A DNA stretch of 64,000 bases. Source: Fibrobacterota bacterium. Lineage in GTDB: Bacteria > Fibrobacterota > Chitinivibrionia > Chitinivibrionales > FEN-1185. Position 1 is the stretch's first letter. Every line of letters starts with the position of its first letter. Under the pieces are notes generated by a model. The model was given only the letters and a program-made list of their open reading frames with translations. It ran no database searches and was not told where the DNA came from. The stretch spans positions 1 to 64,000 of the forward strand of contig PLWQ01000040.1 in assembly GCA_003165595.1 (NCBI GenBank), read 5' to 3'. The translations under genes and the position numbers were made by a program. This document shows, one piece after another, positions 1 to 64,000 of the stretch.

Positions 1-191
1 AATAAACTATGTCAAGCCATAGTCCGAAATATTAACGTGGACAATGTACTAGAGGTCCGGAACCGGAAACAGGGCAGGATGCTGCACTGCCGGCTCCGGA
101 GGACGCCCGCCGCGCGCAATCATCTCCGGATTCGCAGCATCATTCAGTCTTTCTCATCAACTGCCGGCACGAGGACGAGCTCGATGTCAAG

Positions 192-434
192 GTGGACCTT
201 GGGCTGCGGCTTCTTGCAAATATGGATTGCGACGTCATTCTCGCAACCGATACACTTCCGGCGGCTGCAAACACGCGAACAAACAGGGTGAGTGAGATAA
301 TCTTTTTGAAAAAGCCATTCTATATACCGGTGTTTTTTCAGGAACTGTTCCGGCTTACCAAACACAGGGAAGACGGACGGCCTTCAAGGTTCAAGGCCGG
401 CGACACCCTGGTTATGAGAAGAATTGAAGGATAG
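192..434 (+). CDS. Receiver-like small protein, start uncertain
   Basis: This open frame of about 80 residues ends five bases before the next gene. It looks like the second half of a CheY-like receiver domain: a beta-strand-like DCDVILATD, then IIFLKKP, where the KP resembles the conserved receiver lysine-proline, and a closing helix FFQELFRL. The frame is open back to position 36 but has no ATG. GTG at 192 is the best start found, so the gene may be 5'-truncated or degenerate. It is followed directly by a second receiver-like gene, so the two probably share a transcript. No output domain is seen and the function is unknown. Confidence 0.35.
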   Translation: MDLGLRLLANMDCDVILATDTLPAAANTRTNRVSEIIFLKKPFYIPVFFQELFRLTKHREDGRPSRFKAGDTLVMRRIEG

Positions 435-439
435 GAAAC

Positions 440-931
440 ATGGGTTTTGCGGAACGCAACAGGTCGCGCCTGCTCATTATTTCGAGGGACCGCACTGTCC
501 GCAACGACATGATCATGCTTTTGAGCGGATGCGGATATTTTGTTGATTATGTGGAAACCCGCGCCGAGGGCATAGCAAAATACCGTAATTTCAAGCATGC
601 GGTGGTTATTCTGGACGTGCACGCCCTGCCAAGGTCTCCGCAACGGCTTCTCAAGCTTTTCCAGATGTACAAGAAGAACCCCATTATCCTTATCGTGGCG
701 GAAAAGAACGATGAGGAGCGGCTGTATCCGTACATGCAAATGGGCATCTTCGACATCGTAACGCTCCCGTTTCACGTTGACTATCTCTATTTTGTGCTTC
801 GACGGCTCATCGATCACAGCAAGCTCACCGCGTCCAACGAATTTGCCAAGCTGCTCCTGCTTATGATACTTGTCACGCTCCCCATATGGGGCGTCGCAAT
901 CTGGTTTGTTGCAAGGCATCTGCCGTTTTAA
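440..931 (+). CDS. Degenerate receiver domain with C-terminal membrane helix
   Basis: The product is 163 residues. Residues about 10-125 follow the receiver fold: LLIISRD at strand 1, VVILDVHA with a possible phospho-acceptor Asp at strand 3, and IILIVAE at strand 4. The usual Thr/Ser after strand 4 is Ala, and the conserved Lys-Pro is Leu-Pro (TLPFHVD), so normal phosphorylation signalling is doubtful. Residues about 136-158 form a hydrophobic helix (LLLLMILVTLPIWGVAIWF), which would tether the domain to the inner membrane. The ATG at 440 follows AGGAAAC. It lies upstream of a PEP-CTERM gene but is separated from it by that gene's own regulatory region. The role is unknown; a docking or sensing pseudo-receiver is an inference. 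Confidence 0.6.
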   Translation: MGFAERNRSRLLIISRDRTVRNDMIMLLSGCGYFVDYVETRAEGIAKYRNFKHAVVILDVHALPRSPQRLLKLFQMYKKNPIILIVAEKNDEERLYPYMQMGIFDIVTLPFHVDYLYFVLRRLIDHSKLTASNEFAKLLLLMILVTLPIWGVAIWFVARHLPF

Positions 932-953
932 TTCTTCACGCCTTGCTGCATGA

Positions 954-990
954 TGTAACAAGATCACTACAAGTGTCGCTTTTCTTTACA
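954..990 (+). promoter_or_regulatory. Probable PrsR enhancer box upstream of PEP-CTERM gene
   Basis: A 37-base interrupted inverted repeat starts TGTAA and ends TTTCTTTACA. The same end sequences at nearly the same spacing lie upstream of the other two PEP-CTERM genes (48231-48267 and 50801-50838, both on the minus strand). The box ends 75 bases before a -24/-12 promoter, a normal position for an NtrC-type activator. This copy has a weaker left half than the other two. Confidence 0.6.
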
Positions 991-1065
991 CTCTTTGCGC
1001 CTTAGAGATTGGATCCCTCTTCAAACCCTTCTTTGAATTCAATAGGTTATAAGATATTACAGATT

Positions 1066-1081
1066 CGGCATCAGAATTGCG
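1066..1081 (+). promoter_or_regulatory. Sigma-54 (-24/-12) promoter
   Basis: The sequence reads CGGCATC-AGAA-TTGCG. It has GG and GC at the spacing of the TGGCAYR-N4-TTGCW consensus and differs at the first base. The predicted transcript would start near 1091, about 26 bases before the ATG at 1118. The other two PEP-CTERM genes have equivalent promoters. Confidence 0.7.
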
Positions 1082-1117
1082 TTTGTTTGTCTCATACTTC
1101 ACAAAGGAGTCGACTCT

Positions 1118-1897
1118 ATGACAAACAAGCTTCTAGTCTCAATTTGTTCGGCCGTACTCGCATTCGCCGTTACTTCAAACGCCGATGTCATCAAAATAAC
1201 CGGCGTTGACAATGGATCCATTGCGTACATCAGCGAAACCGGCAGCAGTCTGCCTCTTAGCGGTCCGAGCTACACGGGTGGAGTATATACCGGCTTGTAC
1301 AATGCCGTTGATCTGACAACAGGCCAGTCTTGGCTCACCTACTGCATCGATCCCATCGGCGATATAAATATCGGAGACAGCTGGACTGCGAATCTGACCA
1401 CGGGTACCCAGTTGGCCACCGGCAGTGCCGGCGTTTTGTCCACTCCGGCTTACGGCTCCACCTCAAACGTCACGGCCGAGAAATACGAGATGATCAGCTA
1501 TCTTGCCGACAAATATTATTACGACCTCACTTCCGCCAATCCAATGGCAAACACGAACAATGGTTCCACGGCAATAACCGATAGAAACGACCTGAGCCTT
1601 GCCTTCTGGGAAATTTCCAGGGACTTCAACGGAAATCAAAATTCACTCAATCTTTCAAGCGGCAATTTTCAGGTCACAAGCGGAGACCTTACGTACACCA
1701 ATAAGCTGCTTTCCGATGCGTTTGGCAGCCTCACGAATCCGCTGCCCAAGGACTTCAACCTGGCTGTCTACGCCCCCACGCAAAGGCCTTCCCAGGAATT
1801 CCTTACGTTCAATGTTCCCGAACCCGGTATGCTCTCCCTGTTGGGCATGAGCCTTCTTGGCATGCTCGGCTTCGCGATATCGAGAAAAAGAAAGTAA
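1118..1897 (+). CDS. PEP-CTERM sorting domain protein
   Basis: This is a 259-residue secreted cargo protein of the exosortase. Residues 1-23 are a Sec signal peptide (LLVSICSAVLAFAVTSNA). The C-terminus has the tripartite sorting signal: VPEPG, a hydrophobic stretch (LSLLGMSLLGMLGFAIS) and a basic end RKRK. Exosortases are thought to cleave at this motif and release or anchor the protein at the surface. The middle, rich in Ser, Thr, Asn and Gly, is not a family I recognise. The ATG follows AAAGGAG. An upstream -24/-12 promoter and activator box point to control by PrsR, and a strong terminator follows, so the gene is monocistronic. It is not closely similar to the other two PEP-CTERM proteins here outside the tail. 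Confidence 0.9.
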   Translation: MTNKLLVSICSAVLAFAVTSNADVIKITGVDNGSIAYISETGSSLPLSGPSYTGGVYTGLYNAVDLTTGQSWLTYCIDPIGDINIGDSWTANLTTGTQLATGSAGVLSTPAYGSTSNVTAEKYEMISYLADKYYYDLTSANPMANTNNGSTAITDRNDLSLAFWEISRDFNGNQNSLNLSSGNFQVTSGDLTYTNKLLSDAFGSLTNPLPKDFNLAVYAPTQRPSQEFLTFNVPEPGMLSLLGMSLLGMLGFAISRKRK

Positions 1898-1920
1898 TTC
1901 TATTTCCTTTCGCGTCATAA

Positions 1921-1955
1921 GAAAGGCTTCCCCACAAGGAAGCCTTTCTTTTTTA
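1921..1955 (+). terminator. Rho-independent terminator of the PEP-CTERM gene
   Basis: A perfect stem GAAAGGCTTCC / GGAAGCCTTTC with a short loop is followed by a T-run. It starts 23 bases after the stop codon of the PEP-CTERM gene. Confidence 0.9.
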
Positions 1956-1999
1956 TTATGGGGACCTCTATAAAGAGAACCTCTAGAAATTGCCTCAAT

Positions 2000-2132
2000 G
2001 TCATTGCGAGGAGCGTAGCGACGTGGCAATCTTCCGTAATTCTTTGCAAAAAACGCGAGATTCGCGGACGCGTCTACTCCTGTAGTGCTGTATGCGGTTT
2101 TCGTCGTGGTGCTTCGCTTCGCTCGCAATGAC
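2000..2132. repeat. Dispersed element with GTCATTGCGAG inverted ends
   Basis: The 133-base unit is bounded by perfect 11-base inverted ends (GTCATTGCGAG / CTCGCAATGAC). A shorter relative with the same ends lies at 59853-59921. Bases 2038-2074 recur, inverted and with one base fewer, at 7560-7595. The part around 2070-2111 resembles 51158-51215. It fills most of the gap between the PEP-CTERM gene and the export gene at 2272 and has no coding sense. Confidence 0.75.
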
Positions 2133-2271
2133 AAAGCGCGTTTTTGAATATTTGGAGGTCTCCATTGATTACTTCAAGTGAAGAAACGTATTTTTCAAGG
2201 GTACTGTGGCGCCCTTTCTTTTCGTTCCCTGGAGCGCCGCCCAATCACTCTTGTGCCAGGAGCATCCTCCC

Positions 2272-3036
2272 ATGATAAGCTTGACATGCAAGCTCGCCGG
2301 CAATTCTCTCTTCCGCAATACGCTGGTCGCGGCCGCAATGCTTTGTTTCCCGGTGTTGTCGCAGGTTGCCAAAGATGCACCGCCCCCGGCCCGAACGCAG
2401 ACCGGCACAGTGTCAACCGCTCTGAACCGGACCGGCGCCGAGACACAGAGCTTTGCATGCCCGGGGGAAGCCATCCGTATTTACGCTTTTCCGGACACAA
2501 GCTCTTTTGTCAATGGATTCTATCCTGTGGACGGCAAAGGCCGCATTTACCTGCCCATCATAGGAAAAATGGACGTGTCCGGCATGAGCGAAAAGACGCT
2601 GGTGGACACGCTGAAGGCCCAGTATATCAATTATCTCCGCTTTCCCAACCTGCAGGTGCGGCGCCTCATCCGCATAAGCCTGCTGGGAGGCTTCCAGAGG
2701 CCCGGGCTGTATTACATAGACCCGGATTATTCATTATGGGACGCGGTGTGCCAGACCGGCGGGACAACGCGTGAAGACGGGCTCCTGAGGATGACGTGGG
2801 AACGGGACCGAAAGGTCGTCACCCACGATATTATTCCTCTGTATCAATCCGGCCAGCCGCTCAGCTCCGTCGGGTTCCGTTCCGGCGACCAGTTGTGCAC
2901 CCCGGTGGACCCGAAGAACAACTGGTGGAACCTCGTTGTCAAGGACGCGATTCTGAGCACGATTTTTCCGATCATTTCCACCAGCGCTTCGTTGTATGTG
3001 AGTTACCTGGCATACACGGCATATAAGAACCGGTAG
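2272..3036 (+). CDS. Wza-like polysaccharide export protein (SLBB family)
   Basis: This is the outer-membrane/periplasmic export component for the EPS. The 254-residue product has an N-terminal hydrophobic export signal (NTLVAAAMLCFPVLS). A poly-export domain starts near residue 60 (GEAIRIYAFPD ... GRIYLPIIGKM). A SLBB-like beta-grasp follows from about residue 140 (RISLLGGFQRPGLYYI). A hydrophobic C-terminal helix (AILSTIFPIISTSASLYVSYL) could play the part of the Wza helix that lines the outer-membrane pore. The signal has no clear lipobox, unlike classical Wza. ATG at 2272 is chosen because AGGAG lies nine bases upstream; an in-frame start at 2206 lacks this. The Wzc-like partner follows 67 bases later, so the two form an export operon. 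Confidence 0.85.
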   Translation: MISLTCKLAGNSLFRNTLVAAAMLCFPVLSQVAKDAPPPARTQTGTVSTALNRTGAETQSFACPGEAIRIYAFPDTSSFVNGFYPVDGKGRIYLPIIGKMDVSGMSEKTLVDTLKAQYINYLRFPNLQVRRLIRISLLGGFQRPGLYYIDPDYSLWDAVCQTGGTTREDGLLRMTWERDRKVVTHDIIPLYQSGQPLSSVGFRSGDQLCTPVDPKNNWWNLVVKDAILSTIFPIISTSASLYVSYLAYTAYKNR

Positions 3037-3103
3037 CTTTCATGCACATCAAGAGTGAAGGCAGTCTATTTGCAATTTCCGTAAATCCCGGTAGGGGCAC
3101 TTT

Positions 3104-5473
3104 ATGAATGCAACACAGCCCGCGCCTACAAGACAGGCCTACGTAAAGAAGCCCATGGAGATCGGGTATTATATCCACCATTATGCCGGGCTTTTCTGGC
3201 GATGGAAATGGTACATTGCACTGGTGACGCCCGCGGTGATTGCCGCCTGGTCCTATGGTGCGATAAAGTACGGCCAAAGCAGGCCGGCCCTCGAAAGCAG
3301 GGCTGTTCTCCAGTTCACGCGCGCCGGCAATGGCATGGGGCCCATAGATCAGCAGACCATCAACCTGGAAAGGCAGAGCTGCGAGGCCTTTATCCGCAGC
3401 AGGCCTTTCCTGGAATCCGTGATGCAAAAGCATTCCCTTCAACTTGTGGTCGACAAGTACTTCCGCGGCGATATCTTCGACAGCATCCAGGTGGACAAGA
3501 ACGCGCCGGCCGGGCGGTACGATTTTGTCCTCGAAAACGACGGCTATACCCTCTACTTTACAAACAAGCACCGCGGCATCGACAAACGGGTGGTGATGGG
3601 CGGGAAACTGTTCGAACTCACCTCTTTTTCTTTTACGTCAATGTCGCTCAAGCTCACCCGCGATTTTCTCGCCGAGCCTCATTCCTTCACTCTTAATGTA
3701 TTGAACACGCGCGACGCGGTGGACAGGATACTGCTCAACCTCTCCATTTCCTTTCCCGGTTCCTCGGAAGAACGCGAAAGCCCCATCATGATAATCACGC
3801 TCAAAGGCAGCGACTATCCGCTCATAACCAAAACGCTGAATACCATAGCCGACGATTTTGTGGCCAACAATGCGGAACTCAAGCGCAGCAAAAAGTCGGA
3901 GGACGTCCAGATCCTGGAAAAGCAGCTCGAAGCGGCAAGATACGACCTCGATGGCGCGGACGAGGCCATGCGGCGCTTTCGGGAGGCCAATCCGTCCGTG
4001 GGCGCCACCAGCATCATGGCGCCGTCCATATCCGAGATGTCGAACCTCGACAATTCAATCACCGGCATCAACCGCTCCATCGAAGACGCGGCAGCGCTTC
4101 AGTCCAGGTGCAATACCAACACCGCCACCGATGAGCAGTTCACCGCGCTTTCCGAAGCCATCACCTTTCTCACAACCCACCAGTCCGCGGCCGCGCCCGG
4201 GCTGCAGGCGGAACTCGTTGAAGTAAACAACGAGAAGCGCCGGATCGATGCGGATTATTCGCCCCAGCACCCGCTTGCCATAGAAAACCGCAAGAAAATC
4301 GAACGCTTGACGTCAAAGATTTCGCAGGCCCTGTCCGAAGTGATTGCAAAGATGCGGACGGATGTCGTCCTGGCTTCAACCAAGAAAACCACTATCTCCA
4401 CGGAGTTCCAGAAACTGCCGGAAAAGGAAATGCGGTACGCGGAACTTGAGCGCAAGCGCAGCACGCTCGCCGAATTGTATTCCAACATGCTGGCCCGCTA
4501 CAACGTGAACAAGATGTCGGAGACTTCCCAGACCGGCGACGTGACCGTGCTCGACCATGCCGTTGCCGCGATTGCGCCGGGCAGGCTGCAGACGCTTCTG
4601 CAGCTGCTTCTGATAGGCGTGGGCGCAGGCCTGCTGCTCGGGTTTGGGCCCTCCCTGGGTTTGGATTACCTCGACAAGAGGGCGCGCAACGAGGACGACT
4701 GCAAGCGATTCTCGTCCCTGCCCTACCTGGAGGGCATTCCCGCCAAGGAAGGGCTCAAGAAATTGGGCAGGCCGGAAAAGGGGAAACTGGACCCGCGCCT
4801 GGTTGACTCGGGTTTTGAACCCGGACTGTTCGACGACATGTACCGGTCCCTGCGAACCAAGATACTGCTTCACCTGCACGACGAGCCCCGCAAGATGCTC
4901 GTGGTTACGAGCCTCAACATGGGCGACGGGAAATCTCTCACCGCCGCCAATATCGCCATTGTTATGGCCCAGCAGAAACTCCGCACCCTGCTCATCGACG
5001 GTGATTTACGAAGAGGAGTGCAGCACCATTCGTTCCTGCTGGAGAAGAAACCCGGCCTTGCCGAAATTCTCTCTTCGGCGGACGAGCTCGCCTCCATGCC
5101 CATAACCGCCATGATCCAGAAGACGCATATCCCCAACCTGTCGCTCCTGTCTTCGGGAATGCCCATTCCCAATCCCGCCGAGTGCATGAACTCGCAGAAA
5201 TTCCGCGACCTCTCGTCGATGCTTGCGGAATGGTACGAAGTGGTGATCCTCGATACGCCCCCGCTCCTCGCGGCCGTGGATGCCGCCATGCTGCCCGCGA
5301 CGTTCAGTCACTACATCATGGTTGCGCGCGTCGCCAGAACCACTATTACAGCCATTGACAAAAAGGTCAACGAATTTCCCGGGCTCCGCAGGAAGATCCT
5401 CGGCATCGTGCTCAACGGCATCCCTGTTGACAAGAAGCAGAGCGCCTACCGGTATTCGTATTACCAGCACTGA
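3104..5473 (+). CDS. Wzc-like chain-length determinant and tyrosine autokinase
   Basis: The inner-membrane co-polymerase controls EPS chain length and gates export with the Wza-like protein. The product is 789 residues. A Wzz domain begins with a membrane helix near residues 35-55, and a long periplasmic coiled-coil region covers about 245-460. A second membrane helix lies near 497-519 (LLLIGVGAGLLLGFGPSLG). The cytoplasmic BY-kinase domain follows, with Walker A NMGDGKSLTAAN (~607), Walker A' LLIDGDLRR (~630) and Walker B VVILDTPP (~713). The C-terminus YRYSYYQH is a short tyrosine cluster, the usual autophosphorylation site. The gene is complete and shares an operon with the gene at 2272. 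Its cognate phosphatase is not in the window. Confidence 0.9.
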   Translation: MNATQPAPTRQAYVKKPMEIGYYIHHYAGLFWRWKWYIALVTPAVIAAWSYGAIKYGQSRPALESRAVLQFTRAGNGMGPIDQQTINLERQSCEAFIRSRPFLESVMQKHSLQLVVDKYFRGDIFDSIQVDKNAPAGRYDFVLENDGYTLYFTNKHRGIDKRVVMGGKLFELTSFSFTSMSLKLTRDFLAEPHSFTLNVLNTRDAVDRILLNLSISFPGSSEERESPIMIITLKGSDYPLITKTLNTIADDFVANNAELKRSKKSEDVQILEKQLEAARYDLDGADEAMRRFREANPSVGATSIMAPSISEMSNLDNSITGINRSIEDAAALQSRCNTNTATDEQFTALSEAITFLTTHQSAAAPGLQAELVEVNNEKRRIDADYSPQHPLAIENRKKIERLTSKISQALSEVIAKMRTDVVLASTKKTTISTEFQKLPEKEMRYAELERKRSTLAELYSNMLARYNVNKMSETSQTGDVTVLDHAVAAIAPGRLQTLLQLLLIGVGAGLLLGFGPSLGLDYLDKRARNEDDCKRFSSLPYLEGIPAKEGLKKLGRPEKGKLDPRLVDSGFEPGLFDDMYRSLRTKILLHLHDEPRKMLVVTSLNMGDGKSLTAANIAIVMAQQKLRTLLIDGDLRRGVQHHSFLLEKKPGLAEILSSADELASMPITAMIQKTHIPNLSLLSSGMPIPNPAECMNSQKFRDLSSMLAEWYEVVILDTPPLLAAVDAAMLPATFSHYIMVARVARTTITAIDKKVNEFPGLRRKILGIVLNGIPVDKKQSAYRYSYYQH

Positions 5474-5923
5474 ACGTTTTGCCCGGCAGAGCCGGGCTTC
5501 CGGTGCCCCCCGGGCCCCCTGAGGGGGCGTTGGGAAAATCAGTTGCAATAGGGAACCTCTATTTATTCACAAAACTTGATTGTAATGTCACTCCCGCGAA
5601 AGCGGGAGTCTATCGTTTTCCTATGAGAACCTAAAAAATGGATCCCCGATCGGGTCGGGGATGACACCAAGACCGCTCATTTTTAGAGGTGCGCTGAATA
5701 CGCATAAAATGCTTCCAGATGGCTGAGCGAGAAATAGTGGTAATGGAATGTTTTTGGATTGCTGAGCGTGTAAATTCGAATGCTAATGCAATGCGTGCGG
5801 CTGGCTGAGCCGGGTGGCCCTCAAGAAAGTCTATTTGCGAGAATGCACTCTTGGTAATTGCGGAACGGGCCAATTGTGGAATTTATCCTATGCCCAGTAG
5901 TAGGGGCACAAAATTTTGTGCCC
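5474..5923. other. Non-coding interval with repeats
   Basis: No gene is visible between the two convergent genes. It contains the GGGAACCTCTAT motif at about 5551 (GGGGACCTCTAT also occurs near 1960 and 48592), the hairpins at 5587-5665, a tract with repeated GGCTGAGC words (5719-5810), and a palindrome at its end. Confidence 0.6.
5587..5665. repeat. Two intergenic hairpin repeats (GTCACTCCCGCG and GGATCCCCGATC types)
   Basis: Bases 5587-5610 form CTCCCGC-GAAA-GCGGGAG within the common intergenic repeat that begins GTCAC. Bases 5640-5665 are the second type, GGATCCCCGATCGGG followed by TCGGGGATGAC. The first type recurs at 48299, 48394, 48625 and 50905; the second recurs at 50953. Confidence 0.8.
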
Positions 5924-5927
5924 CTAC
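5900..5927. repeat. Perfect 28-base palindrome covering a stop codon
   Basis: Two perfect 14-base arms (GTAGGGGCACAAAA / TTTTGTGCCCCTAC) meet at 5913/5914. The TAG stop of the minus-strand secreted protein (5924-5926) lies inside the right arm. The palindrome could act as a transcription stop for that gene but has no T-run. Confidence 0.8.
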
Positions 5928-7264
5928 TGGCGCACAACCATGAATGAGGCATTAGTTTCCCGTATCCTGGCCGCATACACGCCTTTTCCTACTCGTATCC
6001 CATGACCGGCGCACCACCCCCACAACGACATCTGCGAATCCGCGCGCAGCGTGCAGATGATTTTGCCGCACAGGTCGCAAATCGAAATGGACACCGGCGC
6101 GGTCGTCTTAACCATGCCGTTGCCGAAGATCCGTGCTCTCGGACAAACGGATGGACGAGCGGCTTGCCCGAAAAGAGTTCCCGTTGAAAATGCACCGTAC
6201 TTGAAATAGTGGATTTCCCTGACAATGTCGCCGCCTGAATACCACGTTGAGTCCGTTCGCGAGACAATGGCGCCGGAACTGTCACGCGAATACCTGTACA
6301 CAATCTTGCTGCAACTGTCAAGTGGCGTCCACACCCCGTTAGACGAATCCTGAACCACGCAGTTTTGCAGGGCCTGGTTGCTGTCGAAGGCCTGCACATA
6401 CCTGATTTTTGAACTAAAGCTCCATTTCGAAGAATCGGCATTCCAGAACAAACTTGTCTGCGATTCTTCAATTTCATCGCCTGCCGCATCGTACGTGCCG
6501 GAGCAAACATACCTCATGGAATCGCTGAAATTCGTCTCGATCGCCGTGGCTATGTTACTCCCCGCCTTGAAAAAGGAATCGGAATAGACCGTCTGGTACG
6601 AGGCGCTCGCGGGATCCCATTGCTGGTCAACGCGCACCGCCGTATCCCGGGCGGCAAGGGTTATGGTATCCCTGCCGGATTTTGCCCACGTTTGCGCCGC
6701 AATGTCCCAGTAGTCCCCGTCCAGGCTGGACAAATGAAAATAGACCTCGCCCGAATTGCAAAAAAGGCCCATTCCCGTGCCTTGCGGTCCATCTATCGAA
6801 AGCAAAGCGTCCGAAATGCCGGGGGAAATATGCACCATGTCGGAATTGGCCCAGCCGTTGTCGCCATAGGACAGGTCGACAAGGGAATCAATGTTTCCGG
6901 CCAAATCGGCATAATACATTGTTTTCCAGGTTGACCCATAAATGTTCTGCGCAATGGAGTCGTCCGCAACGATCTGTACCAGCGAAACAAGATGGCCGCT
7001 CTGGGAATAGTTTACGGTAATGAGCTCTCCCGGGACATACGCTTTGCTCGAAGAATCGTACACAACACTGGAGTCCTGGATCATGCGCACAGCGGTCGAG
7101 GTCGAAGATCCGGTCTTGGCAAGGCTAATCCCCTGGATTGTCCGCAACAGCAGTCGCGGCTGCGACAATCGGGAATGGCTTTTATGAAGCGAATGGCGGG
7201 AGGCCAGGGCAAAGCTGGGGAGAAGAAGAACACACGAGAGGAAGAAAATGGTCATTCGTTTCAT
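5924..7264 (-). CDS. Secreted protein with T9SS-like C-terminal tail
   Basis: The 446-residue protein begins with a Sec signal peptide (MTIFFLSCVLLLPSFALAS). The body is rich in Ser, Asp, Thr and aromatic residues, like beta-rich secreted proteins of Fibrobacterota and Bacteroidota, and I do not recognise a catalytic family. The last ~75 residues (VSISICDLCGKIICTL ... GKGVYAARI ... VVRQ) resemble the Ig-like sorting or anchoring domain found at the C-terminus of type IX secretion cargo. ATG at 7264 is chosen because it directly precedes the signal peptide; an upstream in-frame start adds 27 residues of non-signal sequence. The stop codon lies inside a palindromic repeat, so the C-terminal end may have been set by insertion of that repeat. 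Confidence 0.6.
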   Translation of the reverse strand: MKRMTIFFLSCVLLLPSFALASRHSLHKSHSRLSQPRLLLRTIQGISLAKTGSSTSTAVRMIQDSSVVYDSSSKAYVPGELITVNYSQSGHLVSLVQIVADDSIAQNIYGSTWKTMYYADLAGNIDSLVDLSYGDNGWANSDMVHISPGISDALLSIDGPQGTGMGLFCNSGEVYFHLSSLDGDYWDIAAQTWAKSGRDTITLAARDTAVRVDQQWDPASASYQTVYSDSFFKAGSNIATAIETNFSDSMRYVCSGTYDAAGDEIEESQTSLFWNADSSKWSFSSKIRYVQAFDSNQALQNCVVQDSSNGVWTPLDSCSKIVYRYSRDSSGAIVSRTDSTWYSGGDIVREIHYFKYGAFSTGTLFGQAARPSVCPRARIFGNGMVKTTAPVSISICDLCGKIICTLRADSQMSLWGWCAGHGIRVGKGVYAARIRETNASFMVVRQ

Positions 7265-7559
7265 AGGGAGGCCTTTCGTTGGGTTCCCAATTGGATTGAT
7301 CGGGATACTACGGAAGTGTCTAAGGTTAAAATAGCAATTCGTCACCTGCGCACTTGTATATTATTTTGACACGCTTCAAAGTATTCAAGTTCCGTGGTAC
7401 AAATTTGCACGTACGAAATCAGCGGGACAACCAAATGTCCCCTGAAGAGAAATTTGCCGCAACCCACACCCCCTTTGATTCAACATTATAGTGGAACGCC
7501 GGAAGAACATCTGACCTGCCTTGCAAATTCCCACCGGGTTTTGACGCTGTTTGGTTCCC

Positions 7560-7595
7560 GACGCGTCCGCGAATCTCGCGTTTTTGCAAAGAATT
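7560..7595 (-). repeat. 36-base repeat shared with 2038-2074
   Basis: Read on the minus strand it matches 2038-2074, differing only by one A in an A-run. It contains GCGAGATTCGCGGACGCG. It is an isolated piece of the element at 2000-2132. Confidence 0.75.
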
Positions 7596-7665
7596 AGGGG
7601 AGATTCGCAATGCGGCTGCTGATCAATAGTCAAGGAGGATGAAGGCTTGACTCTTAAAGACCCGC

Positions 7666-7694
7666 TTGACTATTAACCCAATTTGGAGTATATT
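7666..7694 (+). promoter_or_regulatory. Sigma-70-type promoter of the toxin-antitoxin-like cassette
   Basis: TTGACT (7666-7671) is 17 bases from TATATT (7689-7694). The predicted start of transcription, about 7701, coincides with the ATG of the RelE-like remnant. That reading frame would be leaderless, with the PIN gene translated from the same message. Confidence 0.55.
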
Positions 7695-7700
7695 ATAAAT

Positions 7701-7850
7701 ATGGCATATAGGATTTTCCTGAAAAAGAAAATACTAAGGACATTACAGCAATTACCGGAACAGGTACGAAAACGGTTCGAAATCCTGTATAAAGTGCTTG
7801 AGTTGAGCGGCCCGTCCGGGCCGCAAGAATGGAAAGGTATAAAAGCATGA
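7701..7850 (+). pseudogene. RelE/ParE-like toxin N-terminal remnant
   Basis: A 49-residue frame (MAYRIFLKKKILRTLQQL ... VRKRFEILYKVLELSGPSGP) resembles the first half of RelE-type ribonuclease toxins, including the LPEQVRKRF helix. It ends before the catalytic beta-sheet, which normally brings such proteins to about 85-90 residues. Its TGA overlaps the ATG of the PIN gene (ATGA at 7847-7850). The remnant may now serve only to couple translation to the PIN gene. No function as a toxin is expected. Confidence 0.55.
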
Positions 7851-8335
7851 AGCAAAAGGTGTATGTTGAAACCTCCATTTTCAGTTATCTAACGTCAAAA
7901 CCATCTCGCAATATCCTTGCGGCTGCGTGGCAAAGTCTGACGGCAGAATGGTGGGAACGACGGAGACTTGATTTTGACCTATTTATTTCTGAGCTTGTGC
8001 GTGAAGAAGCCACCGGTGGAGACAAGCAAGCAGCCGCAAGAAGGATAGCGGCAATGGATGGAATTCCACTTCTCAAAATTACAGACGAAGTGGTATCATT
8101 AGGCAGGACGCTCCTTGAACCCGGGCCTTTGCCTCAAAAGGCTACGGGAGACGCATTGCATCTTTCCCTAGCGTCTATTCATAAAATGGATTACTTGCTG
8201 ACGTGGAATTGCAGACATCTCGACAATGCTGAAATTAAGCCCAAAGTAAGAAGACTATTAGCCCAGAAAGGGCTTTCAATTCCCGAAATCTGTACACCTC
8301 AAGAGCTCATAGGAGATAAAAACAATGAAGAATGA
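7847..8335 (+). CDS. PIN-domain protein, VapC-like
   Basis: The 162-residue protein is a PIN-family ribonuclease-like domain. It has VYVETSIFSYL at the first strand, with Glu where VapC usually has Asp, plus acidic positions in ISELVREEA and in ATGDALHLSLA (GDALH is the typical third PIN motif). A final LLTWNCRHLDN stretch follows. Such proteins are usually the toxin of a type II pair. The ATG at 7847 overlaps the stop of the RelE-like remnant; an in-frame ATG at 7829 is less likely. The 3' end overlaps the next small gene by 11 bases, so the two are translationally coupled. Confidence 0.8.
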   Translation: MKQKVYVETSIFSYLTSKPSRNILAAAWQSLTAEWWERRRLDFDLFISELVREEATGGDKQAAARRIAAMDGIPLLKITDEVVSLGRTLLEPGPLPQKATGDALHLSLASIHKMDYLLTWNCRHLDNAEIKPKVRRLLAQKGLSIPEICTPQELIGDKNNEE

Positions 8336-8486
8336 AATCTTAGAAGAATTATGGAAAGTTAAAGACCAATTGGGCGAAAAGTATGGAAATAACATTGATG
8401 CTTTGGCTGGGGCAATGAAGGCGAAAGAGAAAGGCGAGACGAATAGGGTCATTGACTTGTCACATGATCAAAAAGCAGCAGCATAG
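8325..8486 (+). CDS. Small PIN partner protein
   Basis: This 53-residue frame (MKNEILEELWKVKDQLGEKY ... NRVIDLSHDQKAAA) overlaps the PIN gene by 11 bases. Small proteins of this shape (EELWKVKDQLGEKYG, then a KAKE helix and a VIDLS end) commonly sit directly behind PIN genes, and are taken to be the antitoxin or its partner. The order toxin then partner is reversed from the usual vapBC order but is typical for this subtype. It has no clear DNA-binding motif. The XRE gene begins three bases after its stop. Confidence 0.6.
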   Translation: MKNEILEELWKVKDQLGEKYGNNIDALAGAMKAKEKGETNRVIDLSHDQKAAA

Positions 8487-8489
8487 GAT

Positions 8490-8825
8490 ATGCTTAGGGT
8501 CGAATTTCGGAAAACTACGCCCCCACGGATCCTGCGTGATGTGTTTCGTAAATATTCCCGGTATATTGTTCAGGGAGACGACAACGAGCTTGTCGATTGG
8601 AAGAAGACCGGTCTGCATAAGGAGACCGCCGCGGAGCTCACGCCCGGAGACTACGTGCGTAACCTGCGCCAAGCGGCGGGGTGGTCCATGCGTGAGCTCG
8701 GCGAAAAAATCGGCGTGACCGCCCAGCGTATTTACGATTATGAAAACGGCAACCGCGGCCTAAGCAAAGAGATTGCCAAGCTGCTGGGAAAACTGTTTAA
8801 TATTTCTCCGGCGGTATTTATTTGA
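8490..8825 (+). CDS. XRE-family transcriptional regulator
   Basis: The 111-residue protein has a C-terminal lambda-repressor-like helix-turn-helix (residues about 52-108: YVRNLRQAAGWSMRELGEKI, then VTAQRIYDYENGNR and LSKEIAKLLGKLF). The first 45 residues resemble a short HigB/RelE-related or unknown segment. It starts three bases after the small PIN partner and so belongs to the same transcript. It probably binds the cassette promoter at 7666 and represses it; this is inferred from position. Confidence 0.75.
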   Translation: MLRVEFRKTTPPRILRDVFRKYSRYIVQGDDNELVDWKKTGLHKETAAELTPGDYVRNLRQAAGWSMRELGEKIGVTAQRIYDYENGNRGLSKEIAKLLGKLFNISPAVFI

Positions 8826-9222
8826 CGTTTTTATTTCTACTTTGGTACGATAAAAAACTCAATACTAGGGGCATATGCATATTAGGCAAGTGGGGTTTCG
8901 CCCCCGCACGACGACCTACTTTTTTCTGCAGCGAAAAAAGTAGGCAAAAACGCCGCCCTTCAGCGCCGCCTGATCCCGCGGCCGCCGGGCCGCTCGTGAA
9001 CTCACCCGGCAAGATTATCTGTAAACATTCTTTCATCAGTACTCTCGCATTTCATTCGTACAAACCAGACCGGCCGGGCTCGGACAGCACGAGCGGCCAA
9101 CCCGTCGGCCGCGGGGGCGTCGCTGATGGGTTTCAAAAAGAAGTGCACCATCATCCTTCAACAATGACCTTTATTCTACCGAAGTAGAATTATTATCCAG
9201 GCAATTGAAATAGGTGACCGGA
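8826..9222. other. Intergenic region filled by a dispersed repeat
   Basis: No gene is visible. Most of the interval is a ~235-base repeat whose second copy is at 57130-57345 in the opposite orientation. Confidence 0.6.
8890..9125 (-). repeat. Dispersed ~230-base GC-rich element, copy A
   Basis: Read on the minus strand, it matches 57130-57345 along its length. Both contain a hairpin (CCTACTTTTTTC-TGCAG-CGAAAAAAGTAGG here), then GTCGTGCGGGGGCG, and both contain GTTCRCGAGCGGCC. No transposase is attached. It may be a non-autonomous mobile or palindromic element. Confidence 0.75.
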
Positions 9223-10236
9223 CTAAAAAATTCCCGCCAGCCGCGATAAAAACAAGGACTTCGTGGAAGTCATATCCTGATGCATGCCGATTCGTTTCAA
9301 TGCAAAATGATTTTCGGAAAAAGAATTCCACCCGGTCTTCGTGGTCACGGCAGAGCTGTACCCGGATTCCTTGACAAGGGCGGATATTGTTTGGTTGAAA
9401 TTCCCATTCGGGTAGCAAAAGCTAAGGCCGTCTGCATCCGCGGCTTTTTCCTCGACCAGCTTCTGCTTGGATACTAGAAGCTCGTCGCGTATGCCGTTTT
9501 GATCGAGTGTGGTGAGGATCTGGTGGCCTGCTGTATGAGATCCGAATGAGACCAGGCCGGAACCACGCATCTCCCGCACTTCCTCCCAATTCAAAAAGGC
9601 CCTGCCTGGTACGCGCGAAGAAGTTCCGGCGCATTTCTCCAGTTCCGCGAGGACATCTTCAATTGCATTGCCGGGCAAATTTTTGAGCACCGCAACAGCC
9701 TTTTCAATTTGAGATTCAAATGAACCCTGGATTCTTGACAAACTGCGAAGCGCTGCGGTTGCTGCAGGCCGGCGGCGTGGTTCCAGTTGTTTCCACACGA
9801 AGGCGAACTGGTCGGTCCAGAACCATTTGTCCGTACCTATAAAATTGGTGGGCAGAAATACCGTTGCCGGCATGTTCAACGATTTCAAAACAGGAAAGGC
9901 ATTCGTGCAGAAGTCGAGCCATCCGTCGTCAAAGGTTATGGCGCACAGAGGTTTGGAAGCAGGATTCCCATTCCCTTGGCGCATTCGATTCAATAATTCA
10001 TGAAGCGGGAGAACAATCGTTTCGGATTGAAGAGCCTTCAGGTGCATCGCAAAGGTTTCGGGAGTTACGTACATGCCGGGCTGGATGTAAACAGGTTCGG
10101 TGCGCGGGTTTGTGATGCGGTGGTACATGAGGATAAAACGGGAATCGGCACCCAGTTGACGAATTCTTTTCACGGATATCCGGCCGGCCCAGAGTGTCCC
10201 AGCAAAAATCCTCCTTAAAGTTAACTTTGTTGACAT
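9223..10236 (-). CDS. Polysaccharide deacetylase, NodB family
   Basis: The 337-residue enzyme probably removes N- or O-acetyl groups from the EPS or its lipid-linked precursor. It shows LMYHRIT, the metal-binding motif CAITFDDGWLD (about residue 112), GSHTAGHQILTTLD with two His, and the closing LSFCYPNGNFN. It has no signal peptide or clear membrane helix, so it may act in the cytoplasm. It is the last minus-strand gene of the assembly region, just downstream of a truncated wecB. A second, XrtA-type deacetylase lies at 62421-63269 and is not closely related. Confidence 0.85.
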   Translation of the reverse strand: MSTKLTLRRIFAGTLWAGRISVKRIRQLGADSRFILMYHRITNPRTEPVYIQPGMYVTPETFAMHLKALQSETIVLPLHELLNRMRQGNGNPASKPLCAITFDDGWLDFCTNAFPVLKSLNMPATVFLPTNFIGTDKWFWTDQFAFVWKQLEPRRRPAATAALRSLSRIQGSFESQIEKAVAVLKNLPGNAIEDVLAELEKCAGTSSRVPGRAFLNWEEVREMRGSGLVSFGSHTAGHQILTTLDQNGIRDELLVSKQKLVEEKAADADGLSFCYPNGNFNQTISALVKESGYSSAVTTKTGWNSFSENHFALKRIGMHQDMTSTKSLFLSRLAGIF

Positions 10237-10262
10237 AAAGGATGCCCTTTTGACCGTTCGGA

Positions 10263-10574
10263 TTACCGGGAAAACCGCAAACAGGTGTTGGATGTTGTGT
10301 GGTCAAGGTTCGTGCAGGGTGAAAACAGTTGCGGCCCTGGCAAAGAGAAAGTGCTCAGCCTGTACAGCGATTGATTGGGTTCCATGAGATCCATTTCATA
10401 ATCAACGGCTTTTTCGAACTGTTCCAAAATGGGCTTCAGCATTTCACGGTGCTGGCCGGTTGAGATGGTGATGGTGTCCATTGCATCCAGTGTCTTCAAT
10501 GCTTTTATGACAGGAACCATTTTAACGGCCTCAGGCCGGGTACCGAAAACCACGGCTATGGTGGAGTTGGTCAT
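10263..10574 (-). pseudogene. wecB: Truncated UDP-GlcNAc 2-epimerase (wecB) N-terminal fragment
   Basis: The first 74 residues are a good match to UDP-N-acetylglucosamine 2-epimerase: AVVFGTRPEAVKMVPVI, STGQHREML, and ending NQSLYRLS. The frame then runs into unrelated sequence and stops at residue 103, whereas the enzyme is about 370 residues. The catalytic and UDP-binding C-terminal parts are missing and no continuation is seen in the other frames. The ATG overlaps the acyltransferase stop codon (ATGA), showing an operon join that existed before the deletion. A functional ManNAc route would need an intact copy elsewhere. Confidence 0.8.
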
Positions 10575-11623
10575 ATTTTGGTATCGGAACCAGTTCGAAT
10601 TGAAACGGTTCCGCCGAAAAACCATCTTGTTATAAATGCGGACTTGGCGAAGAAGAACATATTCAAGAGAATTGGAATTGCTATTCCGAAAAATGCCGTG
10701 ACAGCAAAGGCCACTATCGGGAGAATATTGATGAGTTTTGTCATTGATAGATATAGAACAGTTACAATGTATGGTTCGTGGATTAAATAAATGGGAAGAG
10801 AAGCATGCCCGAGACCTATTAGACCTGTTCCTAAATAATTTCGACCTGCGCTCTGTGATAGTAATAAAGACGAGCAAAAAATAAATGCCGCTCCGCAGCT
10901 TTGATGAATGAACTGTATGACAGCCCGCTGTGGGAGAAAAATGCCGAAAAGAAACAAGCAGCCTGTTCCAACAACAACTACCCTTAACAAATAAGGTTTC
11001 ATGGAACGTTGGCCATACATGAAGTAACCTGCCGCATAAAAGCCGACACCTTTCAAAGGATTTAATGAGCGATATATATCACCCCATAAACAATAAGAAA
11101 AAATGGATACTGCAAGACACAGTAAGATGAGCAATGATCTATACTTGCCCAAAGTAACTTCCAGTATCTTGAACAAAACAGCAATGAAAAACAGAAGGGG
11201 AAGAAAATATAACTGCCCTGCAGGATTCCCTTTGACAAGAAAGATCGCGGAAATAACAGTTCCGAATTTGTTGAACCTGTGCGGGAAAAGACTTCCCGAT
11301 GCCGGCAAATGCTCCAGACAAATGCGGATGGAGACATACAGGATTGAGAATAAAAGATAGGGCACAATCAGGCGCATGAACCGCCGTTGTGTGTAGGACA
11401 CCAGAGAGAACTTTGAAATTGCCCTGTTGGTGTCATTTGACACAGCATGTAAAAAACCTGAAATGCCGATAAAAAGCGGAACGCAAAAGTAGCTCAATTG
11501 ATGGAAGAAATAAATAACCGGATTAACGTTCGCGGCAAGATAGAGTGCGCTGACATGAATATTCACCACTGCAAGGATTGCGATTCCGCGGGCGATATCA
11601 AGAAAATCAAATTGCGATTTCAT
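10571..11623 (-). CDS. Acyltransferase 3 family membrane protein
   Basis: The 350-residue integral membrane protein has about ten hydrophobic segments. It starts with the family hallmark FLDIARGIAILAVVNIH, where the His is the expected catalytic residue. Members of this family transfer acetyl or other acyl groups to sugars of surface polysaccharides. The stop codon overlaps the start of the truncated wecB. A gap of about 200 bases separates it from asnB upstream. The acyl group and sugar cannot be told from the sequence. Confidence 0.85.
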   Translation of the reverse strand: MKSQFDFLDIARGIAILAVVNIHVSALYLAANVNPVIYFFHQLSYFCVPLFIGISGFLHAVSNDTNRAISKFSLVSYTQRRFMRLIVPYLLFSILYVSIRICLEHLPASGSLFPHRFNKFGTVISAIFLVKGNPAGQLYFLPLLFFIAVLFKILEVTLGKYRSLLILLCLAVSIFSYCLWGDIYRSLNPLKGVGFYAAGYFMYGQRSMKPYLLRVVVVGTGCLFLFGIFLPQRAVIQFIHQSCGAAFIFCSSLLLSQSAGRNYLGTGLIGLGHASLPIYLIHEPYIVTVLYLSMTKLINILPIVAFAVTAFFGIAIPILLNMFFFAKSAFITRWFFGGTVSIRTGSDTKI

Positions 11624-11827
11624 GTTTGTTCTGTCGGGACAATGCCAGGGCGATGTTAGCTATTGGAATACCTGCGAACCGTGGATTCTATTGTGAAAAA
11701 ACAGTAGCCCCGATGTTTCTTCCTGGAAAGAAGACGGGATTCGAAATGACCTCTTCCAAGTCGGCTTCGCAAATTATCAGTCGAACCCGTTTCCGGAATG
11801 TACGATAAATTGAAAACAAAAGCTTGC

Positions 11828-13501
11828 CTATTTCAGGTCTGGATTTGCATCGTTATGGACACCCGCGATAGCCCGTCCTGAAGGATCGGCATTGTTTGAA
11901 AAACTCTTGTCCCATGCAATTGCGGTTGGCGTACTGCAGGCAATGCTCGGCCCTCCAGGAACACACGCCGCTGCTGCCTCACCAGGGAAAAGGGAATCGA
12001 AAATCTCTCGGTAGAAGTACGCCTCTTTGGTCGTTGGCGTATTGAATGCAAACCGAAATCCTGCATTTTTCATCTGGGCATCGGTGATCTGCTTTTCACT
12101 CATGGCTTTTAGAGAGTTAATCCACCCGTAACCGACCCCGTCGGAAAACTGCTCCTTCTGACGCCATAGGATTTCATCAGGTAAGAATCCCACAAAGGCC
12201 TTGCGTAAAGGGAATTTTTCCATGCGGCCGGGGCCCACCATCTTTTCTTTTGGATCAAACGACATGGCTATGTCGAGAAATTCTCTGTCGAGAAACGGGA
12301 CCCGAACCTCAACGCCCCAGGCTGCGGTGGACTTGTTGGCCCGAAGGCAATCATACTTGTGGAGAAGATCGAGCTTGCGTACCGTCTCTTCATGAAACTC
12401 ACGGGCATTGGGCGCCTTGTGAAAATAGAGATACCCGCCAAAGACCTCATCAGCGCCTTCCCCGGAAAGAACCATTTTTATTCCCATCGCCTTGATACGC
12501 CGCATCATGAGAAACATCGGTGTGGAGGCGCGTATGCTCGTCACATCATAGGTCTCTATGTGGTAAATCACGTCTCGAAGCGCGTCCAATCCTTCCTGGA
12601 TCGTGAAAAGAAATTCATGGTGCACGGTGCCGATTGCGGCAGCGACCGTTCTGGCCTTTGCCAAATCTGGAGATCCTTGGAGTCCGATGCAGAACGAATG
12701 AAGACGTGGCCACCAGGCCGCAACTTTGTCGCTTTCCTCAATACGCTTCGGCGCGAAACCCTGAGTAATGGCGGACAGAATTGAAGAATCCAGTCCGCCC
12801 GATATAAGCACACCATACGGAACATCGGACATCAATTGCTGGTGAACCGCGGAATGCAGGCCAGCCCTCAGCACTTCGATATTGAGAGGATTTTTTTGAA
12901 CGGTTTCAAAATCACGCCACGTGGGACAATAATACTGCTTTGGTCGAGAGAGGTTCCGGGTGAGGTAATGGCCCGGAGGAAAATCCTCGATTTGGCGGCA
13001 ATATTTGATCAGGGCTTTCATTTCCGATGCAACATAGAGGTTGCCGTGTTCGTCCCGGCCGGTGTAAAGGGGGATGACGCCGATGGGATCCCTGGCGATG
13101 AGAAAATCGTTCGCTCGCTTGTCATATAGGACAAACGCAAAAATGCCGCTGAGTTTGTTGAGAAAATCAGGGCCGTTTCTTTTGTACAAGGGAATAATCG
13201 GCTCGCAATCAGAGGAAGTCTTGAAGGGATAATCCGCAAATTCGGTCCGGAGCGCTTTGTGATTGTAAATTTCACCGTTGACGGCAAGGACCAGATCGTC
13301 CGACCTGTTTGTCAGGGGCTGCGCGCCATGCTCAACGTCCACAATGGAAAGACGTTCGTGGGCCAGGACCGCGTTTTCGTCAGCGTAGATGCCGCTCCAG
13401 TCCGGGCCACGGTGGCGGAGTAGTCGCGCCATGGAAATTGCTCGTTCGCGCAATTGCAAGGGATCGGAACGAAAGTCGAGAATGCATGCTATTCCGCACA
13501 T
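11828..13501 (-). CDS. asnB: Asparagine synthetase B, glutamine-hydrolysing
   Basis: The 557-residue enzyme makes asparagine from aspartate, glutamine and ATP. After removal of Met1, Cys2 (MCGIACILDF) is the glutaminase nucleophile. RHRGPDWSGIY, RLSIVDVEHGAQPL and AVNGEIYNH belong to the N-terminal domain. The PP-loop is LISGGLDSSILSAI, and GEGADEVFGGYLYFHKAPN marks the synthetase domain. The sequence follows the E. coli AsnB type closely, including its length, rather than the divergent amidotransferases common in exosortase loci. It may still modify uronic acids as amides, but that is speculation. The ATG at 13501 follows GAGGT. Confidence 0.9.
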   Translation of the reverse strand: MCGIACILDFRSDPLQLRERAISMARLLRHRGPDWSGIYADENAVLAHERLSIVDVEHGAQPLTNRSDDLVLAVNGEIYNHKALRTEFADYPFKTSSDCEPIIPLYKRNGPDFLNKLSGIFAFVLYDKRANDFLIARDPIGVIPLYTGRDEHGNLYVASEMKALIKYCRQIEDFPPGHYLTRNLSRPKQYYCPTWRDFETVQKNPLNIEVLRAGLHSAVHQQLMSDVPYGVLISGGLDSSILSAITQGFAPKRIEESDKVAAWWPRLHSFCIGLQGSPDLAKARTVAAAIGTVHHEFLFTIQEGLDALRDVIYHIETYDVTSIRASTPMFLMMRRIKAMGIKMVLSGEGADEVFGGYLYFHKAPNAREFHEETVRKLDLLHKYDCLRANKSTAAWGVEVRVPFLDREFLDIAMSFDPKEKMVGPGRMEKFPLRKAFVGFLPDEILWRQKEQFSDGVGYGWINSLKAMSEKQITDAQMKNAGFRFAFNTPTTKEAYFYREIFDSLFPGEAAAACVPGGPSIACSTPTAIAWDKSFSNNADPSGRAIAGVHNDANPDLK

Positions 13502-13728
13502 GGTGATCTTACCTCCGCGTCCTCAAGGTCGGTCGGGATTCCTATGAATAGCGCTACGCAATGATGATTTGCAAGACTTCAGGGTTTACGAAAGGTCAGG
13601 CACACCAACTCTATCCAAGAAAAAATACATCCGCTTTATGGCACGGGAAAAGTTGTATTTTGCAAATGACTGATTCCAGGAACTCCGCTTTGTGAGCATT
13701 TGCTTGGCTTTACAGAAACGGGTTGGAG

Positions 13729-15087
13729 TCACGGTTGGGGTTGTCCGCCCGCACGTATCCCCGAAACGAAATAACGGAGTTTCCCTGACTTTTCACGGGG
13801 AATTCTTTCCAAGTATTCAAACGATATTTTCATTTCTTCCCCCAGGGATGTTCGCAAATTGCGATTTAGAATTTCTTCGGAGCCTGGGCCAAAACTGGGG
13901 GATTTGACAATCTGCACCCTGACGCTGTCGATCGCCGTCTGATACATCTTGAATTCGTGCACGGAATCGTCTTTTAGCGTGTAACAAAGGTATGCGGCAT
14001 GAATGAGTTTGCCGGATTTGGTGCGAATAAAGTCTTCTTTTCTTCCTTCCATTATTTCCATGAGCGGGAGAGTCACGCCGCAGGAACAGGTCCTCTCCGA
14101 TGGGCTGCCCATATCTCCGATATCGTAGCGGATCATGGGCATTGCGTACGATGAAAGGTCCGTAATTACAATCCTGCCTACCTGGCCAGGCTTCACAGGG
14201 ACGTCATTTTCATCAAGAAATTCAACGATCAGGTGGTCCGCCATCAAGTGCATATTGCCTTGCCTGCATTGAAAGGCGATGATTCCGTTTTCCGTTGAGC
14301 CATATTCGTCAACAACCGGGCACGAGAACACCTGGTCAAAGAGTATCTTATGGTGTGGGCACATTTTTTCCGCCGTGCAGATCACTGCTTTCAGGTGAAG
14401 TTGATTCAAGTCTATGCCAAGTTCCTTCATCCATGAACAAAAACCGTATATGGCGGTCGTATAACCGTAGAAATAGGCTGGTTTGAACTTCTTGATTCTC
14501 TTGTACTGCTCGAGGCAGGATTCTTTTGAAATGTCGAAAGCCGAAATGCGGATTCGATTGAGAATGAAATCTTTGAACGCTTCCTTGCGCCGCAACTTGG
14601 GAACTACTGGAACTCCCCAGAATCGAGCCTGCCTATCGCCGATGTCTATGCCGTACCAATCGTAGCAACGATACATTATGGCGTCGTTCTTGGCGAGCGC
14701 GTCCGCTTCCTTTGAAAAATGGAGGGTCATTCCCGTAGAGCCGCCGGTTTTGCGTTGAAACGTCTTCCCGAGGAAACCAGGGACAATCATTTCTCTTTCG
14801 CAGTCCAAGATCGTTTTCTTGGATAGCACCGGAATCCGGTTCAAGTCGTCGCAACCGTTGATCTTGCCGGGCGAAATATTATCTTGAGCAAACAGTTTCC
14901 TGTAATAGGGGCTATTTTGAGCAGCGTGGCCAATCAGAGATTTCAGTTTCGCGTCTCGCAATGTTGCCAACACGGCCGCGGGCAAATGCTGTTGTTCTAC
15001 GATTTCCGCCGCAAATTTCCAAGGGCTTTGCCTGCGCAATATTTGAACCGGGAAATAAACCCCATATTTGGCGATTAGATTATTCAT
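13729..15087 (-). CDS. CapK-like / phenylacetate-CoA ligase family AMP-forming enzyme
   Basis: The 452-residue enzyme belongs to the AMP-forming ligase superfamily branch that includes phenylacetate-CoA ligase and CapK-type capsule proteins. Visible motifs are the phosphate-binding RKTGGSTGMTLHFSKE, YFYGYTTAIYGF, CPVVDEYGSTENG (the usual YGxTE) and MIRYDIGDMG. A cluster CSCGVTLP resembles the Cys motif in PaaK relatives. Proteins like this are common in capsule and EPS loci, where they may activate an acyl or amino-acyl group for attachment to sugar. It is next to asnB and divergent from the glycosyltransferase at 15226. The substrate is unknown. Confidence 0.8.
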   Translation of the reverse strand: MNNLIAKYGVYFPVQILRRQSPWKFAAEIVEQQHLPAAVLATLRDAKLKSLIGHAAQNSPYYRKLFAQDNISPGKINGCDDLNRIPVLSKKTILDCEREMIVPGFLGKTFQRKTGGSTGMTLHFSKEADALAKNDAIMYRCYDWYGIDIGDRQARFWGVPVVPKLRRKEAFKDFILNRIRISAFDISKESCLEQYKRIKKFKPAYFYGYTTAIYGFCSWMKELGIDLNQLHLKAVICTAEKMCPHHKILFDQVFSCPVVDEYGSTENGIIAFQCRQGNMHLMADHLIVEFLDENDVPVKPGQVGRIVITDLSSYAMPMIRYDIGDMGSPSERTCSCGVTLPLMEIMEGRKEDFIRTKSGKLIHAAYLCYTLKDDSVHEFKMYQTAIDSVRVQIVKSPSFGPGSEEILNRNLRTSLGEEMKISFEYLERIPREKSGKLRYFVSGIRAGGQPQP

Positions 15088-15225
15088 TATCTCCTCATGA
15101 GGCCCAAATCGTTGGCCAGAATAAGTTGATTCCGTTGACCCCTGAATAAACGGACTTCGAATTGTTAGTATAATTTATTTTAGTAGCAGAGACGATCCTT
15201 TTTGGAGATAGGCACGCTGGACAAC

Positions 15226-16362
15226 TTGAAAACCCTACGCACAATATACATAATATCCGGCGATCTCTGGGCAGGCGCCGAAGTCCAGGTTTACAATACA
15301 CTGGTTGCGCTGGCAAGAGAAGAAGATGTGGAAATTCTCTGCGTTGTTTTCAACAACGGAATCCTCCTTCAAAAACTTGCGCAAGCAGGCATTCGGTGCG
15401 ACATAATAGACGAAACCAGGAATACGTCACTTCGAATGCTGGTTCGGCTGCTGAAAATAACTCGTGAGTTCCGCCCGGACATCATACACGCGCACCGGAA
15501 TAAGGAGCACTTTCTCGCCGCCTGCACTGCCCGACTGTCTCGAAGAAATATACCCGTTGTCAGGACGGTTCATGGACTTAGCAGGATACCGGACTCGCTT
15601 CCCTTGTTGCAGCGACTTCGCTCAAACGTGGTTGTCATTATCGATACATTGCTCATCAAGTACATGACAAATGCAATAATAGCCGTGTCAAACGACTTAG
15701 AAGAACACCTGTCCGTAATGCGGCCAAAGGGAAGAATCACGTGTGTGAATAATTCGGTGGACGTCAGCCGAATCTTGCGTCAATCAACTGCCCGCAAACC
15801 ACGGGAAGAGTATGGTATCGGAGATGCGTTCTGGATAGGCGCCGCAGTTCGATTTGTGGGCGTCAAAAATATTCCAATGCTGATCCGGAGTGGAAAAAGA
15901 CTCCAGGAAGACAGAATGCCGTTTCACATCTCGATCTTTGGCGAAGGCCCTATGGAAAAAGAATATAATGCTCTCATCGGCTCACTGAAACTGCAGAAAG
16001 AAATTCAGGTAAATCCCTTTGAGCAAGACATCTTCCCGGTTATCCGGGCGCTCGACGTCTTTGTCTTGTGCTCGCATCACGAAGGGATGCCGATGTCATT
16101 GCTTGAAGCCATGGCTTTGGAAAGGCCGGTGGTTTGCACCGCTGTGGGGGGCATGAAGGAAATAATCCAGAATGAACGCAACGGCCTTCTTGTTCCGGAC
16201 AACGATCACGAAGCCCTTGCCATGGCAATCGAAAGGATTTACCGGGACAAGGATCTCGCACAGAAACTCGGATCTAACGCGGTATCAACCGTCAGAAACT
16301 CATATTCAATGACGCAAACGACACGTCTCCTGGTGTCTTTGTATTCCTCTTTGATAGACTAA
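15226..16362 (+). CDS. Glycosyltransferase, GT4 family
   Basis: The ~378-residue enzyme transfers a sugar to the growing lipid-linked repeat unit at the inner face of the membrane. It shows an N-terminal GDLWAGAEVQVYNTL loop, a middle DIIHAHRNKEHFLAA, and the GT4 C-terminal EX7E-type region HHEGMPMSLLEAMALERPVV followed by TAVGGMKEIIQN and NGLLVPDND. The start is uncertain: no ATG is near. TTG at 15226 would give MKTLRTIYIIS, a normal GT4 beginning; TTG at 15202 is the alternative. This gene and the next lie on the plus strand between minus-strand blocks. Confidence 0.85.
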   Translation: MKTLRTIYIISGDLWAGAEVQVYNTLVALAREEDVEILCVVFNNGILLQKLAQAGIRCDIIDETRNTSLRMLVRLLKITREFRPDIIHAHRNKEHFLAACTARLSRRNIPVVRTVHGLSRIPDSLPLLQRLRSNVVVIIDTLLIKYMTNAIIAVSNDLEEHLSVMRPKGRITCVNNSVDVSRILRQSTARKPREEYGIGDAFWIGAAVRFVGVKNIPMLIRSGKRLQEDRMPFHISIFGEGPMEKEYNALIGSLKLQKEIQVNPFEQDIFPVIRALDVFVLCSHHEGMPMSLLEAMALERPVVCTAVGGMKEIIQNERNGLLVPDNDHEALAMAIERIYRDKDLAQKLGSNAVSTVRNSYSMTQTTRLLVSLYSSLID

Positions 16363-16379
16363 CACTTCCAGGTGGCTAA

Positions 16380-17372
16380 ATGAGTAAGCCGCTACAAAAA
16401 CGGGTCTGGATAGCGTGGGAAACTCAGCGACGATCAATTGAGCTTTCCAGAGCGCTCAATTGCAAGCTGTTCATAATCGAGCTTGACGGCCCTCTTCGAT
16501 ACCCCATGTCAATCTTAAAGACCCTTTTCCATTTCTTTGTTGAAAAACCCGGCATAATCTTCGTTCAAAATCCCTCAATGATTCTTGCGGCAATAGCATG
16601 TGTTTACTGTAAGGTGGAGGGCTTGCCCCTCGTCGTGGACCGGCACTCGACGTTCCAATTGGACAATCCGATAAGTAATTTCTGGAAACGACATTTCTTC
16701 TTTCTTCTTCACAAATTCACAATACAAAATGCCTGCCTGACTATTGTCACCAATGAGCATCTCGCCGAGTTGGTGAAGACCGCAAAGGGAACCCCGTTCG
16801 TGCTGCCGGATCCTCTACCTGCAATGACGCCAACGTGCAAGAAAACGTTGAAAGGCCAAACTTCAATCCTGGTGCCGTCTTCGTTCAGGTGGGATGAACC
16901 CATTGACCAGATTGTTGAGGCAGCTGTACTACTCATGGAAAAGGGAATATACTTCTATTTTACCGGAAATTACCGAAAGCATTCCGCGGACTTTGTGGAA
17001 AAGGTACCTGCAAATGTGGTAGTTACCGGGTTTGTACCCGATCAAGAATACATTGATTTACTCTATTCCGTTGACGCGGTGATGACATTAACAAAAGCAA
17101 CGAGCTGCATGCTCTGCGGTTGCTACGAAGCCGTCTCGGCGGGAAAACCACTCATAACCTCCGATAAACCTGCCTTAAGACAATACTTTTATGATGCGGT
17201 TTTTGTGGATAATTCGGTGCAAAGCGTCGTGCAAGCATGCCTGGAAATCGCCGATAGAGGCGAAATTTATAGAGAAAGAACAAGGAGAATGAAAGAAGAG
17301 ATCTTTTTGAAATGGGGAGCGCTATTTCAAGAATTGGATGAAAGAGTGAACAAAATGGGAGCCGCACCTTGA
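16380..17372 (+). CDS. Glycosyltransferase, GT4-like
   Basis: The 330-residue protein begins MSKPLQKRVWIAWETQRRS. It carries DRHSTFQLDN, the domain-linker LVPSSFRWDEPIDQIVEA, VVVTGFVPDQEYIDLLYSVD and CYEAVSAGKPLITSDKPALR, which together match the C-terminal nucleotide-sugar domain of GT4-type enzymes. The catalytic end has the Glu of CYEAVS but no second Glu in the usual place, so it is a divergent member. The ATG is 17 bases after the previous stop and preceded by AGGTGG, so the two genes are one operon. Confidence 0.75.
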   Translation: MSKPLQKRVWIAWETQRRSIELSRALNCKLFIIELDGPLRYPMSILKTLFHFFVEKPGIIFVQNPSMILAAIACVYCKVEGLPLVVDRHSTFQLDNPISNFWKRHFFFLLHKFTIQNACLTIVTNEHLAELVKTAKGTPFVLPDPLPAMTPTCKKTLKGQTSILVPSSFRWDEPIDQIVEAAVLLMEKGIYFYFTGNYRKHSADFVEKVPANVVVTGFVPDQEYIDLLYSVDAVMTLTKATSCMLCGCYEAVSAGKPLITSDKPALRQYFYDAVFVDNSVQSVVQACLEIADRGEIYRERTRRMKEEIFLKWGALFQELDERVNKMGAAP

Positions 17373-17415
17373 CCTTTCCCAATAGAGATTCCTGCCCTAG
17401 AAGAACAATCGGGCG

Positions 17416-19125
17416 CTATTCTTGCTCGATTATCTTTATCGGGCACAATTGATTTTTCCTACATATGCCATCTGGAGAAAATCTTCTTCCAGCGACATCA
17501 TAATAGCCTCTAGCGATGTGCCTCGTGACTGACGCGGGTCTTAGCAATATATGTTGATAGGGGAGAAGCTTTACGCTTGCCGTAAAGAAAGAATCTGCGG
17601 TAACTGGCACGTACGCTTTTAAATAGGATGCAGGTATCAAAGAATCCAACCAGTCGTCAGTCGCGTTCTTAAATGGCCCTATGTAACTCGGAATGGTGAC
17701 GTTCTTTAGGTAGGTGTGCGCTACATTTATGCCGCAGGTTTGAATGGTTTGATTCCCGTTAGTCACAAAGGCGGCATTAAGGCGGGATTCTTGCGAGTTG
17801 GAAAAAAGGGAGCCGGTAGTAGATGCGAAATTGACTTGAGGGACTGCGAAACCGTTTAGCGAATCAATGGAGAATTGGTCCATTTTGTACCCAATTATCA
17901 TGACCTTATCTGATTTCATAAAGGGATAAAATAAGTTTCTGCCAATATGCACCGTGCTCAAATCAATTTGCTTGATTTTCCAATCCCCGTCGCTGCGCAG
18001 TTCTTCAATTGGAAATGAGCCTTCGGCTGTCGGCATAGCAAAAAAGACATTGTTGTACATGTAACTGTACGGATGAAGCTTGAGTGTCCCATTTGTGTCG
18101 ACGTTGTAGCTCTCCACCAAATCACTCGTGTTGTTGTTATGATTCAATGTTAAGGAACTTCTTACAAAAAGATTGTTATATGCATAGATATAGAAGGGCT
18201 CTCTTTTTGAGGCGGATCTTTCACCTTCGTCAATTTCCATATTTTGAAAGATATTGCAATATACCTGCAAAAAGTCCTGCCCAAGAATGATTGATGAGGA
18301 TGAATTGCAAATGAAATTGTGGTGGATTTTGTCTCCGCACGCGCAGTCGCTCATATCTTGTCCCGTATTATCCTTGCAAAGAAACTGCGCGTTCTTGTAA
18401 TGAATATTTCTTACCGCCCCTCGCAGATAATTGTAACAAATTTCATTCCGCATTAATGCGATATTCGTGTCAATTTGTGCCGGATTTGAATAGTAGTCGC
18501 CAAAAAACTTGATGTTCTCATTGCCATTATTGATGAGCCAGCACTTTCTTATCAAATTGTTTTGTGCTGCACCATCCGAATTATAGAGGGTAATTCCTCC
18601 GCCGACATATTCGTTGCCTGGTGGTTGTGCAGGATTATCATGAACGTATAACTCCTGAAAAGTCATATGACGAGCATTTGCAATGCTTATGCAGCCACCG
18701 GATATTTCAAACCTTAGGAAATTCCAATATTGGGACCCGGAAACAGCACGATATTGCAGTGTACCTTTAATAATTGCCCATTCACCGGGATAAGACATCA
18801 AATATCCTTGTTGTTGCAAGGTGTATTTTCTATAGTCAATAAAATTAAGAGACTCTGTGTAGGTTCCGGCCCGCATTTGAATGGTATCGCCAGGAATCGA
18901 GGCGACAAATGCATTGAACAGGGTGTTGTACGCCCTGTTTAGGCCGCCAGTAGCGGCCCGTTTTGAGGGATTATAGGTTCTGGTGCCGTAAGCGGTGTCA
19001 AGAAATTCATACCAGCTTAGGATTGTGTCGATTGGGAGATTTGTCAATTTATTGTCAACAAAGACTATTCGGGCGTTGGCACCTACGCATACCAACACCA
19101 GCAGGAAGAAGAGTTTGCGAGACAT
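17416..19125 (-). CDS. Secreted right-handed beta-helix protein, paralog 1
   Basis: The 569-residue protein has a signal peptide (LFFLLVLVCVGANA) and a body of parallel beta-helix repeats, seen as repeated short strands with Asn ladders (NNLIRKCWLINNGNENIKF, HHNFICNSSSSI, YAYNNLFVRSSLTLNHNNN). This fold is shared by pectate lyases, alginate epimerases and NosD-like proteins. I cannot pick out a catalytic set. It is closely similar to the protein at 19757-21319 along nearly its full length. Unlike that copy, it has a ~45-residue C-terminal extension (GYYDVAGRRFSPDGICR) resembling a shortened type IX sorting tail. A role in cutting or binding the EPS is inferred from location. Confidence 0.7.
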   Translation of the reverse strand: MSRKLFFLLVLVCVGANARIVFVDNKLTNLPIDTILSWYEFLDTAYGTRTYNPSKRAATGGLNRAYNTLFNAFVASIPGDTIQMRAGTYTESLNFIDYRKYTLQQQGYLMSYPGEWAIIKGTLQYRAVSGSQYWNFLRFEISGGCISIANARHMTFQELYVHDNPAQPPGNEYVGGGITLYNSDGAAQNNLIRKCWLINNGNENIKFFGDYYSNPAQIDTNIALMRNEICYNYLRGAVRNIHYKNAQFLCKDNTGQDMSDCACGDKIHHNFICNSSSSIILGQDFLQVYCNIFQNMEIDEGERSASKREPFYIYAYNNLFVRSSLTLNHNNNTSDLVESYNVDTNGTLKLHPYSYMYNNVFFAMPTAEGSFPIEELRSDGDWKIKQIDLSTVHIGRNLFYPFMKSDKVMIIGYKMDQFSIDSLNGFAVPQVNFASTTGSLFSNSQESRLNAAFVTNGNQTIQTCGINVAHTYLKNVTIPSYIGPFKNATDDWLDSLIPASYLKAYVPVTADSFFTASVKLLPYQHILLRPASVTRHIARGYYDVAGRRFSPDGICRKNQLCPIKIIEQE

Positions 19126-19756
19126 GATGTTCTCCGATGTTATTGTATTCTATCCCAAGGTGTTTTCCTCACATCCAATGCGTGATAATCTGATAATACT
19201 ATCAAGGAGGCACAAAGATCAAATAGAATATCCTGCGTCTCCGAGAAGGCTCACTTCCATCCGATTTTGAGGCGAAGCGTCCAGCGACGAATTAACCACC
19301 ACCGAAATAGCGGAAGTGATACTATTTATTATGGGTTTTCCTTTTCTTCTCCGAGAATTGCAGATTTCTCATATGAACCAATTTTCTTAGTCGAGAGCAC
19401 GAAATCATCATAATAGGGGTTTTTGGGTCTTGGGTGATCCATGGTTCGAATAGCTATCGAGCATCACTTCAGGATGGTTTTGCCGCCAGTCTTCACACTC
19501 ACCTACAATAGCATTTGCAAAAGCTCCAATAAAATAAAGCAGGCAAGCAAGGTGCAAAATGACAAATATGTTGCAATTTGGTTCTCTTCTCAAATCAAAG
19601 CAGACTTCCACTTTCGAGCCAAAAGAACGTACCGGTTATGAATCGGTCCGTCCCTTATGGGAATTTCATCAGGTCCAGGATTTCAAAAGGAAGAATAACC
19701 AACTTCCTCACCGCAAACAACAATTGGCAAAACAGGGATCAGGAAATCCGATAACG
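19126..19756. other. Non-coding gap between the beta-helix paralogs
   Basis: About 630 bases without a convincing gene. Short frames on both strands have no recognisable protein sense and lack ribosome sites. It is AT-rich. Part may be remains of the duplication that gave the two paralogs. Confidence 0.5.
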
Positions 19757-21319
19757 CTAAGGTTTTGCCCCAGAAATAGCAAATGAATCAAGCGAAATCG
19801 GAACATGCTTTCTTAGGCCTAATTGAGGAATTAATGAATCCAACCAATCGTTGTTTGCGTCTTTGAAGGGTCCTATATACCCGGGGACTGCAACGTTCTT
19901 TAAATAGGTGTGCGCAACATTTATTCCGCAGGTCTGAATAGTTTGATTCCCATCAACAGAAAAAGACGAGTTAAGATGAGATTCTTGCGACGAGGAGAAA
20001 AGCGTACCTGAACTGGATGCGAAGTTTGTTTGAGGAAAGGCGAAATGACCAACGGAATAAACGGAAAATTGGTCCATTTTATACCCGATAATAATGCACC
20101 AATCAGTTTTCAAAAAGGGATAAAACAAATTTCTACCAATATGAACCGTGCTTAGATCGATTTGGTTTACGTTCCATTCCCCATCGCTCCGCAGTATCTC
20201 AATAGGAAACGTGCCCTCGACTGTTGGCATATCAAAAAAGATATTGTTATACACATAACTATACGGATGGAGCTTAAACGTTCCTTTTGTGTCGACAAAA
20301 TAGCTTTCTGATCTATCGCTCGCATTATTATTGTGATTGATTGTTAACGAGCTTCTAACAAAGAGATTATTGTAAATATAGACATAAAATGGTTCTCTTT
20401 TCCCAGCATATCTCTCACCGTTTTCAATTTGGAGGTCCTGAAATATATTGGAATAAATTTGCATGAAATCTTGCCCGAAAAAGATTGGTTCAGATGAATT
20501 CCTTATTAAATTATGATGAATCTTATCTCCACATCCGGAATTACTCATATCCGACCCATTATTATCTTTACAAAGAAATTGTAGATTCTTATAATGAATA
20601 GTTCTTGTTGCGCCTTGCAAATAGTTATAGCATATTTCATTATGCATTAAAGCCAATTTATTATCAATCAAGGTCGGGTTTGAATAATAATCGCCAAACA
20701 ATTTAATATTTGCATTTCCATTGTTTGTCAACCAGCAATTCTTAATTAAGTTGTCTTGAGCGGCACCATCTGAATTGTATAATGTAATTCCTCCTCCAAA
20801 ATATTCTCTTCCAGGAGGTTGCACGGGATTATCATGAATATACAATTCCTGAAAAGACATGTGTCTTGGATTCGCAACACTAATACATCCTCCAGATATT
20901 TCGAAGTCTTGAAAATTTAAGTATTGGGATCCGTAAATACCACGATATTGAAGGGTGCCTTTGATTATAGCCCATTCTCCCGGATAGGACATCAAATAGC
21001 CTTGTTTTCTTTGTGAAAACTTTCGATAATCAATAAAATCAAAAGACTCTTCATATGTGCCGGCCCGCATTTGGATTGTGTCGCCAGGAACCACACAAAT
21101 AAATGCATGGAAAAGAGAATTGTAGGCTCTTTTTGTTCCGCCGATTGAGGTTCGTTTGGAAGGATTATATGTTCTAGTGCCATAGGCCGTATCAAGAAAT
21201 TTATACCAACTAAGAATGGTATCAACTGGAAGGTGTGATAATGTATTGTCAACATACACGACTGTTCCATTTGCTGCAAATACTAATGCTAAGAGAATTG
21301 ACAATAGTTTAGGCAACAT
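19757..21319 (-). CDS. Secreted right-handed beta-helix protein, paralog 2
   Basis: The 520-residue protein has a signal peptide (LPKLLSILLALVFAANG) and the same beta-helix body as its neighbour: VYVDNTLSHLPVDTILSWY, MSYPGEWAIIKGTLQYRG, GGGITLYNSDGAAQDNLI and TIQTCGINVAHTYLKNV all have close matches there. It ends at DSFAISGAKP, without the C-terminal tail of the other copy. The two could therefore go to different places, or this one could have lost its sorting signal. Codon use is more AT-rich than in the neighbour. The ATG follows AGGAATTC. Confidence 0.7.
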   Translation of the reverse strand: MLPKLLSILLALVFAANGTVVYVDNTLSHLPVDTILSWYKFLDTAYGTRTYNPSKRTSIGGTKRAYNSLFHAFICVVPGDTIQMRAGTYEESFDFIDYRKFSQRKQGYLMSYPGEWAIIKGTLQYRGIYGSQYLNFQDFEISGGCISVANPRHMSFQELYIHDNPVQPPGREYFGGGITLYNSDGAAQDNLIKNCWLTNNGNANIKLFGDYYSNPTLIDNKLALMHNEICYNYLQGATRTIHYKNLQFLCKDNNGSDMSNSGCGDKIHHNLIRNSSEPIFFGQDFMQIYSNIFQDLQIENGERYAGKREPFYVYIYNNLFVRSSLTINHNNNASDRSESYFVDTKGTFKLHPYSYVYNNIFFDMPTVEGTFPIEILRSDGEWNVNQIDLSTVHIGRNLFYPFLKTDWCIIIGYKMDQFSVYSVGHFAFPQTNFASSSGTLFSSSQESHLNSSFSVDGNQTIQTCGINVAHTYLKNVAVPGYIGPFKDANNDWLDSLIPQLGLRKHVPISLDSFAISGAKP

Positions 21320-21586
21320 GAATTCCTCAAAAGAGTAATTGTCAGGCTATTTCCCAAAAGCCTCTAATAGAGAATTGCGAAAATAGCGTAAATTCCGACT
21401 GGAAAGAACGACAAAAAACGAAGACTGGACGACCAAAGTGCAGGTGCGGGAGAAAGAACCTTTTGTCCGGAAAGTGCCCTATCGCCAGGGTTAATGGTGA
21501 CACAAACCAAAGAACGTCGAGGCATATACCTAAACATTGGGGCTTAGGTATGCGGTCGTAACCAACATGAATCGTAAGAAAAAAGG

Positions 21587-22897
21587 TCATTTCTTGCATT
21601 TTGAAATGAAATCGTAATCTTTTACAAATAGATCTGAACAAGATTCATCTTTCAGTTTCAAAGATGGCGAATTTACCTTTTCCAAAATGTCACACGTCCA
21701 AGACCCGTTTGTCTCTAAACTGACGCACTTAATCTTATCATTCAATATTCTAGTTGATATCGCTGAGCCTGTTGTTTTCAAAACATATTCGCGCGGTCGA
21801 AAGCGGCCATAGTTTTCGAGCATGAATTCTATGTTTCTATGCAGATTCCCAAAGGAAGATAAAATGCCAGTTTGACCATTGATCTTCTCGCCTGTCCCAC
21901 CCTTGTTCCTATCATATACTATCGCTGGGACGTTAAGAAACAATCCTTCTGGAATAGCCTTATTTCCACCTTCCTTTGATGTCAGTAAAATCTGCATCTT
22001 TGCCTGGATTAAAAGAGTCATTACGTCAGCATGGGCAAGATTTTCCCTTAGATCCAATGTAATATTGGACTTCTTTCCCAATAGTTCAGAGTACTCATTA
22101 AGAATATCCTCTTTGGTTCGCCCACCCCATGGAAATCCAATTAGAAGTAGAGTGATTTCTCGTTGAATTCTTCTTAACGCCTTGAAAAGTACACGATGGT
22201 TTTTCAGCTTACCCCAATGTGCCACCATTGCAACATCATACGGTTTCTGAAAAGTGGCATTTGGTTGAAAAAGTGTTGGATCAACCCAGTCTCCAGAACC
22301 AAGCTTTATCGGACGAATATTACAATGCAATCTCTCCAAAAAAAAGTAATCCTTCTGCTCAGGAGTTTGAACAAAAACAGAATTTGTGCTATCCCAATAC
22401 ATTAAATAGCAAGGGTCACAGGACCCGGACCAGCTCATTTCAAAAACGAGATAGTATCTTTCAATTATTTTGGGGATATTATAAATTGTAAAGAGAGCTT
22501 CAAAAACCTCGCCGTATTTCAAAATGATAACGCCCTTTTCATTTTCCTTGAAGCTTTTCACCACCAGCATGTTCCACATGACATCATGTTTCTTACCCTC
22601 GCCAGAGCCAAAGTCGTCTCTTATTCTAATATATTCGCGACTATTTTGAAACCATTCAACCATTAAGTTTCGTTTCTCTTTATTGCAAATCCGAATAATA
22701 TTAGCAATTGAATGAAAGGCAATTTCACGAAAAGGGAAAATGTCAACTACTCTATACAATCTGCAAACCTCCGAAAATTGCCGATATTTTTGTCGGGTAG
22801 ACCAAAACCAGAACAATCGAAGAATAACTACTGTGCCTAGAATATAGCGGAAAAAGCTGTATTCAATCAATTGCCGAATAAGAAGCCTAATAGACAT
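21587..22897 (-). CDS. Divergent glycosyltransferase with N-terminal membrane segment
   Basis: The ~436-residue protein has a GT-B-like C-terminal half: VAMVAHWGKLKNHRVLFKAL (start of the second Rossmann domain), ITLLLIGFPWGG, ILLTSKEGGNKAIPEGLFLN in place of the EX7E motif, and PAIVYDRNKGGTGEKING. The N-terminus is hydrophobic. ATG at 22897 is chosen because it lies one base after the stop of the upstream gene; the longer frame to 22987 would overlap it heavily. The acceptor is unknown. The gene is AT-rich like its neighbours. Confidence 0.7.
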   Translation of the reverse strand: MSIRLLIRQLIEYSFFRYILGTVVILRLFWFWSTRQKYRQFSEVCRLYRVVDIFPFREIAFHSIANIIRICNKEKRNLMVEWFQNSREYIRIRDDFGSGEGKKHDVMWNMLVVKSFKENEKGVIILKYGEVFEALFTIYNIPKIIERYYLVFEMSWSGSCDPCYLMYWDSTNSVFVQTPEQKDYFFLERLHCNIRPIKLGSGDWVDPTLFQPNATFQKPYDVAMVAHWGKLKNHRVLFKALRRIQREITLLLIGFPWGGRTKEDILNEYSELLGKKSNITLDLRENLAHADVMTLLIQAKMQILLTSKEGGNKAIPEGLFLNVPAIVYDRNKGGTGEKINGQTGILSSFGNLHRNIEFMLENYGRFRPREYVLKTTGSAISTRILNDKIKCVSLETNGSWTCDILEKVNSPSLKLKDESCSDLFVKDYDFISKCKK

Positions 22898-22898
22898 G

Positions 22899-24068
22899 TC
22901 AATTAGCAACCAAATTGTCAAGCATGGAAATGTACTTGGAAAGAAAGATGTCTTCCGAAAGATGGTTTTGTACATAATCATAACCATTGGCGGCCAAGGA
23001 AGAACACCTATCTTTATCTGACAATAGTTCCTTCATTTTCTCAAATAATTCCTTATCATCTCCTGCGCTAAAAAGCAATCCATTAAAATCATGTTTCACA
23101 ACGGAGGGAATGCCCCCAACCCGGGAAGCTATAATCGGCTTCCGGCAGGCCATTGCCTCCAACAAAACTCTACCCATTGCTTCTGTCCTAGAGGCCAGAA
23201 CGAAAAGAGAGCAATTTAGAATCAGAGATATCGCCTCAGGATGTTCAACCGGCTGGTTTAACTCTATTGCAGGATGATTATTGGCAAGCCCTTCAAAATA
23301 TTCCCTTCCGCTCGGGCACCAGCCGTGTACTTTCAACCTATAATCCGGAAATAAGGGCGATAATTTAATAAATGCATTAATCAGAGTATCAACGCCCTTC
23401 AAATACCATGGATATCCTAGGGTCAAAATGTATTTACTATCTCCAGATTGGAGATGCACCATTTTTGAAATTGGAACATAATCATGAAATGACTTAATAA
23501 TAGTATCCGGTGAAATGCTGACATTATAACAGTCAATTTGCGTCGGGTAAAGCAACTTGATTGCAGAGACTCTCTTTAAGGAAAATCTAATTAAATATCT
23601 TCCAATCATTTCTTTGAACAATTCAACCTGAGTAGGACCGGATGGTCGTTCGAAACGGAAAGCGGAATCGAAATTGCCGTTAATTTCTAAAAGCGATTTA
23701 CGTTTAAAAATTGTTGCCAGAATAATAGCGATGACCGCGGTTTGGAAGGGGGAACGCGCTATTATTATATTGATAAATCTAAATTTCCATAGCAATTCCA
23801 TTGCTTTAACAAGCATACGAAAAGTATTTATGGCATTTGAAATAATCTTGAACTTGAAAATGTTTCCTTTGCTGAATGCAAAAAAGTAATGAACGATTTT
23901 CCCGGTTGATATAGGAACAAGATATTTTCTATTGTCTGTACTACCTATTGAAAATCCCTCCAATTTGCTGCCAAGAAAAGTGAATTTCTCATAATATTGG
24001 TAACCTGGCTCGGGAACTCTTTTACCTGTACTAAGAAAAAGTACAACTGCTTTCACAAAATGCCTCAA
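22899..24068 (-). CDS. Glycosyltransferase, GT4 family
   Basis: The 389-residue enzyme has the classical GT4 C-terminal domain: ILTLGYPWYLKGVDTLINAF, FVLASRTEAMGRVLLEAMAC with the two Glu of EX7E, KPIIASRVGGIPSVV and FNGLLFSAGDD. The start is poorly supported: it is TTG at 24068 with no visible ribosome site, and an internal GTG four codons in is possible. The stop is one base before the ATG of the following glycosyltransferase. It starts four bases after the flippase stop, so the three genes are one operon. Confidence 0.85.
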   Translation of the reverse strand: MRHFVKAVVLFLSTGKRVPEPGYQYYEKFTFLGSKLEGFSIGSTDNRKYLVPISTGKIVHYFFAFSKGNIFKFKIISNAINTFRMLVKAMELLWKFRFINIIIARSPFQTAVIAIILATIFKRKSLLEINGNFDSAFRFERPSGPTQVELFKEMIGRYLIRFSLKRVSAIKLLYPTQIDCYNVSISPDTIIKSFHDYVPISKMVHLQSGDSKYILTLGYPWYLKGVDTLINAFIKLSPLFPDYRLKVHGWCPSGREYFEGLANNHPAIELNQPVEHPEAISLILNCSLFVLASRTEAMGRVLLEAMACRKPIIASRVGGIPSVVKHDFNGLLFSAGDDKELFEKMKELLSDKDRCSSLAANGYDYVQNHLSEDIFLSKYISMLDNLVAN

Positions 24069-24072
24069 AATA

Positions 24073-25521
24073 TTATTTGTTGAATATCATCTTTTTGACC
24101 TTAAGAAGGGATGTTTTGTCAATTAATGCAATAATTCCAATATAAACAAAACCGCCAATAAGAATCTTTGTGGACAAAGCAATGAATTTCATATTGGCAT
24201 AATGTGACAAACTAAATGGAATTAATTCAGCAAGTAATACAGCAATACCCATAACTACTACAGCAATTACAGATGGCCTTAATACAGTCAAATAGGACGC
24301 AATACTAATCTTAAGCTTGCTTAAAGTATGAAGTACTTGTAAGATTGCCAGAACAAAATAGATAGTAAACCAAGGTATTAAGATTGTCTTAAACCCATAT
24401 TTTGTTGCAAAATAGAACGAGGGAACTAAGCAAATTGTCATGGAAAGGTTAAACAATAGTGTTCTTTGAGGCCTTCCTTTGGCGTTTAGAGCATAATTAT
24501 TGACGGCAATTAGCGATGTAAAGATTTGTACAAGGCATAGCCCCTTAAAAAGAAAAATCATCCCGAACCATTTTTCGTTTAAGAAAAGCCTTATAACATC
24601 TTCACCAACTAAAAAAAGCCCAATATATAATGGAAAGACTAAAATGCTAATCGACTTTATAATGTTAAGGAAGAATGCATTGAATTCCTTTTCCTGGTCC
24701 TGCAATTTGGCAAATCCAGCATAAGACACTTGATTTATAATGGTTACTATCTTGTTAGTAGGCATACTTGCCAATTCCAAAGCAAAAGAATAGAGCCCAA
24801 GTGAGCCCGCATTCCAATTCTTTCCGGCAAAAAATCTGTCGCATTTATTGTATATGTAGTAGAAAGATCCACCAACTGCGATTGTTATTCCAAATTTAAG
24901 GTAGGAAATCGATGATTTGAAGTCAAAGTGCAAGCGTGGAAACCACTTGCAGTAGTAGGAAGCAAAACACAATTTGACGAATTCTCTTATGATATGACCA
25001 CAAATAAGAGTCCAAACGCCACCGCCGGCTTTGGCAATAAGTAGCATGGATATGGAAGAAATGAACACACCGGTCATTTCAAAAAAGCCAATCTGCTTGA
25101 ATTTCAATCCCTTTTGTAATAAACTATTAGGAACAATTAAGAGCCCTGTGATAATAAATAGTATTGAAACAGCCTGAGTAATTGGGATAACTCTTGGTTC
25201 CTTAAAAATCCAGCTGGTTGGGTAGGCTGCAAATATTGCGAAGAATGCCAGCACTATTGATATCAAAACAATTAACCAGAATAGAGAAGATAGATCCTTT
25301 TCGTCAATGCTTTTGCGTTGTATTATGGCAGATCCTAATCCAAGTTCGCTGAACATCGCCGCATACCCGGTAATTACGGTTGCCATTTCCATGATGCCAT
25401 AGTCCTTAGGAGATAGAATTCTTGCAACAACGACAGTAATTGACCACGAAAACAATTGCGAACATAATTTGAAAATACCAAGCCAGCTTGCTCCTTTAAA
25501 TGCTGCTTTTTCGACCGACAT
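24073..25521 (-). CDS. Wzx-type oligosaccharide flippase (MOP superfamily)
   Basis: The ~482-residue integral membrane protein has about 12-14 hydrophobic segments. Its N-terminal region AAFKGASWLGIFKLCSQLFS and RILSPKDYGIMEMATVI is typical of WzxC/PST-type exporters. Such proteins flip the undecaprenyl-linked repeat unit to the periplasm for polymerisation. ATG at 25521 (MSVEKAAF) is chosen because the longer frame upstream reads through the acetyltransferase gene in another frame without sense. It is the only flippase in the window. Confidence 0.9.
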   Translation of the reverse strand: MSVEKAAFKGASWLGIFKLCSQLFSWSITVVVARILSPKDYGIMEMATVITGYAAMFSELGLGSAIIQRKSIDEKDLSSLFWLIVLISIVLAFFAIFAAYPTSWIFKEPRVIPITQAVSILFIITGLLIVPNSLLQKGLKFKQIGFFEMTGVFISSISMLLIAKAGGGVWTLICGHIIREFVKLCFASYYCKWFPRLHFDFKSSISYLKFGITIAVGGSFYYIYNKCDRFFAGKNWNAGSLGLYSFALELASMPTNKIVTIINQVSYAGFAKLQDQEKEFNAFFLNIIKSISILVFPLYIGLFLVGEDVIRLFLNEKWFGMIFLFKGLCLVQIFTSLIAVNNYALNAKGRPQRTLLFNLSMTICLVPSFYFATKYGFKTILIPWFTIYFVLAILQVLHTLSKLKISIASYLTVLRPSVIAVVVMGIAVLLAELIPFSLSHYANMKFIALSTKILIGGFVYIGIIALIDKTSLLKVKKMIFNK

Positions 25522-25547
25522 TCTAGTTCCCAAGTTTAAGAAATCCA

Positions 25548-25913
25548 CTACATTGCAATAAAACTGTTGTAACCTACAACGACTGAATCTGGAGGGACGG
25601 ACTTGGACACAATTGCATTTGCGCCAATTATGCTTCTTGCGCCAATTGTTATATTGCCAATTAAAACCGCGCCCGCATAAACAATGACATTGTCGCAAAC
25701 TACAGGATAAGATGATTCATCCCCGACAGTCTTTCGACCAATGGTCACATTTTGATAAATAGTTACTTTCTTGCCAATAACAACTCCGCTGGCTATTACA
25801 ATGCCAATAGGATGAGGAAAATCAACAGTGAACAAGTATCGCAGAGGAATTTCGCAGATAGTAAAAAGTTGCACAACGCTCCTAATATTCTTTAAGAAAA
25901 GCTTAAGAGTCAC
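25548..25913 (-). CDS. Serine-acetyltransferase-like hexapeptide acyltransferase
   Basis: The 121-residue protein is a left-handed beta-helix enzyme built from hexapeptide repeats (IGIVIASGVVIGKKVTI, VTIGRKTVG, VLIGNITIGARSIIGANAIV) and the closing VPPDSVVVG. It matches the C-terminal catalytic part of CysE-type enzymes but lacks their N-terminal helical domain. Short forms like this usually acetylate sugars in polysaccharide loci. The start is GTG at 25913 with AGGA eight bases upstream. It lies just upstream of the flippase. Confidence 0.8.
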   Translation of the reverse strand: MTLKLFLKNIRSVVQLFTICEIPLRYLFTVDFPHPIGIVIASGVVIGKKVTIYQNVTIGRKTVGDESSYPVVCDNVIVYAGAVLIGNITIGARSIIGANAIVSKSVPPDSVVVGYNSFIAM

Positions 25914-26089
25914 TTACTATTTCCTGTTAAACCAATTGACCCATGCATATTGAACAAGATATTCCAATAGTGAAACTAATACCTAAACTTGTGAAATAGC
26001 TTATTGCTATATTCAACTGTGAACAGATATTGAAATGCAATTCTATAATAACCACAAATTCAAGAATAGATTGCTCCTAAATAGACAAA

Positions 26090-27337
26090 TCAAGCTACGT
26101 TCAAAGGATTCTCATCTGAAAAAGGCAAAATAGACTTATTGACCAAAATTGTGGAGATGGCTATAATCCCGCAAATATACCAATAATGCGGATAATAGAG
26201 CACAGAGATAAAGCTTGCTGAAACGAAGAAGCCAGCAAGAGATGCTAATAGAGCCACGGAAAGATGTTTAATAAAAGCGCTGTTTTCCCCTTGGAAAAAT
26301 TGTGATGCATTCCTTAATCGAAAAATGTCGCGAAAATTGATAAAAAGGAGGAAAAGGTAAATAAATGTGCCGACAATTCCCGTCTCTGAAAGAAGTGTAA
26401 ACCAAAGTGAATGTGCTACCCTTCCCCACATACCACGGTGAAAATAGTCCGATTGGTAATCAGTGAATCTAACTTGAAAATTGTTTCCGCCAACTCCCAG
26501 AGGATTATGCAAAAACATTTGCCATCCTGCTTTCCAGGATTCTATTCTTTCTTTTGCGGTTCCATGTTGCGTGTCCGATGCTGTTGCTATTCTACTCCAG
26601 TATTTTTCTCCTGCAAAGAAATAGAGCGAAATTCCTACAAGTGATATTATTAATAGAGAAACCATCTTTTTCGGATTAAACAACCAGAAGATAAAAAGCA
26701 TTACAATAAGGCCTGTAAAACCACCACGGGATTTTCCAATTACATTTGCAGCAATTCCAAGAACCGCAATTGCCCCAAATAGAAATTTTTGCCAAAGGAT
26801 CTTTTGCGAAAGGAGAAGGGCGAAACAAATAGGAAGCCATGTATTGATATATAAGGAAAAATCATTTTCATCTAGAAATTGGGAGCCGGTTCCGCAACCA
26901 TGATGTCGTATGGCAAATTGTGCCTGATAGGCCATAAAAAGGACCGCGGAAAGCAGCATCGCTTTTAACCTCCTAAAAGAATCAATGCAACAGATAAATG
27001 ATAATATAAAGGGCAACATCATGAAAAGGGTTACAGCAGCATTAAATGCATAATGATGATTCACCGCAAAGGGAATCTCAAGGGTCAAAAGTATTACAAA
27101 AAGACGTATCAGACGAAGTTGAGGAATCTTCCAATTAATTAAACGGGAATTTGTTAATAAGAAGAAAATGAGGACAACCATGGTAATCATTCCAATACGC
27201 AAATAATCAAGCAACTTAATAGTGTCCTGTGGCCTTACATAATCGATGAACAGGAAGGTTATGGTTAAGACAAACCACGCGTTACTTGGCGTCGGCAGAG
27301 GTTCAGCCTCTGAGAGTTCGAATTGTTCCACGGACAT
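26090..27337 (-). CDS. O-antigen ligase/polymerase family membrane protein
   Basis: The 415-residue protein has about ten membrane segments and a Wzy_C-type signature: HNPLGVGGNNFQVRF, then a periplasmic loop ending VAHSLWFTLLSETGIVGT, with an Arg-rich loop between. The N-terminal DYVRPQD motif is shared with O-antigen-ligase-like proteins of EPS loci. It would act as the Wzy polymerase for flipped repeat units, or as a ligase. No other polymerase is present in the window, so the polymerase role is preferred. The ATG is preceded by AGAAAGCC, a weak ribosome site. Confidence 0.85.
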   Translation of the reverse strand: MSVEQFELSEAEPLPTPSNAWFVLTITFLFIDYVRPQDTIKLLDYLRIGMITMVVLIFFLLTNSRLINWKIPQLRLIRLFVILLTLEIPFAVNHHYAFNAAVTLFMMLPFILSFICCIDSFRRLKAMLLSAVLFMAYQAQFAIRHHGCGTGSQFLDENDFSLYINTWLPICFALLLSQKILWQKFLFGAIAVLGIAANVIGKSRGGFTGLIVMLFIFWLFNPKKMVSLLIISLVGISLYFFAGEKYWSRIATASDTQHGTAKERIESWKAGWQMFLHNPLGVGGNNFQVRFTDYQSDYFHRGMWGRVAHSLWFTLLSETGIVGTFIYLFLLFINFRDIFRLRNASQFFQGENSAFIKHLSVALLASLAGFFVSASFISVLYYPHYWYICGIIAISTILVNKSILPFSDENPLNVA

Positions 27338-27376
27338 GGGTTCTGGCTTTCTAAGGAATTAGAGAAAGGAAGAGAA

Positions 27377-28498
27377 TCATCTGGTATTGCCAAACAATTC
27401 TTCATAATGTTTTGTCATGACGCTTGCCTCAAGGTTTTCCGTAAAAAGAGTAAATGCGCCATGCATCATTTTACCCCTAAGGTGATTATCCTCGAGCATT
27501 CTGATAACAGCTTCGCTGATAGCTTTAGGCTTTTCCGGATCCACAAGGAGCCCGGTTTCGCCAGATTTTATTACCGAGGAAATTCCGCCAACATTTGTCG
27601 CAACAACCGGGCATTTTGAAGCCATTGCCTCAAGCAGCACCATTGGCATACCTTCCCACAGTGAGGGCAAGACATAGCAATCCATGATTTGGAGCAATTC
27701 AGGAATGTCCAGCCGCATACCGAGGAATTTGACATTTTTGCTTAACCCAAGGTTGCTCGCCTCAAGCTTCAATTCATTTTCCAACGGGCCTCTGCCTGCA
27801 ATAATCAGAGTGCAATCCGGAAATGATTTGATGATTTCCGGCATCGCCTTTAATAAATAAGTGATGCCTTTCTGTTCGCAAAGCCGAACTCCAATACCGA
27901 TAATCGGGCCTTTATCGGTGATTCCAATCTCGGCGCGTTTCTTATCCTTATCAATTGAAATTGCATACTTACTGCCATCTATCCCGTTGGGGATTACAGC
28001 CATTTTGTGTGGAGATATCTTTTCGTACTTCATGAGATTTTTCGCTGTGTGTTCCGAAACAGCAACAACCTTGGAAACGAAGTGAGAAAGGAACCATTCC
28101 GCGAACATGTACCTTCGCTTGTCCGGAAAGTCACGGGCATGGTCGGTATGGATTCTTGTCTTGACACGGGCCAATATTGCTCCGAGCACGCCGTCCATGA
28201 AAGGCTGTGTGTTATGCGTGTGAATTACATCAATCTTTTCCTGCTTCAGTATTCTTGCCACTTTAAGGAACGCGAAATAGTCCGCCCCTTTTTTCTTTTG
28301 AGGAATAAGAGTCACCTTTATTCCAAGGCTTTCAATTTCTGGTGTGTAGTCTCCGGTTGTGCGCAAACACAAGACCTGCGGGTCGAACCTGGTGCGATCA
28401 ATAGTCTTGCAAATATTGACAATCACCTGCTGCAGTCCGCCCAGGGCAAGGTCATGGGTAATGATCATGAGGCGGATTTTTGTTTCGGAATTCTGCAT
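27377..28498 (-). CDS. Glycosyltransferase, GT4 family (exosortase-locus type)
   Basis: The 373-residue enzyme is a canonical GT4: an N-terminal THDLALGGLQQVIVNICKTI, IDVIHTHNTQPFMDG, a linker VAVSEHTAKNLM and VIPNGID, then the C-terminal GIGVRLCEQKGITYLLKA, LPSLWEGMPMVLLEAMASKC and PVVATNVGGISSVI. The overall form is like the sugar transferases regularly found with exosortase A systems. It is followed by the O-antigen-ligase-like gene after 39 bases and preceded by the Fe-S protein gene. The donor sugar cannot be told. Confidence 0.9.
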   Translation of the reverse strand: MQNSETKIRLMIITHDLALGGLQQVIVNICKTIDRTRFDPQVLCLRTTGDYTPEIESLGIKVTLIPQKKKGADYFAFLKVARILKQEKIDVIHTHNTQPFMDGVLGAILARVKTRIHTDHARDFPDKRRYMFAEWFLSHFVSKVVAVSEHTAKNLMKYEKISPHKMAVIPNGIDGSKYAISIDKDKKRAEIGITDKGPIIGIGVRLCEQKGITYLLKAMPEIIKSFPDCTLIIAGRGPLENELKLEASNLGLSKNVKFLGMRLDIPELLQIMDCYVLPSLWEGMPMVLLEAMASKCPVVATNVGGISSVIKSGETGLLVDPEKPKAISEAVIRMLEDNHLRGKMMHGAFTLFTENLEASVMTKHYEELFGNTR

Positions 28499-28525
28499 TT
28501 TGAGAACGAGCTCTCGGGTACGCGA

Positions 28526-29806
28526 CTATTTCTTGAGCATTGCTTTCCTGGCTACAAACTTGACACCGTGTAAGATGAAGAACAAGGTCCTCGATTGGGT
28601 CATCTGTCTGGTAATCGCCATCATAAAGAACCGACGCATAATACGGACCGTATTCACAGGAGTCGAATCGCTGTCATCGTACTTAAAGTCGGGAACAGGC
28701 CTTTTCAATTTCCTGGACAAAAGAAGGGTTGGGACAATTATTGAGGTGCAATCGCGCATCAACCCCTTTTGAGCATTGATAATCGTATCAAAATCCTTTT
28801 CCACAATGCTTATTGCGCCGGCTTGGGCCGCTTTTTGAATTGTTGCTTCTCCAGCGTCTGTCCTGGTTACGATGAGGGAAATCCCATTCCTGTCGTTCTT
28901 GAATTCCGGGAGCCATGCGTCGCCGAGTGAAATGTCTGCCATTTGCGAAGTCCTGTCAAGACACAAAGAACATCTCCATGGCTGCCAGCTCTCAAAATAA
29001 CTGTCGACATATTCGGAATAGGGAAGTTCCAGAGGCGCGGGATTATCCTTGAATTCAACCTTCATTTTTCCCGGCCACCCGCCGCCTCTATACCGGACAT
29101 TCTTTACGGTCCCAATTGGGTGTTTTCTGCTCTTTACTATCCATTTAGTAGCTTCCTGGCCTCTGCATCCGCCGCAAAGCAACCCAAGAGACAGAATGGA
29201 ACGTGTTTTCTTTAAGGGCGAGTATTTTCTGGCCTTGCAAAGTCCCTGTATATGGCATGGCAGGCCTATCCATAACAAAGAATTAAGGCCCGGAATCTGA
29301 TTGTCGCCCATTACTGAATTCGTGGCCACCGGACAATATTTGCTGCCGGTTGTTTTCAGTATGTCGTCTCTTGATTTGCAGATTATTGGTTTTGCATCAA
29401 AGGGTGACAAGGGGTCCATTTCCGCAGCAACAACCCCGTCGACCGCTTTGGTGTCCAGCATGAAGGACGCGAGTGCAGGAACTATGCCGCCGGACGAGGC
29501 GTTAAAGCATATCGAAGCGTCCGAGGAATAGCCGATATAGCATTTCTTCACTTTCCCAATTATTGATTTGACTATGCCGGTATTTCTCATCTCATCAGTT
29601 GAAAGTGTATTGTCCATCTGAAGACCGGGGCAGACCTTTAGGCATATCCCGCACTCTATGCATTTTTTCTCGTCAATGAACGGAATGTATGTCCTGTTGG
29701 AAATGGAATAGGTCATGGTAATTGCATGCGGCGCGCAGCAACCGAAGCACGTACCGCATCCCATGCACAATTTTTTCTTCACAACAGAAGTAATGGTGTT
29801 ATTCAC
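28526..29806 (-). CDS. Coenzyme F420 hydrogenase/dehydrogenase beta-subunit-like Fe-S protein
   Basis: The 426-residue protein has two 4Fe-4S cluster motifs near the N-terminus (CMGCGTCFGCC and CIECGICLKVCPG) and the FrhB-type domain (ASSGGIVPALASFML, TGSKYCPVAT, GLPCHIQGL, CGGCRGQEATKW, RCSLCLDRTSQMADISLGDAW). Proteins of this family often pair with polysaccharide pyruvyl transferases in capsule loci, as here, where that gene is just upstream. F420 use is not implied. A redox step on a sugar or on the transferred group is an inference. The start is GTG at 29806 without a clear ribosome site. Confidence 0.85.
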   Translation of the reverse strand: MNNTITSVVKKKLCMGCGTCFGCCAPHAITMTYSISNRTYIPFIDEKKCIECGICLKVCPGLQMDNTLSTDEMRNTGIVKSIIGKVKKCYIGYSSDASICFNASSGGIVPALASFMLDTKAVDGVVAAEMDPLSPFDAKPIICKSRDDILKTTGSKYCPVATNSVMGDNQIPGLNSLLWIGLPCHIQGLCKARKYSPLKKTRSILSLGLLCGGCRGQEATKWIVKSRKHPIGTVKNVRYRGGGWPGKMKVEFKDNPAPLELPYSEYVDSYFESWQPWRCSLCLDRTSQMADISLGDAWLPEFKNDRNGISLIVTRTDAGEATIQKAAQAGAISIVEKDFDTIINAQKGLMRDCTSIIVPTLLLSRKLKRPVPDFKYDDSDSTPVNTVRIMRRFFMMAITRQMTQSRTLFFILHGVKFVARKAMLKK

Positions 29807-29811
29807 AAGAA

Positions 29812-31119
29812 TTATTTACCGTAAGCATGGAATTTTTGCTTCAGCAACAGGGCCGCTTCGTTTGCCTCATTAAGGATTTTGGGAGCCAAAGCGGTCATTT
29901 CCGTTCTTGTCTTCTCGCGGTTATTCCATTCGTTGATAACTACCCTTTTCAAATCTTCCACATCCGGATTGTTAAGATTATAGACTTTTCTGCCGAACAT
30001 CTTATCAATAATATTGTGCATCCTGTGATCTTCCTCAACCGCCAATGCCATGCAGGGCGTTGCAACGGAAATTGCTCCAATCAAGGCATGGGCGCGCTCG
30101 GAGAGAACGAAATCACATTGTTTAATAACGCCTTTTAATTCCTGAGCGCCATATTCAGTTTCAATAAGCAAAACACGGTCACGGTTCTTATCAATATGCT
30201 GCATGATTTCCCGGGCAATTATTCTGTCATCATTGTGTGATACCGGGCCAATACAATGAGGCAAGAAAACAAAGAAAGCAGTTGTCTTGTCAAGCAAATG
30301 GTTTACTAATTCCGTCCAAAAGTTGATTCGGATCTGGTATTTAGCCTTCTCATTAAGAGCATTTGAAAATGATTTGTTAAATACTACTCCGCCCCGAACT
30401 GGAATGAGCCCGAAAATGGGAATGTCCTTCTTAAGAGGAACTTCTTCTGTTTTAAGAATTTCAATCGCCCGTTGGTCGGAGCAGGGTTTCATGAGCACGG
30501 CGGTGTCCGGATAAAGGTGCAGTTTGTTCCCTGGGATACCATGATCGACAAGAAATTGCTTTGTTCCGCTGTCCCGAACGACGTTGAGTATCGTATGATT
30601 AAGTGCGTATTGAAGGATCTTCCTATTCCACCCGGTAAAACAAGTTTTTGCGCCTGCTTCTGCGCCAACGCCATAAATTGCAACGGGAATGTGCATAATA
30701 TTTCCTGCAAGCACAAACCAGAACAGCTCGCAACATAGATTGCCATCATGCCCTATTAGAATCAGATGGGCTTTGGACAGATCGCGAAGCAGTTCGTCTT
30801 TGAAAAAGAAACGCGCACCCCGTTGGGACATTCTTGCCAGACATGAAAACCAGATTAGTCTGCCCCAACGTCTAATGTAGGCAAGTTTGCTAAAGGGCTT
30901 TGGAGCATCGCTATACATGTTGAGGACATTAAAGAAATCAGTTCCTCTCACCAGCTTGACATCATTGGAATAACGTTTGCGGTCGTCATCGTACCAAGGG
31001 GAATACAACGACAGGGACACATCGCCAAGAACAGACAAAGCGACTCTGATTCCTTCCAAAATAGCTTTTTCGCCCTTGTTGAGCGAAGGGATAGGCTCCG
31101 GAATTACGACGCGGATCAT
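29812..31119 (-). CDS. Polysaccharide pyruvyl transferase family protein
   Basis: The 435-residue enzyme is likely to add a pyruvate ketal to a sugar of the repeat unit, giving a negative charge. Family features are SLNKGEKAILEGIRVAL at the N-terminus, VAIYGVGAEAG, VVRDSGTKQFLVDHG, and the C-terminal FVLSERAHALIGAISVATPC. ATG at 31119 is chosen because GAGGAG lies just upstream; an earlier in-frame start at 31131 is less well placed. Its stop is five bases from the Fe-S gene start, so the pair is translated together. Confidence 0.85.
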   Translation of the reverse strand: MIRVVIPEPIPSLNKGEKAILEGIRVALSVLGDVSLSLYSPWYDDDRKRYSNDVKLVRGTDFFNVLNMYSDAPKPFSKLAYIRRWGRLIWFSCLARMSQRGARFFFKDELLRDLSKAHLILIGHDGNLCCELFWFVLAGNIMHIPVAIYGVGAEAGAKTCFTGWNRKILQYALNHTILNVVRDSGTKQFLVDHGIPGNKLHLYPDTAVLMKPCSDQRAIEILKTEEVPLKKDIPIFGLIPVRGGVVFNKSFSNALNEKAKYQIRINFWTELVNHLLDKTTAFFVFLPHCIGPVSHNDDRIIAREIMQHIDKNRDRVLLIETEYGAQELKGVIKQCDFVLSERAHALIGAISVATPCMALAVEEDHRMHNIIDKMFGRKVYNLNNPDVEDLKRVVINEWNNREKTRTEMTALAPKILNEANEAALLLKQKFHAYGK

Positions 31120-31153
31120 GTATCTCCTCAAACCGTCTTAACAACCTTTGGCC

Positions 31154-31708
31154 CTAAACAATGAACCCGATGTTCTTGCCAACAGCTTGGAGCAATTCCT
31201 GGCGTTTCTTTATGTCAAGAGTCTCTATGTTATAACTCTCATCAAAAACAGTGGCGCCGGATTCCGTGACACTCTTGAATCTCGCCAAATACTCCTCCAC
31301 CCCGCAAACCCTTCTCGCCGGATTCCCCGCAACCACTGTCCCAGGCGGAACGCTCTTTGTCACCACCGATCCCGCCCCTACAATCGAATTGGACCCGATA
31401 CTCACATTGGGCAGCACAATCGTGGAATCTCCGATAAAGCAATTTTCGCCAATGGTAATCTTTCCGAACTTGGTATAGCCCAGATGGTTTTTTGTGCTTG
31501 CGTCATGCGCAATGAGCCTTACATTCGGGCAGATGGTGCAGTTGTCGCCGATGGTGATAAGGTAACAATGCGAAGGATCAAAAAAAAACGTATCCACGAT
31601 CAGGACGTTTTTCCCAAGTATAAGCCCTTTGTCGACAAGGCCGTTTAGATATCTATTCTTCTTATACTTCAAAAAAGAATAGTACGCTTTCATCAATAAA
31701 CCCAGCAT
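31154..31708 (-). CDS. Hexapeptide-repeat O-acetyltransferase
   Basis: The ~184-residue protein has a left-handed beta-helix (YLITIGDNCTICPNVRLIAH, KITIGENCFIGDSTIVLPNV, SIGSNSIVGAGSVVTKSV) and the closing VPPGTVVAGNPARRV, as in maltose or galactoside acetyltransferases. It would O-acetylate a sugar of the repeat unit. ATG at 31708 is chosen because GGAG lies eight bases upstream. It follows the hydrolase/NRPS cluster and precedes the pyruvyl transferase in the same direction. Confidence 0.85.
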   Translation of the reverse strand: MLGLLMKAYYSFLKYKKNRYLNGLVDKGLILGKNVLIVDTFFFDPSHCYLITIGDNCTICPNVRLIAHDASTKNHLGYTKFGKITIGENCFIGDSTIVLPNVSIGSNSIVGAGSVVTKSVPPGTVVAGNPARRVCGVEEYLARFKSVTESGATVFDESYNIETLDIKKRQELLQAVGKNIGFIV

Positions 31709-31779
31709 AACCAAGACTCCGGTTACGCCCCTTTAGGGAGATGGAGGGGCAAGATAAAAGTCAAACAACTGAAAAACTG

Positions 31780-32646
31780 TCAGACAGCTCCGGGGGGCAC
31801 ATCAAATCTCTCTTCCATCCATTCGCTCACCAACGTCATCAATTTATTCCGTACGCTGTTTACCGTATAGATGTGGTCCGCCTCTTTGATGTATTTAAAG
31901 CAAACCTTATCTTTCAAATGGACCGAACGGAACATGTGTCTAAACTGGTTTGCGTAATTGTAATAAATCGGCACGCCGCCGGAATAAATGTAATAAAGCT
32001 CTGCGCCCCGGTCTATGAGCTGTTGTATTTCCCGGACAATTTTCTTTTTTTTGGGAAAGTCGCGGACATAAATTTCCGCAGGTTTGTTTAAGGCGATTCC
32101 GCTTGACTCGGTTCTTTTCAAAGTCTTTATAAGAGAAAACCATTTCTTCCCTAAAAACCGAAACGCTTTTTTAGGATTGATAAGTCCGGGCCCATAATCG
32201 TGAATATAAAACCCAAGTGTACGGTATGCGTAGCCATCAAGCAATACGATGCCTGCAACACGTTGGTCTTGCAGAGCAGCGGGGTGGGCGTAATCTGCTC
32301 CTGAGCAAAGACCGACAATAATGCAGTTTGCAGCACCGGTCGATTCTAGAAGAAAATTAATGGCTCCCTGTATGTCCAATAGTGCCTGATCGTCGTATTG
32401 CTTTTTTCCATCGTATTTAGCGCTGTCTCCCAAACCATGAAGATCGAACCGCAAACTTGCATGGCCTTTCTCCGCGATCATCCGGGCAAAATCGGTATTG
32501 AACCTGTTGAACCCGGTCCTGTGCAAAAAACCGGCGTTCATCAGCAAACAAGCGGGCTTTTCTGTGGTTACCGCTGCATGGTCGGGCTGGGTCAGGATAC
32601 CGGTAAGTTCTGAGCCTGGGCCAAAAAGTACAACGCGTTCAGTCAC
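31780..32646 (-). CDS. Alpha/beta hydrolase, exosortase-associated type, Cys nucleophile elbow
   Basis: The 288-residue protein has an alpha/beta hydrolase core: LMNAGFLHRTGFNRFNTDFA, RFDLHGLGDSAKY, and the nucleophile elbow IVGLCSGADYA. The elbow reads G-L-C-S-G, so Cys takes the position of the usual Ser. From memory, one of the two hydrolase types regularly seen in exosortase A loci has a similar GLCxG elbow. A possible acid/His end is EADHIYTVNSVRNKL. The GTG start overlaps the stop of the other hydrolase (GTGA). Release of a peptide from the neighbouring NRPS carrier is a plausible role but is inferred from position. Confidence 0.75.
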   Translation of the reverse strand: MTERVVLFGPGSELTGILTQPDHAAVTTEKPACLLMNAGFLHRTGFNRFNTDFARMIAEKGHASLRFDLHGLGDSAKYDGKKQYDDQALLDIQGAINFLLESTGAANCIIVGLCSGADYAHPAALQDQRVAGIVLLDGYAYRTLGFYIHDYGPGLINPKKAFRFLGKKWFSLIKTLKRTESSGIALNKPAEIYVRDFPKKKKIVREIQQLIDRGAELYYIYSGGVPIYYNYANQFRHMFRSVHLKDKVCFKYIKEADHIYTVNSVRNKLMTLVSEWMEERFDVPPGAV

Positions 32647-33353
32647 GACGGTTCCTTATTCATGCACGCCACTATTGGGCCTATTGCCGGGTTACCCAGA
32701 ATGACATGGTCCCACAAATTCCCATCTGCCCAGGTGTTTGGCGTCGATGCAAAGGAATGGACTGCGCAACGCTTTGGAATCTCATGTACCGAAATGTCAA
32801 GTGACGCGATTTCCTGTTGCAGTTCCTTTGAATAGGCGAACCCTAAAAATTCATTTTCGTTGGAAAGTCCTTTTGCGCAGGAAGAGGTTCTTTTTAGAAA
32901 ATCCGCGTGAAGCTCTTGTAATTCCTGTAAATATGCCTTTCCGGAATAGGTCGCGTCCCACAGCACGATGTCCTCGATATTTGATTTTGTCATTGCGGCG
33001 CGCCAGGCAAGCGTCGCGCCAAAACGAAGACCCGCGATGGCTATGACCTTTTCCCCGGAAATATTTTGCAGCTCTTTCAGGGCGACTTCGATGTTCGCGA
33101 GCCAGGTTTTGACCGTGGCTTCGCGCGGACTGCCCTGGGAATCGCCGTGGCCGGACCAATCGAACCGCAGTACATGACGTCCCGCCGCCGCAAGCTGTTC
33201 CGCTAATTGACGAATAGTATGATACGAACGCATATATTCGTGGCCGATGGGGGAACAAATCAAAACCGGACGCGTATACCCGTGCGGACCGCTTGGCGCA
33301 TGGTAAACGCCGAAACAACGAAGGGCATCGGTTCCAAAGAAGAACGGTCGCAC
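32643..33353 (-). CDS. Alpha/beta hydrolase-fold protein without catalytic Ser
   Basis: The 236-residue protein has an alpha/beta hydrolase fold: VLICSPIGHEYMRSYHTIRQ, VLRFDWSGHGDSQG, and the elbow IAGLRFGATLAWRAA. The elbow reads G-L-R-F-G, with Arg where Ser would be, so ordinary hydrolysis is doubtful. From memory, the second of the exosortase A-associated hydrolase types also has GLRLG here, so this may be a conserved pseudo-enzyme. Its GTG start is one base after the NRPS stop, and it overlaps the next hydrolase. The three genes are one tightly coupled unit. Confidence 0.75.
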   Translation of the reverse strand: MRPFFFGTDALRCFGVYHAPSGPHGYTRPVLICSPIGHEYMRSYHTIRQLAEQLAAAGRHVLRFDWSGHGDSQGSPREATVKTWLANIEVALKELQNISGEKVIAIAGLRFGATLAWRAAMTKSNIEDIVLWDATYSGKAYLQELQELHADFLKRTSSCAKGLSNENEFLGFAYSKELQQEIASLDISVHEIPKRCAVHSFASTPNTWADGNLWDHVILGNPAIGPIVACMNKEPS

Positions 33354-33354
33354 G

Positions 33355-36300
33355 CTATTGATTTTTCCTCTTGAATAATTTCCCGATTTTCTTTATCGAC
33401 GATGATTCGGTTTTTTCCGCTTTTTTCCGCAGGTCATGGTTTTCCGCGATCTGCTTGAGTGTATTGAGCATCATGGCGCGAGGGTGGATTTCCACGCCGG
33501 TCTCATTCTTGATTTTGGTAATCACGGACATGGAAAGAAGAGAATGGCCGCCGATATCGAAAAAGTTGTCCTGCGCCGATACTTTGTCAACGCGCAGCGC
33601 CTGTTTCCAGACACCGGCAAGGTATATTTCGCCGGCCGTGTACGGTTCGGACCGTGCGGGTTTGTTTTCGGCCGGGTTTTCCATGGGAACCTGTAACGAT
33701 TTCCGGTCTGTCTTCCCCGCCGGAGTCAGGGGCATTGCGTCCATTTCCACATAATGCTGCGGGACCATGTAATCGGGCAGAAACGATTTACAATGGTTCC
33801 GTATGTCGGTAACGGTCATGGAACCACGCTGCTTGAGAACATAAAAAGCGATCAGGCGCGTGTCACCAGGGGAGAATTCCTTACATACCGCAGCGCAGTG
33901 GCGAACATTCGCATGGGAAAGCATGACATTTTCGATTTCACCGAGTTCAATGCGGAAGCCCCTGATTTTAACCTGCGAATCGATCCTGCCCATGCATTCG
34001 AGCGATCCGTCATGCCTGTATCTGGCAAGATCTCCGGTTTTATAAATATTACCATCCGAAAAAGGGCTGGTCAAGAACCGTTGGCCGGTCAATTCCGGAC
34101 GGTTGTGGTATCCGAGCGCCAGTCCGGCGCCGCCGATATAAAGTTCGCCTAAAACACCTATGGGAACCGGTTGCATTGCGCTATCAAGAATATACATTGT
34201 CGTATTGGCGATTGGGCGGCCGATGAGGACCGGAGCTTGCGTACCGGTAATCCGGCAGCAGGAGGACCAGACCGTGGTTTCCGTAGGCCCGTACATGTTC
34301 CACAGTTCCTTGACCTTTGGGAAAAGATCGCGAAGCAAATCATGCGGCAGGGGTTCGCCGCCGCACAGCGCCTTCAGGGCCGGCGAGCCGTTCCATCCCG
34401 CCGCGCACAGCAATCGCCAGGTGCTGGGCGTTCCCTGCATCACCGTTACATTGGATGTTGCGATCAGCTCGGCCAACTGCATCGCGTCACGTGATGTTTC
34501 GTGGTCCACGATAACGGTGCACGCTCCGCAGGACAGGGGAAGCAGAATTTCCAGGACCGAAATGTCGAACGATAATGTCGTGACCGCCATGACAATGTCC
34601 GTTGGAGCGATGCCGGGTTCCCTTGTCATGGAGCATAAAAAATTAACAACTGCGCTATGAGGAATGCGGACTCCCTTGGGCTTACCCGTTGAGCCGGACG
34701 TATAAATGATATATGCCGTTTGAGCTGGGGACACGGAAATTGCCGCACAAGAAGGCATCCCGCTTTCCAGGGAATGTACAGTGAGGACATGTATCGTGCT
34801 GCGTGCAAACGTAACTGCGGACATGGTCGTTTCGTCCGAGACGATCAATTTCAATCCGGCATCTTCTATCATATAGGCAAGGCGCTCTGTGGGATAATTG
34901 GGATCCAGCGGAACATAGGCTGCGCCGCTTTTAAGAATACCTACGAGCGCGGCAACCATATCGAACGACCGTTCCATGCATAGGCCAACAAGGTCGCCGC
35001 CTCTAACGCCATTCCTTAGAAGCATTGATGCGACAACAGTAGACGCCTCGTCTAATTGCTTATACGAATATTTCCGGCCACCGCAGGCAACGGCAACCGC
35101 AGACGGGGTTTGCGCCGCCTGTGAAGTAAACCATTGGTGCGCGCACATGTCGCGCGGAAATGGACGTTTTGTATCGTTCCATTGATCGAGAATAACGGAG
35201 CGTTCGTTTTGGGAAAGCATTGGGATGGAACAGTTCGGCGTATCGGCGTTTGCAGCCACGGCCATGGCAATGTTTGCAAAATGCGCGGCCATTCGCTCAA
35301 TGGTGTCGTGGTCAAAAAGATCCACGCTATATTCGAACATACAGGCAAGGTTTTCCTGCTCCGGCCATATATACAGCGACAAATCGAATTCGGTTGCTCC
35401 CCGGTCAACCGGTAAAAACCGCATCGAAGTTCCATTGGCGCTTTGGGCCTGCATGGAATAATTCTCAAATGCGAACATGACCTGGAAAACGGGCGCATGT
35501 CCAAAGTCGCGCTTTGGTTTTATGATTTCAACAAGCGAATCAAAGCTTATTGAATGGTGAATGATTCCATCCCTGACAACATTGTCTATGTTCCGTACCA
35601 GTTGCCTAAAGGTCAAATCGTTCTTACCGCGAATGCGCATCGGCGCCATGTTCAGAAAAAAACCAAATAGGTTTTCCAGGTCCGGACTTTCGCGGTTTGC
35701 GGTCGGCGAACCGATAATAATATCGGAATGGCCGGAATACCTGCTCAAAAGGACATAAAAAACACCAAGGAGCGCGGTAAAAATTGTTGTTCGCTCGTCG
35801 CGGCACAGGCGTTCCAGGCCCGAGCGGACTTCCGCAGGCATCTTGAAAAACACCGATGAACCGGCATAGGAAACCGAGGAAGGACGCGGGCGGTCCGCGG
35901 GAAGTTCGAGTATCGGCAAGGGCATGCTGAGTTGTTGTTCCCAGTATTCCCGCGTTGCCTGACCAATGACCTGGGGCCGAAGGGACTGCCATGCCGTATA
36001 ATCGGCAAAACGGCAGGGCATGCCGGGAAGGTCCGGCTGAGTTGTGTTTGTCAATGAATAGTAGAAATGGGAGAAATCGCGGACAAAAACTCCCATGGAC
36101 CATCCGTCGGACACGATATGGTGCGTCATGACAGCCATGATTCGCCTGTCCTGGGCTATCCGAACGATCAAGATCCGGAGCAATGGTCCGGCGGAAAGAT
36201 CATAGGGCCGCATGGAGCGCGTTATGATCTCTTTTGTCCAACAGTCGCGAGCGCCGGAAGCGCAATCGATTGTTTCGAATTCGAAAAGCATCGTGGGATG

Positions 36301-38403
36301 AATGCGCATGGTCGGGCCGGATTCATTGGTTTCGAAAGTCGCACGAAGCGCATCGTGCCGCTCCACCACACGCTCAATTGCGGTATGGGCGAGGCCCTGG
36401 TCGAATGGGCCGGAAATTTCAAAACAGGTGGAAAGATTGAACGCGCGGCTTTCCGGTTCCAACCCGCATAAGAACAACAGTCGCGACTGGGATGGGGACA
36501 GCGGAATTCCAATCGTTTGTTCCGAGCAAACAGGCCCGGCCGCGGTTTGAGACAGGCCGGTCCTTTTCATTTCCAATAATAATTTGTCAATGGTGGCGGC
36601 ATTATAAAAAACGGAAAGCGGAACATCGACCCCGAACGACTCTTTCACGCGGGACACGAGGTGTATTGCAAGAAGCGAGTGACCGCCTTTTTGGAAAAAA
36701 TCATCATCGATTCCAAGGGACGAGACGTCAAGCAATCGCTTCCAGATTTCCGCCATTTTTATTTCGTCTGATGTTTGAGGCGCAATGGATTGTTTGTTTG
36801 CCACGGATAAGAATGCTTTTTGCTGCAATGTTTTCCGGTCTGTTTTTCCGGAAGCGGTAAGGGGCATTGCATCCAATTCGACAAAATAGTGCGGCACCAT
36901 GGATCCGGGTAAAAACGATTTGCAATGATCACGCAATTCGGTTTCGGATAGTAAACCGCGTTGCTGTAAAACGAAATAGGCGACGAGCCGCAGGTCATCC
37001 TTTGCGAATTCCCTGCAAAGCACCGCGCAGTGGCTGATTTCATTTCTGGCAAGCATCACATTTTCTATTTCTGCAAGCTCAATGCGCTGGCCCCGGATTT
37101 TAACCTGATTGTCTTTGCGGCCGATGTATTCGATGGCGCCGTCGGACAAATACCTGCATATGTCGCCGGTCCTGTAAAGCCGCGCGCCGTGCGCATTTGA
37201 AAACGGGTCCGGGAGAAAAACTTCTTTTGTCAGGTTCGGCAGGTTCACATAGCCGCGCGCGACGCCGATGCCGCCGATGTAAAGCTCGCCTTCGATGCCC
37301 ACCGGTACCGGGCGCATAGCAGGGTCAAGGATATAAAGCCGGATATTGGCTATGGGCCGGCCTATGGGTACGATTTGCCTTTCATCGTTCTTGCGGCATT
37401 CCCAAAACGACACATCGACTGACGCTTCGGTAGGCCCGTACAGGTTGAAAAGCGGGCAAGTTACTCGTGAGAAGAAACGTTGCTGCAGAGCATAGGTAAG
37501 CGCTTCACCGCTGCAAATCACCCGTTTAAGGGAATGCAGTTCCGGCACGTCGCCCTGCTCAAGAAAAACACGCAACATGGACGGCACGAAATGCGCGATA
37601 GTGATTGCATTGTCCCGTATCGCGGCAACAAGGTACGACGGATCGCGATGGCCTCCGGGCTCCGCGATCACAAGGCGCGCGCCGGTCATGAGCGGCCAGA
37701 AGAATTCCCAGACCGATACATCGAATGAATAGGGCGTTTTTTGCAGTACACTGTCCGCCTCATTCAGTACAAAGCGATCTTGCATCCACAACAAACGATT
37801 TACAATACCGATATGAGTATTGATCACGCCTTTGGGAGTACCGGTTGATCCGCTTGTGTAAATCACGTACGCGGCATTGTGCGGGCCGGCAACGGAAGGA
37901 AGGTCCGAATCGGGAAACCCGGCCAACGCGTTACTGTTTATGGTGTAAACAAAAACGTTTTTAATCTGCCGGAGTTTGGTTTCGCACGGTGCATGTGTAA
38001 GGACCAATGAAGCACCTGAATCCTTCAGGATGTACCCTCGGCGGTCTTCCGGATACTCCGGATCGATGGGAACATACGCGCCTCCGGCTTTTAAGACCGC
38101 CAACAAGGCGATCACCATTTCCAAAGACCGCTCGAAGCACACGCCGACCAAGGATTCGGCTCCAACTCCGTTTTTGCGTAAAAAATGCGCCAGGCGATTG
38201 GCGCAATCGTTAAGCTGTTTATACGTTAGTGGTTGATCGCGAAATAAAAGCGCCACGCCATCGGGTGTGCGGCGCACCTGGTCTTCGATGAATTGGTGCA
38301 AAGGCCGGTTGAGCGGATAATCCGCAAAGGTATCGTTCCAGGCCAGAGGGACCAACCCTCCGGCCGGAACAGTTCCGGATACGACATCGCCGTTACTATT
38401 CAC
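33355..38403 (-). CDS. Two-module NRPS, A-T-C-A-T, predicted Ser-Gly
   Basis: The 1682-residue enzyme has: adenylation domain 1 (~25-530; YTSGSTGTPKG, NLYGPTEAS, YRTGD); carrier domain 1 (GGHSLL, Ser576); condensation domain (~630-1060; HHIVSDG at 761-767); adenylation domain 2 (~1085-1570); carrier domain 2 (GGHSLL, Ser1621); and a basic tail. It has no thioesterase or reductase. Aligned by eye to the GrsA PheA pocket, A1 reads D228 V229 W232 H271 I296 S298 L321 V329 D330 K520, the serine type. A2 reads D1280 I1281 L1284 Q1323 L1346 G1348 M1370 V1378 W1379 K1564, the glycine type. Start GTG follows GGAGAGAAG and overlaps the preceding glycosyltransferase by eight bases. Carrier activation could come from the Sfp-type gene at 53839. 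Confidence 0.9.
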   Translation of the reverse strand: MNSNGDVVSGTVPAGGLVPLAWNDTFADYPLNRPLHQFIEDQVRRTPDGVALLFRDQPLTYKQLNDCANRLAHFLRKNGVGAESLVGVCFERSLEMVIALLAVLKAGGAYVPIDPEYPEDRRGYILKDSGASLVLTHAPCETKLRQIKNVFVYTINSNALAGFPDSDLPSVAGPHNAAYVIYTSGSTGTPKGVINTHIGIVNRLLWMQDRFVLNEADSVLQKTPYSFDVSVWEFFWPLMTGARLVIAEPGGHRDPSYLVAAIRDNAITIAHFVPSMLRVFLEQGDVPELHSLKRVICSGEALTYALQQRFFSRVTCPLFNLYGPTEASVDVSFWECRKNDERQIVPIGRPIANIRLYILDPAMRPVPVGIEGELYIGGIGVARGYVNLPNLTKEVFLPDPFSNAHGARLYRTGDICRYLSDGAIEYIGRKDNQVKIRGQRIELAEIENVMLARNEISHCAVLCREFAKDDLRLVAYFVLQQRGLLSETELRDHCKSFLPGSMVPHYFVELDAMPLTASGKTDRKTLQQKAFLSVANKQSIAPQTSDEIKMAEIWKRLLDVSSLGIDDDFFQKGGHSLLAIHLVSRVKESFGVDVPLSVFYNAATIDKLLLEMKRTGLSQTAAGPVCSEQTIGIPLSPSQSRLLFLCGLEPESRAFNLSTCFEISGPFDQGLAHTAIERVVERHDALRATFETNESGPTMRIHPTMLFEFETIDCASGARDCWTKEIITRSMRPYDLSAGPLLRILIVRIAQDRRIMAVMTHHIVSDGWSMGVFVRDFSHFYYSLTNTTQPDLPGMPCRFADYTAWQSLRPQVIGQATREYWEQQLSMPLPILELPADRPRPSSVSYAGSSVFFKMPAEVRSGLERLCRDERTTIFTALLGVFYVLLSRYSGHSDIIIGSPTANRESPDLENLFGFFLNMAPMRIRGKNDLTFRQLVRNIDNVVRDGIIHHSISFDSLVEIIKPKRDFGHAPVFQVMFAFENYSMQAQSANGTSMRFLPVDRGATEFDLSLYIWPEQENLACMFEYSVDLFDHDTIERMAAHFANIAMAVAANADTPNCSIPMLSQNERSVILDQWNDTKRPFPRDMCAHQWFTSQAAQTPSAVAVACGGRKYSYKQLDEASTVVASMLLRNGVRGGDLVGLCMERSFDMVAALVGILKSGAAYVPLDPNYPTERLAYMIEDAGLKLIVSDETTMSAVTFARSTIHVLTVHSLESGMPSCAAISVSPAQTAYIIYTSGSTGKPKGVRIPHSAVVNFLCSMTREPGIAPTDIVMAVTTLSFDISVLEILLPLSCGACTVIVDHETSRDAMQLAELIATSNVTVMQGTPSTWRLLCAAGWNGSPALKALCGGEPLPHDLLRDLFPKVKELWNMYGPTETTVWSSCCRITGTQAPVLIGRPIANTTMYILDSAMQPVPIGVLGELYIGGAGLALGYHNRPELTGQRFLTSPFSDGNIYKTGDLARYRHDGSLECMGRIDSQVKIRGFRIELGEIENVMLSHANVRHCAAVCKEFSPGDTRLIAFYVLKQRGSMTVTDIRNHCKSFLPDYMVPQHYVEMDAMPLTPAGKTDRKSLQVPMENPAENKPARSEPYTAGEIYLAGVWKQALRVDKVSAQDNFFDIGGHSLLSMSVITKIKNETGVEIHPRAMMLNTLKQIAENHDLRKKAEKTESSSIKKIGKLFKRKNQ

Positions 38404-39628
38404 GAAATTCTTCTCTCCGGGTTTTGCTTACTAATTCATCGATCAGCCCGCATAGCTTTTTGCCCATTGCTTCCCAGGAATACTTTTTTGCAAGGGTTAT
38501 GCAATTACTTATATAGGAAGTATAGCATTCCTCGGATGAATCGAGAAGGGTTTCAACTGCCGTGATCAAGTCGGTTTTCGATTCCGCGATGATCCCGTGT
38601 TGGCCGGAGACCATGTCGATGCCCGCAGCACCTTCTGCATTGGTGACCACCGGCGTTCCCACGCTCAAGGACTCCAGGAACTTGTTCTTGATGCCGCCGC
38701 CGGAAAACATGGGCGCAAGGAACAGCTTTGCATCTGTCAAGAATGGATAGATGTCTTCGACTTCACCCACGAAATCGACACCCTCGATGCCGGCGATTTT
38801 TTCCTTCAGCGAAGCGGATGAATTGCGGCCGATGATGCGAAACCGGGCATTCGGATATTTCTGATGAATAGAGGGCCAGATATTTTCAAGGCTGTACAGG
38901 AGGGATGTGATATTCGGGCGATAATCGAGGAAGCCCAGGAACACAACAACGGCGGACTTGAACTTGTTGAGGCAAAATCCGGCGTCAACAGTATTGGCCG
39001 GGACAGACGTGCCGTTTGGAAGAACAAGGATCTTGTTTTTCGGCAGGGTCCTGGAAATAGAGGCGGCGTCGGCGGATGTCGTTGCTAAAAGATAGACATC
39101 GTGAGGCAGGAAAGCACGATGGAATTTGTTAACATAGGCTACATCAAAACGGTTCTTGAGCAGTTGCACCGGGGAGGAAATGTTCCTGATGCCCGCCTCA
39201 ATATGCCTTACCGTGGAATCGCAGAGGTCGCACAGTCTTATTGCTGTTTTATCAAGGTCGCCGTATCCGGAAAAGGCATCGAGCCCGAAATAGACGGACG
39301 CATCGTATGCGCCGGCGTCCTTTCCAAGCAGCTCCCGGAAACCCGGATAAAAACAGCAGTCGGGAACAAAGACTTTTGTCCGGTCCGGTCTCAGGAACGA
39401 CCGCAGGTAACCAAGATTGGAAAAAGCCGGACGGAAAGGAATCTCCGGGGAATTGCCGCAAAGTTCGGCTTCGGGAAACCGGGCGCGCAGCAATGCCGTG
39501 TTGCCGGGCGCGAAAATTGACAATCGATATTTCCTGGAAAGCTCGTGCAGAAACCCCATGTACCGCACCGGCCACCCGGAGGTCATTCCCCTAAAAGGCT
39601 CATTGAGAACGATCTTGAGTTTGTGCAC
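38396..39628 (-). CDS. Glycosyltransferase, GT4 family (exosortase-locus type)
   Basis: The 410-residue enzyme has an N-terminal EPFRGMTSGWPVRYMGFLHE, a middle RLCDLCDSTVRHIEA, and the GT4 C-terminal domain: AVVVFLGFLDYRPNITSLLY, FRIIGRNSSASLKEKIAGI, VEDIYPFLTDAKLFLAPM, GGGIKNKFLESLSVGTPVV. The closing GGGIKNKFLE...GTPVV is the form typical of the stp-like sugar transferases of exosortase loci. Its 3' end overlaps the NRPS start by eight bases, so the two are co-translated. That link suggests the peptide is made with the glycan and not separately. Confidence 0.85.
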   Translation of the reverse strand: MHKLKIVLNEPFRGMTSGWPVRYMGFLHELSRKYRLSIFAPGNTALLRARFPEAELCGNSPEIPFRPAFSNLGYLRSFLRPDRTKVFVPDCCFYPGFRELLGKDAGAYDASVYFGLDAFSGYGDLDKTAIRLCDLCDSTVRHIEAGIRNISSPVQLLKNRFDVAYVNKFHRAFLPHDVYLLATTSADAASISRTLPKNKILVLPNGTSVPANTVDAGFCLNKFKSAVVVFLGFLDYRPNITSLLYSLENIWPSIHQKYPNARFRIIGRNSSASLKEKIAGIEGVDFVGEVEDIYPFLTDAKLFLAPMFSGGGIKNKFLESLSVGTPVVTNAEGAAGIDMVSGQHGIIAESKTDLITAVETLLDSSEECYTSYISNCITLAKKYSWEAMGKKLCGLIDELVSKTRREEFRE

Positions 39629-39637
39629 AAATGTTCC

Positions 39638-40168
39638 CTAATGAAGTTCGATTTTCCCGACGTCAAACACCGTGGGCGTGTCTGCTTTGCCGGTAAAAAA
39701 AACCACCAGGCTGATGCGGGAAATGTCAAGACGCCTGTTCGCGGGCGACGTCAGGCCGCCCGAAAGCGGCAATTCGCAGGCTGTCCAGGTTGTATCGACA
39801 TCGAATGGTTTTTCGAACCTGTTGGCATACACATATTCGCCCCGGCCGTCCCAGATGGAAAGCACAAAGTGAGAACCCTGCCTCCGCGCCCGGGTCGTGA
39901 TGCCCAGCGTCTTGTAGTGCCCCCAGTTTCCGTTGAGCCACGGTAGCGTGATTCCAGGATAGGCTTTTTTGGGGAAAGCCGTGACTTCAAGGAAATCGCC
40001 GGATCGGGAATCGTGTCCCTTGGAAAATGTCTGATGGCATTCCCATTCCGGCAGTTTTGCCGTGTCGAAGTGAGAATAGTCCGCAACAGTGCACTCCACC
40101 CTATGGTTGCACGAGCAGCAGAGGAGGTACAGCGCGATTACCAAGAGAAGGTTCCCTGAGACGTTCAT
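39638..40168 (-). CDS. Putative lipoprotein, carbohydrate-binding-like
   Basis: The 176-residue protein has a short hydrophobic signal (LLLVIALYLLCCSC). A Ser-Cys pair near residue 19-20 could be a weak lipobox. The rest is predicted beta-rich: WLNGNWGHYKTLGITTRARR, SHFVLSIWDGRGEYVYANRF, TWTACELPL, ISRISLVVFFTGK, a pattern of jelly-roll carbohydrate-binding domains. I do not recognise the family. It ends nine bases before the glycosyltransferase start at 39628 in the same direction, so it is in the operon and may hold or guide the polymer in the periplasm. Confidence 0.55.
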   Translation of the reverse strand: MNVSGNLLLVIALYLLCCSCNHRVECTVADYSHFDTAKLPEWECHQTFSKGHDSRSGDFLEVTAFPKKAYPGITLPWLNGNWGHYKTLGITTRARRQGSHFVLSIWDGRGEYVYANRFEKPFDVDTTWTACELPLSGGLTSPANRRLDISRISLVVFFTGKADTPTVFDVGKIELH

Positions 40169-40521
40169 GGATTAAATTTCCTTCCGCGGCAAACCAGCGA
40201 TTTCCCCACATGTTTTGAACCGTTTTGAAAACGTCACTTTTCTCCAAGGTGCAATTTTGTAACCAAGGGTTTCTTACATCTCTTCCCCTGACAAACAGGT
40301 CTCACGAGAACCGCCAAGCACACCTTAAAGGATGGTTCTGCGACTGCCGTCTTGACTATTGTGAAAAATACTTCTGCCACGCGCCAGGCAGGACTGGAGA
40401 GTGCGCAGAGCGCAGGGCCACCTGACCGCGGCCGCAGGCCATAGCGGCAGGGGGCACCGAGGCCAACAGGCCGAGCTCGCAAGGAGGGCCGCCGCCGCAA
40501 AGCGGCGGGGCGCCCATTGCC
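40169..40521. other. Intergenic region with GC-rich repeat
   Basis: No gene is visible in this 353-base gap. Its left half is unremarkable. Its right half is the repeat at 40405-40516. Confidence 0.55.
40405..40516 (+). repeat. GC-rich dispersed element, copy 1
   Basis: It shares GGCACCGAGGCC and ACAGGCCGAGC, a following GGAGGGCCG, and a closing CGCCCAT...GCC with 49590-49722 in the same orientation. A part recurs inverted at 48695-48855. The segment CCGCCGCCGC...GCGGCGGGGCG makes a hairpin. It has no coding sense. Confidence 0.65.
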
Positions 40522-41364
40522 TTATCTCGATATCGCCTTTGACAAATGAAACACCATTATCTCCGGCGGCACGCCAAACCGAATCGGCAGAAAACTTTCC
40601 CCAACGCCGCTCGTGACGGCCATAACTGTTTTGTCCAGATGAAATACGCCGCTCACATGCTGCTGGTCGACTGCGGGGTCGAACCTGTGGAGAAACGGCC
40701 TTGCGAAGAACACCTGGCCGCCATGCGTGTGGCCGGAGCAGATAAGATCGAACCGGTGTATCTGGTTGGCCGTCAATTTGTACCCGCTGTGCAGCAGAAG
40801 GATATTATACCACGGCGGCGGGGCCGGTTGCAAAACAAGCGTGTCATCGAGTTTCGTCACCGGATCGTCCAAACCCACTATCCGGAAGCCGAGATCGGGA
40901 AGGTCGAGGACTTGGTTTCGCAGGATGGAGCCGGGAATGGTTGCGAGGCGGTCCTGGGGGTAACGCAGAAAACAATAGATGCACTGCCGCGATCTGCATA
41001 TGTCCGTGTTTCCCAACACCATCACGGTCTTTCCATACCGGGCGATCTCGTTTAATTTGTCAATTGAATATTGCGTAGGAGCGTGGTACGAGGAAAAATC
41101 GCCGCCGATGAGAATGAGGTCGGGGCGGATTCTGCCGAGCTCGCGAAAAAGTTTTTGTTCGACCCCTTTTCGCATCGGAAGATGGAGATCGGCCATAAAG
41201 ACGATGGTGCGGTTTTTCGCAAGGGACGGTACTGTCGCGTCTACGGTTCTCACCACCATGAAGTCGGGCTCGATTTTCCAGGCATAGAGCAGGACAAGGA
41301 CCGGAAAAAGGCCGCATGCCGCAACAAACAATCGAAGCGGCTTATTTGAGATAATTCTGAACAT
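40522..41364 (-). CDS. Membrane-anchored metallophosphoesterase
   Basis: The ~280-residue protein has an N-terminal membrane anchor (LFVAACGLFPVLVLLYAW) and a full calcineurin-like metal site: FMADLHLP (D, H), IGGDFSS (D), LGNTDICRS (N with D in the GNH position), LLLHSG (H) and SGHTHGGQ (H, H). It resembles the YkuE/LpxG-type enzymes that hydrolyse UDP-diacylglucosamine or related phosphoesters. ATG at 41364 (MFRIISNK) is chosen; it overlaps the exosortase 3' end by 23 bases, so it is translated with it. Its role in the EPS pathway is unknown. Confidence 0.8.
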   Translation of the reverse strand: MFRIISNKPLRLFVAACGLFPVLVLLYAWKIEPDFMVVRTVDATVPSLAKNRTIVFMADLHLPMRKGVEQKLFRELGRIRPDLILIGGDFSSYHAPTQYSIDKLNEIARYGKTVMVLGNTDICRSRQCIYCFLRYPQDRLATIPGSILRNQVLDLPDLGFRIVGLDDPVTKLDDTLVLQPAPPPWYNILLLHSGYKLTANQIHRFDLICSGHTHGGQVFFARPFLHRFDPAVDQQHVSGVFHLDKTVMAVTSGVGESFLPIRFGVPPEIMVFHLSKAISR

Positions 41365-42874
41365 AGGGGGATATCGCAGCCGCAAAGGAGGTCATTGTTT
41401 CTTCGACCTGCCGGGAGTCGCCGCTTCCCGCGGAAACGGCGACAAACGCGGCGTTGTTGCGTTTTTCCTTCACTGTGGTGAGGATGACGGCCTTTCTTGC
41501 CCCGGCGACGGTTGGATATATTCTTCCGTCAACCACGCTCCAGCTCAGGGTAGAGGCCGGCTGTTTCCCAAAGGTCTCGTCCAAGAGCCGTGCCTTGACA
41601 AGGGAAGAAGGTGCAACCGGAATTTCAACCCACTTTTCGCTGTTTCCAAAGGAATTGAATTGTACGCTCGACATTCTCTTCCAGGTGTTCTGGACGTCGA
41701 ACCGGGCGATAAAAAGGGTGATCTCCGCGCCGCTTTCGCCATGGTAGGAGCGGCACAGGACTGCTTCCGGCTTTCCCATGTAGAACGATATCATGCCGCA
41801 CAGCGGAGACCCGGACCCCGGTTCCGCGTCCCATCCGGCAAGATGAGATGGGAAATCCGCTAGGCTCTCCGCGTAGTGCACGGGTCGGGCTTCCGCGAAT
41901 TTGGCTGCGGCAAGCGTAAGCGCAAGCATGCAAAAGCAGCAAATCCAGGCCGGGATAATTGACGTTAGCGAATCCCGGTTCCCGATGATACCGTCGGGAA
42001 CCGCGGCCGGAGCATTGCCTTGCTTCCTTTCGATGTGCGCAAACAGCAGCGAGCAGAGGTACAGGAACAACAGCGCCAGCGGGTAGATAAACGGCATCCG
42101 GAGAATTTCGTGCGGACCGTGGATGGCGCTCTTGAGCCCGTTGTAGTTCCAGAGCGTCACCAGAACAATGCGGATCGTGTTGACAAACAATGCAAAGGGC
42201 AGCGTAAGGGCCAAAAGCGCGATGCGCGGCCACAGCGACTTGTGCATCATCACGCCGAGCGGAATTGCAAATGCGATGAGCGCGGTAAGCTGGCCTGCGC
42301 CGCTGCATTCCGACGCGACTTCCAGGACCGTGTACGGCAACCGCAGAAACCTGCCGTCGCGGAGAACCTGCAGCCCGCCGGCGTTCACCAGAACCTGGGT
42401 GAGCGTTGCCGAGGCGTATTGCATAAACACCGCCACGGGCGCCATGGCCCTCTCCACAAACGAGGTGGTGAGCACGAGGTATCCGAGCGGGAACAACAGC
42501 GCCTTTAGCCATGCGTTCCCTAAAAGCAACGATATGCACCCGGCTGCAAGGAAGAGCAGGCCGGCTTCGATGAAGAAATCGATGATGCATACCTTCCACA
42601 GCCAGAAGGCGAGGCACCCTGCGGCCACAAGCGCAATCCCCGCGCCGTACGACGGCCGCGGGCGCAAACGGAACAACTCCTTCCGCCTGCTCCAGGCGAA
42701 ACAGGCGCTCACCAGAACAATCAGGAATCGCCAATACTGTTCGAGGCGCAGCCATTGAAGGGAAAGCACCACTGTCCCGCTTGCAAAGATGTAGCCGAGC
42801 ATTGCGATAACGCAAGCGACGCAAAAGGCAAATCCAAGAAAGGCGGGTTTGGCCCGATCGGCGCGAAGATTCAT
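41342..42874 (-). CDS. xrtA: Exosortase fused to EpsI domain (XrtA type)
   Basis: The ~510-residue inner-membrane protease/transpeptidase acts on PEP-CTERM proteins. The N-terminal part has about eight membrane segments with the exosortase catalytic set: Cys in EVASECSGAGQLTALIA, Arg in NTIRIVLVTLW and His in IHGPHEILRMPFIYPLAL. The C-terminal ~200 residues are an EpsI domain (LAGWDAEPGSGSPL ... VLCRSYHGESGAEITLFIA ... SFGNSEKWVEIP), located outside the membrane. This fused form is known for XrtA. The start is uncertain: ATG at 42874 has a weak ribosome site, while TTG at 42904 has AAAGGA too close to it. It is divergent from prsK. The cargo proteins are at 1118, 47269 and 49820. Confidence 0.9.
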   Translation of the reverse strand: MNLRADRAKPAFLGFAFCVACVIAMLGYIFASGTVVLSLQWLRLEQYWRFLIVLVSACFAWSRRKELFRLRPRPSYGAGIALVAAGCLAFWLWKVCIIDFFIEAGLLFLAAGCISLLLGNAWLKALLFPLGYLVLTTSFVERAMAPVAVFMQYASATLTQVLVNAGGLQVLRDGRFLRLPYTVLEVASECSGAGQLTALIAFAIPLGVMMHKSLWPRIALLALTLPFALFVNTIRIVLVTLWNYNGLKSAIHGPHEILRMPFIYPLALLFLYLCSLLFAHIERKQGNAPAAVPDGIIGNRDSLTSIIPAWICCFCMLALTLAAAKFAEARPVHYAESLADFPSHLAGWDAEPGSGSPLCGMISFYMGKPEAVLCRSYHGESGAEITLFIARFDVQNTWKRMSSVQFNSFGNSEKWVEIPVAPSSLVKARLLDETFGKQPASTLSWSVVDGRIYPTVAGARKAVILTTVKEKRNNAAFVAVSAGSGDSRQVEETMTSFAAAISPYVQNYLK

Positions 42875-43012
42875 ACCCGAATAAAATACATGATTGACGA
42901 TCAAAATCCTTTACATGGAAAAACTATAAATTATTTTAATTGACTAACCATACGCCCGTCGCGTCCTCGCGGTTTTCGTTGTTCTTCCACCACTCGCCCG
43001 GCGCCGGAAGCT

Positions 43013-45160
43013 ATGTCTTTTTATCTTTTCCTGCTGCTGTCATTGGCGCTCAACGGCGTCTTGTGTCTGTTCGTTCGCTTTCGGCGCTACCGGTTGTCCC
43101 TTTTCCTGCCGTTATTCGGGCTGGCTTTCGTTTTCCCGCTTCAATCCTTTTTAGGGTCTGTTTTTTTTGACAGCGCACCGGGCGTGGGTGACGCTCCGTG
43201 GATACTGCGGTTGTATTGTTCTTCCTGCCTTGCTTCAACCGTGCTGCTCGCCTGGTTCATTCAGAACTTTTTCCGGGCGGGTGAGTCCAGACCGGCGGCC
43301 TCTTTTATGCGGCCCCCGTATTCCTTCGCCTTGCTCCTCGAAGCATGCGGCATACTCGCCGCCGCCGCCTGCCTGGTATTCCCGTTCTGCCGCCAGTTGA
43401 GGGTCACCACGGGCGTGCTTGCCGTTATCAATCCGCTTGGCGACGGAATTGTTTCCGTGCAGCTTGTTATTGTCGTGTATTCCATTTATGTTCTCGAGAA
43501 CACCTACCGTTTTGCGCAGGAGTACCAGAGAAAGATTGCACGGCTCAGTTTCCTGGGTTTGCTCGTCCTGCTCCTTTTCCAACTCTATTTTGCCGGGCAC
43601 TTGCTTTTGTATAGATTCCTTGACCGGAATATGGTTGTTGTCGCAGCCGTTGCATACGGCGTCACCTACCCCGTAATGCTTGCCGGCCTGCTGCGCTACC
43701 GGCTCGGCACGGAACGGATTTCCATTCCGCGCAACGCGGTTTTTTCCACGGTATCGCTCCTTCTTTCGGGCGCGGCTTTTACAGGCGTGGGGCTCACGGT
43801 GATCGTCTTCAAGAAATTGCATCTGGACTTCGGGTATTTCGAACAAACCCTGCTTGTCTTTACGCTCTGTCTGTTTGCCGTCCTCACCATCGGTTCCGGG
43901 ACCATGCGAAAGAGGATAGCGACTTTTATGAACAATTACTTCTATACGCAGAAGTTCGATTACCGGGAGCAGTTCTATAATCTTCACCGTTCCTACATGA
44001 CCGGTGAAAACGTTGAAATGTCCCTCACCGAAATAATCGAGAACATGAAATACGCGGCTGCCGCCGACGACGCCTTTATCTTCCTGCTCAATGATGCGGA
44101 CGGGAATCTGTACATGCACCAGAACAAGGAGAGTTCCACGGCGCCCGACTGCGTCATTGGCGGAGACAGCCGGATTGTCCGTGAATTGTCGAAATCCCTT
44201 CTGCCAATGGAGATCAAACCGGGGCCGTCCTCCGCCGCGGGCAAGGAGGATGAGACAGACGAGCTCCTGCACTCCAGGTTAAAGGCGGATATTCTTTTTC
44301 CGGTGGTCAACCGCGGTCAGCTGCTCGGCATCCTTGCGCTGCGCACCGGGAAAACGGCCCGGATCGGCATCGAGGAAACCGCCCTCATCGAGGCGTTTGC
44401 CAATTCCATCGGCGACGTGCTGTTTAAGAACAAGGTCCTCACCGAACGGGTGGAACGCAAGCAGTTCGAGTCGTTTTCCCATCTTTCGTCATTCATCGTG
44501 CACGACATCAAAAACCAGACCGCCACGCTGTCGCTGCTGGTGGGAAACGCGGGGAAGAACCTCAACAATCCCGATTTCCAGAAGAGCCTGCTCCTGTCCC
44601 TGCAGAGCTGCGCGTCCAGCCTCACCGCCCTTGTTGACAAACTCAAGTCGCCGCCCAGGCCCGATGCGCTCACGCTTCGGCTGCTTTCGGTGAACGCGGT
44701 GGTGGACCGGGTGATCGAGAATTCCGGTATGGCAACACTCGACACGGTCGCGCTCGTTCTGGAGAAGGGCGCCGTTCCCGACATCGAATGCGACGAAGAG
44801 TCGCTGTTCTACACGGTGAAGAACCTTGTGGTCAACGCCCTTGAGGCTATGAACAGGCGGGGAACCCTTTCGATCGTTACGGGGCCGCTTGTTCCGTCGG
44901 ATTCCAGGGTCCTCGACAGGTTCGACGTGGGCACGGATTTTTTGGCCCCGTTTCGCATCTATATCATGGTTTCGGATACCGGCTGCGGCATGACGCGGGA
45001 TTTTATGGAGAAGAAGCTGTTCCATCCGTTTGCCACCACAAAGGACAAGGGAATCGGAATAGGGCTGTATCAGTGCAAGACACTCATAGAAAAAATGAAT
45101 GGCAAAATCCTGTGCCGGTCGGAAAAAGGAAAAGGGTCGGATTTCTGCATTTTGTTGTAG
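43013..45160 (+). CDS. prsK: PEP-CTERM system histidine kinase PrsK
   Basis: The 715-residue sensor kinase has about eight membrane segments in residues 1-290 and a GAF-like domain at about 330-480 (DDAFIFLLNDADGNLYMHQN ... LFPVVNRGQLLGILALRTG). The atypical H-box SSFIVHDIKNQTATL follows, with phospho-acceptor His near 497. The ATPase domain has LVVNALEAMN (N-box), VSDTGCGMT (G1) and GIGIGLYQCKTLIEKMNGKI (G2). This HDIKNQ form with a multi-helix sensor is that of PrsK. The ATG follows GGAAG. PrsR lies 400 bases downstream. The signal sensed is unknown. Confidence 0.9.
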   Translation: MSFYLFLLLSLALNGVLCLFVRFRRYRLSLFLPLFGLAFVFPLQSFLGSVFFDSAPGVGDAPWILRLYCSSCLASTVLLAWFIQNFFRAGESRPAASFMRPPYSFALLLEACGILAAAACLVFPFCRQLRVTTGVLAVINPLGDGIVSVQLVIVVYSIYVLENTYRFAQEYQRKIARLSFLGLLVLLLFQLYFAGHLLLYRFLDRNMVVVAAVAYGVTYPVMLAGLLRYRLGTERISIPRNAVFSTVSLLLSGAAFTGVGLTVIVFKKLHLDFGYFEQTLLVFTLCLFAVLTIGSGTMRKRIATFMNNYFYTQKFDYREQFYNLHRSYMTGENVEMSLTEIIENMKYAAAADDAFIFLLNDADGNLYMHQNKESSTAPDCVIGGDSRIVRELSKSLLPMEIKPGPSSAAGKEDETDELLHSRLKADILFPVVNRGQLLGILALRTGKTARIGIEETALIEAFANSIGDVLFKNKVLTERVERKQFESFSHLSSFIVHDIKNQTATLSLLVGNAGKNLNNPDFQKSLLLSLQSCASSLTALVDKLKSPPRPDALTLRLLSVNAVVDRVIENSGMATLDTVALVLEKGAVPDIECDEESLFYTVKNLVVNALEAMNRRGTLSIVTGPLVPSDSRVLDRFDVGTDFLAPFRIYIMVSDTGCGMTRDFMEKKLFHPFATTKDKGIGIGLYQCKTLIEKMNGKILCRSEKGKGSDFCILL

Positions 45161-45559
45161 CGGCAATTGAACCTGGCAAACCCGGTTCACCGCAAAGGCG
45201 CAAAGTACGCAAAGGTAATAAGAGAGAGCAGAAAATGCAATCGCCAGGGTGTGGCATGAATTGTGAGCACCCGGAAACGGTGTTCTTGACAATAGTTCTT
45301 TTTGACTCACCCAACCCCTCTCGACTTCACCCCGCCCTATCCCGCGGGGAGAGGGAGAAAATATGGTAAGAAGATAATTGTGGAGAGGGGCTCTACAAAA
45401 CACTCGTTTAACTCCCCTTCTCCGATAGGAGAAGGGGCAGGGGGATGAGGTCACAACAAAGAAAGAAAAGAAATCTTTCTTTACTGCAAAATCCTTTTGA
45501 AAAGTTCAGCACAAAGATTTTCTTCTTCCCGATACGGGATGCAGGGGGCGATCGGAAAT
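45161..45559. other. Intergenic region between prsK and prsR
   Basis: About 400 bases with no gene. It contains CT-rich direct and inverted words including the hairpin at 45414-45437. No -24/-12 or clear sigma-70 promoter is evident by eye. Confidence 0.5.
45414..45437. repeat. Perfect hairpin CCCCTTCTCC/GGAGAAGGGG
   Basis: Ten-base perfect arms around a GATA loop, in the prsK-prsR gap. No T-run follows, so a processing or repeat element is more likely than a terminator. Confidence 0.7.
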
Positions 45560-46933
45560 ATGGAAAAAACGAAAGTAATGCTTGTCGAAGACAACCACGG
45601 TCTTCGGGAACAATTGAAATGGGCCATTAGCGACCTGTACGATGTTCTTGAAGCCGACTCCATGGAGTCGTGCTGCCAGGTTTTCGATTCAGCCGCGCCT
45701 TCCATTGTGTGCCTCGACATGGGGCTCGACAACATCCCGGAACGCGGGTTGGAAATAATCGACAGGCTCATCCTCAAGAACCGTATGGTCAAGATCATTG
45801 TGATTACCGCCAACACCAGCGAAAAACTCGGGCCGGAATCAATTCGAAAAGGGGCGTTTGATTTCCTCTCGAAGCCCGTTGACGTAGAGCGTCTGCGGAT
45901 CATCATCGAGCGAGCCTGTCGCATGCTCGGGTTTGAACGCATTGGGGAGCCCGCTGCCGCGGCCGACGGCATGGAAAGCTCCGAAAATTTTCTCATGGTG
46001 GGCAAGAGCAAACCCATGTTGCGGGTTTTCGATTATATCCGGAAGCTGGGGCAAACCGACGTGAATGTGCTCATTACCGGCGAAAGCGGCACAGGAAAGG
46101 AATTGTGCGCCCGGGCCATCCATTTTCAAAGCAACCGGCGGGACCAGACGTTTGTGCCCATCAATTGCGGCGCCATTCCGGAAAACCTCATAGAATCGGA
46201 ACTGTTCGGTTATGTCCGGGGCGCGTTTACAGGCGCAAATACGAACAAGACCGGCCTCATCGAGACGGCCGACAAGGGAACGCTGCTTCTCGACGAAATC
46301 GGGGAAATGCCGAAGAACCTCCAGGTGAAGCTCCTGCGGTTCCTGGAAGACCAGAAGGTGCAGCGGCTGGGAGACACAACATTCAAGACGGTGAATGTCC
46401 GGGTGATTGCAGCAACCAACAAGAGAAACTTCAATGCCGAAGTCGAGGACGGCAGCGGTTTGCGTTCGGACCTGTTTTACAGGCTCAACGAATTCCGCGT
46501 TGATTTGCCGTCCTTGCGCGAACGTGAAGACGATATCGCGCTCATCGCGGAATATATCATCAACAAGAACCGTGTTCGATTCAACGCCCCAAGGCTCAAG
46601 CTGAGTCCCAGGGCGCAGCAGGTTCTTTTGGTCTATTCCTGGCCGGGAAACATACGGGAACTCGAAAACAAGCTTAACCGTGCAACTATTATCTGCGTTA
46701 ACCAGACCATAGAACCCGAAGACCTGGAACTTTCCACGTCTTCCTTCACCCAGCTTTCTTTTAAGGAAGCCAGGGACATGTTCGAAAAGGAATTTATTAC
46801 CCGCACGCTCAAAAAGGCGGAGTACAATATTTCCGAAGCTGCAAAAAATGTCGGGCTGTCGCGGCCCACGTTCTACGATCTGCTCAAGAAGCATGATATT
46901 CAGGTGAAGGTGGAAAAGGGGATTCGGGAGTAG
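45560..46933 (+). CDS. prsR: Sigma-54 activator PrsR, PEP-CTERM response regulator
   Basis: The 457-residue NtrC-class regulator has a receiver domain (VMLVEDNH; phospho-Asp in VCLDMGLD; Lys in LSKPVD), a AAA+ domain and a Fis-type helix-turn-helix (AAKNVGLSRPTFYDLLKK). The AAA+ part carries Walker A GESGTGKELCARAI, the sigma-54 loop GAFTGA in VRGAFTGANTN, Walker B LLLDEIGEM and an Arg-finger region. All key residues are present. ATG at 45560 is chosen because AGGGGG lies upstream and the receiver starts here; in-frame starts at 45497 and 45539 are less likely. Its probable targets are the three boxes upstream of the PEP-CTERM genes in this window. Confidence 0.9.
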   Translation: MEKTKVMLVEDNHGLREQLKWAISDLYDVLEADSMESCCQVFDSAAPSIVCLDMGLDNIPERGLEIIDRLILKNRMVKIIVITANTSEKLGPESIRKGAFDFLSKPVDVERLRIIIERACRMLGFERIGEPAAAADGMESSENFLMVGKSKPMLRVFDYIRKLGQTDVNVLITGESGTGKELCARAIHFQSNRRDQTFVPINCGAIPENLIESELFGYVRGAFTGANTNKTGLIETADKGTLLLDEIGEMPKNLQVKLLRFLEDQKVQRLGDTTFKTVNVRVIAATNKRNFNAEVEDGSGLRSDLFYRLNEFRVDLPSLREREDDIALIAEYIINKNRVRFNAPRLKLSPRAQQVLLVYSWPGNIRELENKLNRATIICVNQTIEPEDLELSTSSFTQLSFKEARDMFEKEFITRTLKKAEYNISEAAKNVGLSRPTFYDLLKKHDIQVKVEKGIRE

Positions 46934-47268
46934 CGGACCTGCCGGTAAACTGCCCTGGTAAGCCACTAATAGGCTATTTCGCGCTCGCGCTTCACGCTTG
47001 TGCTCGTAATCGTACGTCAAAGAGAACCGGCAGGGGCCGTATCCATCGCGGGATGTTTTGATGCAGAAATTCTTTGCCACAGCGTGGCGCAATATCGTAG
47101 CCAGGGGCAACGCCCCTGGTTGCATGGCCCCAAACGAAATTCCCCCTCTCCCGGCGCAGCGGGACAGGGGTGCAGGGGTGAGGGCCGCGATATTTCCTTC
47201 CGAAAGAAATAAAAAAAAAGCCTGCAATTTTTCAATTGCAGGCCTTTTTCTAAACAGTATGCAAAAGC
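46934..47268. other. Intergenic region after prsR
   Basis: No gene is visible. It has a short palindrome CCAGGGGC-AAC-GCCCCTGG (47101-47119) and a GC-rich tract, and ends in the terminator of the convergent PEP-CTERM gene. Confidence 0.55.
47209..47248 (-). terminator. Rho-independent terminator, possibly bidirectional
   Basis: The stem GCCTGCAATT / AATTGCAGGC (47220-47243) is followed on the minus strand by a run of nine T. It lies about 20 bases after the stop of the PEP-CTERM gene. The plus strand also has CTTTTTC after the stem, so it may stop prsR transcripts too. Confidence 0.9.
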
Positions 47269-48009
47269 TTACTTTCTCTTCCTCGAAATCGCAAGCCCTA
47301 CAATGCTCAGGAGTCCAACCAGGATCATGGACAGTGAACCGGGTTCCGGAACTTTTCCAAAACCATTCAGTTCGTCGTTGCCGCAGGTCATTGTGATATG
47401 GGAGGCAATTTCTTCGCCGGTTGTCAGGGCGAGGAAGTTTCCAAGATCAACGGATATTTCGTTGTGGGTTGTAGGCGTTTCCCAACTGGTGTAGCCGAGT
47501 GCGGCGTCATCAGAAAGTCCGGTTTGGTATTGGAAACCATAGGAACCGATATCCGTTGCTGTGCTGGTAACAAGCTCAAATGGATTGGAGAAAGGAATAT
47601 TCTGACCTTGATTCACGCCCAAAAACTGAGAACCGGAGTTAAGCTGGTATGCGGTATAGGTGTCTGCATTGTAATCAAAAACAAGAGCGTAATTGTAGGT
47701 TGAACTGCCATTGACGGCAATAAAAAGATCGCCTGTTGAAACGTTATCACTCGGCACTCCGTTCGCCCAATCATAACTTCCCACTAAACTCAAATTGTTT
47801 CCATCAAGCAGAACTGCTTCCATATCCCAGGCATTGCCCATTACGTTTCCCGGCATAACTTCATTGTCTCCCGGGGGAACCTGTGTCGTTGCCGGGCTAT
47901 TGTACCAATTTACGGAAACCGGTGTGGCACCAACCACCGTAATATTCACCGGCGTCGCAAAGGCCGAGAGTCCCGCGGCCAGAACAAGCATTGCAACAAG
48001 TTTCTTCAT
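47269..48009 (-). CDS. PEP-CTERM sorting domain protein
   Basis: The 246-residue cargo protein has a signal peptide (LVAMLVLAAGLSAFA) and a C-terminal sorting signal VPEPGSLSMILVGLLSIVGL followed by AISRKRK. The middle shares a domain with the protein at 49820-50629: both start TPVNIT after the signal and contain YQTG-LGYTSW, THNE, VDL and CGND in the same order. The domain's function is unknown; it is likely extracellular and beta-rich. ATG at 48009 is chosen because GGAGG lies five bases upstream, discarding a longer in-frame start. A -24/-12 promoter and box lie upstream and a strong terminator follows. Confidence 0.9.
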   Translation of the reverse strand: MKKLVAMLVLAAGLSAFATPVNITVVGATPVSVNWYNSPATTQVPPGDNEVMPGNVMGNAWDMEAVLLDGNNLSLVGSYDWANGVPSDNVSTGDLFIAVNGSSTYNYALVFDYNADTYTAYQLNSGSQFLGVNQGQNIPFSNPFELVTSTATDIGSYGFQYQTGLSDDAALGYTSWETPTTHNEISVDLGNFLALTTGEEIASHITMTCGNDELNGFGKVPEPGSLSMILVGLLSIVGLAISRKRK

Positions 48010-48066
48010 TTGAACCTCCGGAAAAAGTTTGAATTTCGAGTTTAATTTTCCTTTGCCGGTATTTAA

Positions 48067-48082
48067 CGCAAGCACCATGCCA
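48067..48082 (-). promoter_or_regulatory. Sigma-54 (-24/-12) promoter
   Basis: On the minus strand it reads TGGCATG-GTGC-TTGCG, matching TGGCAYR-N4-TTGCW at all but the last base. The predicted start is near 48056, about 45 bases before the ATG. Confidence 0.85.
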
Positions 48083-48230
48083 GTTTAAGTAAACTTCGCG
48101 AAAGAGTTCTTGCTAGATTTGAGAATGATTTTAGGCAAACAAAACCAATATGTTACAAGCATGCTTTTGCCAAAGTAGTTTTTTTGTTTTCCGGGGTGTG
48201 CTTATTTAAACCTCGAATCCGGACAGGAAG

Positions 48231-48267
48231 TGTAAAGAAGGCAGAATGATGTCGGAAAGGTTTACAG
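48231..48267 (-). promoter_or_regulatory. Probable PrsR enhancer box
   Basis: A 37-base inverted repeat on the minus strand begins CTGTAAACCTTTCCGACA and ends CTTCTTTACA. It is about 150 bases upstream of the -24/-12 promoter. The copy at 50801-50838 shares both ends and the core TTYCCGACA. Confidence 0.75.
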
Positions 48268-48298
48268 TTATTAATCAGGGCACAAATAGGTGACACAT

Positions 48299-48650
48299 GT
48301 CACTCTCACGAAAGTGGGAGTCCAGTTTGTTTTCATACAGTGGATTGACAAGAGCCTCTGCTCCATTAGCTTTGTATGCTGGTGAAGTCGCGGCCCCGCT
48401 TTCGCGGGAATGACATGCTCACGAAATGTCGCATCTAAACCAACTGATTAATAATTCTTGCAAGGAATGGTCGGAATTTGAGAACGGGACCGCGCTCTGC
48501 GAAAAGAAACAGCGCGGTCTTTTGCAAATGTAAACCACAACCGGGGATGACAAAATCAAAATCCGCAATTTTCAAAAGTTTCCATAAGGGGACCTCTATG
48601 AATTCAGTTACGGTTGTTTCCCATGTCATTCCCGCAAAAGCGGGAATCCG
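48299..48650. repeat. Three intergenic GTCATTCCCGCG-type hairpins
   Basis: Copies lie at 48299-48324 (CTCTCACGAAAGTGGGAG), 48394-48414 (CCCCGCTTTCGCGGGAATGAC, opposite orientation) and 48625-48650 (TTCCCGCAAAAGCGGGAA). A GGGGACCTCTAT motif at about 48592 precedes the last copy. Confidence 0.8.
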
Positions 48651-48694
48651 AGGTTGTCGCGTAACCCCCTTAAATCTGGGCGCCTGCCTTGCGG

Positions 48695-48855
48695 CACCGG
48701 TTCTTTGTTCATGCTTCGCGTCCGGCTCAGCACCCTTCGGGCGCACTTCGCGCGTGGTCTCCGCACATCCTGTGCTCCGGCTCTCCAGGCTCGGCTATTC
48801 GCCTCGGTGCCGGTCCGCCCTATGCCTGGCGGCCGGGTCGGCCGGCACTGTGCTT
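48695..48855 (-). repeat. GC-rich dispersed element, inverted copy
   Basis: Read on the minus strand it has GTGCCGGCCGACCC, then CCGGCACCGAGGC and GCCGAGC, as in the copy at 49590-49722. The two copies flank the transposase remnant in opposite orientations. Confidence 0.6.
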
Positions 48856-48902
48856 CGGCACACCTTCCGTCGCCCCTGGCGCAAGAAACTACCCCTTTGT
48901 TT

Positions 48903-49446
48903 TCACGTCACTATGACCTGTCCCTCCGCCATTGTCCATATCTTTCGTATGTTGTAAACGGTACAAGCCATGTACCACGATGCCCTCGCATTTTCCAACC
49001 CGCGACCAGGCAGCCTGCGTAACCCGTACTGCTCCTTTATCCAACCGAACACCCGCTCGATCAGCGAACCACGCTGACGCAGCAATGACCGCGCTGGTGC
49101 ACTCGCTATCTTCTGCACGACGACATATCGCCTCATGCTGACGGTGCACACTGATCTGCTTCCGATTCTGGCTCTTCGTGCAGGCTGCCGCATAATGACA
49201 TCCAGCAAATCCGGTGCATGCATACTGGACATAATCGCCGTTGACGCTCGCTCGCCGCAACGGCACGCCATGCGGACATACGAACGCATGGCGTTGTTTG
49301 TCGTGGGCAAAATTGTTGGTGTGATAGGCATCCTCGCTCGTCCTATCCGCGCTCCAGTTATACTCCTCCGGTATGTTCACATACAGCTCCAGTGACGGCG
49401 GGAACATGAAAACCTTTGTGTAATCAGCATCTACCTGGTGGCTCAT
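48903..49446 (-). pseudogene. IS1182-like transposase remnant
   Basis: The start MSHQVDADYTKVFMFPPSLE is the usual N-terminus of IS1182-family transposases. Within about 25 residues the frame jumps to the zinc-ribbon-like region near the C-terminus (FVCPHGVPL ... CTGFAGCHYAAACTKS ... HEAICRR). A frameshift near 49140 then moves it to the frame RGSLIERVFGWIKEQYGLRR ... RGLENARASWYM. The catalytic DDE core is thus mostly deleted and the gene cannot be active. It separates two related PEP-CTERM genes and may have arrived after their duplication. Confidence 0.75.
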
Positions 49447-49589
49447 AGACCTCTTTCCGGGATAAATGGTAGATGTTAATATTAGGAAGTCCATTTTGTC
49501 AACCAGTATCCTCCCTAAACTCAACTCTCCGCACTCACCTTCCGCCCATGCTGTAGCAGTCGCTCGCATACATGCGTTAGGCAGGACCG

Positions 49590-49722
49590 CAGTGCGCGCC
49601 AGAGCGCGGTGCCGGCCGACCCGCGCCGAAGGCGATCCAGGTGGTCCGGCACCGAGGCCGACAGGCCGAGCACGGAGGGAGGGCCGACCCGAGCGAAGCG
49701 AGGGGAACGCCCATGCCTACTG
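49590..49722 (+). repeat. GC-rich dispersed element, copy 2
   Basis: Same orientation and shared blocks with 40405-40516 (GGCACCGAGGCC, ACAGGCCGAGC, GGAGGGCCG, CGCCCATGCC), and inverted relative to 48695-48855. It has no coding sense. Confidence 0.65.
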
Positions 49723-49760
49723 TCAAGATTTGAGACAGGCTGATCCATCCCCATAAATCA

Positions 49761-49797
49761 AAAAGGGCCTGAATTTCGGGAAAAATTCAGACCCTGT
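49761..49797 (-). terminator. Terminator of PEP-CTERM gene
   Basis: Stem AGGGYCTGAATTT on both arms, with one G-T pair and a short loop. On the minus strand it is followed by a short T-run. It starts about 25 bases after the stop codon. Confidence 0.75.
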
Positions 49798-49819
49798 CGT
49801 TAGAAGAAATACTGGCAGT

Positions 49820-50629
49820 CTATTCTTTTTTTCTCCTGGATACCGCAATGCCGATCAAACTGAGCATTCCGGTTATAATAAGGGAAAGCGCTCCGGGTTC
49901 CGGCAACTTAATGTATCCTTGGCCTGTAATAACATCGTTACCGCAGCCGATAGTAAAGTGGCTCGTAACCTTTTCGCCGTTCTTGAGCCCGAGCGGCGCT
50001 AAATCGACCGTAACTTCGTTATGCGTTACCTTGCCGAAGGAACTTCCCGTGAGGCCGTTCTTGGCATTGGGCATCCAGCTTGTGTAGCCCAGCGACGAGT
50101 TGTCCGCGAGCCCGGTTTGATAATTGAGAGCATAGGTGCCGAGGGTTTTCCCGCCGCTTACATATTTAAAGGGATCTCCGGCGGAGTTTGTCTTGCCGAA
50201 ATAGGCGCTTTCGAGCACCGACGTATTGGAAAGTTGATAAATGGAATAAGTGCTTGAGGAAAAGTTGAGGCTGATGGCATAATCGTACTTAACCAGCGAA
50301 TTTGAAAAATTCGTGTATTTCTTGTCGGACAGGCCGGAAATAGTGCCGTTTGTCGCATCACCGTTGAGATCGATAAAAATATCGCCGGAGTAGAACGTCT
50401 GCTTTGTGCCGGGATCGTATTGCCCGGTCTTAAAGTTGAAACTGCCCACAATGCTCAATTTTGTGTTGTCGAGCAGGACGGATTCGAGGTCCCATTGATT
50501 GCCGGGCTGATCGGCGGGACAAACCTGATTGTCACCTTTCCCGCCCAACGCGGTGGAGGTAATATTCACAGGAGTTGCATAGGCTGCAAAACATACTGCG
50601 CACACAACAAGCAAGACGGTTTTCTTCAT
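49820..50629 (-). CDS. PEP-CTERM sorting domain protein
   Basis: The 269-residue cargo protein has a signal peptide (KTVLLVVCAVCFAAYA) and the sorting signal LPEPGALSLIITGMLSLIGI followed by AVSRRKKE. Its middle is homologous to the protein at 47269-48009 (TPVNIT; YQTGLADNSSLGYTSW; THNEVTVDL; CGND), with a longer insertion before THNE. ATG at 50629 is preceded by AAGGA at nine bases; a TTG nine bases upstream is rejected. Its own -24/-12 promoter and box lie upstream and a terminator follows, so it is expressed alone under PrsR control. Confidence 0.9.
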   Translation of the reverse strand: MKKTVLLVVCAVCFAAYATPVNITSTALGGKGDNQVCPADQPGNQWDLESVLLDNTKLSIVGSFNFKTGQYDPGTKQTFYSGDIFIDLNGDATNGTISGLSDKKYTNFSNSLVKYDYAISLNFSSSTYSIYQLSNTSVLESAYFGKTNSAGDPFKYVSGGKTLGTYALNYQTGLADNSSLGYTSWMPNAKNGLTGSSFGKVTHNEVTVDLAPLGLKNGEKVTSHFTIGCGNDVITGQGYIKLPEPGALSLIITGMLSLIGIAVSRRKKE

Positions 50630-50666
50630 AATATTCAATCCTTAATGCTAAGTTGCCTCTATTATG

Positions 50667-50682
50667 AGCGAAAGGTATGCCA
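50667..50682 (-). promoter_or_regulatory. Sigma-54 (-24/-12) promoter
   Basis: On the minus strand it reads TGGCATA-CCTT-TCGCT. GG and GC are at the right distance; one base of TTGC differs. It lies 38 bases upstream of the ATG. Confidence 0.75.
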
Positions 50683-50800
50683 TTGCCGGATTTGCGGCCC
50701 AATAATTATCGGTTGCCGGGAACCGTCTAAAAAACAAGGGGTTAATGGATCAGGTTCTTGCACAAGGGCCAACCGGCTTGAGGACTGATCGGGCGCCGGC

Positions 50801-50838
50801 TGTAAAGAAAGCTGCCGGGGTGTCGGGAAATCTTACAG
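50801..50838 (-). promoter_or_regulatory. Probable PrsR enhancer box
   Basis: On the minus strand it begins CTGTAAGATTTCCCGACA and ends GCTTTCTTTACA. It matches the box at 48231-48267 at both ends and in the TTYCCGACA core, with one extra base in the middle. It is about 120 bases upstream of the promoter. Confidence 0.75.
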
Positions 50839-50904
50839 TTGTATGATCGCTTCAGATGAGACACTTTAAGCAGATATTAATCGGAGCATAAATGGGTGAC
50901 ATGT

Positions 50905-50978
50905 GTCACTCCCACGAAAGTGGGAGTCCATCTTCCCCATAAAGATAAGGATGGATCCCCGATCAGGTCGGGGATGAC
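50905..50978. repeat. Two intergenic hairpin repeats
   Basis: 50905-50930 (CTCCCACGAAAGTGGGAG) and 50953-50978 (GGATCCCCGATCAGG followed by TCGGGGATGAC). The pair, in the same order, also occurs at 5587-5665. Confidence 0.8.
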
Positions 50979-51157
50979 AGAACTTTTTACCGAATAGATA
51001 GAACTCCCCTAGTAAGTGTTACCCGACGCCCACAGCTGTGGAATACGTTCCGAACCGCGCGCCGGATGCGGTATCGGAATCCCAAAGCGAGAGCATTACA
51101 GGCTGCTCACTGAGGCGTACATCCGGTTGTAATCGCGGTCCCCGCAGGGTTCGCAAG

Positions 51158-51215
51158 AGCGTCTACTTCTGTAGTGTTGCAAGCAGTCGTAGTCGTGGTG
51201 CTGCGAGGTCTTTCA
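51158..51215. repeat. Partial copy of the 2000-2132 element
   Basis: GCGTCTACTTCTGTAGTG and TCGTGGTGCT match 2071-2111 with few changes. The GTCATTGCGAG ends are missing. Confidence 0.6.
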
Positions 51216-51421
51216 ATTGCAGCATATTGTTAACCGCCGCTTGGTTGCAGCCGGTTTCGGGGCTTTCTTGCTTTTTGTTTTGTTGTCTCCGTATTCTAAT
51301 TATTTTCTGTTTACCCGAATGCCGTCCGTGAAGTGAAACAATTTTCCGGCCGGCACGCAAACGCCCGCTTGTTTTAATGCGCGGCATTTCGATTTGTCAA
51401 ATTTGCATAAGGAGACATGGA

Positions 51422-53713
51422 ATGAAAAGAGGTATTCGCATTGCTCTGGTGGTTATCGGGCTCGCGCTTGTCGTCGGCCTGGCCGCGGCGTATGCGGTCC
51501 GCAAGGAACCCTGGCTGTCGGCAAAGGCGGCGTTTGAGAAGGGTGAAGAAAATATCCAGAAGGGATCGTACTGGAAGGCGTTCCGCTATGTAAAGATGGC
51601 GGCGGACAAGGATCCCGGCAACCCGGATTTCTCCTGGGCGGCCACGCGGATGGCCGTTGCGGTGAGAAACGCGAATGCCGCGTACTTGTATGCGCAGAAG
51701 GCCTGGAAAGCCGGAAGAAAGGAACGCGACGTTCTGCATGCGCTCGTGCAGTATTCCTTCTTTTCCGACAAGCAGCAGAAACTGAATTACGCCCTGTCTT
51801 TGGTCAACGAAATGGGCGACAATATCGACAAGGAAGACGTGCGCGCGGAATTGTACGCGGGATTCGGGGACACCCCCAAGGCGCGCCAAATCTGGGAGGC
51901 CGAATACGAAAAATCGCCGGTACCCGGAACCGCGGTAAAACTCGCCCGCACCTATTTGCAGGAGGGTAACGACTCGCTTGCGATGTCGTTTCTCCAGTCG
52001 TGCAGGAAAAGCAACAGGCTCAACGACGAAGGCTACGGCATTCTGGCGAGGCTGTTCACCAAAAAAGGCGAGGTCAAGGAGGCGGAGGAGTGCTACCGGG
52101 ACGGCGTGGAGGCCAACAGGTCGTCCGACCGGCTTCAATACGACCGCACCCTGTTTTTGATTTCCACCAGGAACTTCGATCAGGCCACGTCGTCGCTGGA
52201 TTCCATGATCGGGAAATACCCGGAAAACAAGAACCTGGAAGCGATGCGCATCGCCGTGTTTCTTGCCAAAGGAGACCCTGCCGGCGCGCTGCGCGAATGC
52301 GACAAGAGCACGGCGCCCGCGGGCGTGGTGGCGCCCCTTCGGGCGCGCGCCCTCATCCGCCTCAACCGGCTGGCCGAGGCCGAAGCCGCATACGATACCG
52401 CGCTGGTCCATGGCGCGGAAATGCGGGTAAGCCTCGAATACGGGAATTTCCTCCTGTACGTTGTTCACAAACCGGAAAAAGCGCGCAAGATCTTTCAAAC
52501 GGTGCATTCCGTGCAACCCTCCGAGCCGGTTTCCAATTTGGGGTTGGCCGTGCTGTCGCTGGAAGCAAGAGATGTTCCCGCGGCCAGGAAATTCGTAGAG
52601 GCCGCGCTTTCGGGCAAGAACCGGATTCCACTCGCCTACCAGTTGCTCGCGCAGGTGTGTCTGCTGGAGGGAAACCCCAAGGCAGCGCTCGACAACTGCA
52701 ATAAGGCCCTGGCCCTGGCGCCGGGACTCGAAAAGGCGGTCTTTCTCCAGGGCCAGGCGTACGCCGGCCTCGGGCAGGTCGACAAGGCGGATGAAATCCT
52801 CACGGGGCTCCTGCGCAAGGCCGGGGCAAACAGGGAAAAGACCGAATGGGTGCAGCGCGCGCTGGTTCCCGTCAAGGTGCGTGAGAGAAAATTCGGCGAA
52901 GCGCTCGCGCTGGTTGATAATCTCCAGCGCGCCGACACCGCAATTGACATCAGGAGAATGCGGCTCGAAATTTATGCCTTTAGCCGCGACCTTGCAAAGG
53001 CCAATCGCGTGTTGGAGTCGTTGAAAACTTCCATTCCCAAAGGCGATTACGACTACTATAAATCCTGGCTCCTGGAGCTTGGCGGAGACGATGTGAAAGC
53101 GGCGGCCGTGCTGGAGCAGAATCTTTCTACCAAGAGCGCCATCATGCGCTGGGCCGCATTGCGTTTGAAAACAGGAAAGACCGACAACCTGATCGAAAAG
53201 GTGCCCCAGGATTCGCTCAAGGCTACCGACTGGGCTGTCTTGGCGGCCGTGGCCGACAAAAGCAAACAGTTTCCCATTTCCGTCCAATGCTATTCGCGCG
53301 CATTGAAACAGGACCCGAACAACGCGGCGTATCTCAACAACTTCGCGTATGCAAGCCTGCAAACGCCGGGTTTCAACCGCGAGGAGGTCCTTAAAGCCGT
53401 GCAGAAGGCCTATCTTTCTCTGTCCGCCAGCCCCGAGGTCCTGGAAACGTATGCGGAAGCACTTAACAAATGCGGCAAGCCCGCGGAGTGCATCAAATTT
53501 CTCCAGGACAAGCCGGCCCAGACCAAGCAAAATGTCAATTTGTTGTACCAACTCGGCACGGCCTACGAGAGCACCGGCGATGTGCGCGGCGCCCTCAGTT
53601 CCTTTCGCCTGGCGCTGCAGTTCCCGGAAACGTCTCCCAACTGGCCGGAGGGCGTCACCCATAACGATTTGCAGGCCAAGGTGGAAAAGCTGAAGGCGGG
53701 GTTGGGGCAGTAA
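51422..53713 (+). CDS. TPR-repeat protein of the PEP-CTERM/EPS locus
   Basis: The 763-residue protein has an N-terminal membrane anchor (IALVVIGLALVVGLAAAYAV) and then about 15 or more tetratricopeptide repeats, for example AAFEKGEENIQKGSYWKAFR, AYQLLAQVCLLEGNPKAALD and LLYQLGTAYESTGDVRGALS. It would face the periplasm as a scaffold. PEP-CTERM loci usually encode a large TPR lipoprotein (PrsT) near PrsK and PrsR. This gene fits in place and architecture but has no lipobox Cys, so I do not assign that name. ATG at 51422 follows AAGGAG by eight bases. The phosphopantetheinyl transferase begins about 125 bases later. Confidence 0.8.
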   Translation: MKRGIRIALVVIGLALVVGLAAAYAVRKEPWLSAKAAFEKGEENIQKGSYWKAFRYVKMAADKDPGNPDFSWAATRMAVAVRNANAAYLYAQKAWKAGRKERDVLHALVQYSFFSDKQQKLNYALSLVNEMGDNIDKEDVRAELYAGFGDTPKARQIWEAEYEKSPVPGTAVKLARTYLQEGNDSLAMSFLQSCRKSNRLNDEGYGILARLFTKKGEVKEAEECYRDGVEANRSSDRLQYDRTLFLISTRNFDQATSSLDSMIGKYPENKNLEAMRIAVFLAKGDPAGALRECDKSTAPAGVVAPLRARALIRLNRLAEAEAAYDTALVHGAEMRVSLEYGNFLLYVVHKPEKARKIFQTVHSVQPSEPVSNLGLAVLSLEARDVPAARKFVEAALSGKNRIPLAYQLLAQVCLLEGNPKAALDNCNKALALAPGLEKAVFLQGQAYAGLGQVDKADEILTGLLRKAGANREKTEWVQRALVPVKVRERKFGEALALVDNLQRADTAIDIRRMRLEIYAFSRDLAKANRVLESLKTSIPKGDYDYYKSWLLELGGDDVKAAAVLEQNLSTKSAIMRWAALRLKTGKTDNLIEKVPQDSLKATDWAVLAAVADKSKQFPISVQCYSRALKQDPNNAAYLNNFAYASLQTPGFNREEVLKAVQKAYLSLSASPEVLETYAEALNKCGKPAECIKFLQDKPAQTKQNVNLLYQLGTAYESTGDVRGALSSFRLALQFPETSPNWPEGVTHNDLQAKVEKLKAGLGQ

Positions 53714-53838
53714 TTGCAAACGCGAAGGCTCGCGTAAAACCTCTCCGAACGCGGCGCCATCATAACCACAAGCAGAACAGCGGCGCCGCGTTCCTTGCCG
53801 CAGCCTTTTATGCACTGATCTTCTTGAACCCCGGTTGT

Positions 53839-54525
53839 ATGGTTTACATAGCCGTAATACAAGACTCCCACGATCTCCCTCCCGCGCTCTACGATTCATT
53901 GCTCGGCTTTGTGTCCGATAACAGGAAACTGCGGGTGAAAAGATTCCTCCGGCGCGAAGACGCGTGTCGGAGCATCGTGGGAGAAGTGCTGGCAAAATAC
54001 TGCGTGGGAAAGGCGGCCGGCATTCCTGCCAAGACGGTCACCTTTCAAGTCGACTCGTTTGGAAAACCGCATGCAAATGTGGAACGACAAATCCAGTTCA
54101 GCGTTTCGCATTCGAAATCATGGGTGGCATGCGCGGTGGGCAGCGGCCCCGTGGGCATAGATGTGGAATACATGCGCGAGTTCGACAGCGGCATCGCAGA
54201 GAGATTCTTTCACCCGGGCGAATATGCCGCGCTTGTCGCTTTGCCGGGAGAACGCAGAAGAGAAAGATTCTACGACCTCTGGACCATCAAGGAAAGCTAC
54301 ATCAAGGCGCTCGGGAAAGGGCTTTCACTGGCGCTTGACAGCTTCGAAATCCTGGTAGAAAACGGCAGGATAAACATGAAAGCCGGCGAAGGGCTTCCGG
54401 TGATGAAATTCAAACAATACGACCTGGGCGCCGAATACAAATGTGCGGTTTGCGCTGTGCAGGACGATTTTCCGGAGCAGTTTGAAATCATTCCGCCGGC
54501 GACTATTATCCAGTGGTTTGGATAA
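53839..54525 (+). CDS. Sfp-type 4'-phosphopantetheinyl transferase
   Basis: The ~228-residue enzyme transfers phosphopantetheine from CoA to a carrier-protein Ser. It shows SVSHSKSWVACAV (P2-like), the metal-binding VGIDVEYMREF and the WTIKESYIKALGKGL motif. The metal Asp and Glu and the Lys are present. It probably activates the two carrier domains (Ser576, Ser1621) of the NRPS at 33355-38403, the only carrier domains seen here. The start is uncertain: ATG at 53839 is chosen, but no strong ribosome site is seen; TTG at 53824 is the alternative. Confidence 0.85.
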   Translation: MVYIAVIQDSHDLPPALYDSLLGFVSDNRKLRVKRFLRREDACRSIVGEVLAKYCVGKAAGIPAKTVTFQVDSFGKPHANVERQIQFSVSHSKSWVACAVGSGPVGIDVEYMREFDSGIAERFFHPGEYAALVALPGERRRERFYDLWTIKESYIKALGKGLSLALDSFEILVENGRINMKAGEGLPVMKFKQYDLGAEYKCAVCAVQDDFPEQFEIIPPATIIQWFG

Positions 54526-54566
54526 TAGTCTTGACTTTTATCCAGCATTGTTTATATTAGTCACCT

Positions 54567-55691
54567 ATGCGGCGTTTGCAGACAGATCAAATCCTAAAGG
54601 ATATTCCGGGAAAAATCGTTTTTCTGGTCGGCCCGCGGCAAGTGGGAAAGACGTGGCTGGCAAAGGAAATCGCCGGACAATTCAAGCACTCGGTATACCT
54701 CAACTACGATAGTCCCCAAGACCGCGGTATAATCACGGATGCTGCATGGCGCGAGAATACCGACCTGCTTGTTCTTGATGAACTCCACAAAATGCCCCAG
54801 TGGAAGAACTACCTAAAGGGGCTGTTCGATACGCGATCGCAGATTCTCAAAATTATCGTCACCGGAAGCGCCAGACTCGACTTTCTGAGGCAGGCCGGGG
54901 ATTCTCTTGCCGGACGTTTCTTTACTCACCGTCTGTTGCCTCTCAGCCTTCACGAGATCGACAAGACCCCGCTGTCAGGCGCGCTCGACAGGATCATTGA
55001 CCGCGGGGGATTTCCAGAGCCGTTTCTTGCCGAACATGACGTTGACGCGAAGCGGTGGCGGCAGCAGTATGCCGACGGCCTGATAAGGACCGATGTGCTT
55101 GATTTTGAACATATCCATGATTTTCGCGCGATGCAACTCGTGCTTGCGCTCCTGCGGCAGCGCGTGGGATCGCCGGTTTCGTTTACATCAATCTCGCGGG
55201 ACGTTGGAATTTCTCCATCCACGGCTCTTAAATACGTTCAGATATTGGAAACCTTGTATATCATTTTTCGTGTCCCTCCGTACGCCCATTCAATTGCGAG
55301 ATCATTGCTCAAGGAACCCAAAATCTATTTTTTCGACACGGGTATGGTCGACGGCGACGCCGGGGCCAGATTCGAAAACTGCATGGCTGTTTCGCTTCTA
55401 AAACATGTGTATGGTCTTGTGGACTATCGGGGCGAAGCATGGGATCTGCGGTACCTGCGGACAAAAGACGGCCGTGAGGTTGATTTCTGCCTGGTCGGCA
55501 AGGGCCGTATCGATTCGATCATCGAGTGCAAGGTTGCGGAAAGACAGGTAAGCGGCAATCTTCTCTATTTCTGTGAGAAATACGGTTTGAAAGGATATCA
55601 GGTAATTCAGGAACTCAGGCAGGAGAGAAAGATCGGGGCATCGATTGAAATGCGCAGAGCAAAGGATTTTCTTGAAGAACTTTTTTTGTAG
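54567..55691 (+). CDS. AAA-type ATPase with DUF4143 C-terminal domain
   Basis: The 374-residue protein has Walker A (LVGPRQVGKTWLAKEI), Walker B (LLVLDELHKM) and a sensor (IIVTGSARLDF), then a winged-helix segment (TSISRDVGISPSTALKYVQI). It ends in a PD-(D/E)XK-like end (YLRTKDGREVDFCLV ... IECKV), which is the DUF4143 arrangement. These are common, often stray genes whose role is uncertain; they are sometimes linked to toxin or mobile contexts. It has no clear link to EPS making. A 41-base gap follows the transferase gene, and a short GC-rich repeat tract follows it. Confidence 0.85.
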   Translation: MRRLQTDQILKDIPGKIVFLVGPRQVGKTWLAKEIAGQFKHSVYLNYDSPQDRGIITDAAWRENTDLLVLDELHKMPQWKNYLKGLFDTRSQILKIIVTGSARLDFLRQAGDSLAGRFFTHRLLPLSLHEIDKTPLSGALDRIIDRGGFPEPFLAEHDVDAKRWRQQYADGLIRTDVLDFEHIHDFRAMQLVLALLRQRVGSPVSFTSISRDVGISPSTALKYVQILETLYIIFRVPPYAHSIARSLLKEPKIYFFDTGMVDGDAGARFENCMAVSLLKHVYGLVDYRGEAWDLRYLRTKDGREVDFCLVGKGRIDSIIECKVAERQVSGNLLYFCEKYGLKGYQVIQELRQERKIGASIEMRRAKDFLEELFL

Positions 55692-55904
55692 ACTCCAGTC
55701 TCGGGATGAATAGTACTGTTCAAAAGCGAGCGTCGCCGGGGTTGTCTTTTGCTCCTAGGGGGTGCCGCGGCGGCGGGGGGGCCCCCGGAGCGGAAGGCAA
55801 CTTCGGCGGTGCCCGGCTGAAAAGAAGCCGCGGACTCCTGTCCGCAGAGTTTCACTATTCCTTGTTGTGTCCCTCCTTTCCATTTATTTTATAAAGCAAA
55901 TCTT

Positions 55905-57038
55905 ATGGCCGCCATTTTTTTTATATCCGTGTTCCTCATCATATTCGCCTACTTCGGGTATCCCGTTACGCTGGCTGTTATCGGAAGATTCATTTCGTTT
56001 ACCCCAAAACGGGAAAGAATAGTCCCCTCCGTCACGCTCATTATCACCGCCTACAACGAAGAGAAACGGATCCGCAAAAAACTGGAAAACACCATAAAGA
56101 TCGATTACCCCCGCGACAATCTCCAGGTGATTGTCGCCTCTGATGGTTCAACGGACAAAACCAATGACATCGTGCGTGACTTTTCGGACCGGAAAATAGA
56201 ATTGCTCGATGTGCGAGACCGCAAGGGCAAGGAAAACGCGCAGAAGCAAGCCGTGGCGGTTGCAAAAGGGGATATCATTGTCTTCTCCGATGTGGCAACC
56301 ATTCTCGATTCTCTCGGAATCAGGGAAATCGTGTCGAACTTTGCCGATCCGGCTGTGGGCTGCGTGAGCAGTGAGGACCGGATGATTGAAGACAACGACG
56401 GCGGCGGCGGTGAAGGGTTTTACGTCAAATACGAGATGTGGCTCCGGAAACTGGAATGTTCGGTCAATTCAGTGGTGGGGCTCAGCGGCTCTTTTTTTGC
56501 CGCCCGGCGTGAAGTGTGCGAGGATTTCTCCCCGAAAATGCAGAGCGATTTCCGCACCCTGCTTTCCAGCATGAGAAAAGGAATGCGGGGAATAAGCGAC
56601 CCGCGGGCGGTGGGATATTATCAGGAGATCAAAGACAAATCCCGCGAGTTCGACCGCAAGGTAAGGACCGTGATTCGGGGGCTCACGGTGTTTTTCAAGA
56701 ACCTCGAATTCCTCAACGTGTTCGAATTCGGCCTGTTTTCGTATCAGTATGTCTGTCACAAGCTGCTGCGGTGGCTTGTGCCTTTCTTCTTAATCGCCGC
56801 ATTGATCGCCAATGCGTGGTGCTCGGTACGCAGCCCGTTTTTTTTGTGGATTCTCGCTGCCCAGGTCATTTTTTACGGACTCGCGCTGGCAGGCATTTTG
56901 GGCGGAGAGAGAGTGTCGGGGAATATTGCCGTGAAAATCCCCAAATTTTTCATCCTCGTCAACGCTTCGATCCTGGTGGCATGGCTACAGTTTCTCCGGG
57001 GCGAAAGATTGACAATGTGGAACCCTTCGGTGCGGTGA
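55905..57038 (+). CDS. Membrane glycosyltransferase, GT2 family
   Basis: The 377-residue enzyme has an N-terminal membrane helix (FFISVFLIIFAYFGYPVTLA). A GT-A domain follows, with VTLIITAYNEEKRIRKKLEN, VIVASDGSTDKTNDIV, IIVFSDVATIL (the DxD-like site) and GLSGSFFAARREV. Three C-terminal helices come after it (WLVPFFLIAALIANAW and others). This layout is typical of processive or lipid-linked transferases in EPS loci. It lies before the FemAB and DegT genes on the same strand. Confidence 0.85.
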   Translation: MAAIFFISVFLIIFAYFGYPVTLAVIGRFISFTPKRERIVPSVTLIITAYNEEKRIRKKLENTIKIDYPRDNLQVIVASDGSTDKTNDIVRDFSDRKIELLDVRDRKGKENAQKQAVAVAKGDIIVFSDVATILDSLGIREIVSNFADPAVGCVSSEDRMIEDNDGGGGEGFYVKYEMWLRKLECSVNSVVGLSGSFFAARREVCEDFSPKMQSDFRTLLSSMRKGMRGISDPRAVGYYQEIKDKSREFDRKVRTVIRGLTVFFKNLEFLNVFEFGLFSYQYVCHKLLRWLVPFFLIAALIANAWCSVRSPFFLWILAAQVIFYGLALAGILGGERVSGNIAVKIPKFFILVNASILVAWLQFLRGERLTMWNPSVR

Positions 57039-57493
57039 CCGGCCGGGCGGAATCCGCGGGACTAGTAAAAGCTACCTGCACAGCGGGTAGCATTGATTGG
57101 ACACTCCCGTAGGGTGCTTTGCTCTTTTCAACCCCTCAGCGCCGGCCCCGAGGCAGGCAGATCAGCCGCTCGTGTTGTCCGAAGCCCGGCATTCCAAATT
57201 TGATTGCTTGCCACATGCCGGGCAAGTTCGCGAGCGGCCTGACGGCCGAGGGACAAGACGGCGCTGCGGGGCGGCGTCTTTTGCCTACTTTTCTTCGCTG
57301 CAGAAGAAAAGTAGGGCGTCGTGCGGGGGCGCAACCCCGCGATAACTTCATGCATCCAACTGGCATATCCAACGGATGAGCATATCATCTATCCATGTAG
57401 TGGAGTTTTCCTTTAGCTAAACCATATGAAGAAACTACTGACATGCAAACGGGGAAACCTGTCCCGCGTATCGGCGCTTTACCGGCGGTCCGC
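57039..57493. other. Intergenic region filled by a dispersed repeat
   Basis: No gene is visible. It is largely the element 57130-57345. AAACCATATGAAG near 57419 starts a frame that fails quickly. Confidence 0.55.
57130..57345 (+). repeat. Dispersed ~230-base GC-rich element, copy B
   Basis: Matches the inverse of 8890-9125 along its length, including GTTCGCGAGCGGCC and a hairpin CCTACTTTTCTTC-GCTGCA-GAAGAAAAGTAGG followed by GTCGTGCGGGGGCG. The hairpin stem differs between the copies by paired changes that keep it intact, so the structure seems to be kept. Confidence 0.75.
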
Positions 57494-58558
57494 ATGAACA
57501 CCATCCGTCACATCGAGGATAAGGATGCCGGCCTGTGGGACGCCTACGTACAGAAGCACCCACACGCGTCGGTGTATCACTGCTGGGCATTTAAGCGTGC
57601 CGTTGAAAAAACATACGGCCACAAGACCGTGTATCTTGCCGCGTTCGACGATGCGCGCGGCGAAATGACCGGGGCGCTTCCCTTGTTTCTCGTGTCGAGC
57701 CCGCTATTTGGAAAGTCCGCGGTGTCGCTTGGTTTCTGCGATTATGGCGGCATCCTCTACAACGATGAAGCGTCCGGGAAGCTTCTGTACGAGAAAGCGG
57801 TCAAGCTGGTAGACGATCTCCGGTTCGACGTGCTCGAATTGCGACAAACCTACGCGTTGCCTTTTTGCGGGACAGAGGAAAACCGGGCACACAAGGTCCG
57901 TGTCTCCACGGAAAAAGTCCGCATGAAACTCGCGCTGCCCCGGAAGACGGACGAACTTTTTTCCTCGTTTCCGGGAAAACTCCGCAGTCAGATTCGCAAA
58001 CCGCAAAAAGACGGCTGCACCATAAAATCGGGCGGGCCGGAGCTGCTGGATGATTTCTACTCGGTATTCGTCTATAACATGCGTGACCTGGGCTCCCCGG
58101 TGCACTCGAAAAAGATGATGGGAAACGTGCTTCATTTCTACGGGACGCGGTCGCGGCTGTTTGTAGTTTACAAGGGGCAAAAGCCCGTGGCATGCTCGCT
58201 GGCCGTGGGCATGGGTGACGCCCTTGTCAATCCCTGGGCGTCTTTCGACAAGCGCTTCCGCGCAAGCGCACCCAACATGCTGTTGTACTGGGGAATGCTC
58301 GAATTCGCCGTGCAAAACGGGTATGCCAGTTTCGATTTCGGCCGCTCGACAAAAGAGGAGGGCACCTACCGGTTCAAGGAGCAATGGGGCGCCCTGCCCG
58401 AACCGCTGTACTGGTACTACCGCTTCCGGACAAAGGAGAAAGGCCTCGCTGCGGCAGGCGACGCTAAACGCGGACTATTTATAAAACTGTGGCAGCGGGT
58501 GCCGCTGCCCGTGACGGCAATGCTCGGCCCTGTCATCCGGAAATGGATACCGCTATGA
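57494..58558 (+). CDS. FemAB family protein, XrtA/PEP-CTERM-associated
   Basis: The ~354-residue protein has the two GNAT-like halves of FemAB/GNAT proteins: WDAYVQKHPHASVYHCWAFK, GALPLFLVSSPLFGKSAVSL, LPRKTDELFSSFPGKLRSQI and the C-terminal FGRSTKEEGTYRFKEQWGAL. This is the version regularly found in XrtA loci. FemAB proteins transfer amino acids from aminoacyl-tRNA, but the substrate in these loci is not known. ATG at 57494 (MNTIRHIED) is chosen over an in-frame start at 57443. Its stop overlaps the next gene (ATGA). Confidence 0.85.
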   Translation: MNTIRHIEDKDAGLWDAYVQKHPHASVYHCWAFKRAVEKTYGHKTVYLAAFDDARGEMTGALPLFLVSSPLFGKSAVSLGFCDYGGILYNDEASGKLLYEKAVKLVDDLRFDVLELRQTYALPFCGTEENRAHKVRVSTEKVRMKLALPRKTDELFSSFPGKLRSQIRKPQKDGCTIKSGGPELLDDFYSVFVYNMRDLGSPVHSKKMMGNVLHFYGTRSRLFVVYKGQKPVACSLAVGMGDALVNPWASFDKRFRASAPNMLLYWGMLEFAVQNGYASFDFGRSTKEEGTYRFKEQWGALPEPLYWYYRFRTKEKGLAAAGDAKRGLFIKLWQRVPLPVTAMLGPVIRKWIPL

Positions 58559-59769
58559 AATTGGGCAGGGTTCTTCCGCCGGCAGCGGCGCCGATCGGCG
58601 CAAAGGACATTATGTCCGGGATAGCCGGCATGGTAGGCGCCGGAAGCGAACTGCAGAGGTTCGAAAACGAGCTGAAGCAGACTTTCAAAGTGAAATACTG
58701 TTTTCTTGTCTCATCCGGAAAGACCGCGCTCTACTGCATACTCAAGGCATTGCACGATTTGCATCCGGACAAAGACGAGGTCCTGATTCCGGCCTTTAAC
58801 TGCTACTGCGTTGCTTCTGCGGTTATCAGGGCCGGGCTCCGCGTGAGGCTCTGTGATGTGGACGAAAACACGCTCGAATTTGATCTCGCCGCGCTGAAGT
58901 TGGAACTTGACAATGGCAAAAAGCTCCTGTGCGTGGTTCCGCCCCACCTGTTCGGCCTGCACGCGCAGGTGCAGCGGGTAAAGTCGCTGGTGCGCGACCT
59001 GCTTGTCGCTGTCGTTGAGGATGCGGCGCAGGTTATGGGCTGCTCGGACAAGGGGACAAGGCTCGGGCTCCAGGGAGATGTCGGGTTTTTCAGCCTTGGC
59101 CGGGGCAAGGCATTCTCCACCTGCGAAGGCGGGATTGTCGTAACGAATGACGACGCAATCGGAACAGGCGTTGAGCGCGTCGTTCGGACCTTGCCAAAGT
59201 ACAGCGCGCCGGAACTGGCCGCGCTGCTGTTCAAAGCGTGCGTTATCGCAGTCTTTTCACGGCCGTCGCTGTTTTGGATACCCAAGAGCCTGCCTTTTCT
59301 CGGGCTGGGCGGCACGTATTTTGACGCCCATTTTCCTCTCCGCACTTTAAGCGGGTTTCAGGCCGGCATGTCGAGAGGCTGGGAGAAAAGGCTCGAGCGT
59401 TTCCGAAACAGACGCAATGAGAACAGCTCCAAATGGGTGTCTTTTTTCAACGAGGCCGGGCTCTCCCGCTGTTATTCATTTGCCAACCATGCCGAATCCG
59501 CGCCGGATCTTCTGCGATTTCCCGTGAGGATGGCCTCAGCGGAGCTGTGTGCAAAAACCATAAGCGAAAGTGACGGTGCAGGGCTCGGGGTTACAATAAC
59601 CTACCCCCTGCCGCTCCATGAACTGCCTGAGCTTGCCGGCCGGGTTTCCGGAAAATTTCCCGTGGCAAAAGAATGCGCGGCCCGGATTTTGACCCTGCCG
59701 GTTCATCCTTACGTGACGGAAAAAGACATGGGAAGAATCGGTCTGCTGTTAAGAAGAATCGGAGCCTGA
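58555..59769 (+). CDS. DegT/DnrJ/EryC1/StrS-family aminotransferase-like protein
   Basis: The ~404-residue PLP enzyme probably makes an amino sugar nucleotide. It shows CFLVSSGKTALYCILKAL, DEVLIPAFNCYCVASAV, VVEDAAQVMG (the Asp that contacts the PLP ring), GFFSLGRGKAFSTCEGGIVV with the Schiff-base Lys, and a sugar-binding C-terminal half. The ATG at 58555 overlaps the FemAB stop codon (ATGA), so the two proteins are made together. It may be a divergent member, as some of these lost activity. The amino sugar is unknown. Confidence 0.8.
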   Translation: MKLGRVLPPAAAPIGAKDIMSGIAGMVGAGSELQRFENELKQTFKVKYCFLVSSGKTALYCILKALHDLHPDKDEVLIPAFNCYCVASAVIRAGLRVRLCDVDENTLEFDLAALKLELDNGKKLLCVVPPHLFGLHAQVQRVKSLVRDLLVAVVEDAAQVMGCSDKGTRLGLQGDVGFFSLGRGKAFSTCEGGIVVTNDDAIGTGVERVVRTLPKYSAPELAALLFKACVIAVFSRPSLFWIPKSLPFLGLGGTYFDAHFPLRTLSGFQAGMSRGWEKRLERFRNRRNENSSKWVSFFNEAGLSRCYSFANHAESAPDLLRFPVRMASAELCAKTISESDGAGLGVTITYPLPLHELPELAGRVSGKFPVAKECAARILTLPVHPYVTEKDMGRIGLLLRRIGA

Positions 59770-59852
59770 GCTTTCCCGCACAATCAAGACCCGGATTCCA
59801 CTCATTTCGGCGTGGTTCAACTAATACTAAGTTGCGTTCAAGTTGACCGTAT

Positions 59853-59921
59853 GTCATTGCGAGGAGTTCGCGACGAAGCAATCTCAACCGTATGAGATCG
59901 CCGCGCTGCGCTCGCGATGAC
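59853..59921. repeat. Short element with GTCATTGCGAG inverted ends
   Basis: Ends GTCATTGCGAG / CTCGCGATGAC (one mismatch), 69 bases; a shorter relative of 2000-2132. It sits in the gap between the convergent DegT and STAS genes. Confidence 0.7.
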
Positions 59922-60020
59922 ACCCATGCTCAGAATCATCTTGAAAGCAAATTCGCATAACAATAGGTTCTAGAGCACCGCTTTCTTTGCCGAATATTCT
60001 GGCAAAAGTTCTTTGCGCGG

Positions 60021-61226
60021 CTATGTTGACCTGAAGAACCGATGTCGTTCCTTTTTGCTGCCCAGGTTCATCGAGCGCAATTTTGCGGTGAGAGACAAAA
60101 AGCCGATTTTCGTCGTGCCATACTGCCCGCTTCGGAGCGTCTTCGCAATGCGGCTGGTGCCGTAGTCGGGGTGCTGGGAAACTATGTGCCGGATCTTTTC
60201 GTCGAGTGGCATCGAGTCAAGGTTCGTTGAGCTCAAAGAAACGGGGTCTGTTGATTTGGCGGAATTGGCCAGTCCCTGCACTGCGCTTGAGACCGTGCGG
60301 TAGGCGGCGAACAGCTTGTTGAACTCCAGAATCTTGAAGCATTCCTCGACCTCGCCGCGCATGCCGCACACCGCAACCGTCCCGCCCGCCTTTTTTGTGC
60401 GTTGCAAGTAGGATACCATGAGGCCCCAGCCGGACGAGCTCATCGATCTGAGCCCTTCCATGTTGACAATGACGGAAGTGCCGTTTGAGGGCATGTTGGT
60501 TTCGAGAAATGTCTCAAGCAGCGGCTGCTGATCCTGGCTCACTGTCCCGTTGAGCGAGACTATGCGGCAATTCGCGCCGGAAGTGTTTTCGGAAACGGTT
60601 GCCGAAAAGACCTTGTGATCGATGCTGCGCGGCTTTCCGGGAGGCAGGTTGACGCCTGGGCGAGGCGCAAGCCGGCTCTCGCCGACGACGGTAATTTCCG
60701 ATCGTTGAGGCGAGGCTTTGACAATTCGTGATGCGGAGGGAAGATGTTTGTCAGAAATGTTGCTCGAATCGGACAAGCCTTTCTTCTCTTTCTCAGGAGA
60801 TCTGCCTGCCGGGGAAGCAGTTTCCGGGCGAACCGATCCAGCCGGCCCCTTTACCGATGATCCCTGACCCTTGACAACAACGACCGATTCCTGCGGAGGC
60901 AGCTCTGTGGACGCAGCCGCGGCGGAAAGCCAGTTCTTGTTCACCGTGATGGTGGTTTCCAGTTCCGTCATTTGCTGGGCTTTGTCGGCAAGGGGAGGCG
61001 CCGTTTGCAAGGGTGCAGTGTCGGCCCATTTTTCCTGCGAAGGAGAAACGGATGCTTTCGTCTTGTCAAAGCGGAGTATCTTCTTGCTGTCGGGCGCCTG
61101 CCATACGGAGCCATTTTCACGGGGGATATGGTTGTCGTCGGGCGGCGGCGGGATGGCTGCTTGATCCTGCATAACCCTTACCTCAAAGAAGGCCTCTTCG
61201 CCTTCATCGTCGTCTATCGTAAACAT
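60021..61226 (-). CDS. STAS-domain protein with long disordered N-terminus
   Basis: The ~401-residue protein has a Pro/Ser/Thr-rich, low-complexity first 230 residues. A STAS domain of the anti-sigma-antagonist type follows: IVSLNGTVSQDQQPLLETFL, TSVIVNMEGLRSMSSSGWGL with the switch Ser region, GTVAVCGMRGEVEECFKI and LEFNKLF. A helical C-terminus (IRHIVSQHPDYGTSRIAKTL) could be a small DNA-binding or dimer unit. The start is uncertain: ATG at 61226 has GGAAG eight bases upstream; ATG at 61259 is possible. It could be part of a partner-switching control of the EPS locus, but no kinase or phosphatase partner is in view. Confidence 0.7.
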   Translation of the reverse strand: MFTIDDDEGEEAFFEVRVMQDQAAIPPPPDDNHIPRENGSVWQAPDSKKILRFDKTKASVSPSQEKWADTAPLQTAPPLADKAQQMTELETTITVNKNWLSAAAASTELPPQESVVVVKGQGSSVKGPAGSVRPETASPAGRSPEKEKKGLSDSSNISDKHLPSASRIVKASPQRSEITVVGESRLAPRPGVNLPPGKPRSIDHKVFSATVSENTSGANCRIVSLNGTVSQDQQPLLETFLETNMPSNGTSVIVNMEGLRSMSSSGWGLMVSYLQRTKKAGGTVAVCGMRGEVEECFKILEFNKLFAAYRTVSSAVQGLANSAKSTDPVSLSSTNLDSMPLDEKIRHIVSQHPDYGTSRIAKTLRSGQYGTTKIGFLSLTAKLRSMNLGSKKERHRFFRST

Positions 61227-61426
61227 TGGAGTTGCTTCCACGCTCTGCGACCGGAACATTGCAAACGGATTTGCCGAAATGCCGGTTTTGGTTAGGGAGG
61301 CGGTCCCGGAAACTGAGTCCGGAACCTGTTTGCAAAGGCTCCCCAAAGATACTATCGCAACGCTGGAGCAATCAAGGTAATCATACCGTAATGGAGGAGC
61401 GCCGGCAAGGGCTTTCTCACAATACC

Positions 61427-62407
61427 CTAGTACAGGTGTTTCCCGCCGCAGTCCTTTTTCCAATCGGCGAGCGCCTCGGACAGGCCAAACTTGAAAACAA
61501 AACCGGACGAAACAAGTTTTTGTGAAGAAATGTTGGTTGATCTGACGAGTTTTACGATTCGGTCCGGAACCATGCCCATTTTTCGAACGATGGGAACGTT
61601 AAGCATGCCGAGAACGGTGGCAGCGGAATTGATTGCCCAGAGCGGTACAAGCGGCGTGAATGCCCTGTAGCCAAGCACCTTCCTGAAACCGTTCACCACG
61701 TCGCCGATGGTGATCTTATCCGGCAAGCAGAAATTGTACAGCGAACAGCCGCCCGGTTTTTTCGCCCTGTCGAGGATGTACCGGCAGATGTCCTTTACGT
61801 ACAGGCATGCCTTGATCGTGTCGGTTCGGCCGGGCAGGGGAAAAAACCCCTTCTCCAGCGCGTTGGCGATGCGGGTGAAATTGCCACCCTCAGTCTGGCC
61901 GAAGATCACGCCGGGACGGACGATGTGCAGCGACCGCTTCGCCTCGTCGCGGATATACCATTCACGGTGGATGTATTCTGCAATGGCCTTTGACGATCCG
62001 TAGGGAATATTGGGCATCTGAACGGAATCTTCGGTCTTCTCGTCTTCGCCCGGACCGTACACCGAAATTGAACTTGTAAAGACAATATGGTTGATATTCT
62101 TCGCAGCCGCATAGGCGCAGACGTTGCGCGCGCCCAGGATGTTGGTTTCGAAGTATTCGTGGCTGAGATGGCCCGGACTCGTATGGACCGCCGCGAGATT
62201 GACGATGCATTCCGGCGTCTCGGCGCAGAGGCCGCCGTCAATGGGTTTCCGGACGTCGCAGGGTATGTATTCGCAACCGTCAATTTTCTCACGAGGAGGG
62301 CGGATATCGGCGATATAGGTGGTGCCGTACAGGCCCTGGTCACGAATCATCCTTTGCAAATGCCGTCCCACAAACCCCGAACCGCCGAAAATGACGAGTG
62401 ACGACAT
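61427..62407 (-). CDS. NAD-dependent epimerase/dehydratase
   Basis: The ~326-residue short-chain sugar-nucleotide enzyme has the NAD motif VIFGGSGFVGRHLQ, CIVNLAAVHTSP, and the catalytic SSISVYG ... PYGSSKAIAEY (Ser, Tyr, Lys). A UDP-binding IVRPGVIFGQTEGG follows. It looks like a UDP-glucose 4-epimerase or 3-beta-HSD-like relative, with a C-terminal domain of the shorter type. It likely makes an activated sugar for the EPS. ATG at 62407 (MSSLVIFGG) is chosen; an in-frame start at 62476 adds a non-conserved stretch. It lies 13 bases after the deacetylase, in one operon. Confidence 0.85.
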   Translation of the reverse strand: MSSLVIFGGSGFVGRHLQRMIRDQGLYGTTYIADIRPPREKIDGCEYIPCDVRKPIDGGLCAETPECIVNLAAVHTSPGHLSHEYFETNILGARNVCAYAAAKNINHIVFTSSISVYGPGEDEKTEDSVQMPNIPYGSSKAIAEYIHREWYIRDEAKRSLHIVRPGVIFGQTEGGNFTRIANALEKGFFPLPGRTDTIKACLYVKDICRYILDRAKKPGGCSLYNFCLPDKITIGDVVNGFRKVLGYRAFTPLVPLWAINSAATVLGMLNVPIVRKMGMVPDRIVKLVRSTNISSQKLVSSGFVFKFGLSEALADWKKDCGGKHLY

Positions 62408-62420
62408 GCAGGTTTCCTTT

Positions 62421-63269
62421 TTACAGAGTGACGACCGGGGCCTTGTCCCAGTCGACGAGTGACGCCGCAGTGCCAAGGTCGGTAAAGGTGAAATCGTTCA
62501 GCAGTCTTTCGAATTTCGCGAACGCGCCCCGCAACCCGTAATACGATTTGAATTTTCGGTGAAGCGGAAGACGAGGAAGGACCGGCTGATCCGCGTCGAA
62601 ATCCCGCGGATGAAAATAGGTCATGCAATAATTCGCTTTTGCAAAAAGTCTATGCAAAAGAGGATACGGGCACAACCGGAAATAGCCTCCGCCCGAAAAA
62701 ACGAACGGCTTGCCGAGAACCGATATGACATTCACCGGAAACTCCTTGAGTGTGATTCCGCGCACCGAGACCAATGCGGGGCGTGCCTGGCCGAATCCCG
62801 GAAATCCGCCGTGACCGTGCCGAGCCGGGAACACCGAACAGTCCATGGTGATGCCGCATTCCGCAAGCACCTCGAATGCCCAGGGCGTTGCGGCGCCTAT
62901 GGAAAATCCCGGCGCGCGGAACATGGAGACTTTTTTGCCGACGCAGTCCTCGATGGCGTGGAGCGAATCGGCCACGTCTTGCTTGAATGCGGCAGGCGTT
63001 TGCTCGTACACGAGCTGATGCGACGAGGTATGCGAGGCAATTTCGTGGCCCTGCCGGCTTATCCGGCGGATGATGTCGGGATGCGTGCGCGCCACCCAGC
63101 CGAGACAGAAGAACGTTGCCCGCTGCTGCTTGGCGGCCAGGAGGCGGAGGATTCTGTCGACATTGGCGTGTATCCGGGTCTCGAATCCTGCCCAACGGTC
63201 CCGGGTTCTTGACGCGTCGACGTCGAGAATATGGAACCATTCTTCTATGTCAAAAGTGAGTATTTTCAT
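62421..63269 (-). CDS. XrtA-type polysaccharide deacetylase
   Basis: The ~282-residue enzyme has the short N-terminal ILTFDIEEWFH that marks the exosortase-associated deacetylase group, FFCLGWVARTHPDIIRRISR, GHEIASHTSSHQLVYEQTPA with two His, MFRAPGFSIG and TYFHPRDFDADQP. It would remove acetyl groups from EPS sugars. ATG at 63269 (MKILTFDIEEW) is chosen because the family starts here; the frame extends to 63308. The second deacetylase at 9223 is of a different, general type. Confidence 0.9.
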   Translation of the reverse strand: MKILTFDIEEWFHILDVDASRTRDRWAGFETRIHANVDRILRLLAAKQQRATFFCLGWVARTHPDIIRRISRQGHEIASHTSSHQLVYEQTPAAFKQDVADSLHAIEDCVGKKVSMFRAPGFSIGAATPWAFEVLAECGITMDCSVFPARHGHGGFPGFGQARPALVSVRGITLKEFPVNVISVLGKPFVFSGGGYFRLCPYPLLHRLFAKANYCMTYFHPRDFDADQPVLPRLPLHRKFKSYYGLRGAFAKFERLLNDFTFTDLGTAASLVDWDKAPVVTL

Positions 63270-63380
63270 GGCACAAAGTAAGATACGTTTGCCGGCCGCG
63301 ACAGGCAAGACAATCCCACGGCGGACCCTGCCGGAAAAAAGGGCTCCTTACCTTTTGGGCAAGGAACCCCTTGTACGAAG

Positions 63381-63465
63381 TGGCGGAGGACGAGAGACTC
63401 GAACTCCCAAGCCATTGCTGGCAACGGTTTTCAAGACCGTCGGATTACCATTATCCTAGTCCTCC
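63381..63465 (-). tRNA. tRNA-Ser (anticodon UGA)
   Basis: On the minus strand it starts GGAGGACTAGGATAATGGT and ends CCTCCGCCA. The acceptor stem closes (GGAGG/CCTCC), the anticodon arm GGTCTTGAAAACC carries TGA, and a long variable arm (GCCAGCAATGGC) fits the serine class. GTTCGAGTC lies in the T-loop and the CCA end is encoded. It is 111 bases upstream of the deacetylase start codon. Confidence 0.93.
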
Positions 63466-63697
63466 AGTGATGCACAAAAATATGTTTGAGAATCGGGAAT
63501 TGCAATTAATCGGTGGAGGCGCTCAACGTTACGCTAAACCGTCACCGGTGAATGGGAGATCGCCTGCGAAATCTAGAGGATGGTGTGAAATCTTGAAAGT
63601 TCAAAGTTGAAAGCGAAAAGGCCGGTTGACATTCCGGCCCTCCAAAAAAGCGCACAGCCTTGCCCGCTCTTGCTTTACACTTTCACCTTTTCACTTC

Positions 63698-64000
63698 CTA
63701 ATTTCCGTACAGCGCCTTCAGCTGATCTATGGTCGCATGGCCGGCGTAGAATTCACCCTGCGGTCCCACATACCCGTCCTTGCGCTTAATGAGCTTGACC
63801 GAGGTGAACCCGCCTTTGGAATTCGGCACGCCAATGGTCACCGTGTCGGAGGAAGCCGATTTCGATACGCTCTGCACCGCCGTACCGGAAGTTGTTGCCA
63901 CGGGCTGTTGCACGGTTTGTGCGGGTGCTGCAGGCGCAGCAATCACCTGAGCAGGCGGCTCTGTAACTACGTATCCTGATGACGACGGCAGGAAATAGTA
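63698..64000 (-). CDS. Hypothetical protein, partial at the window end
   Basis: The frame is open through the end of the window and covers about 100 C-terminal residues: a Ser/Ala/Pro/Thr-rich linker (EPPAQVIAAPAAPAQTVQQP, then VATTSGTAVQSVSKS) and a compact end (TVTIGVPNSKGGFTSVKLIK ... YVGPQGEFYAGHATIDQLKA). This looks like an envelope protein with a small C-terminal domain. A terminator-like T-rich tract is not obvious. The true start lies beyond the window. Confidence 0.55.
   Translation of the reverse strand, partial: YYFLPSSSGYVVTEPPAQVIAAPAAPAQTVQQPVATTSGTAVQSVSKSASSDTVTIGVPNSKGGFTSVKLIKRKDGYVGPQGEFYAGHATIDQLKALYGN

Follow-up and report, generated by a model that had tools for sequence, protein, structure and literature searches.

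Why would an exosortase-bearing EPS locus carry a nonribosomal peptide synthetase (NRPS), and which protein takes over its product when the synthetase ends without a thioesterase (TE)? The question is raised by a 64,000-nucleotide stretch of contig PLWQ01000040.1 from a Fibrobacterota bacterium (hereafter the window), in which the NRPS gene and its putative partners are arranged as follows:

31780-32646, minus strand: hyd1, an alpha/beta hydrolase, TIGR03100-like, with a Cys114 elbow (GLCSG), Asp137 after b6, and His258
32643-33353, minus strand: hyd2, an alpha/beta-hydrolase-fold protein, TIGR03101-like, with Arg at the nucleophile position (GLRFG), a probable pseudoenzyme
33355-38403, minus strand: NRPS lacking a TE, predicted A(Ser)-T-C-A(Gly)-T (from translation, Pfam and pocket alignment), ending in a short basic tail (SSSIKKIGKLFKRKNQ)
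38396-39628, minus strand: GT4 glycosyltransferase, TIGR03087-like, below cut-off, overlapping the NRPS gene by 8 bp
53824-54525, plus strand: Sfp-type 4'-phosphopantetheinyl transferase, the genome's only one of Sfp size

The NRPS open reading frame encodes 1682 amino acids from a GTG start with no internal stops, and its A, T and C domains are intact, with the core motifs HHIVSDG, GGHSL (twice) and YGPTE (twice) readable in the translation. Pfam content comprises two AMP-binding, one Condensation and two PP-binding domains, and Pfam and local profiles together give the order A-T-C-A-T that a preliminary description of this DNA had proposed. Neither Pfam nor the local profiles find a Thioesterase domain in 33355-38403, as had also been claimed. 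The tight packing of the operon described there is likewise borne out: the 8-bp overlap with the GT4 gene is real and a single base separates the NRPS gene from hyd2, while hyd2 and hyd1 overlap by 4 bp.

Alignment of the A domains to the ten pocket positions of GrsA PheA, using as reference a PheA fragment that matches 1amu except for one or two end residues, gives the codes DVWHISLVDK for A1 and DILQLGMVWK for A2. These re-read codes predict serine and glycine, respectively, the substrates first assigned by eye. The solved A domains closest to A1 are Txo1/Txo2 and fuscachelin FscH, with EntF lower, all serine-activating; those closest to A2 are AB3403 4zxh and 5u89, both glycine-activating. 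The predicted product of the NRPS is a Ser-Gly unit.

The genome encodes a single condensation domain, that of this NRPS, and no second NRPS. Three genes of the PPTase family are present, and only the gene at 53824-54525, which had been placed at 53839 and differs solely in the choice of start codon, has the size of Sfp. Since the locus thus holds the genome's sole condensation domain and its sole Sfp-size PPTase, the NRPS and Sfp are very probably partners. Outside the NRPS domains, no further carrier domain or TIGR03098-type ligase is found in the window; TIGR03098 matches fall on the NRPS A domains only (424 of 592 bits), and the window contains neither a stand-alone ACP nor a TIGR03099 decarboxylase.

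The surroundings of these genes, which also include several glycosyltransferases, are those of an EPS and exosortase locus:

11828-15087, minus strand: asparagine synthase B and a PaaK/F390-type AMP ligase
24073-25698, minus strand: Wzx-type flippase
26090-27337, minus strand: Wzy/O-antigen ligase-like polymerase
28526-31131, minus strand: FrhB-like protein and polysaccharide pyruvyl transferase
39638-40168, minus strand: protein of unknown function, also present close to XrtW in a genome of the same family
40522-41385, minus strand: metallophosphoesterase, YaeI/LpxG-like, with a 44-bp overlap with the exosortase gene
41342-42904, minus strand: exosortase, XrtW-like, with an EpsI-like C-terminal domain; the genome's only exosortase
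43013-45160, plus strand: PrsK-like histidine kinase
45497-46933, plus strand: PrsR-like sigma-54 response regulator
47269-48078, minus strand: PEP-CTERM cargo protein
51377-53713, plus strand: PrsT-like TPR protein
57443-58558, plus strand: FemAB family XrtA/PEP-CTERM-associated protein, TIGR03019, above cut-off
58489-59769, plus strand: DegT-type sugar aminotransferase
62421-63308, minus strand: XrtA-type polysaccharide deacetylase, below cut-off

The locus had been compared with known exosortase A loci. An exosortase is indeed present, but it scores 315.7 bits against XrtW (NF038142; cut-off 425) and 104.7 against XrtA (TIGR03109; cut-off 208), which makes XrtW, although its cut-off is not reached, the nearest family, and not XrtA. 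Similarly, the two "exosortase-associated hydrolases" are clear relatives of TIGR03100 and TIGR03101 but remain far below both cut-offs (66 of 168 bits for hyd1 and 87 of 203 for hyd2). This is not an exosortase A system, and we would no longer use that label for it. Other components straddle their thresholds (FemAB 282 against a cut-off of 260, PrsK 278/300, deacetylase 249/276, PrsT 127/312), and PrsR is assigned by domain content only. We note that an FrhB-type F420/Fe-S protein lies beside the polysaccharide pyruvyl transferase within the EPS locus (28526-31131), and that an AAA_14/DUF4143 ATPase gene (54567-55691) sits between the Sfp and GT2 genes in an insertion-like manner. We rejected the idea that the PaaK/F390-type ligase at 13729-15087 represents the usual ligase, since it belongs to another family and is conserved in TE-type loci too; within the order it recurs at several exosortase/NRPS loci (those of G021, G022 and G028).

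That release from the NRPS needs another protein had been deduced from the absence of a TE. This absence stands, and a good candidate that had not been named is the adjacent Cys hydrolase, hyd1. Its nucleophile elbow, G-x-C-S/A-G, carries Cys in 23/23 sequences, and a His near the C-terminus is present in 23/23. The same position in hyd2 is occupied by Arg, Lys or Gly in 22/23 sequences and by Ser in the remaining one. Ser115 was rejected as the hyd1 nucleophile, since the G-x-Nu-x-G elbow places Cys114 there (compare GLCAG in Azospirillum). In a structural model of hyd1, of moderate confidence (pLDDT 69), the elements follow one another as in alpha/beta hydrolases, the Cys coming directly after strand 108-113 and the His after 248-253; the hyd2 model was poor (pLDDT 55) and was left out of the analysis. 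A Cys nucleophile would suit the uptake of a thioester via transthioesterification and its later handover to an acceptor, the route of PHA synthase and Cys-type TEs. Foldseek matches to the hyd1 model are mostly esterases and lipases, plus the thioesterase DcsB; with such neighbours and a model at pLDDT 69, hyd1 may simply hydrolyse the thioester, either as a proofreader or to set Ser-Gly free.

The hydrolases linked to an NRPS are distinct from the others. In all four NRPS-linked hyd1 proteins an Asp follows b6 and none follows b7, whereas this holds for 0/19 of the others, which show the reverse. NRPS-linked pairs form a single clade (support 100/99), in the concatenated tree too, although these trees are rooted at the midpoint only, contain long branches, and include four such pairs, three of them from one order.

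Relatives within the phylum link the presence of hyd1 to the absence of a TE. Among 168 genomes of the phylum, strong hyd1 matches occur in three (the window genome, G029 and G021), and a hyd1 search of genome contigs matched only two same-order MAGs (JAAYPC01 and JAAYEB01). All three strong-hyd1 genomes carry a TE-less, Gly-terminated line together with hyd2-hyd1, the junction in G021 spanning two contig ends. The order in G029/JAAYPC01 is FkbH-T protein, TE-less KS-AT-T-C-A(Gly)-T, hyd2, hyd1, and this line is 49% identical to the window NRPS over C-A2-T2. We note that the FkbH-domain protein with carrier, KS-AT-T-C-A(Gly)-T and hyd2-hyd1 at L054:3-8496 would constitute a glyceryl-malonyl-glycine line instead of one for Ser-Gly. 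In G021/JAAYEB01, KS-AT-T-C-A(Gly)-T without TE stops at one contig end and hyd2-hyd1 start at another, so that adjacency is inferred; its contigs also carry homologs of the window's FemAB, aminotransferase, Wzy and GT genes. The TE-less lines have a short basic C-terminal tail in common, which may serve as a dock for hyd2/hyd1.

In contrast, the related NRPS lines of G037, G022 and G028 end in a Thioesterase domain, and no hyd1 was found in these three genomes. They resemble the window NRPS in their C-A-T end module (with a Gly code in G022 and G028), and the lines of G022 and G037 share its EPS/exosortase surroundings, the G022 line lying ~6 kb from an exosortase. At the level of sequence, TE and hyd1 thus complement each other among the NRPS lines of the order. 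This complementation holds per assembly line, since G021 carries further NRPS genes elsewhere, one of them with a TE. G037 also encodes a stand-alone A(Ser)-T protein that matches the first part of the window NRPS at ~50% identity, which makes the window gene look like a version of this line that lacks the PKS module. In G022 and G028, a DUF362 protein and a GNAT adjoin the TE-type NRPS (L059:11603-13788, L061:6495-8623), forming a conserved block near FemAB or an exosortase.

Neither the NRPS nor the hydrolases were found in the closest genomes, G001 (same genus) and G002 (same family, 79% complete). The module is therefore unevenly distributed, and the XrtW system can do without it. Co-occurrence of homologs with exosortases, which had been proposed as a check, is seen in part: the closest homologs lie in EPS loci, and an exosortase accompanies some but not all of them.

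A wider view of the hydrolase pair comes from a tblastn survey of plasmids, which yielded 21 loci, several of them near-duplicates and some with partners up to ~11 kb off. The pair is arranged as hyd2-then-hyd1, in tandem or fused, in 21/21. Eight loci carry an amino acid:[ACP] ligase, four an AMP ligase with ACP, and one an NRPS; at the other 8/21, no carrier-loading gene is in view. With the window exosortase as query, no exosortase was detected in the 21 loci. The NRPS case is a Variovorax paradoxus plasmid (CP063167), where A-T-KS-AT-T-aminotransferase is followed by C-A(Gly-like)-T-C-T without TE, then by Sfp, hyd2 and hyd1, and then by Wza, Wzc, a sugar transferase and GTs. As this EPS locus has the pair and an NRPS with no exosortase detected, the module is tied to EPS rather than to the exosortase.

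Comparison with named systems places the window NRPS among the loaders of this module. The exosortase A-associated set (TIGR03098 AMP ligase, TIGR03099 decarboxylase, TIGR03100/TIGR03101 and ACP) is whole at a Shinella locus, where TIGR03101 and TIGR03100 both match one fused protein and the adjoining ligase reaches 567 of 592 bits on TIGR03098. Like this set, the window has an EPS locus in which the hydrolase 1/2 pair adjoins an enzyme that adenylates and a carrier domain, but it differs in combining adenylation, carrier and peptide bond formation in one NRPS, in its XrtW-like exosortase, and in hydrolases that fall short of the family cut-offs. Similarly, the amino acid:[carrier protein] ligase operons of Azospirillum and Mycetohabitans make a carrier-bound amino acid beside hyd2-hyd1, fused there, but use an aaRS-like loader, one ACP and an acyl-CoA dehydrogenase for a single amino acid rather than Ser-Gly, and their hyd1 has its acid after b7. 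The V. paradoxus VAI-C locus shares with the window a TE-less line, Sfp, hyd2 and hyd1 (in that order in Variovorax) and an EPS setting, and differs in a longer PKS-NRPS with other substrates, a Wza/Wzc locus and no exosortase seen. The ligase and ACP sets that accompany the pair in other bacteria thus support the earlier proposal that the NRPS stands in for a ligase plus ACP.

Taken together, these data lead us to a mechanism to which we give an even chance: hyd1, with hyd2, would act in trans as a Cys acyltransferase/thioesterase that moves Ser-Gly from T2 to the EPS glycan. In this mechanism, (I) Sfp would prime both T domains, (II) A1 would load Ser and A2 Gly, (III) the C domain would form H-Ser-Gly-S-T2, with the Ser amine free because the NRPS has no starter acylation or formylation domain, (IV) the hyd1 Cys would take over the T2 thioester in place of an integral TE, assisted by hyd2 as a catalytically empty partner, and (V) the dipeptide would be joined through an amide or ester bond to a sugar of the repeat unit as the neighbouring glycosyltransferases assemble the EPS at the cytoplasmic face. 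Both hyd1 as the release or transfer enzyme and an EPS sugar as acceptor are inferred; an amine acceptor could come from the DegT-type aminotransferase or the deacetylase of the locus. The plasmid pairs with no loader in view, the uneven distribution among close relatives and the small number of NRPS-linked pairs speak against this mechanism. In our best model, the Ser-Gly handover is one instance, with an NRPS as loader, of something broader: elsewhere the same two hydrolases would act on amino acids or acyl groups held by carriers that amino acid:[ACP] ligases or AMP ligases of the TIGR03098 type have charged.

The alternative that survives best, though we consider it unlikely, is that the product is never attached to anything: Ser-Gly, cyclo(Ser-Gly) or some derivative would be a free small molecule, perhaps with a signalling role, with hyd1 as a releasing or proofreading type II thioesterase and a regulatory or accidental position in the EPS locus. 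Free-amine dipeptidyl thioesters can cyclise, hyd1 is esterase-like, and the related NRPS/PKS lines of the order use ordinary TE domains. Against this stand the occurrence of an NRPS and the hydrolase pair in EPS loci of two phyla, the tight coupling of the NRPS and hydrolases to a GT gene (intervals of -8, 1 and -4 bp), and the pairing of the hydrolases with loaders of single amino acids or acyl groups.

An improbable variant is that Ser-Gly forms an amine-bearing linker on a glycan or lipid and that the exosortase joins PEP-CTERM proteins to the Ser amine, much as sortase A uses the pentaglycine bridge. The A-T start predicts a free N-terminus, the FemAB-family protein exceeds its cut-off, both of the genome's above-cut-off PEP-CTERM tails lie in the window (1814-1888 and 47278-47352), and a transpeptidase role of exosortases has been discussed (PMC11980579); yet the NRPS-pair module occurs in Variovorax with no exosortase detected, and most exosortase-bearing relatives lack this NRPS. 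Two weak PEP-CTERM-like tails below the cut-off were also seen, at 49832-49903 of the window and at G000:C34:72647-72706. A cross-phylum reading as a kind of glycan decoration not described before, in which peptides of TE-less NRPS and PKS-NRPS lines are fixed on EPS by hyd1 and the pseudoenzyme hyd2, the free amine being the PEP-CTERM attachment point in exosortase loci, we regard as distinctly doubtful. Cys hydrolases can act on many acceptors, and the dipeptide might be placed on a protein or lipid instead of EPS, for example by acylating a lipid amine, but the neighbourhoods in the window, G021 and Variovorax consist of EPS genes and such a placement is very improbable.

In sum, the earlier interpretation is partly supported, now on a broader comparative footing, and what is new here is an NRPS as loader in an EPS module of carrier plus hydrolase pair. 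A partial literature search turned up no previous description of an NRPS within an exosortase locus and nothing useful on Fibrobacter with PEP-CTERM or on Cys-TE aminolysis; the 2006 PEP-CTERM paper mentions neither the ligase nor a hydrolase, and, as far as we found, a role for the two "exosortase-associated hydrolases" has so far not been described. The same pair occurs with three modes of carrier loading and apparently replaces the TE in NRPS loci, which suggests a testable role: the unloading of carrier-bound groups in EPS assembly. If this is true, non-ribosomal peptides join the list of EPS decorations, and a use is suggested for amino acid:[carrier protein] ligases.

On plasmids L088, L082, L090, L094 and L103, we observe a conserved operon of amino acid:[ACP] ligase, ACP, acyl-CoA dehydrogenase, DUF1839, GH2 and fused hyd2-hyd1, which may point to such a use for orphan amino acid:carrier ligases.
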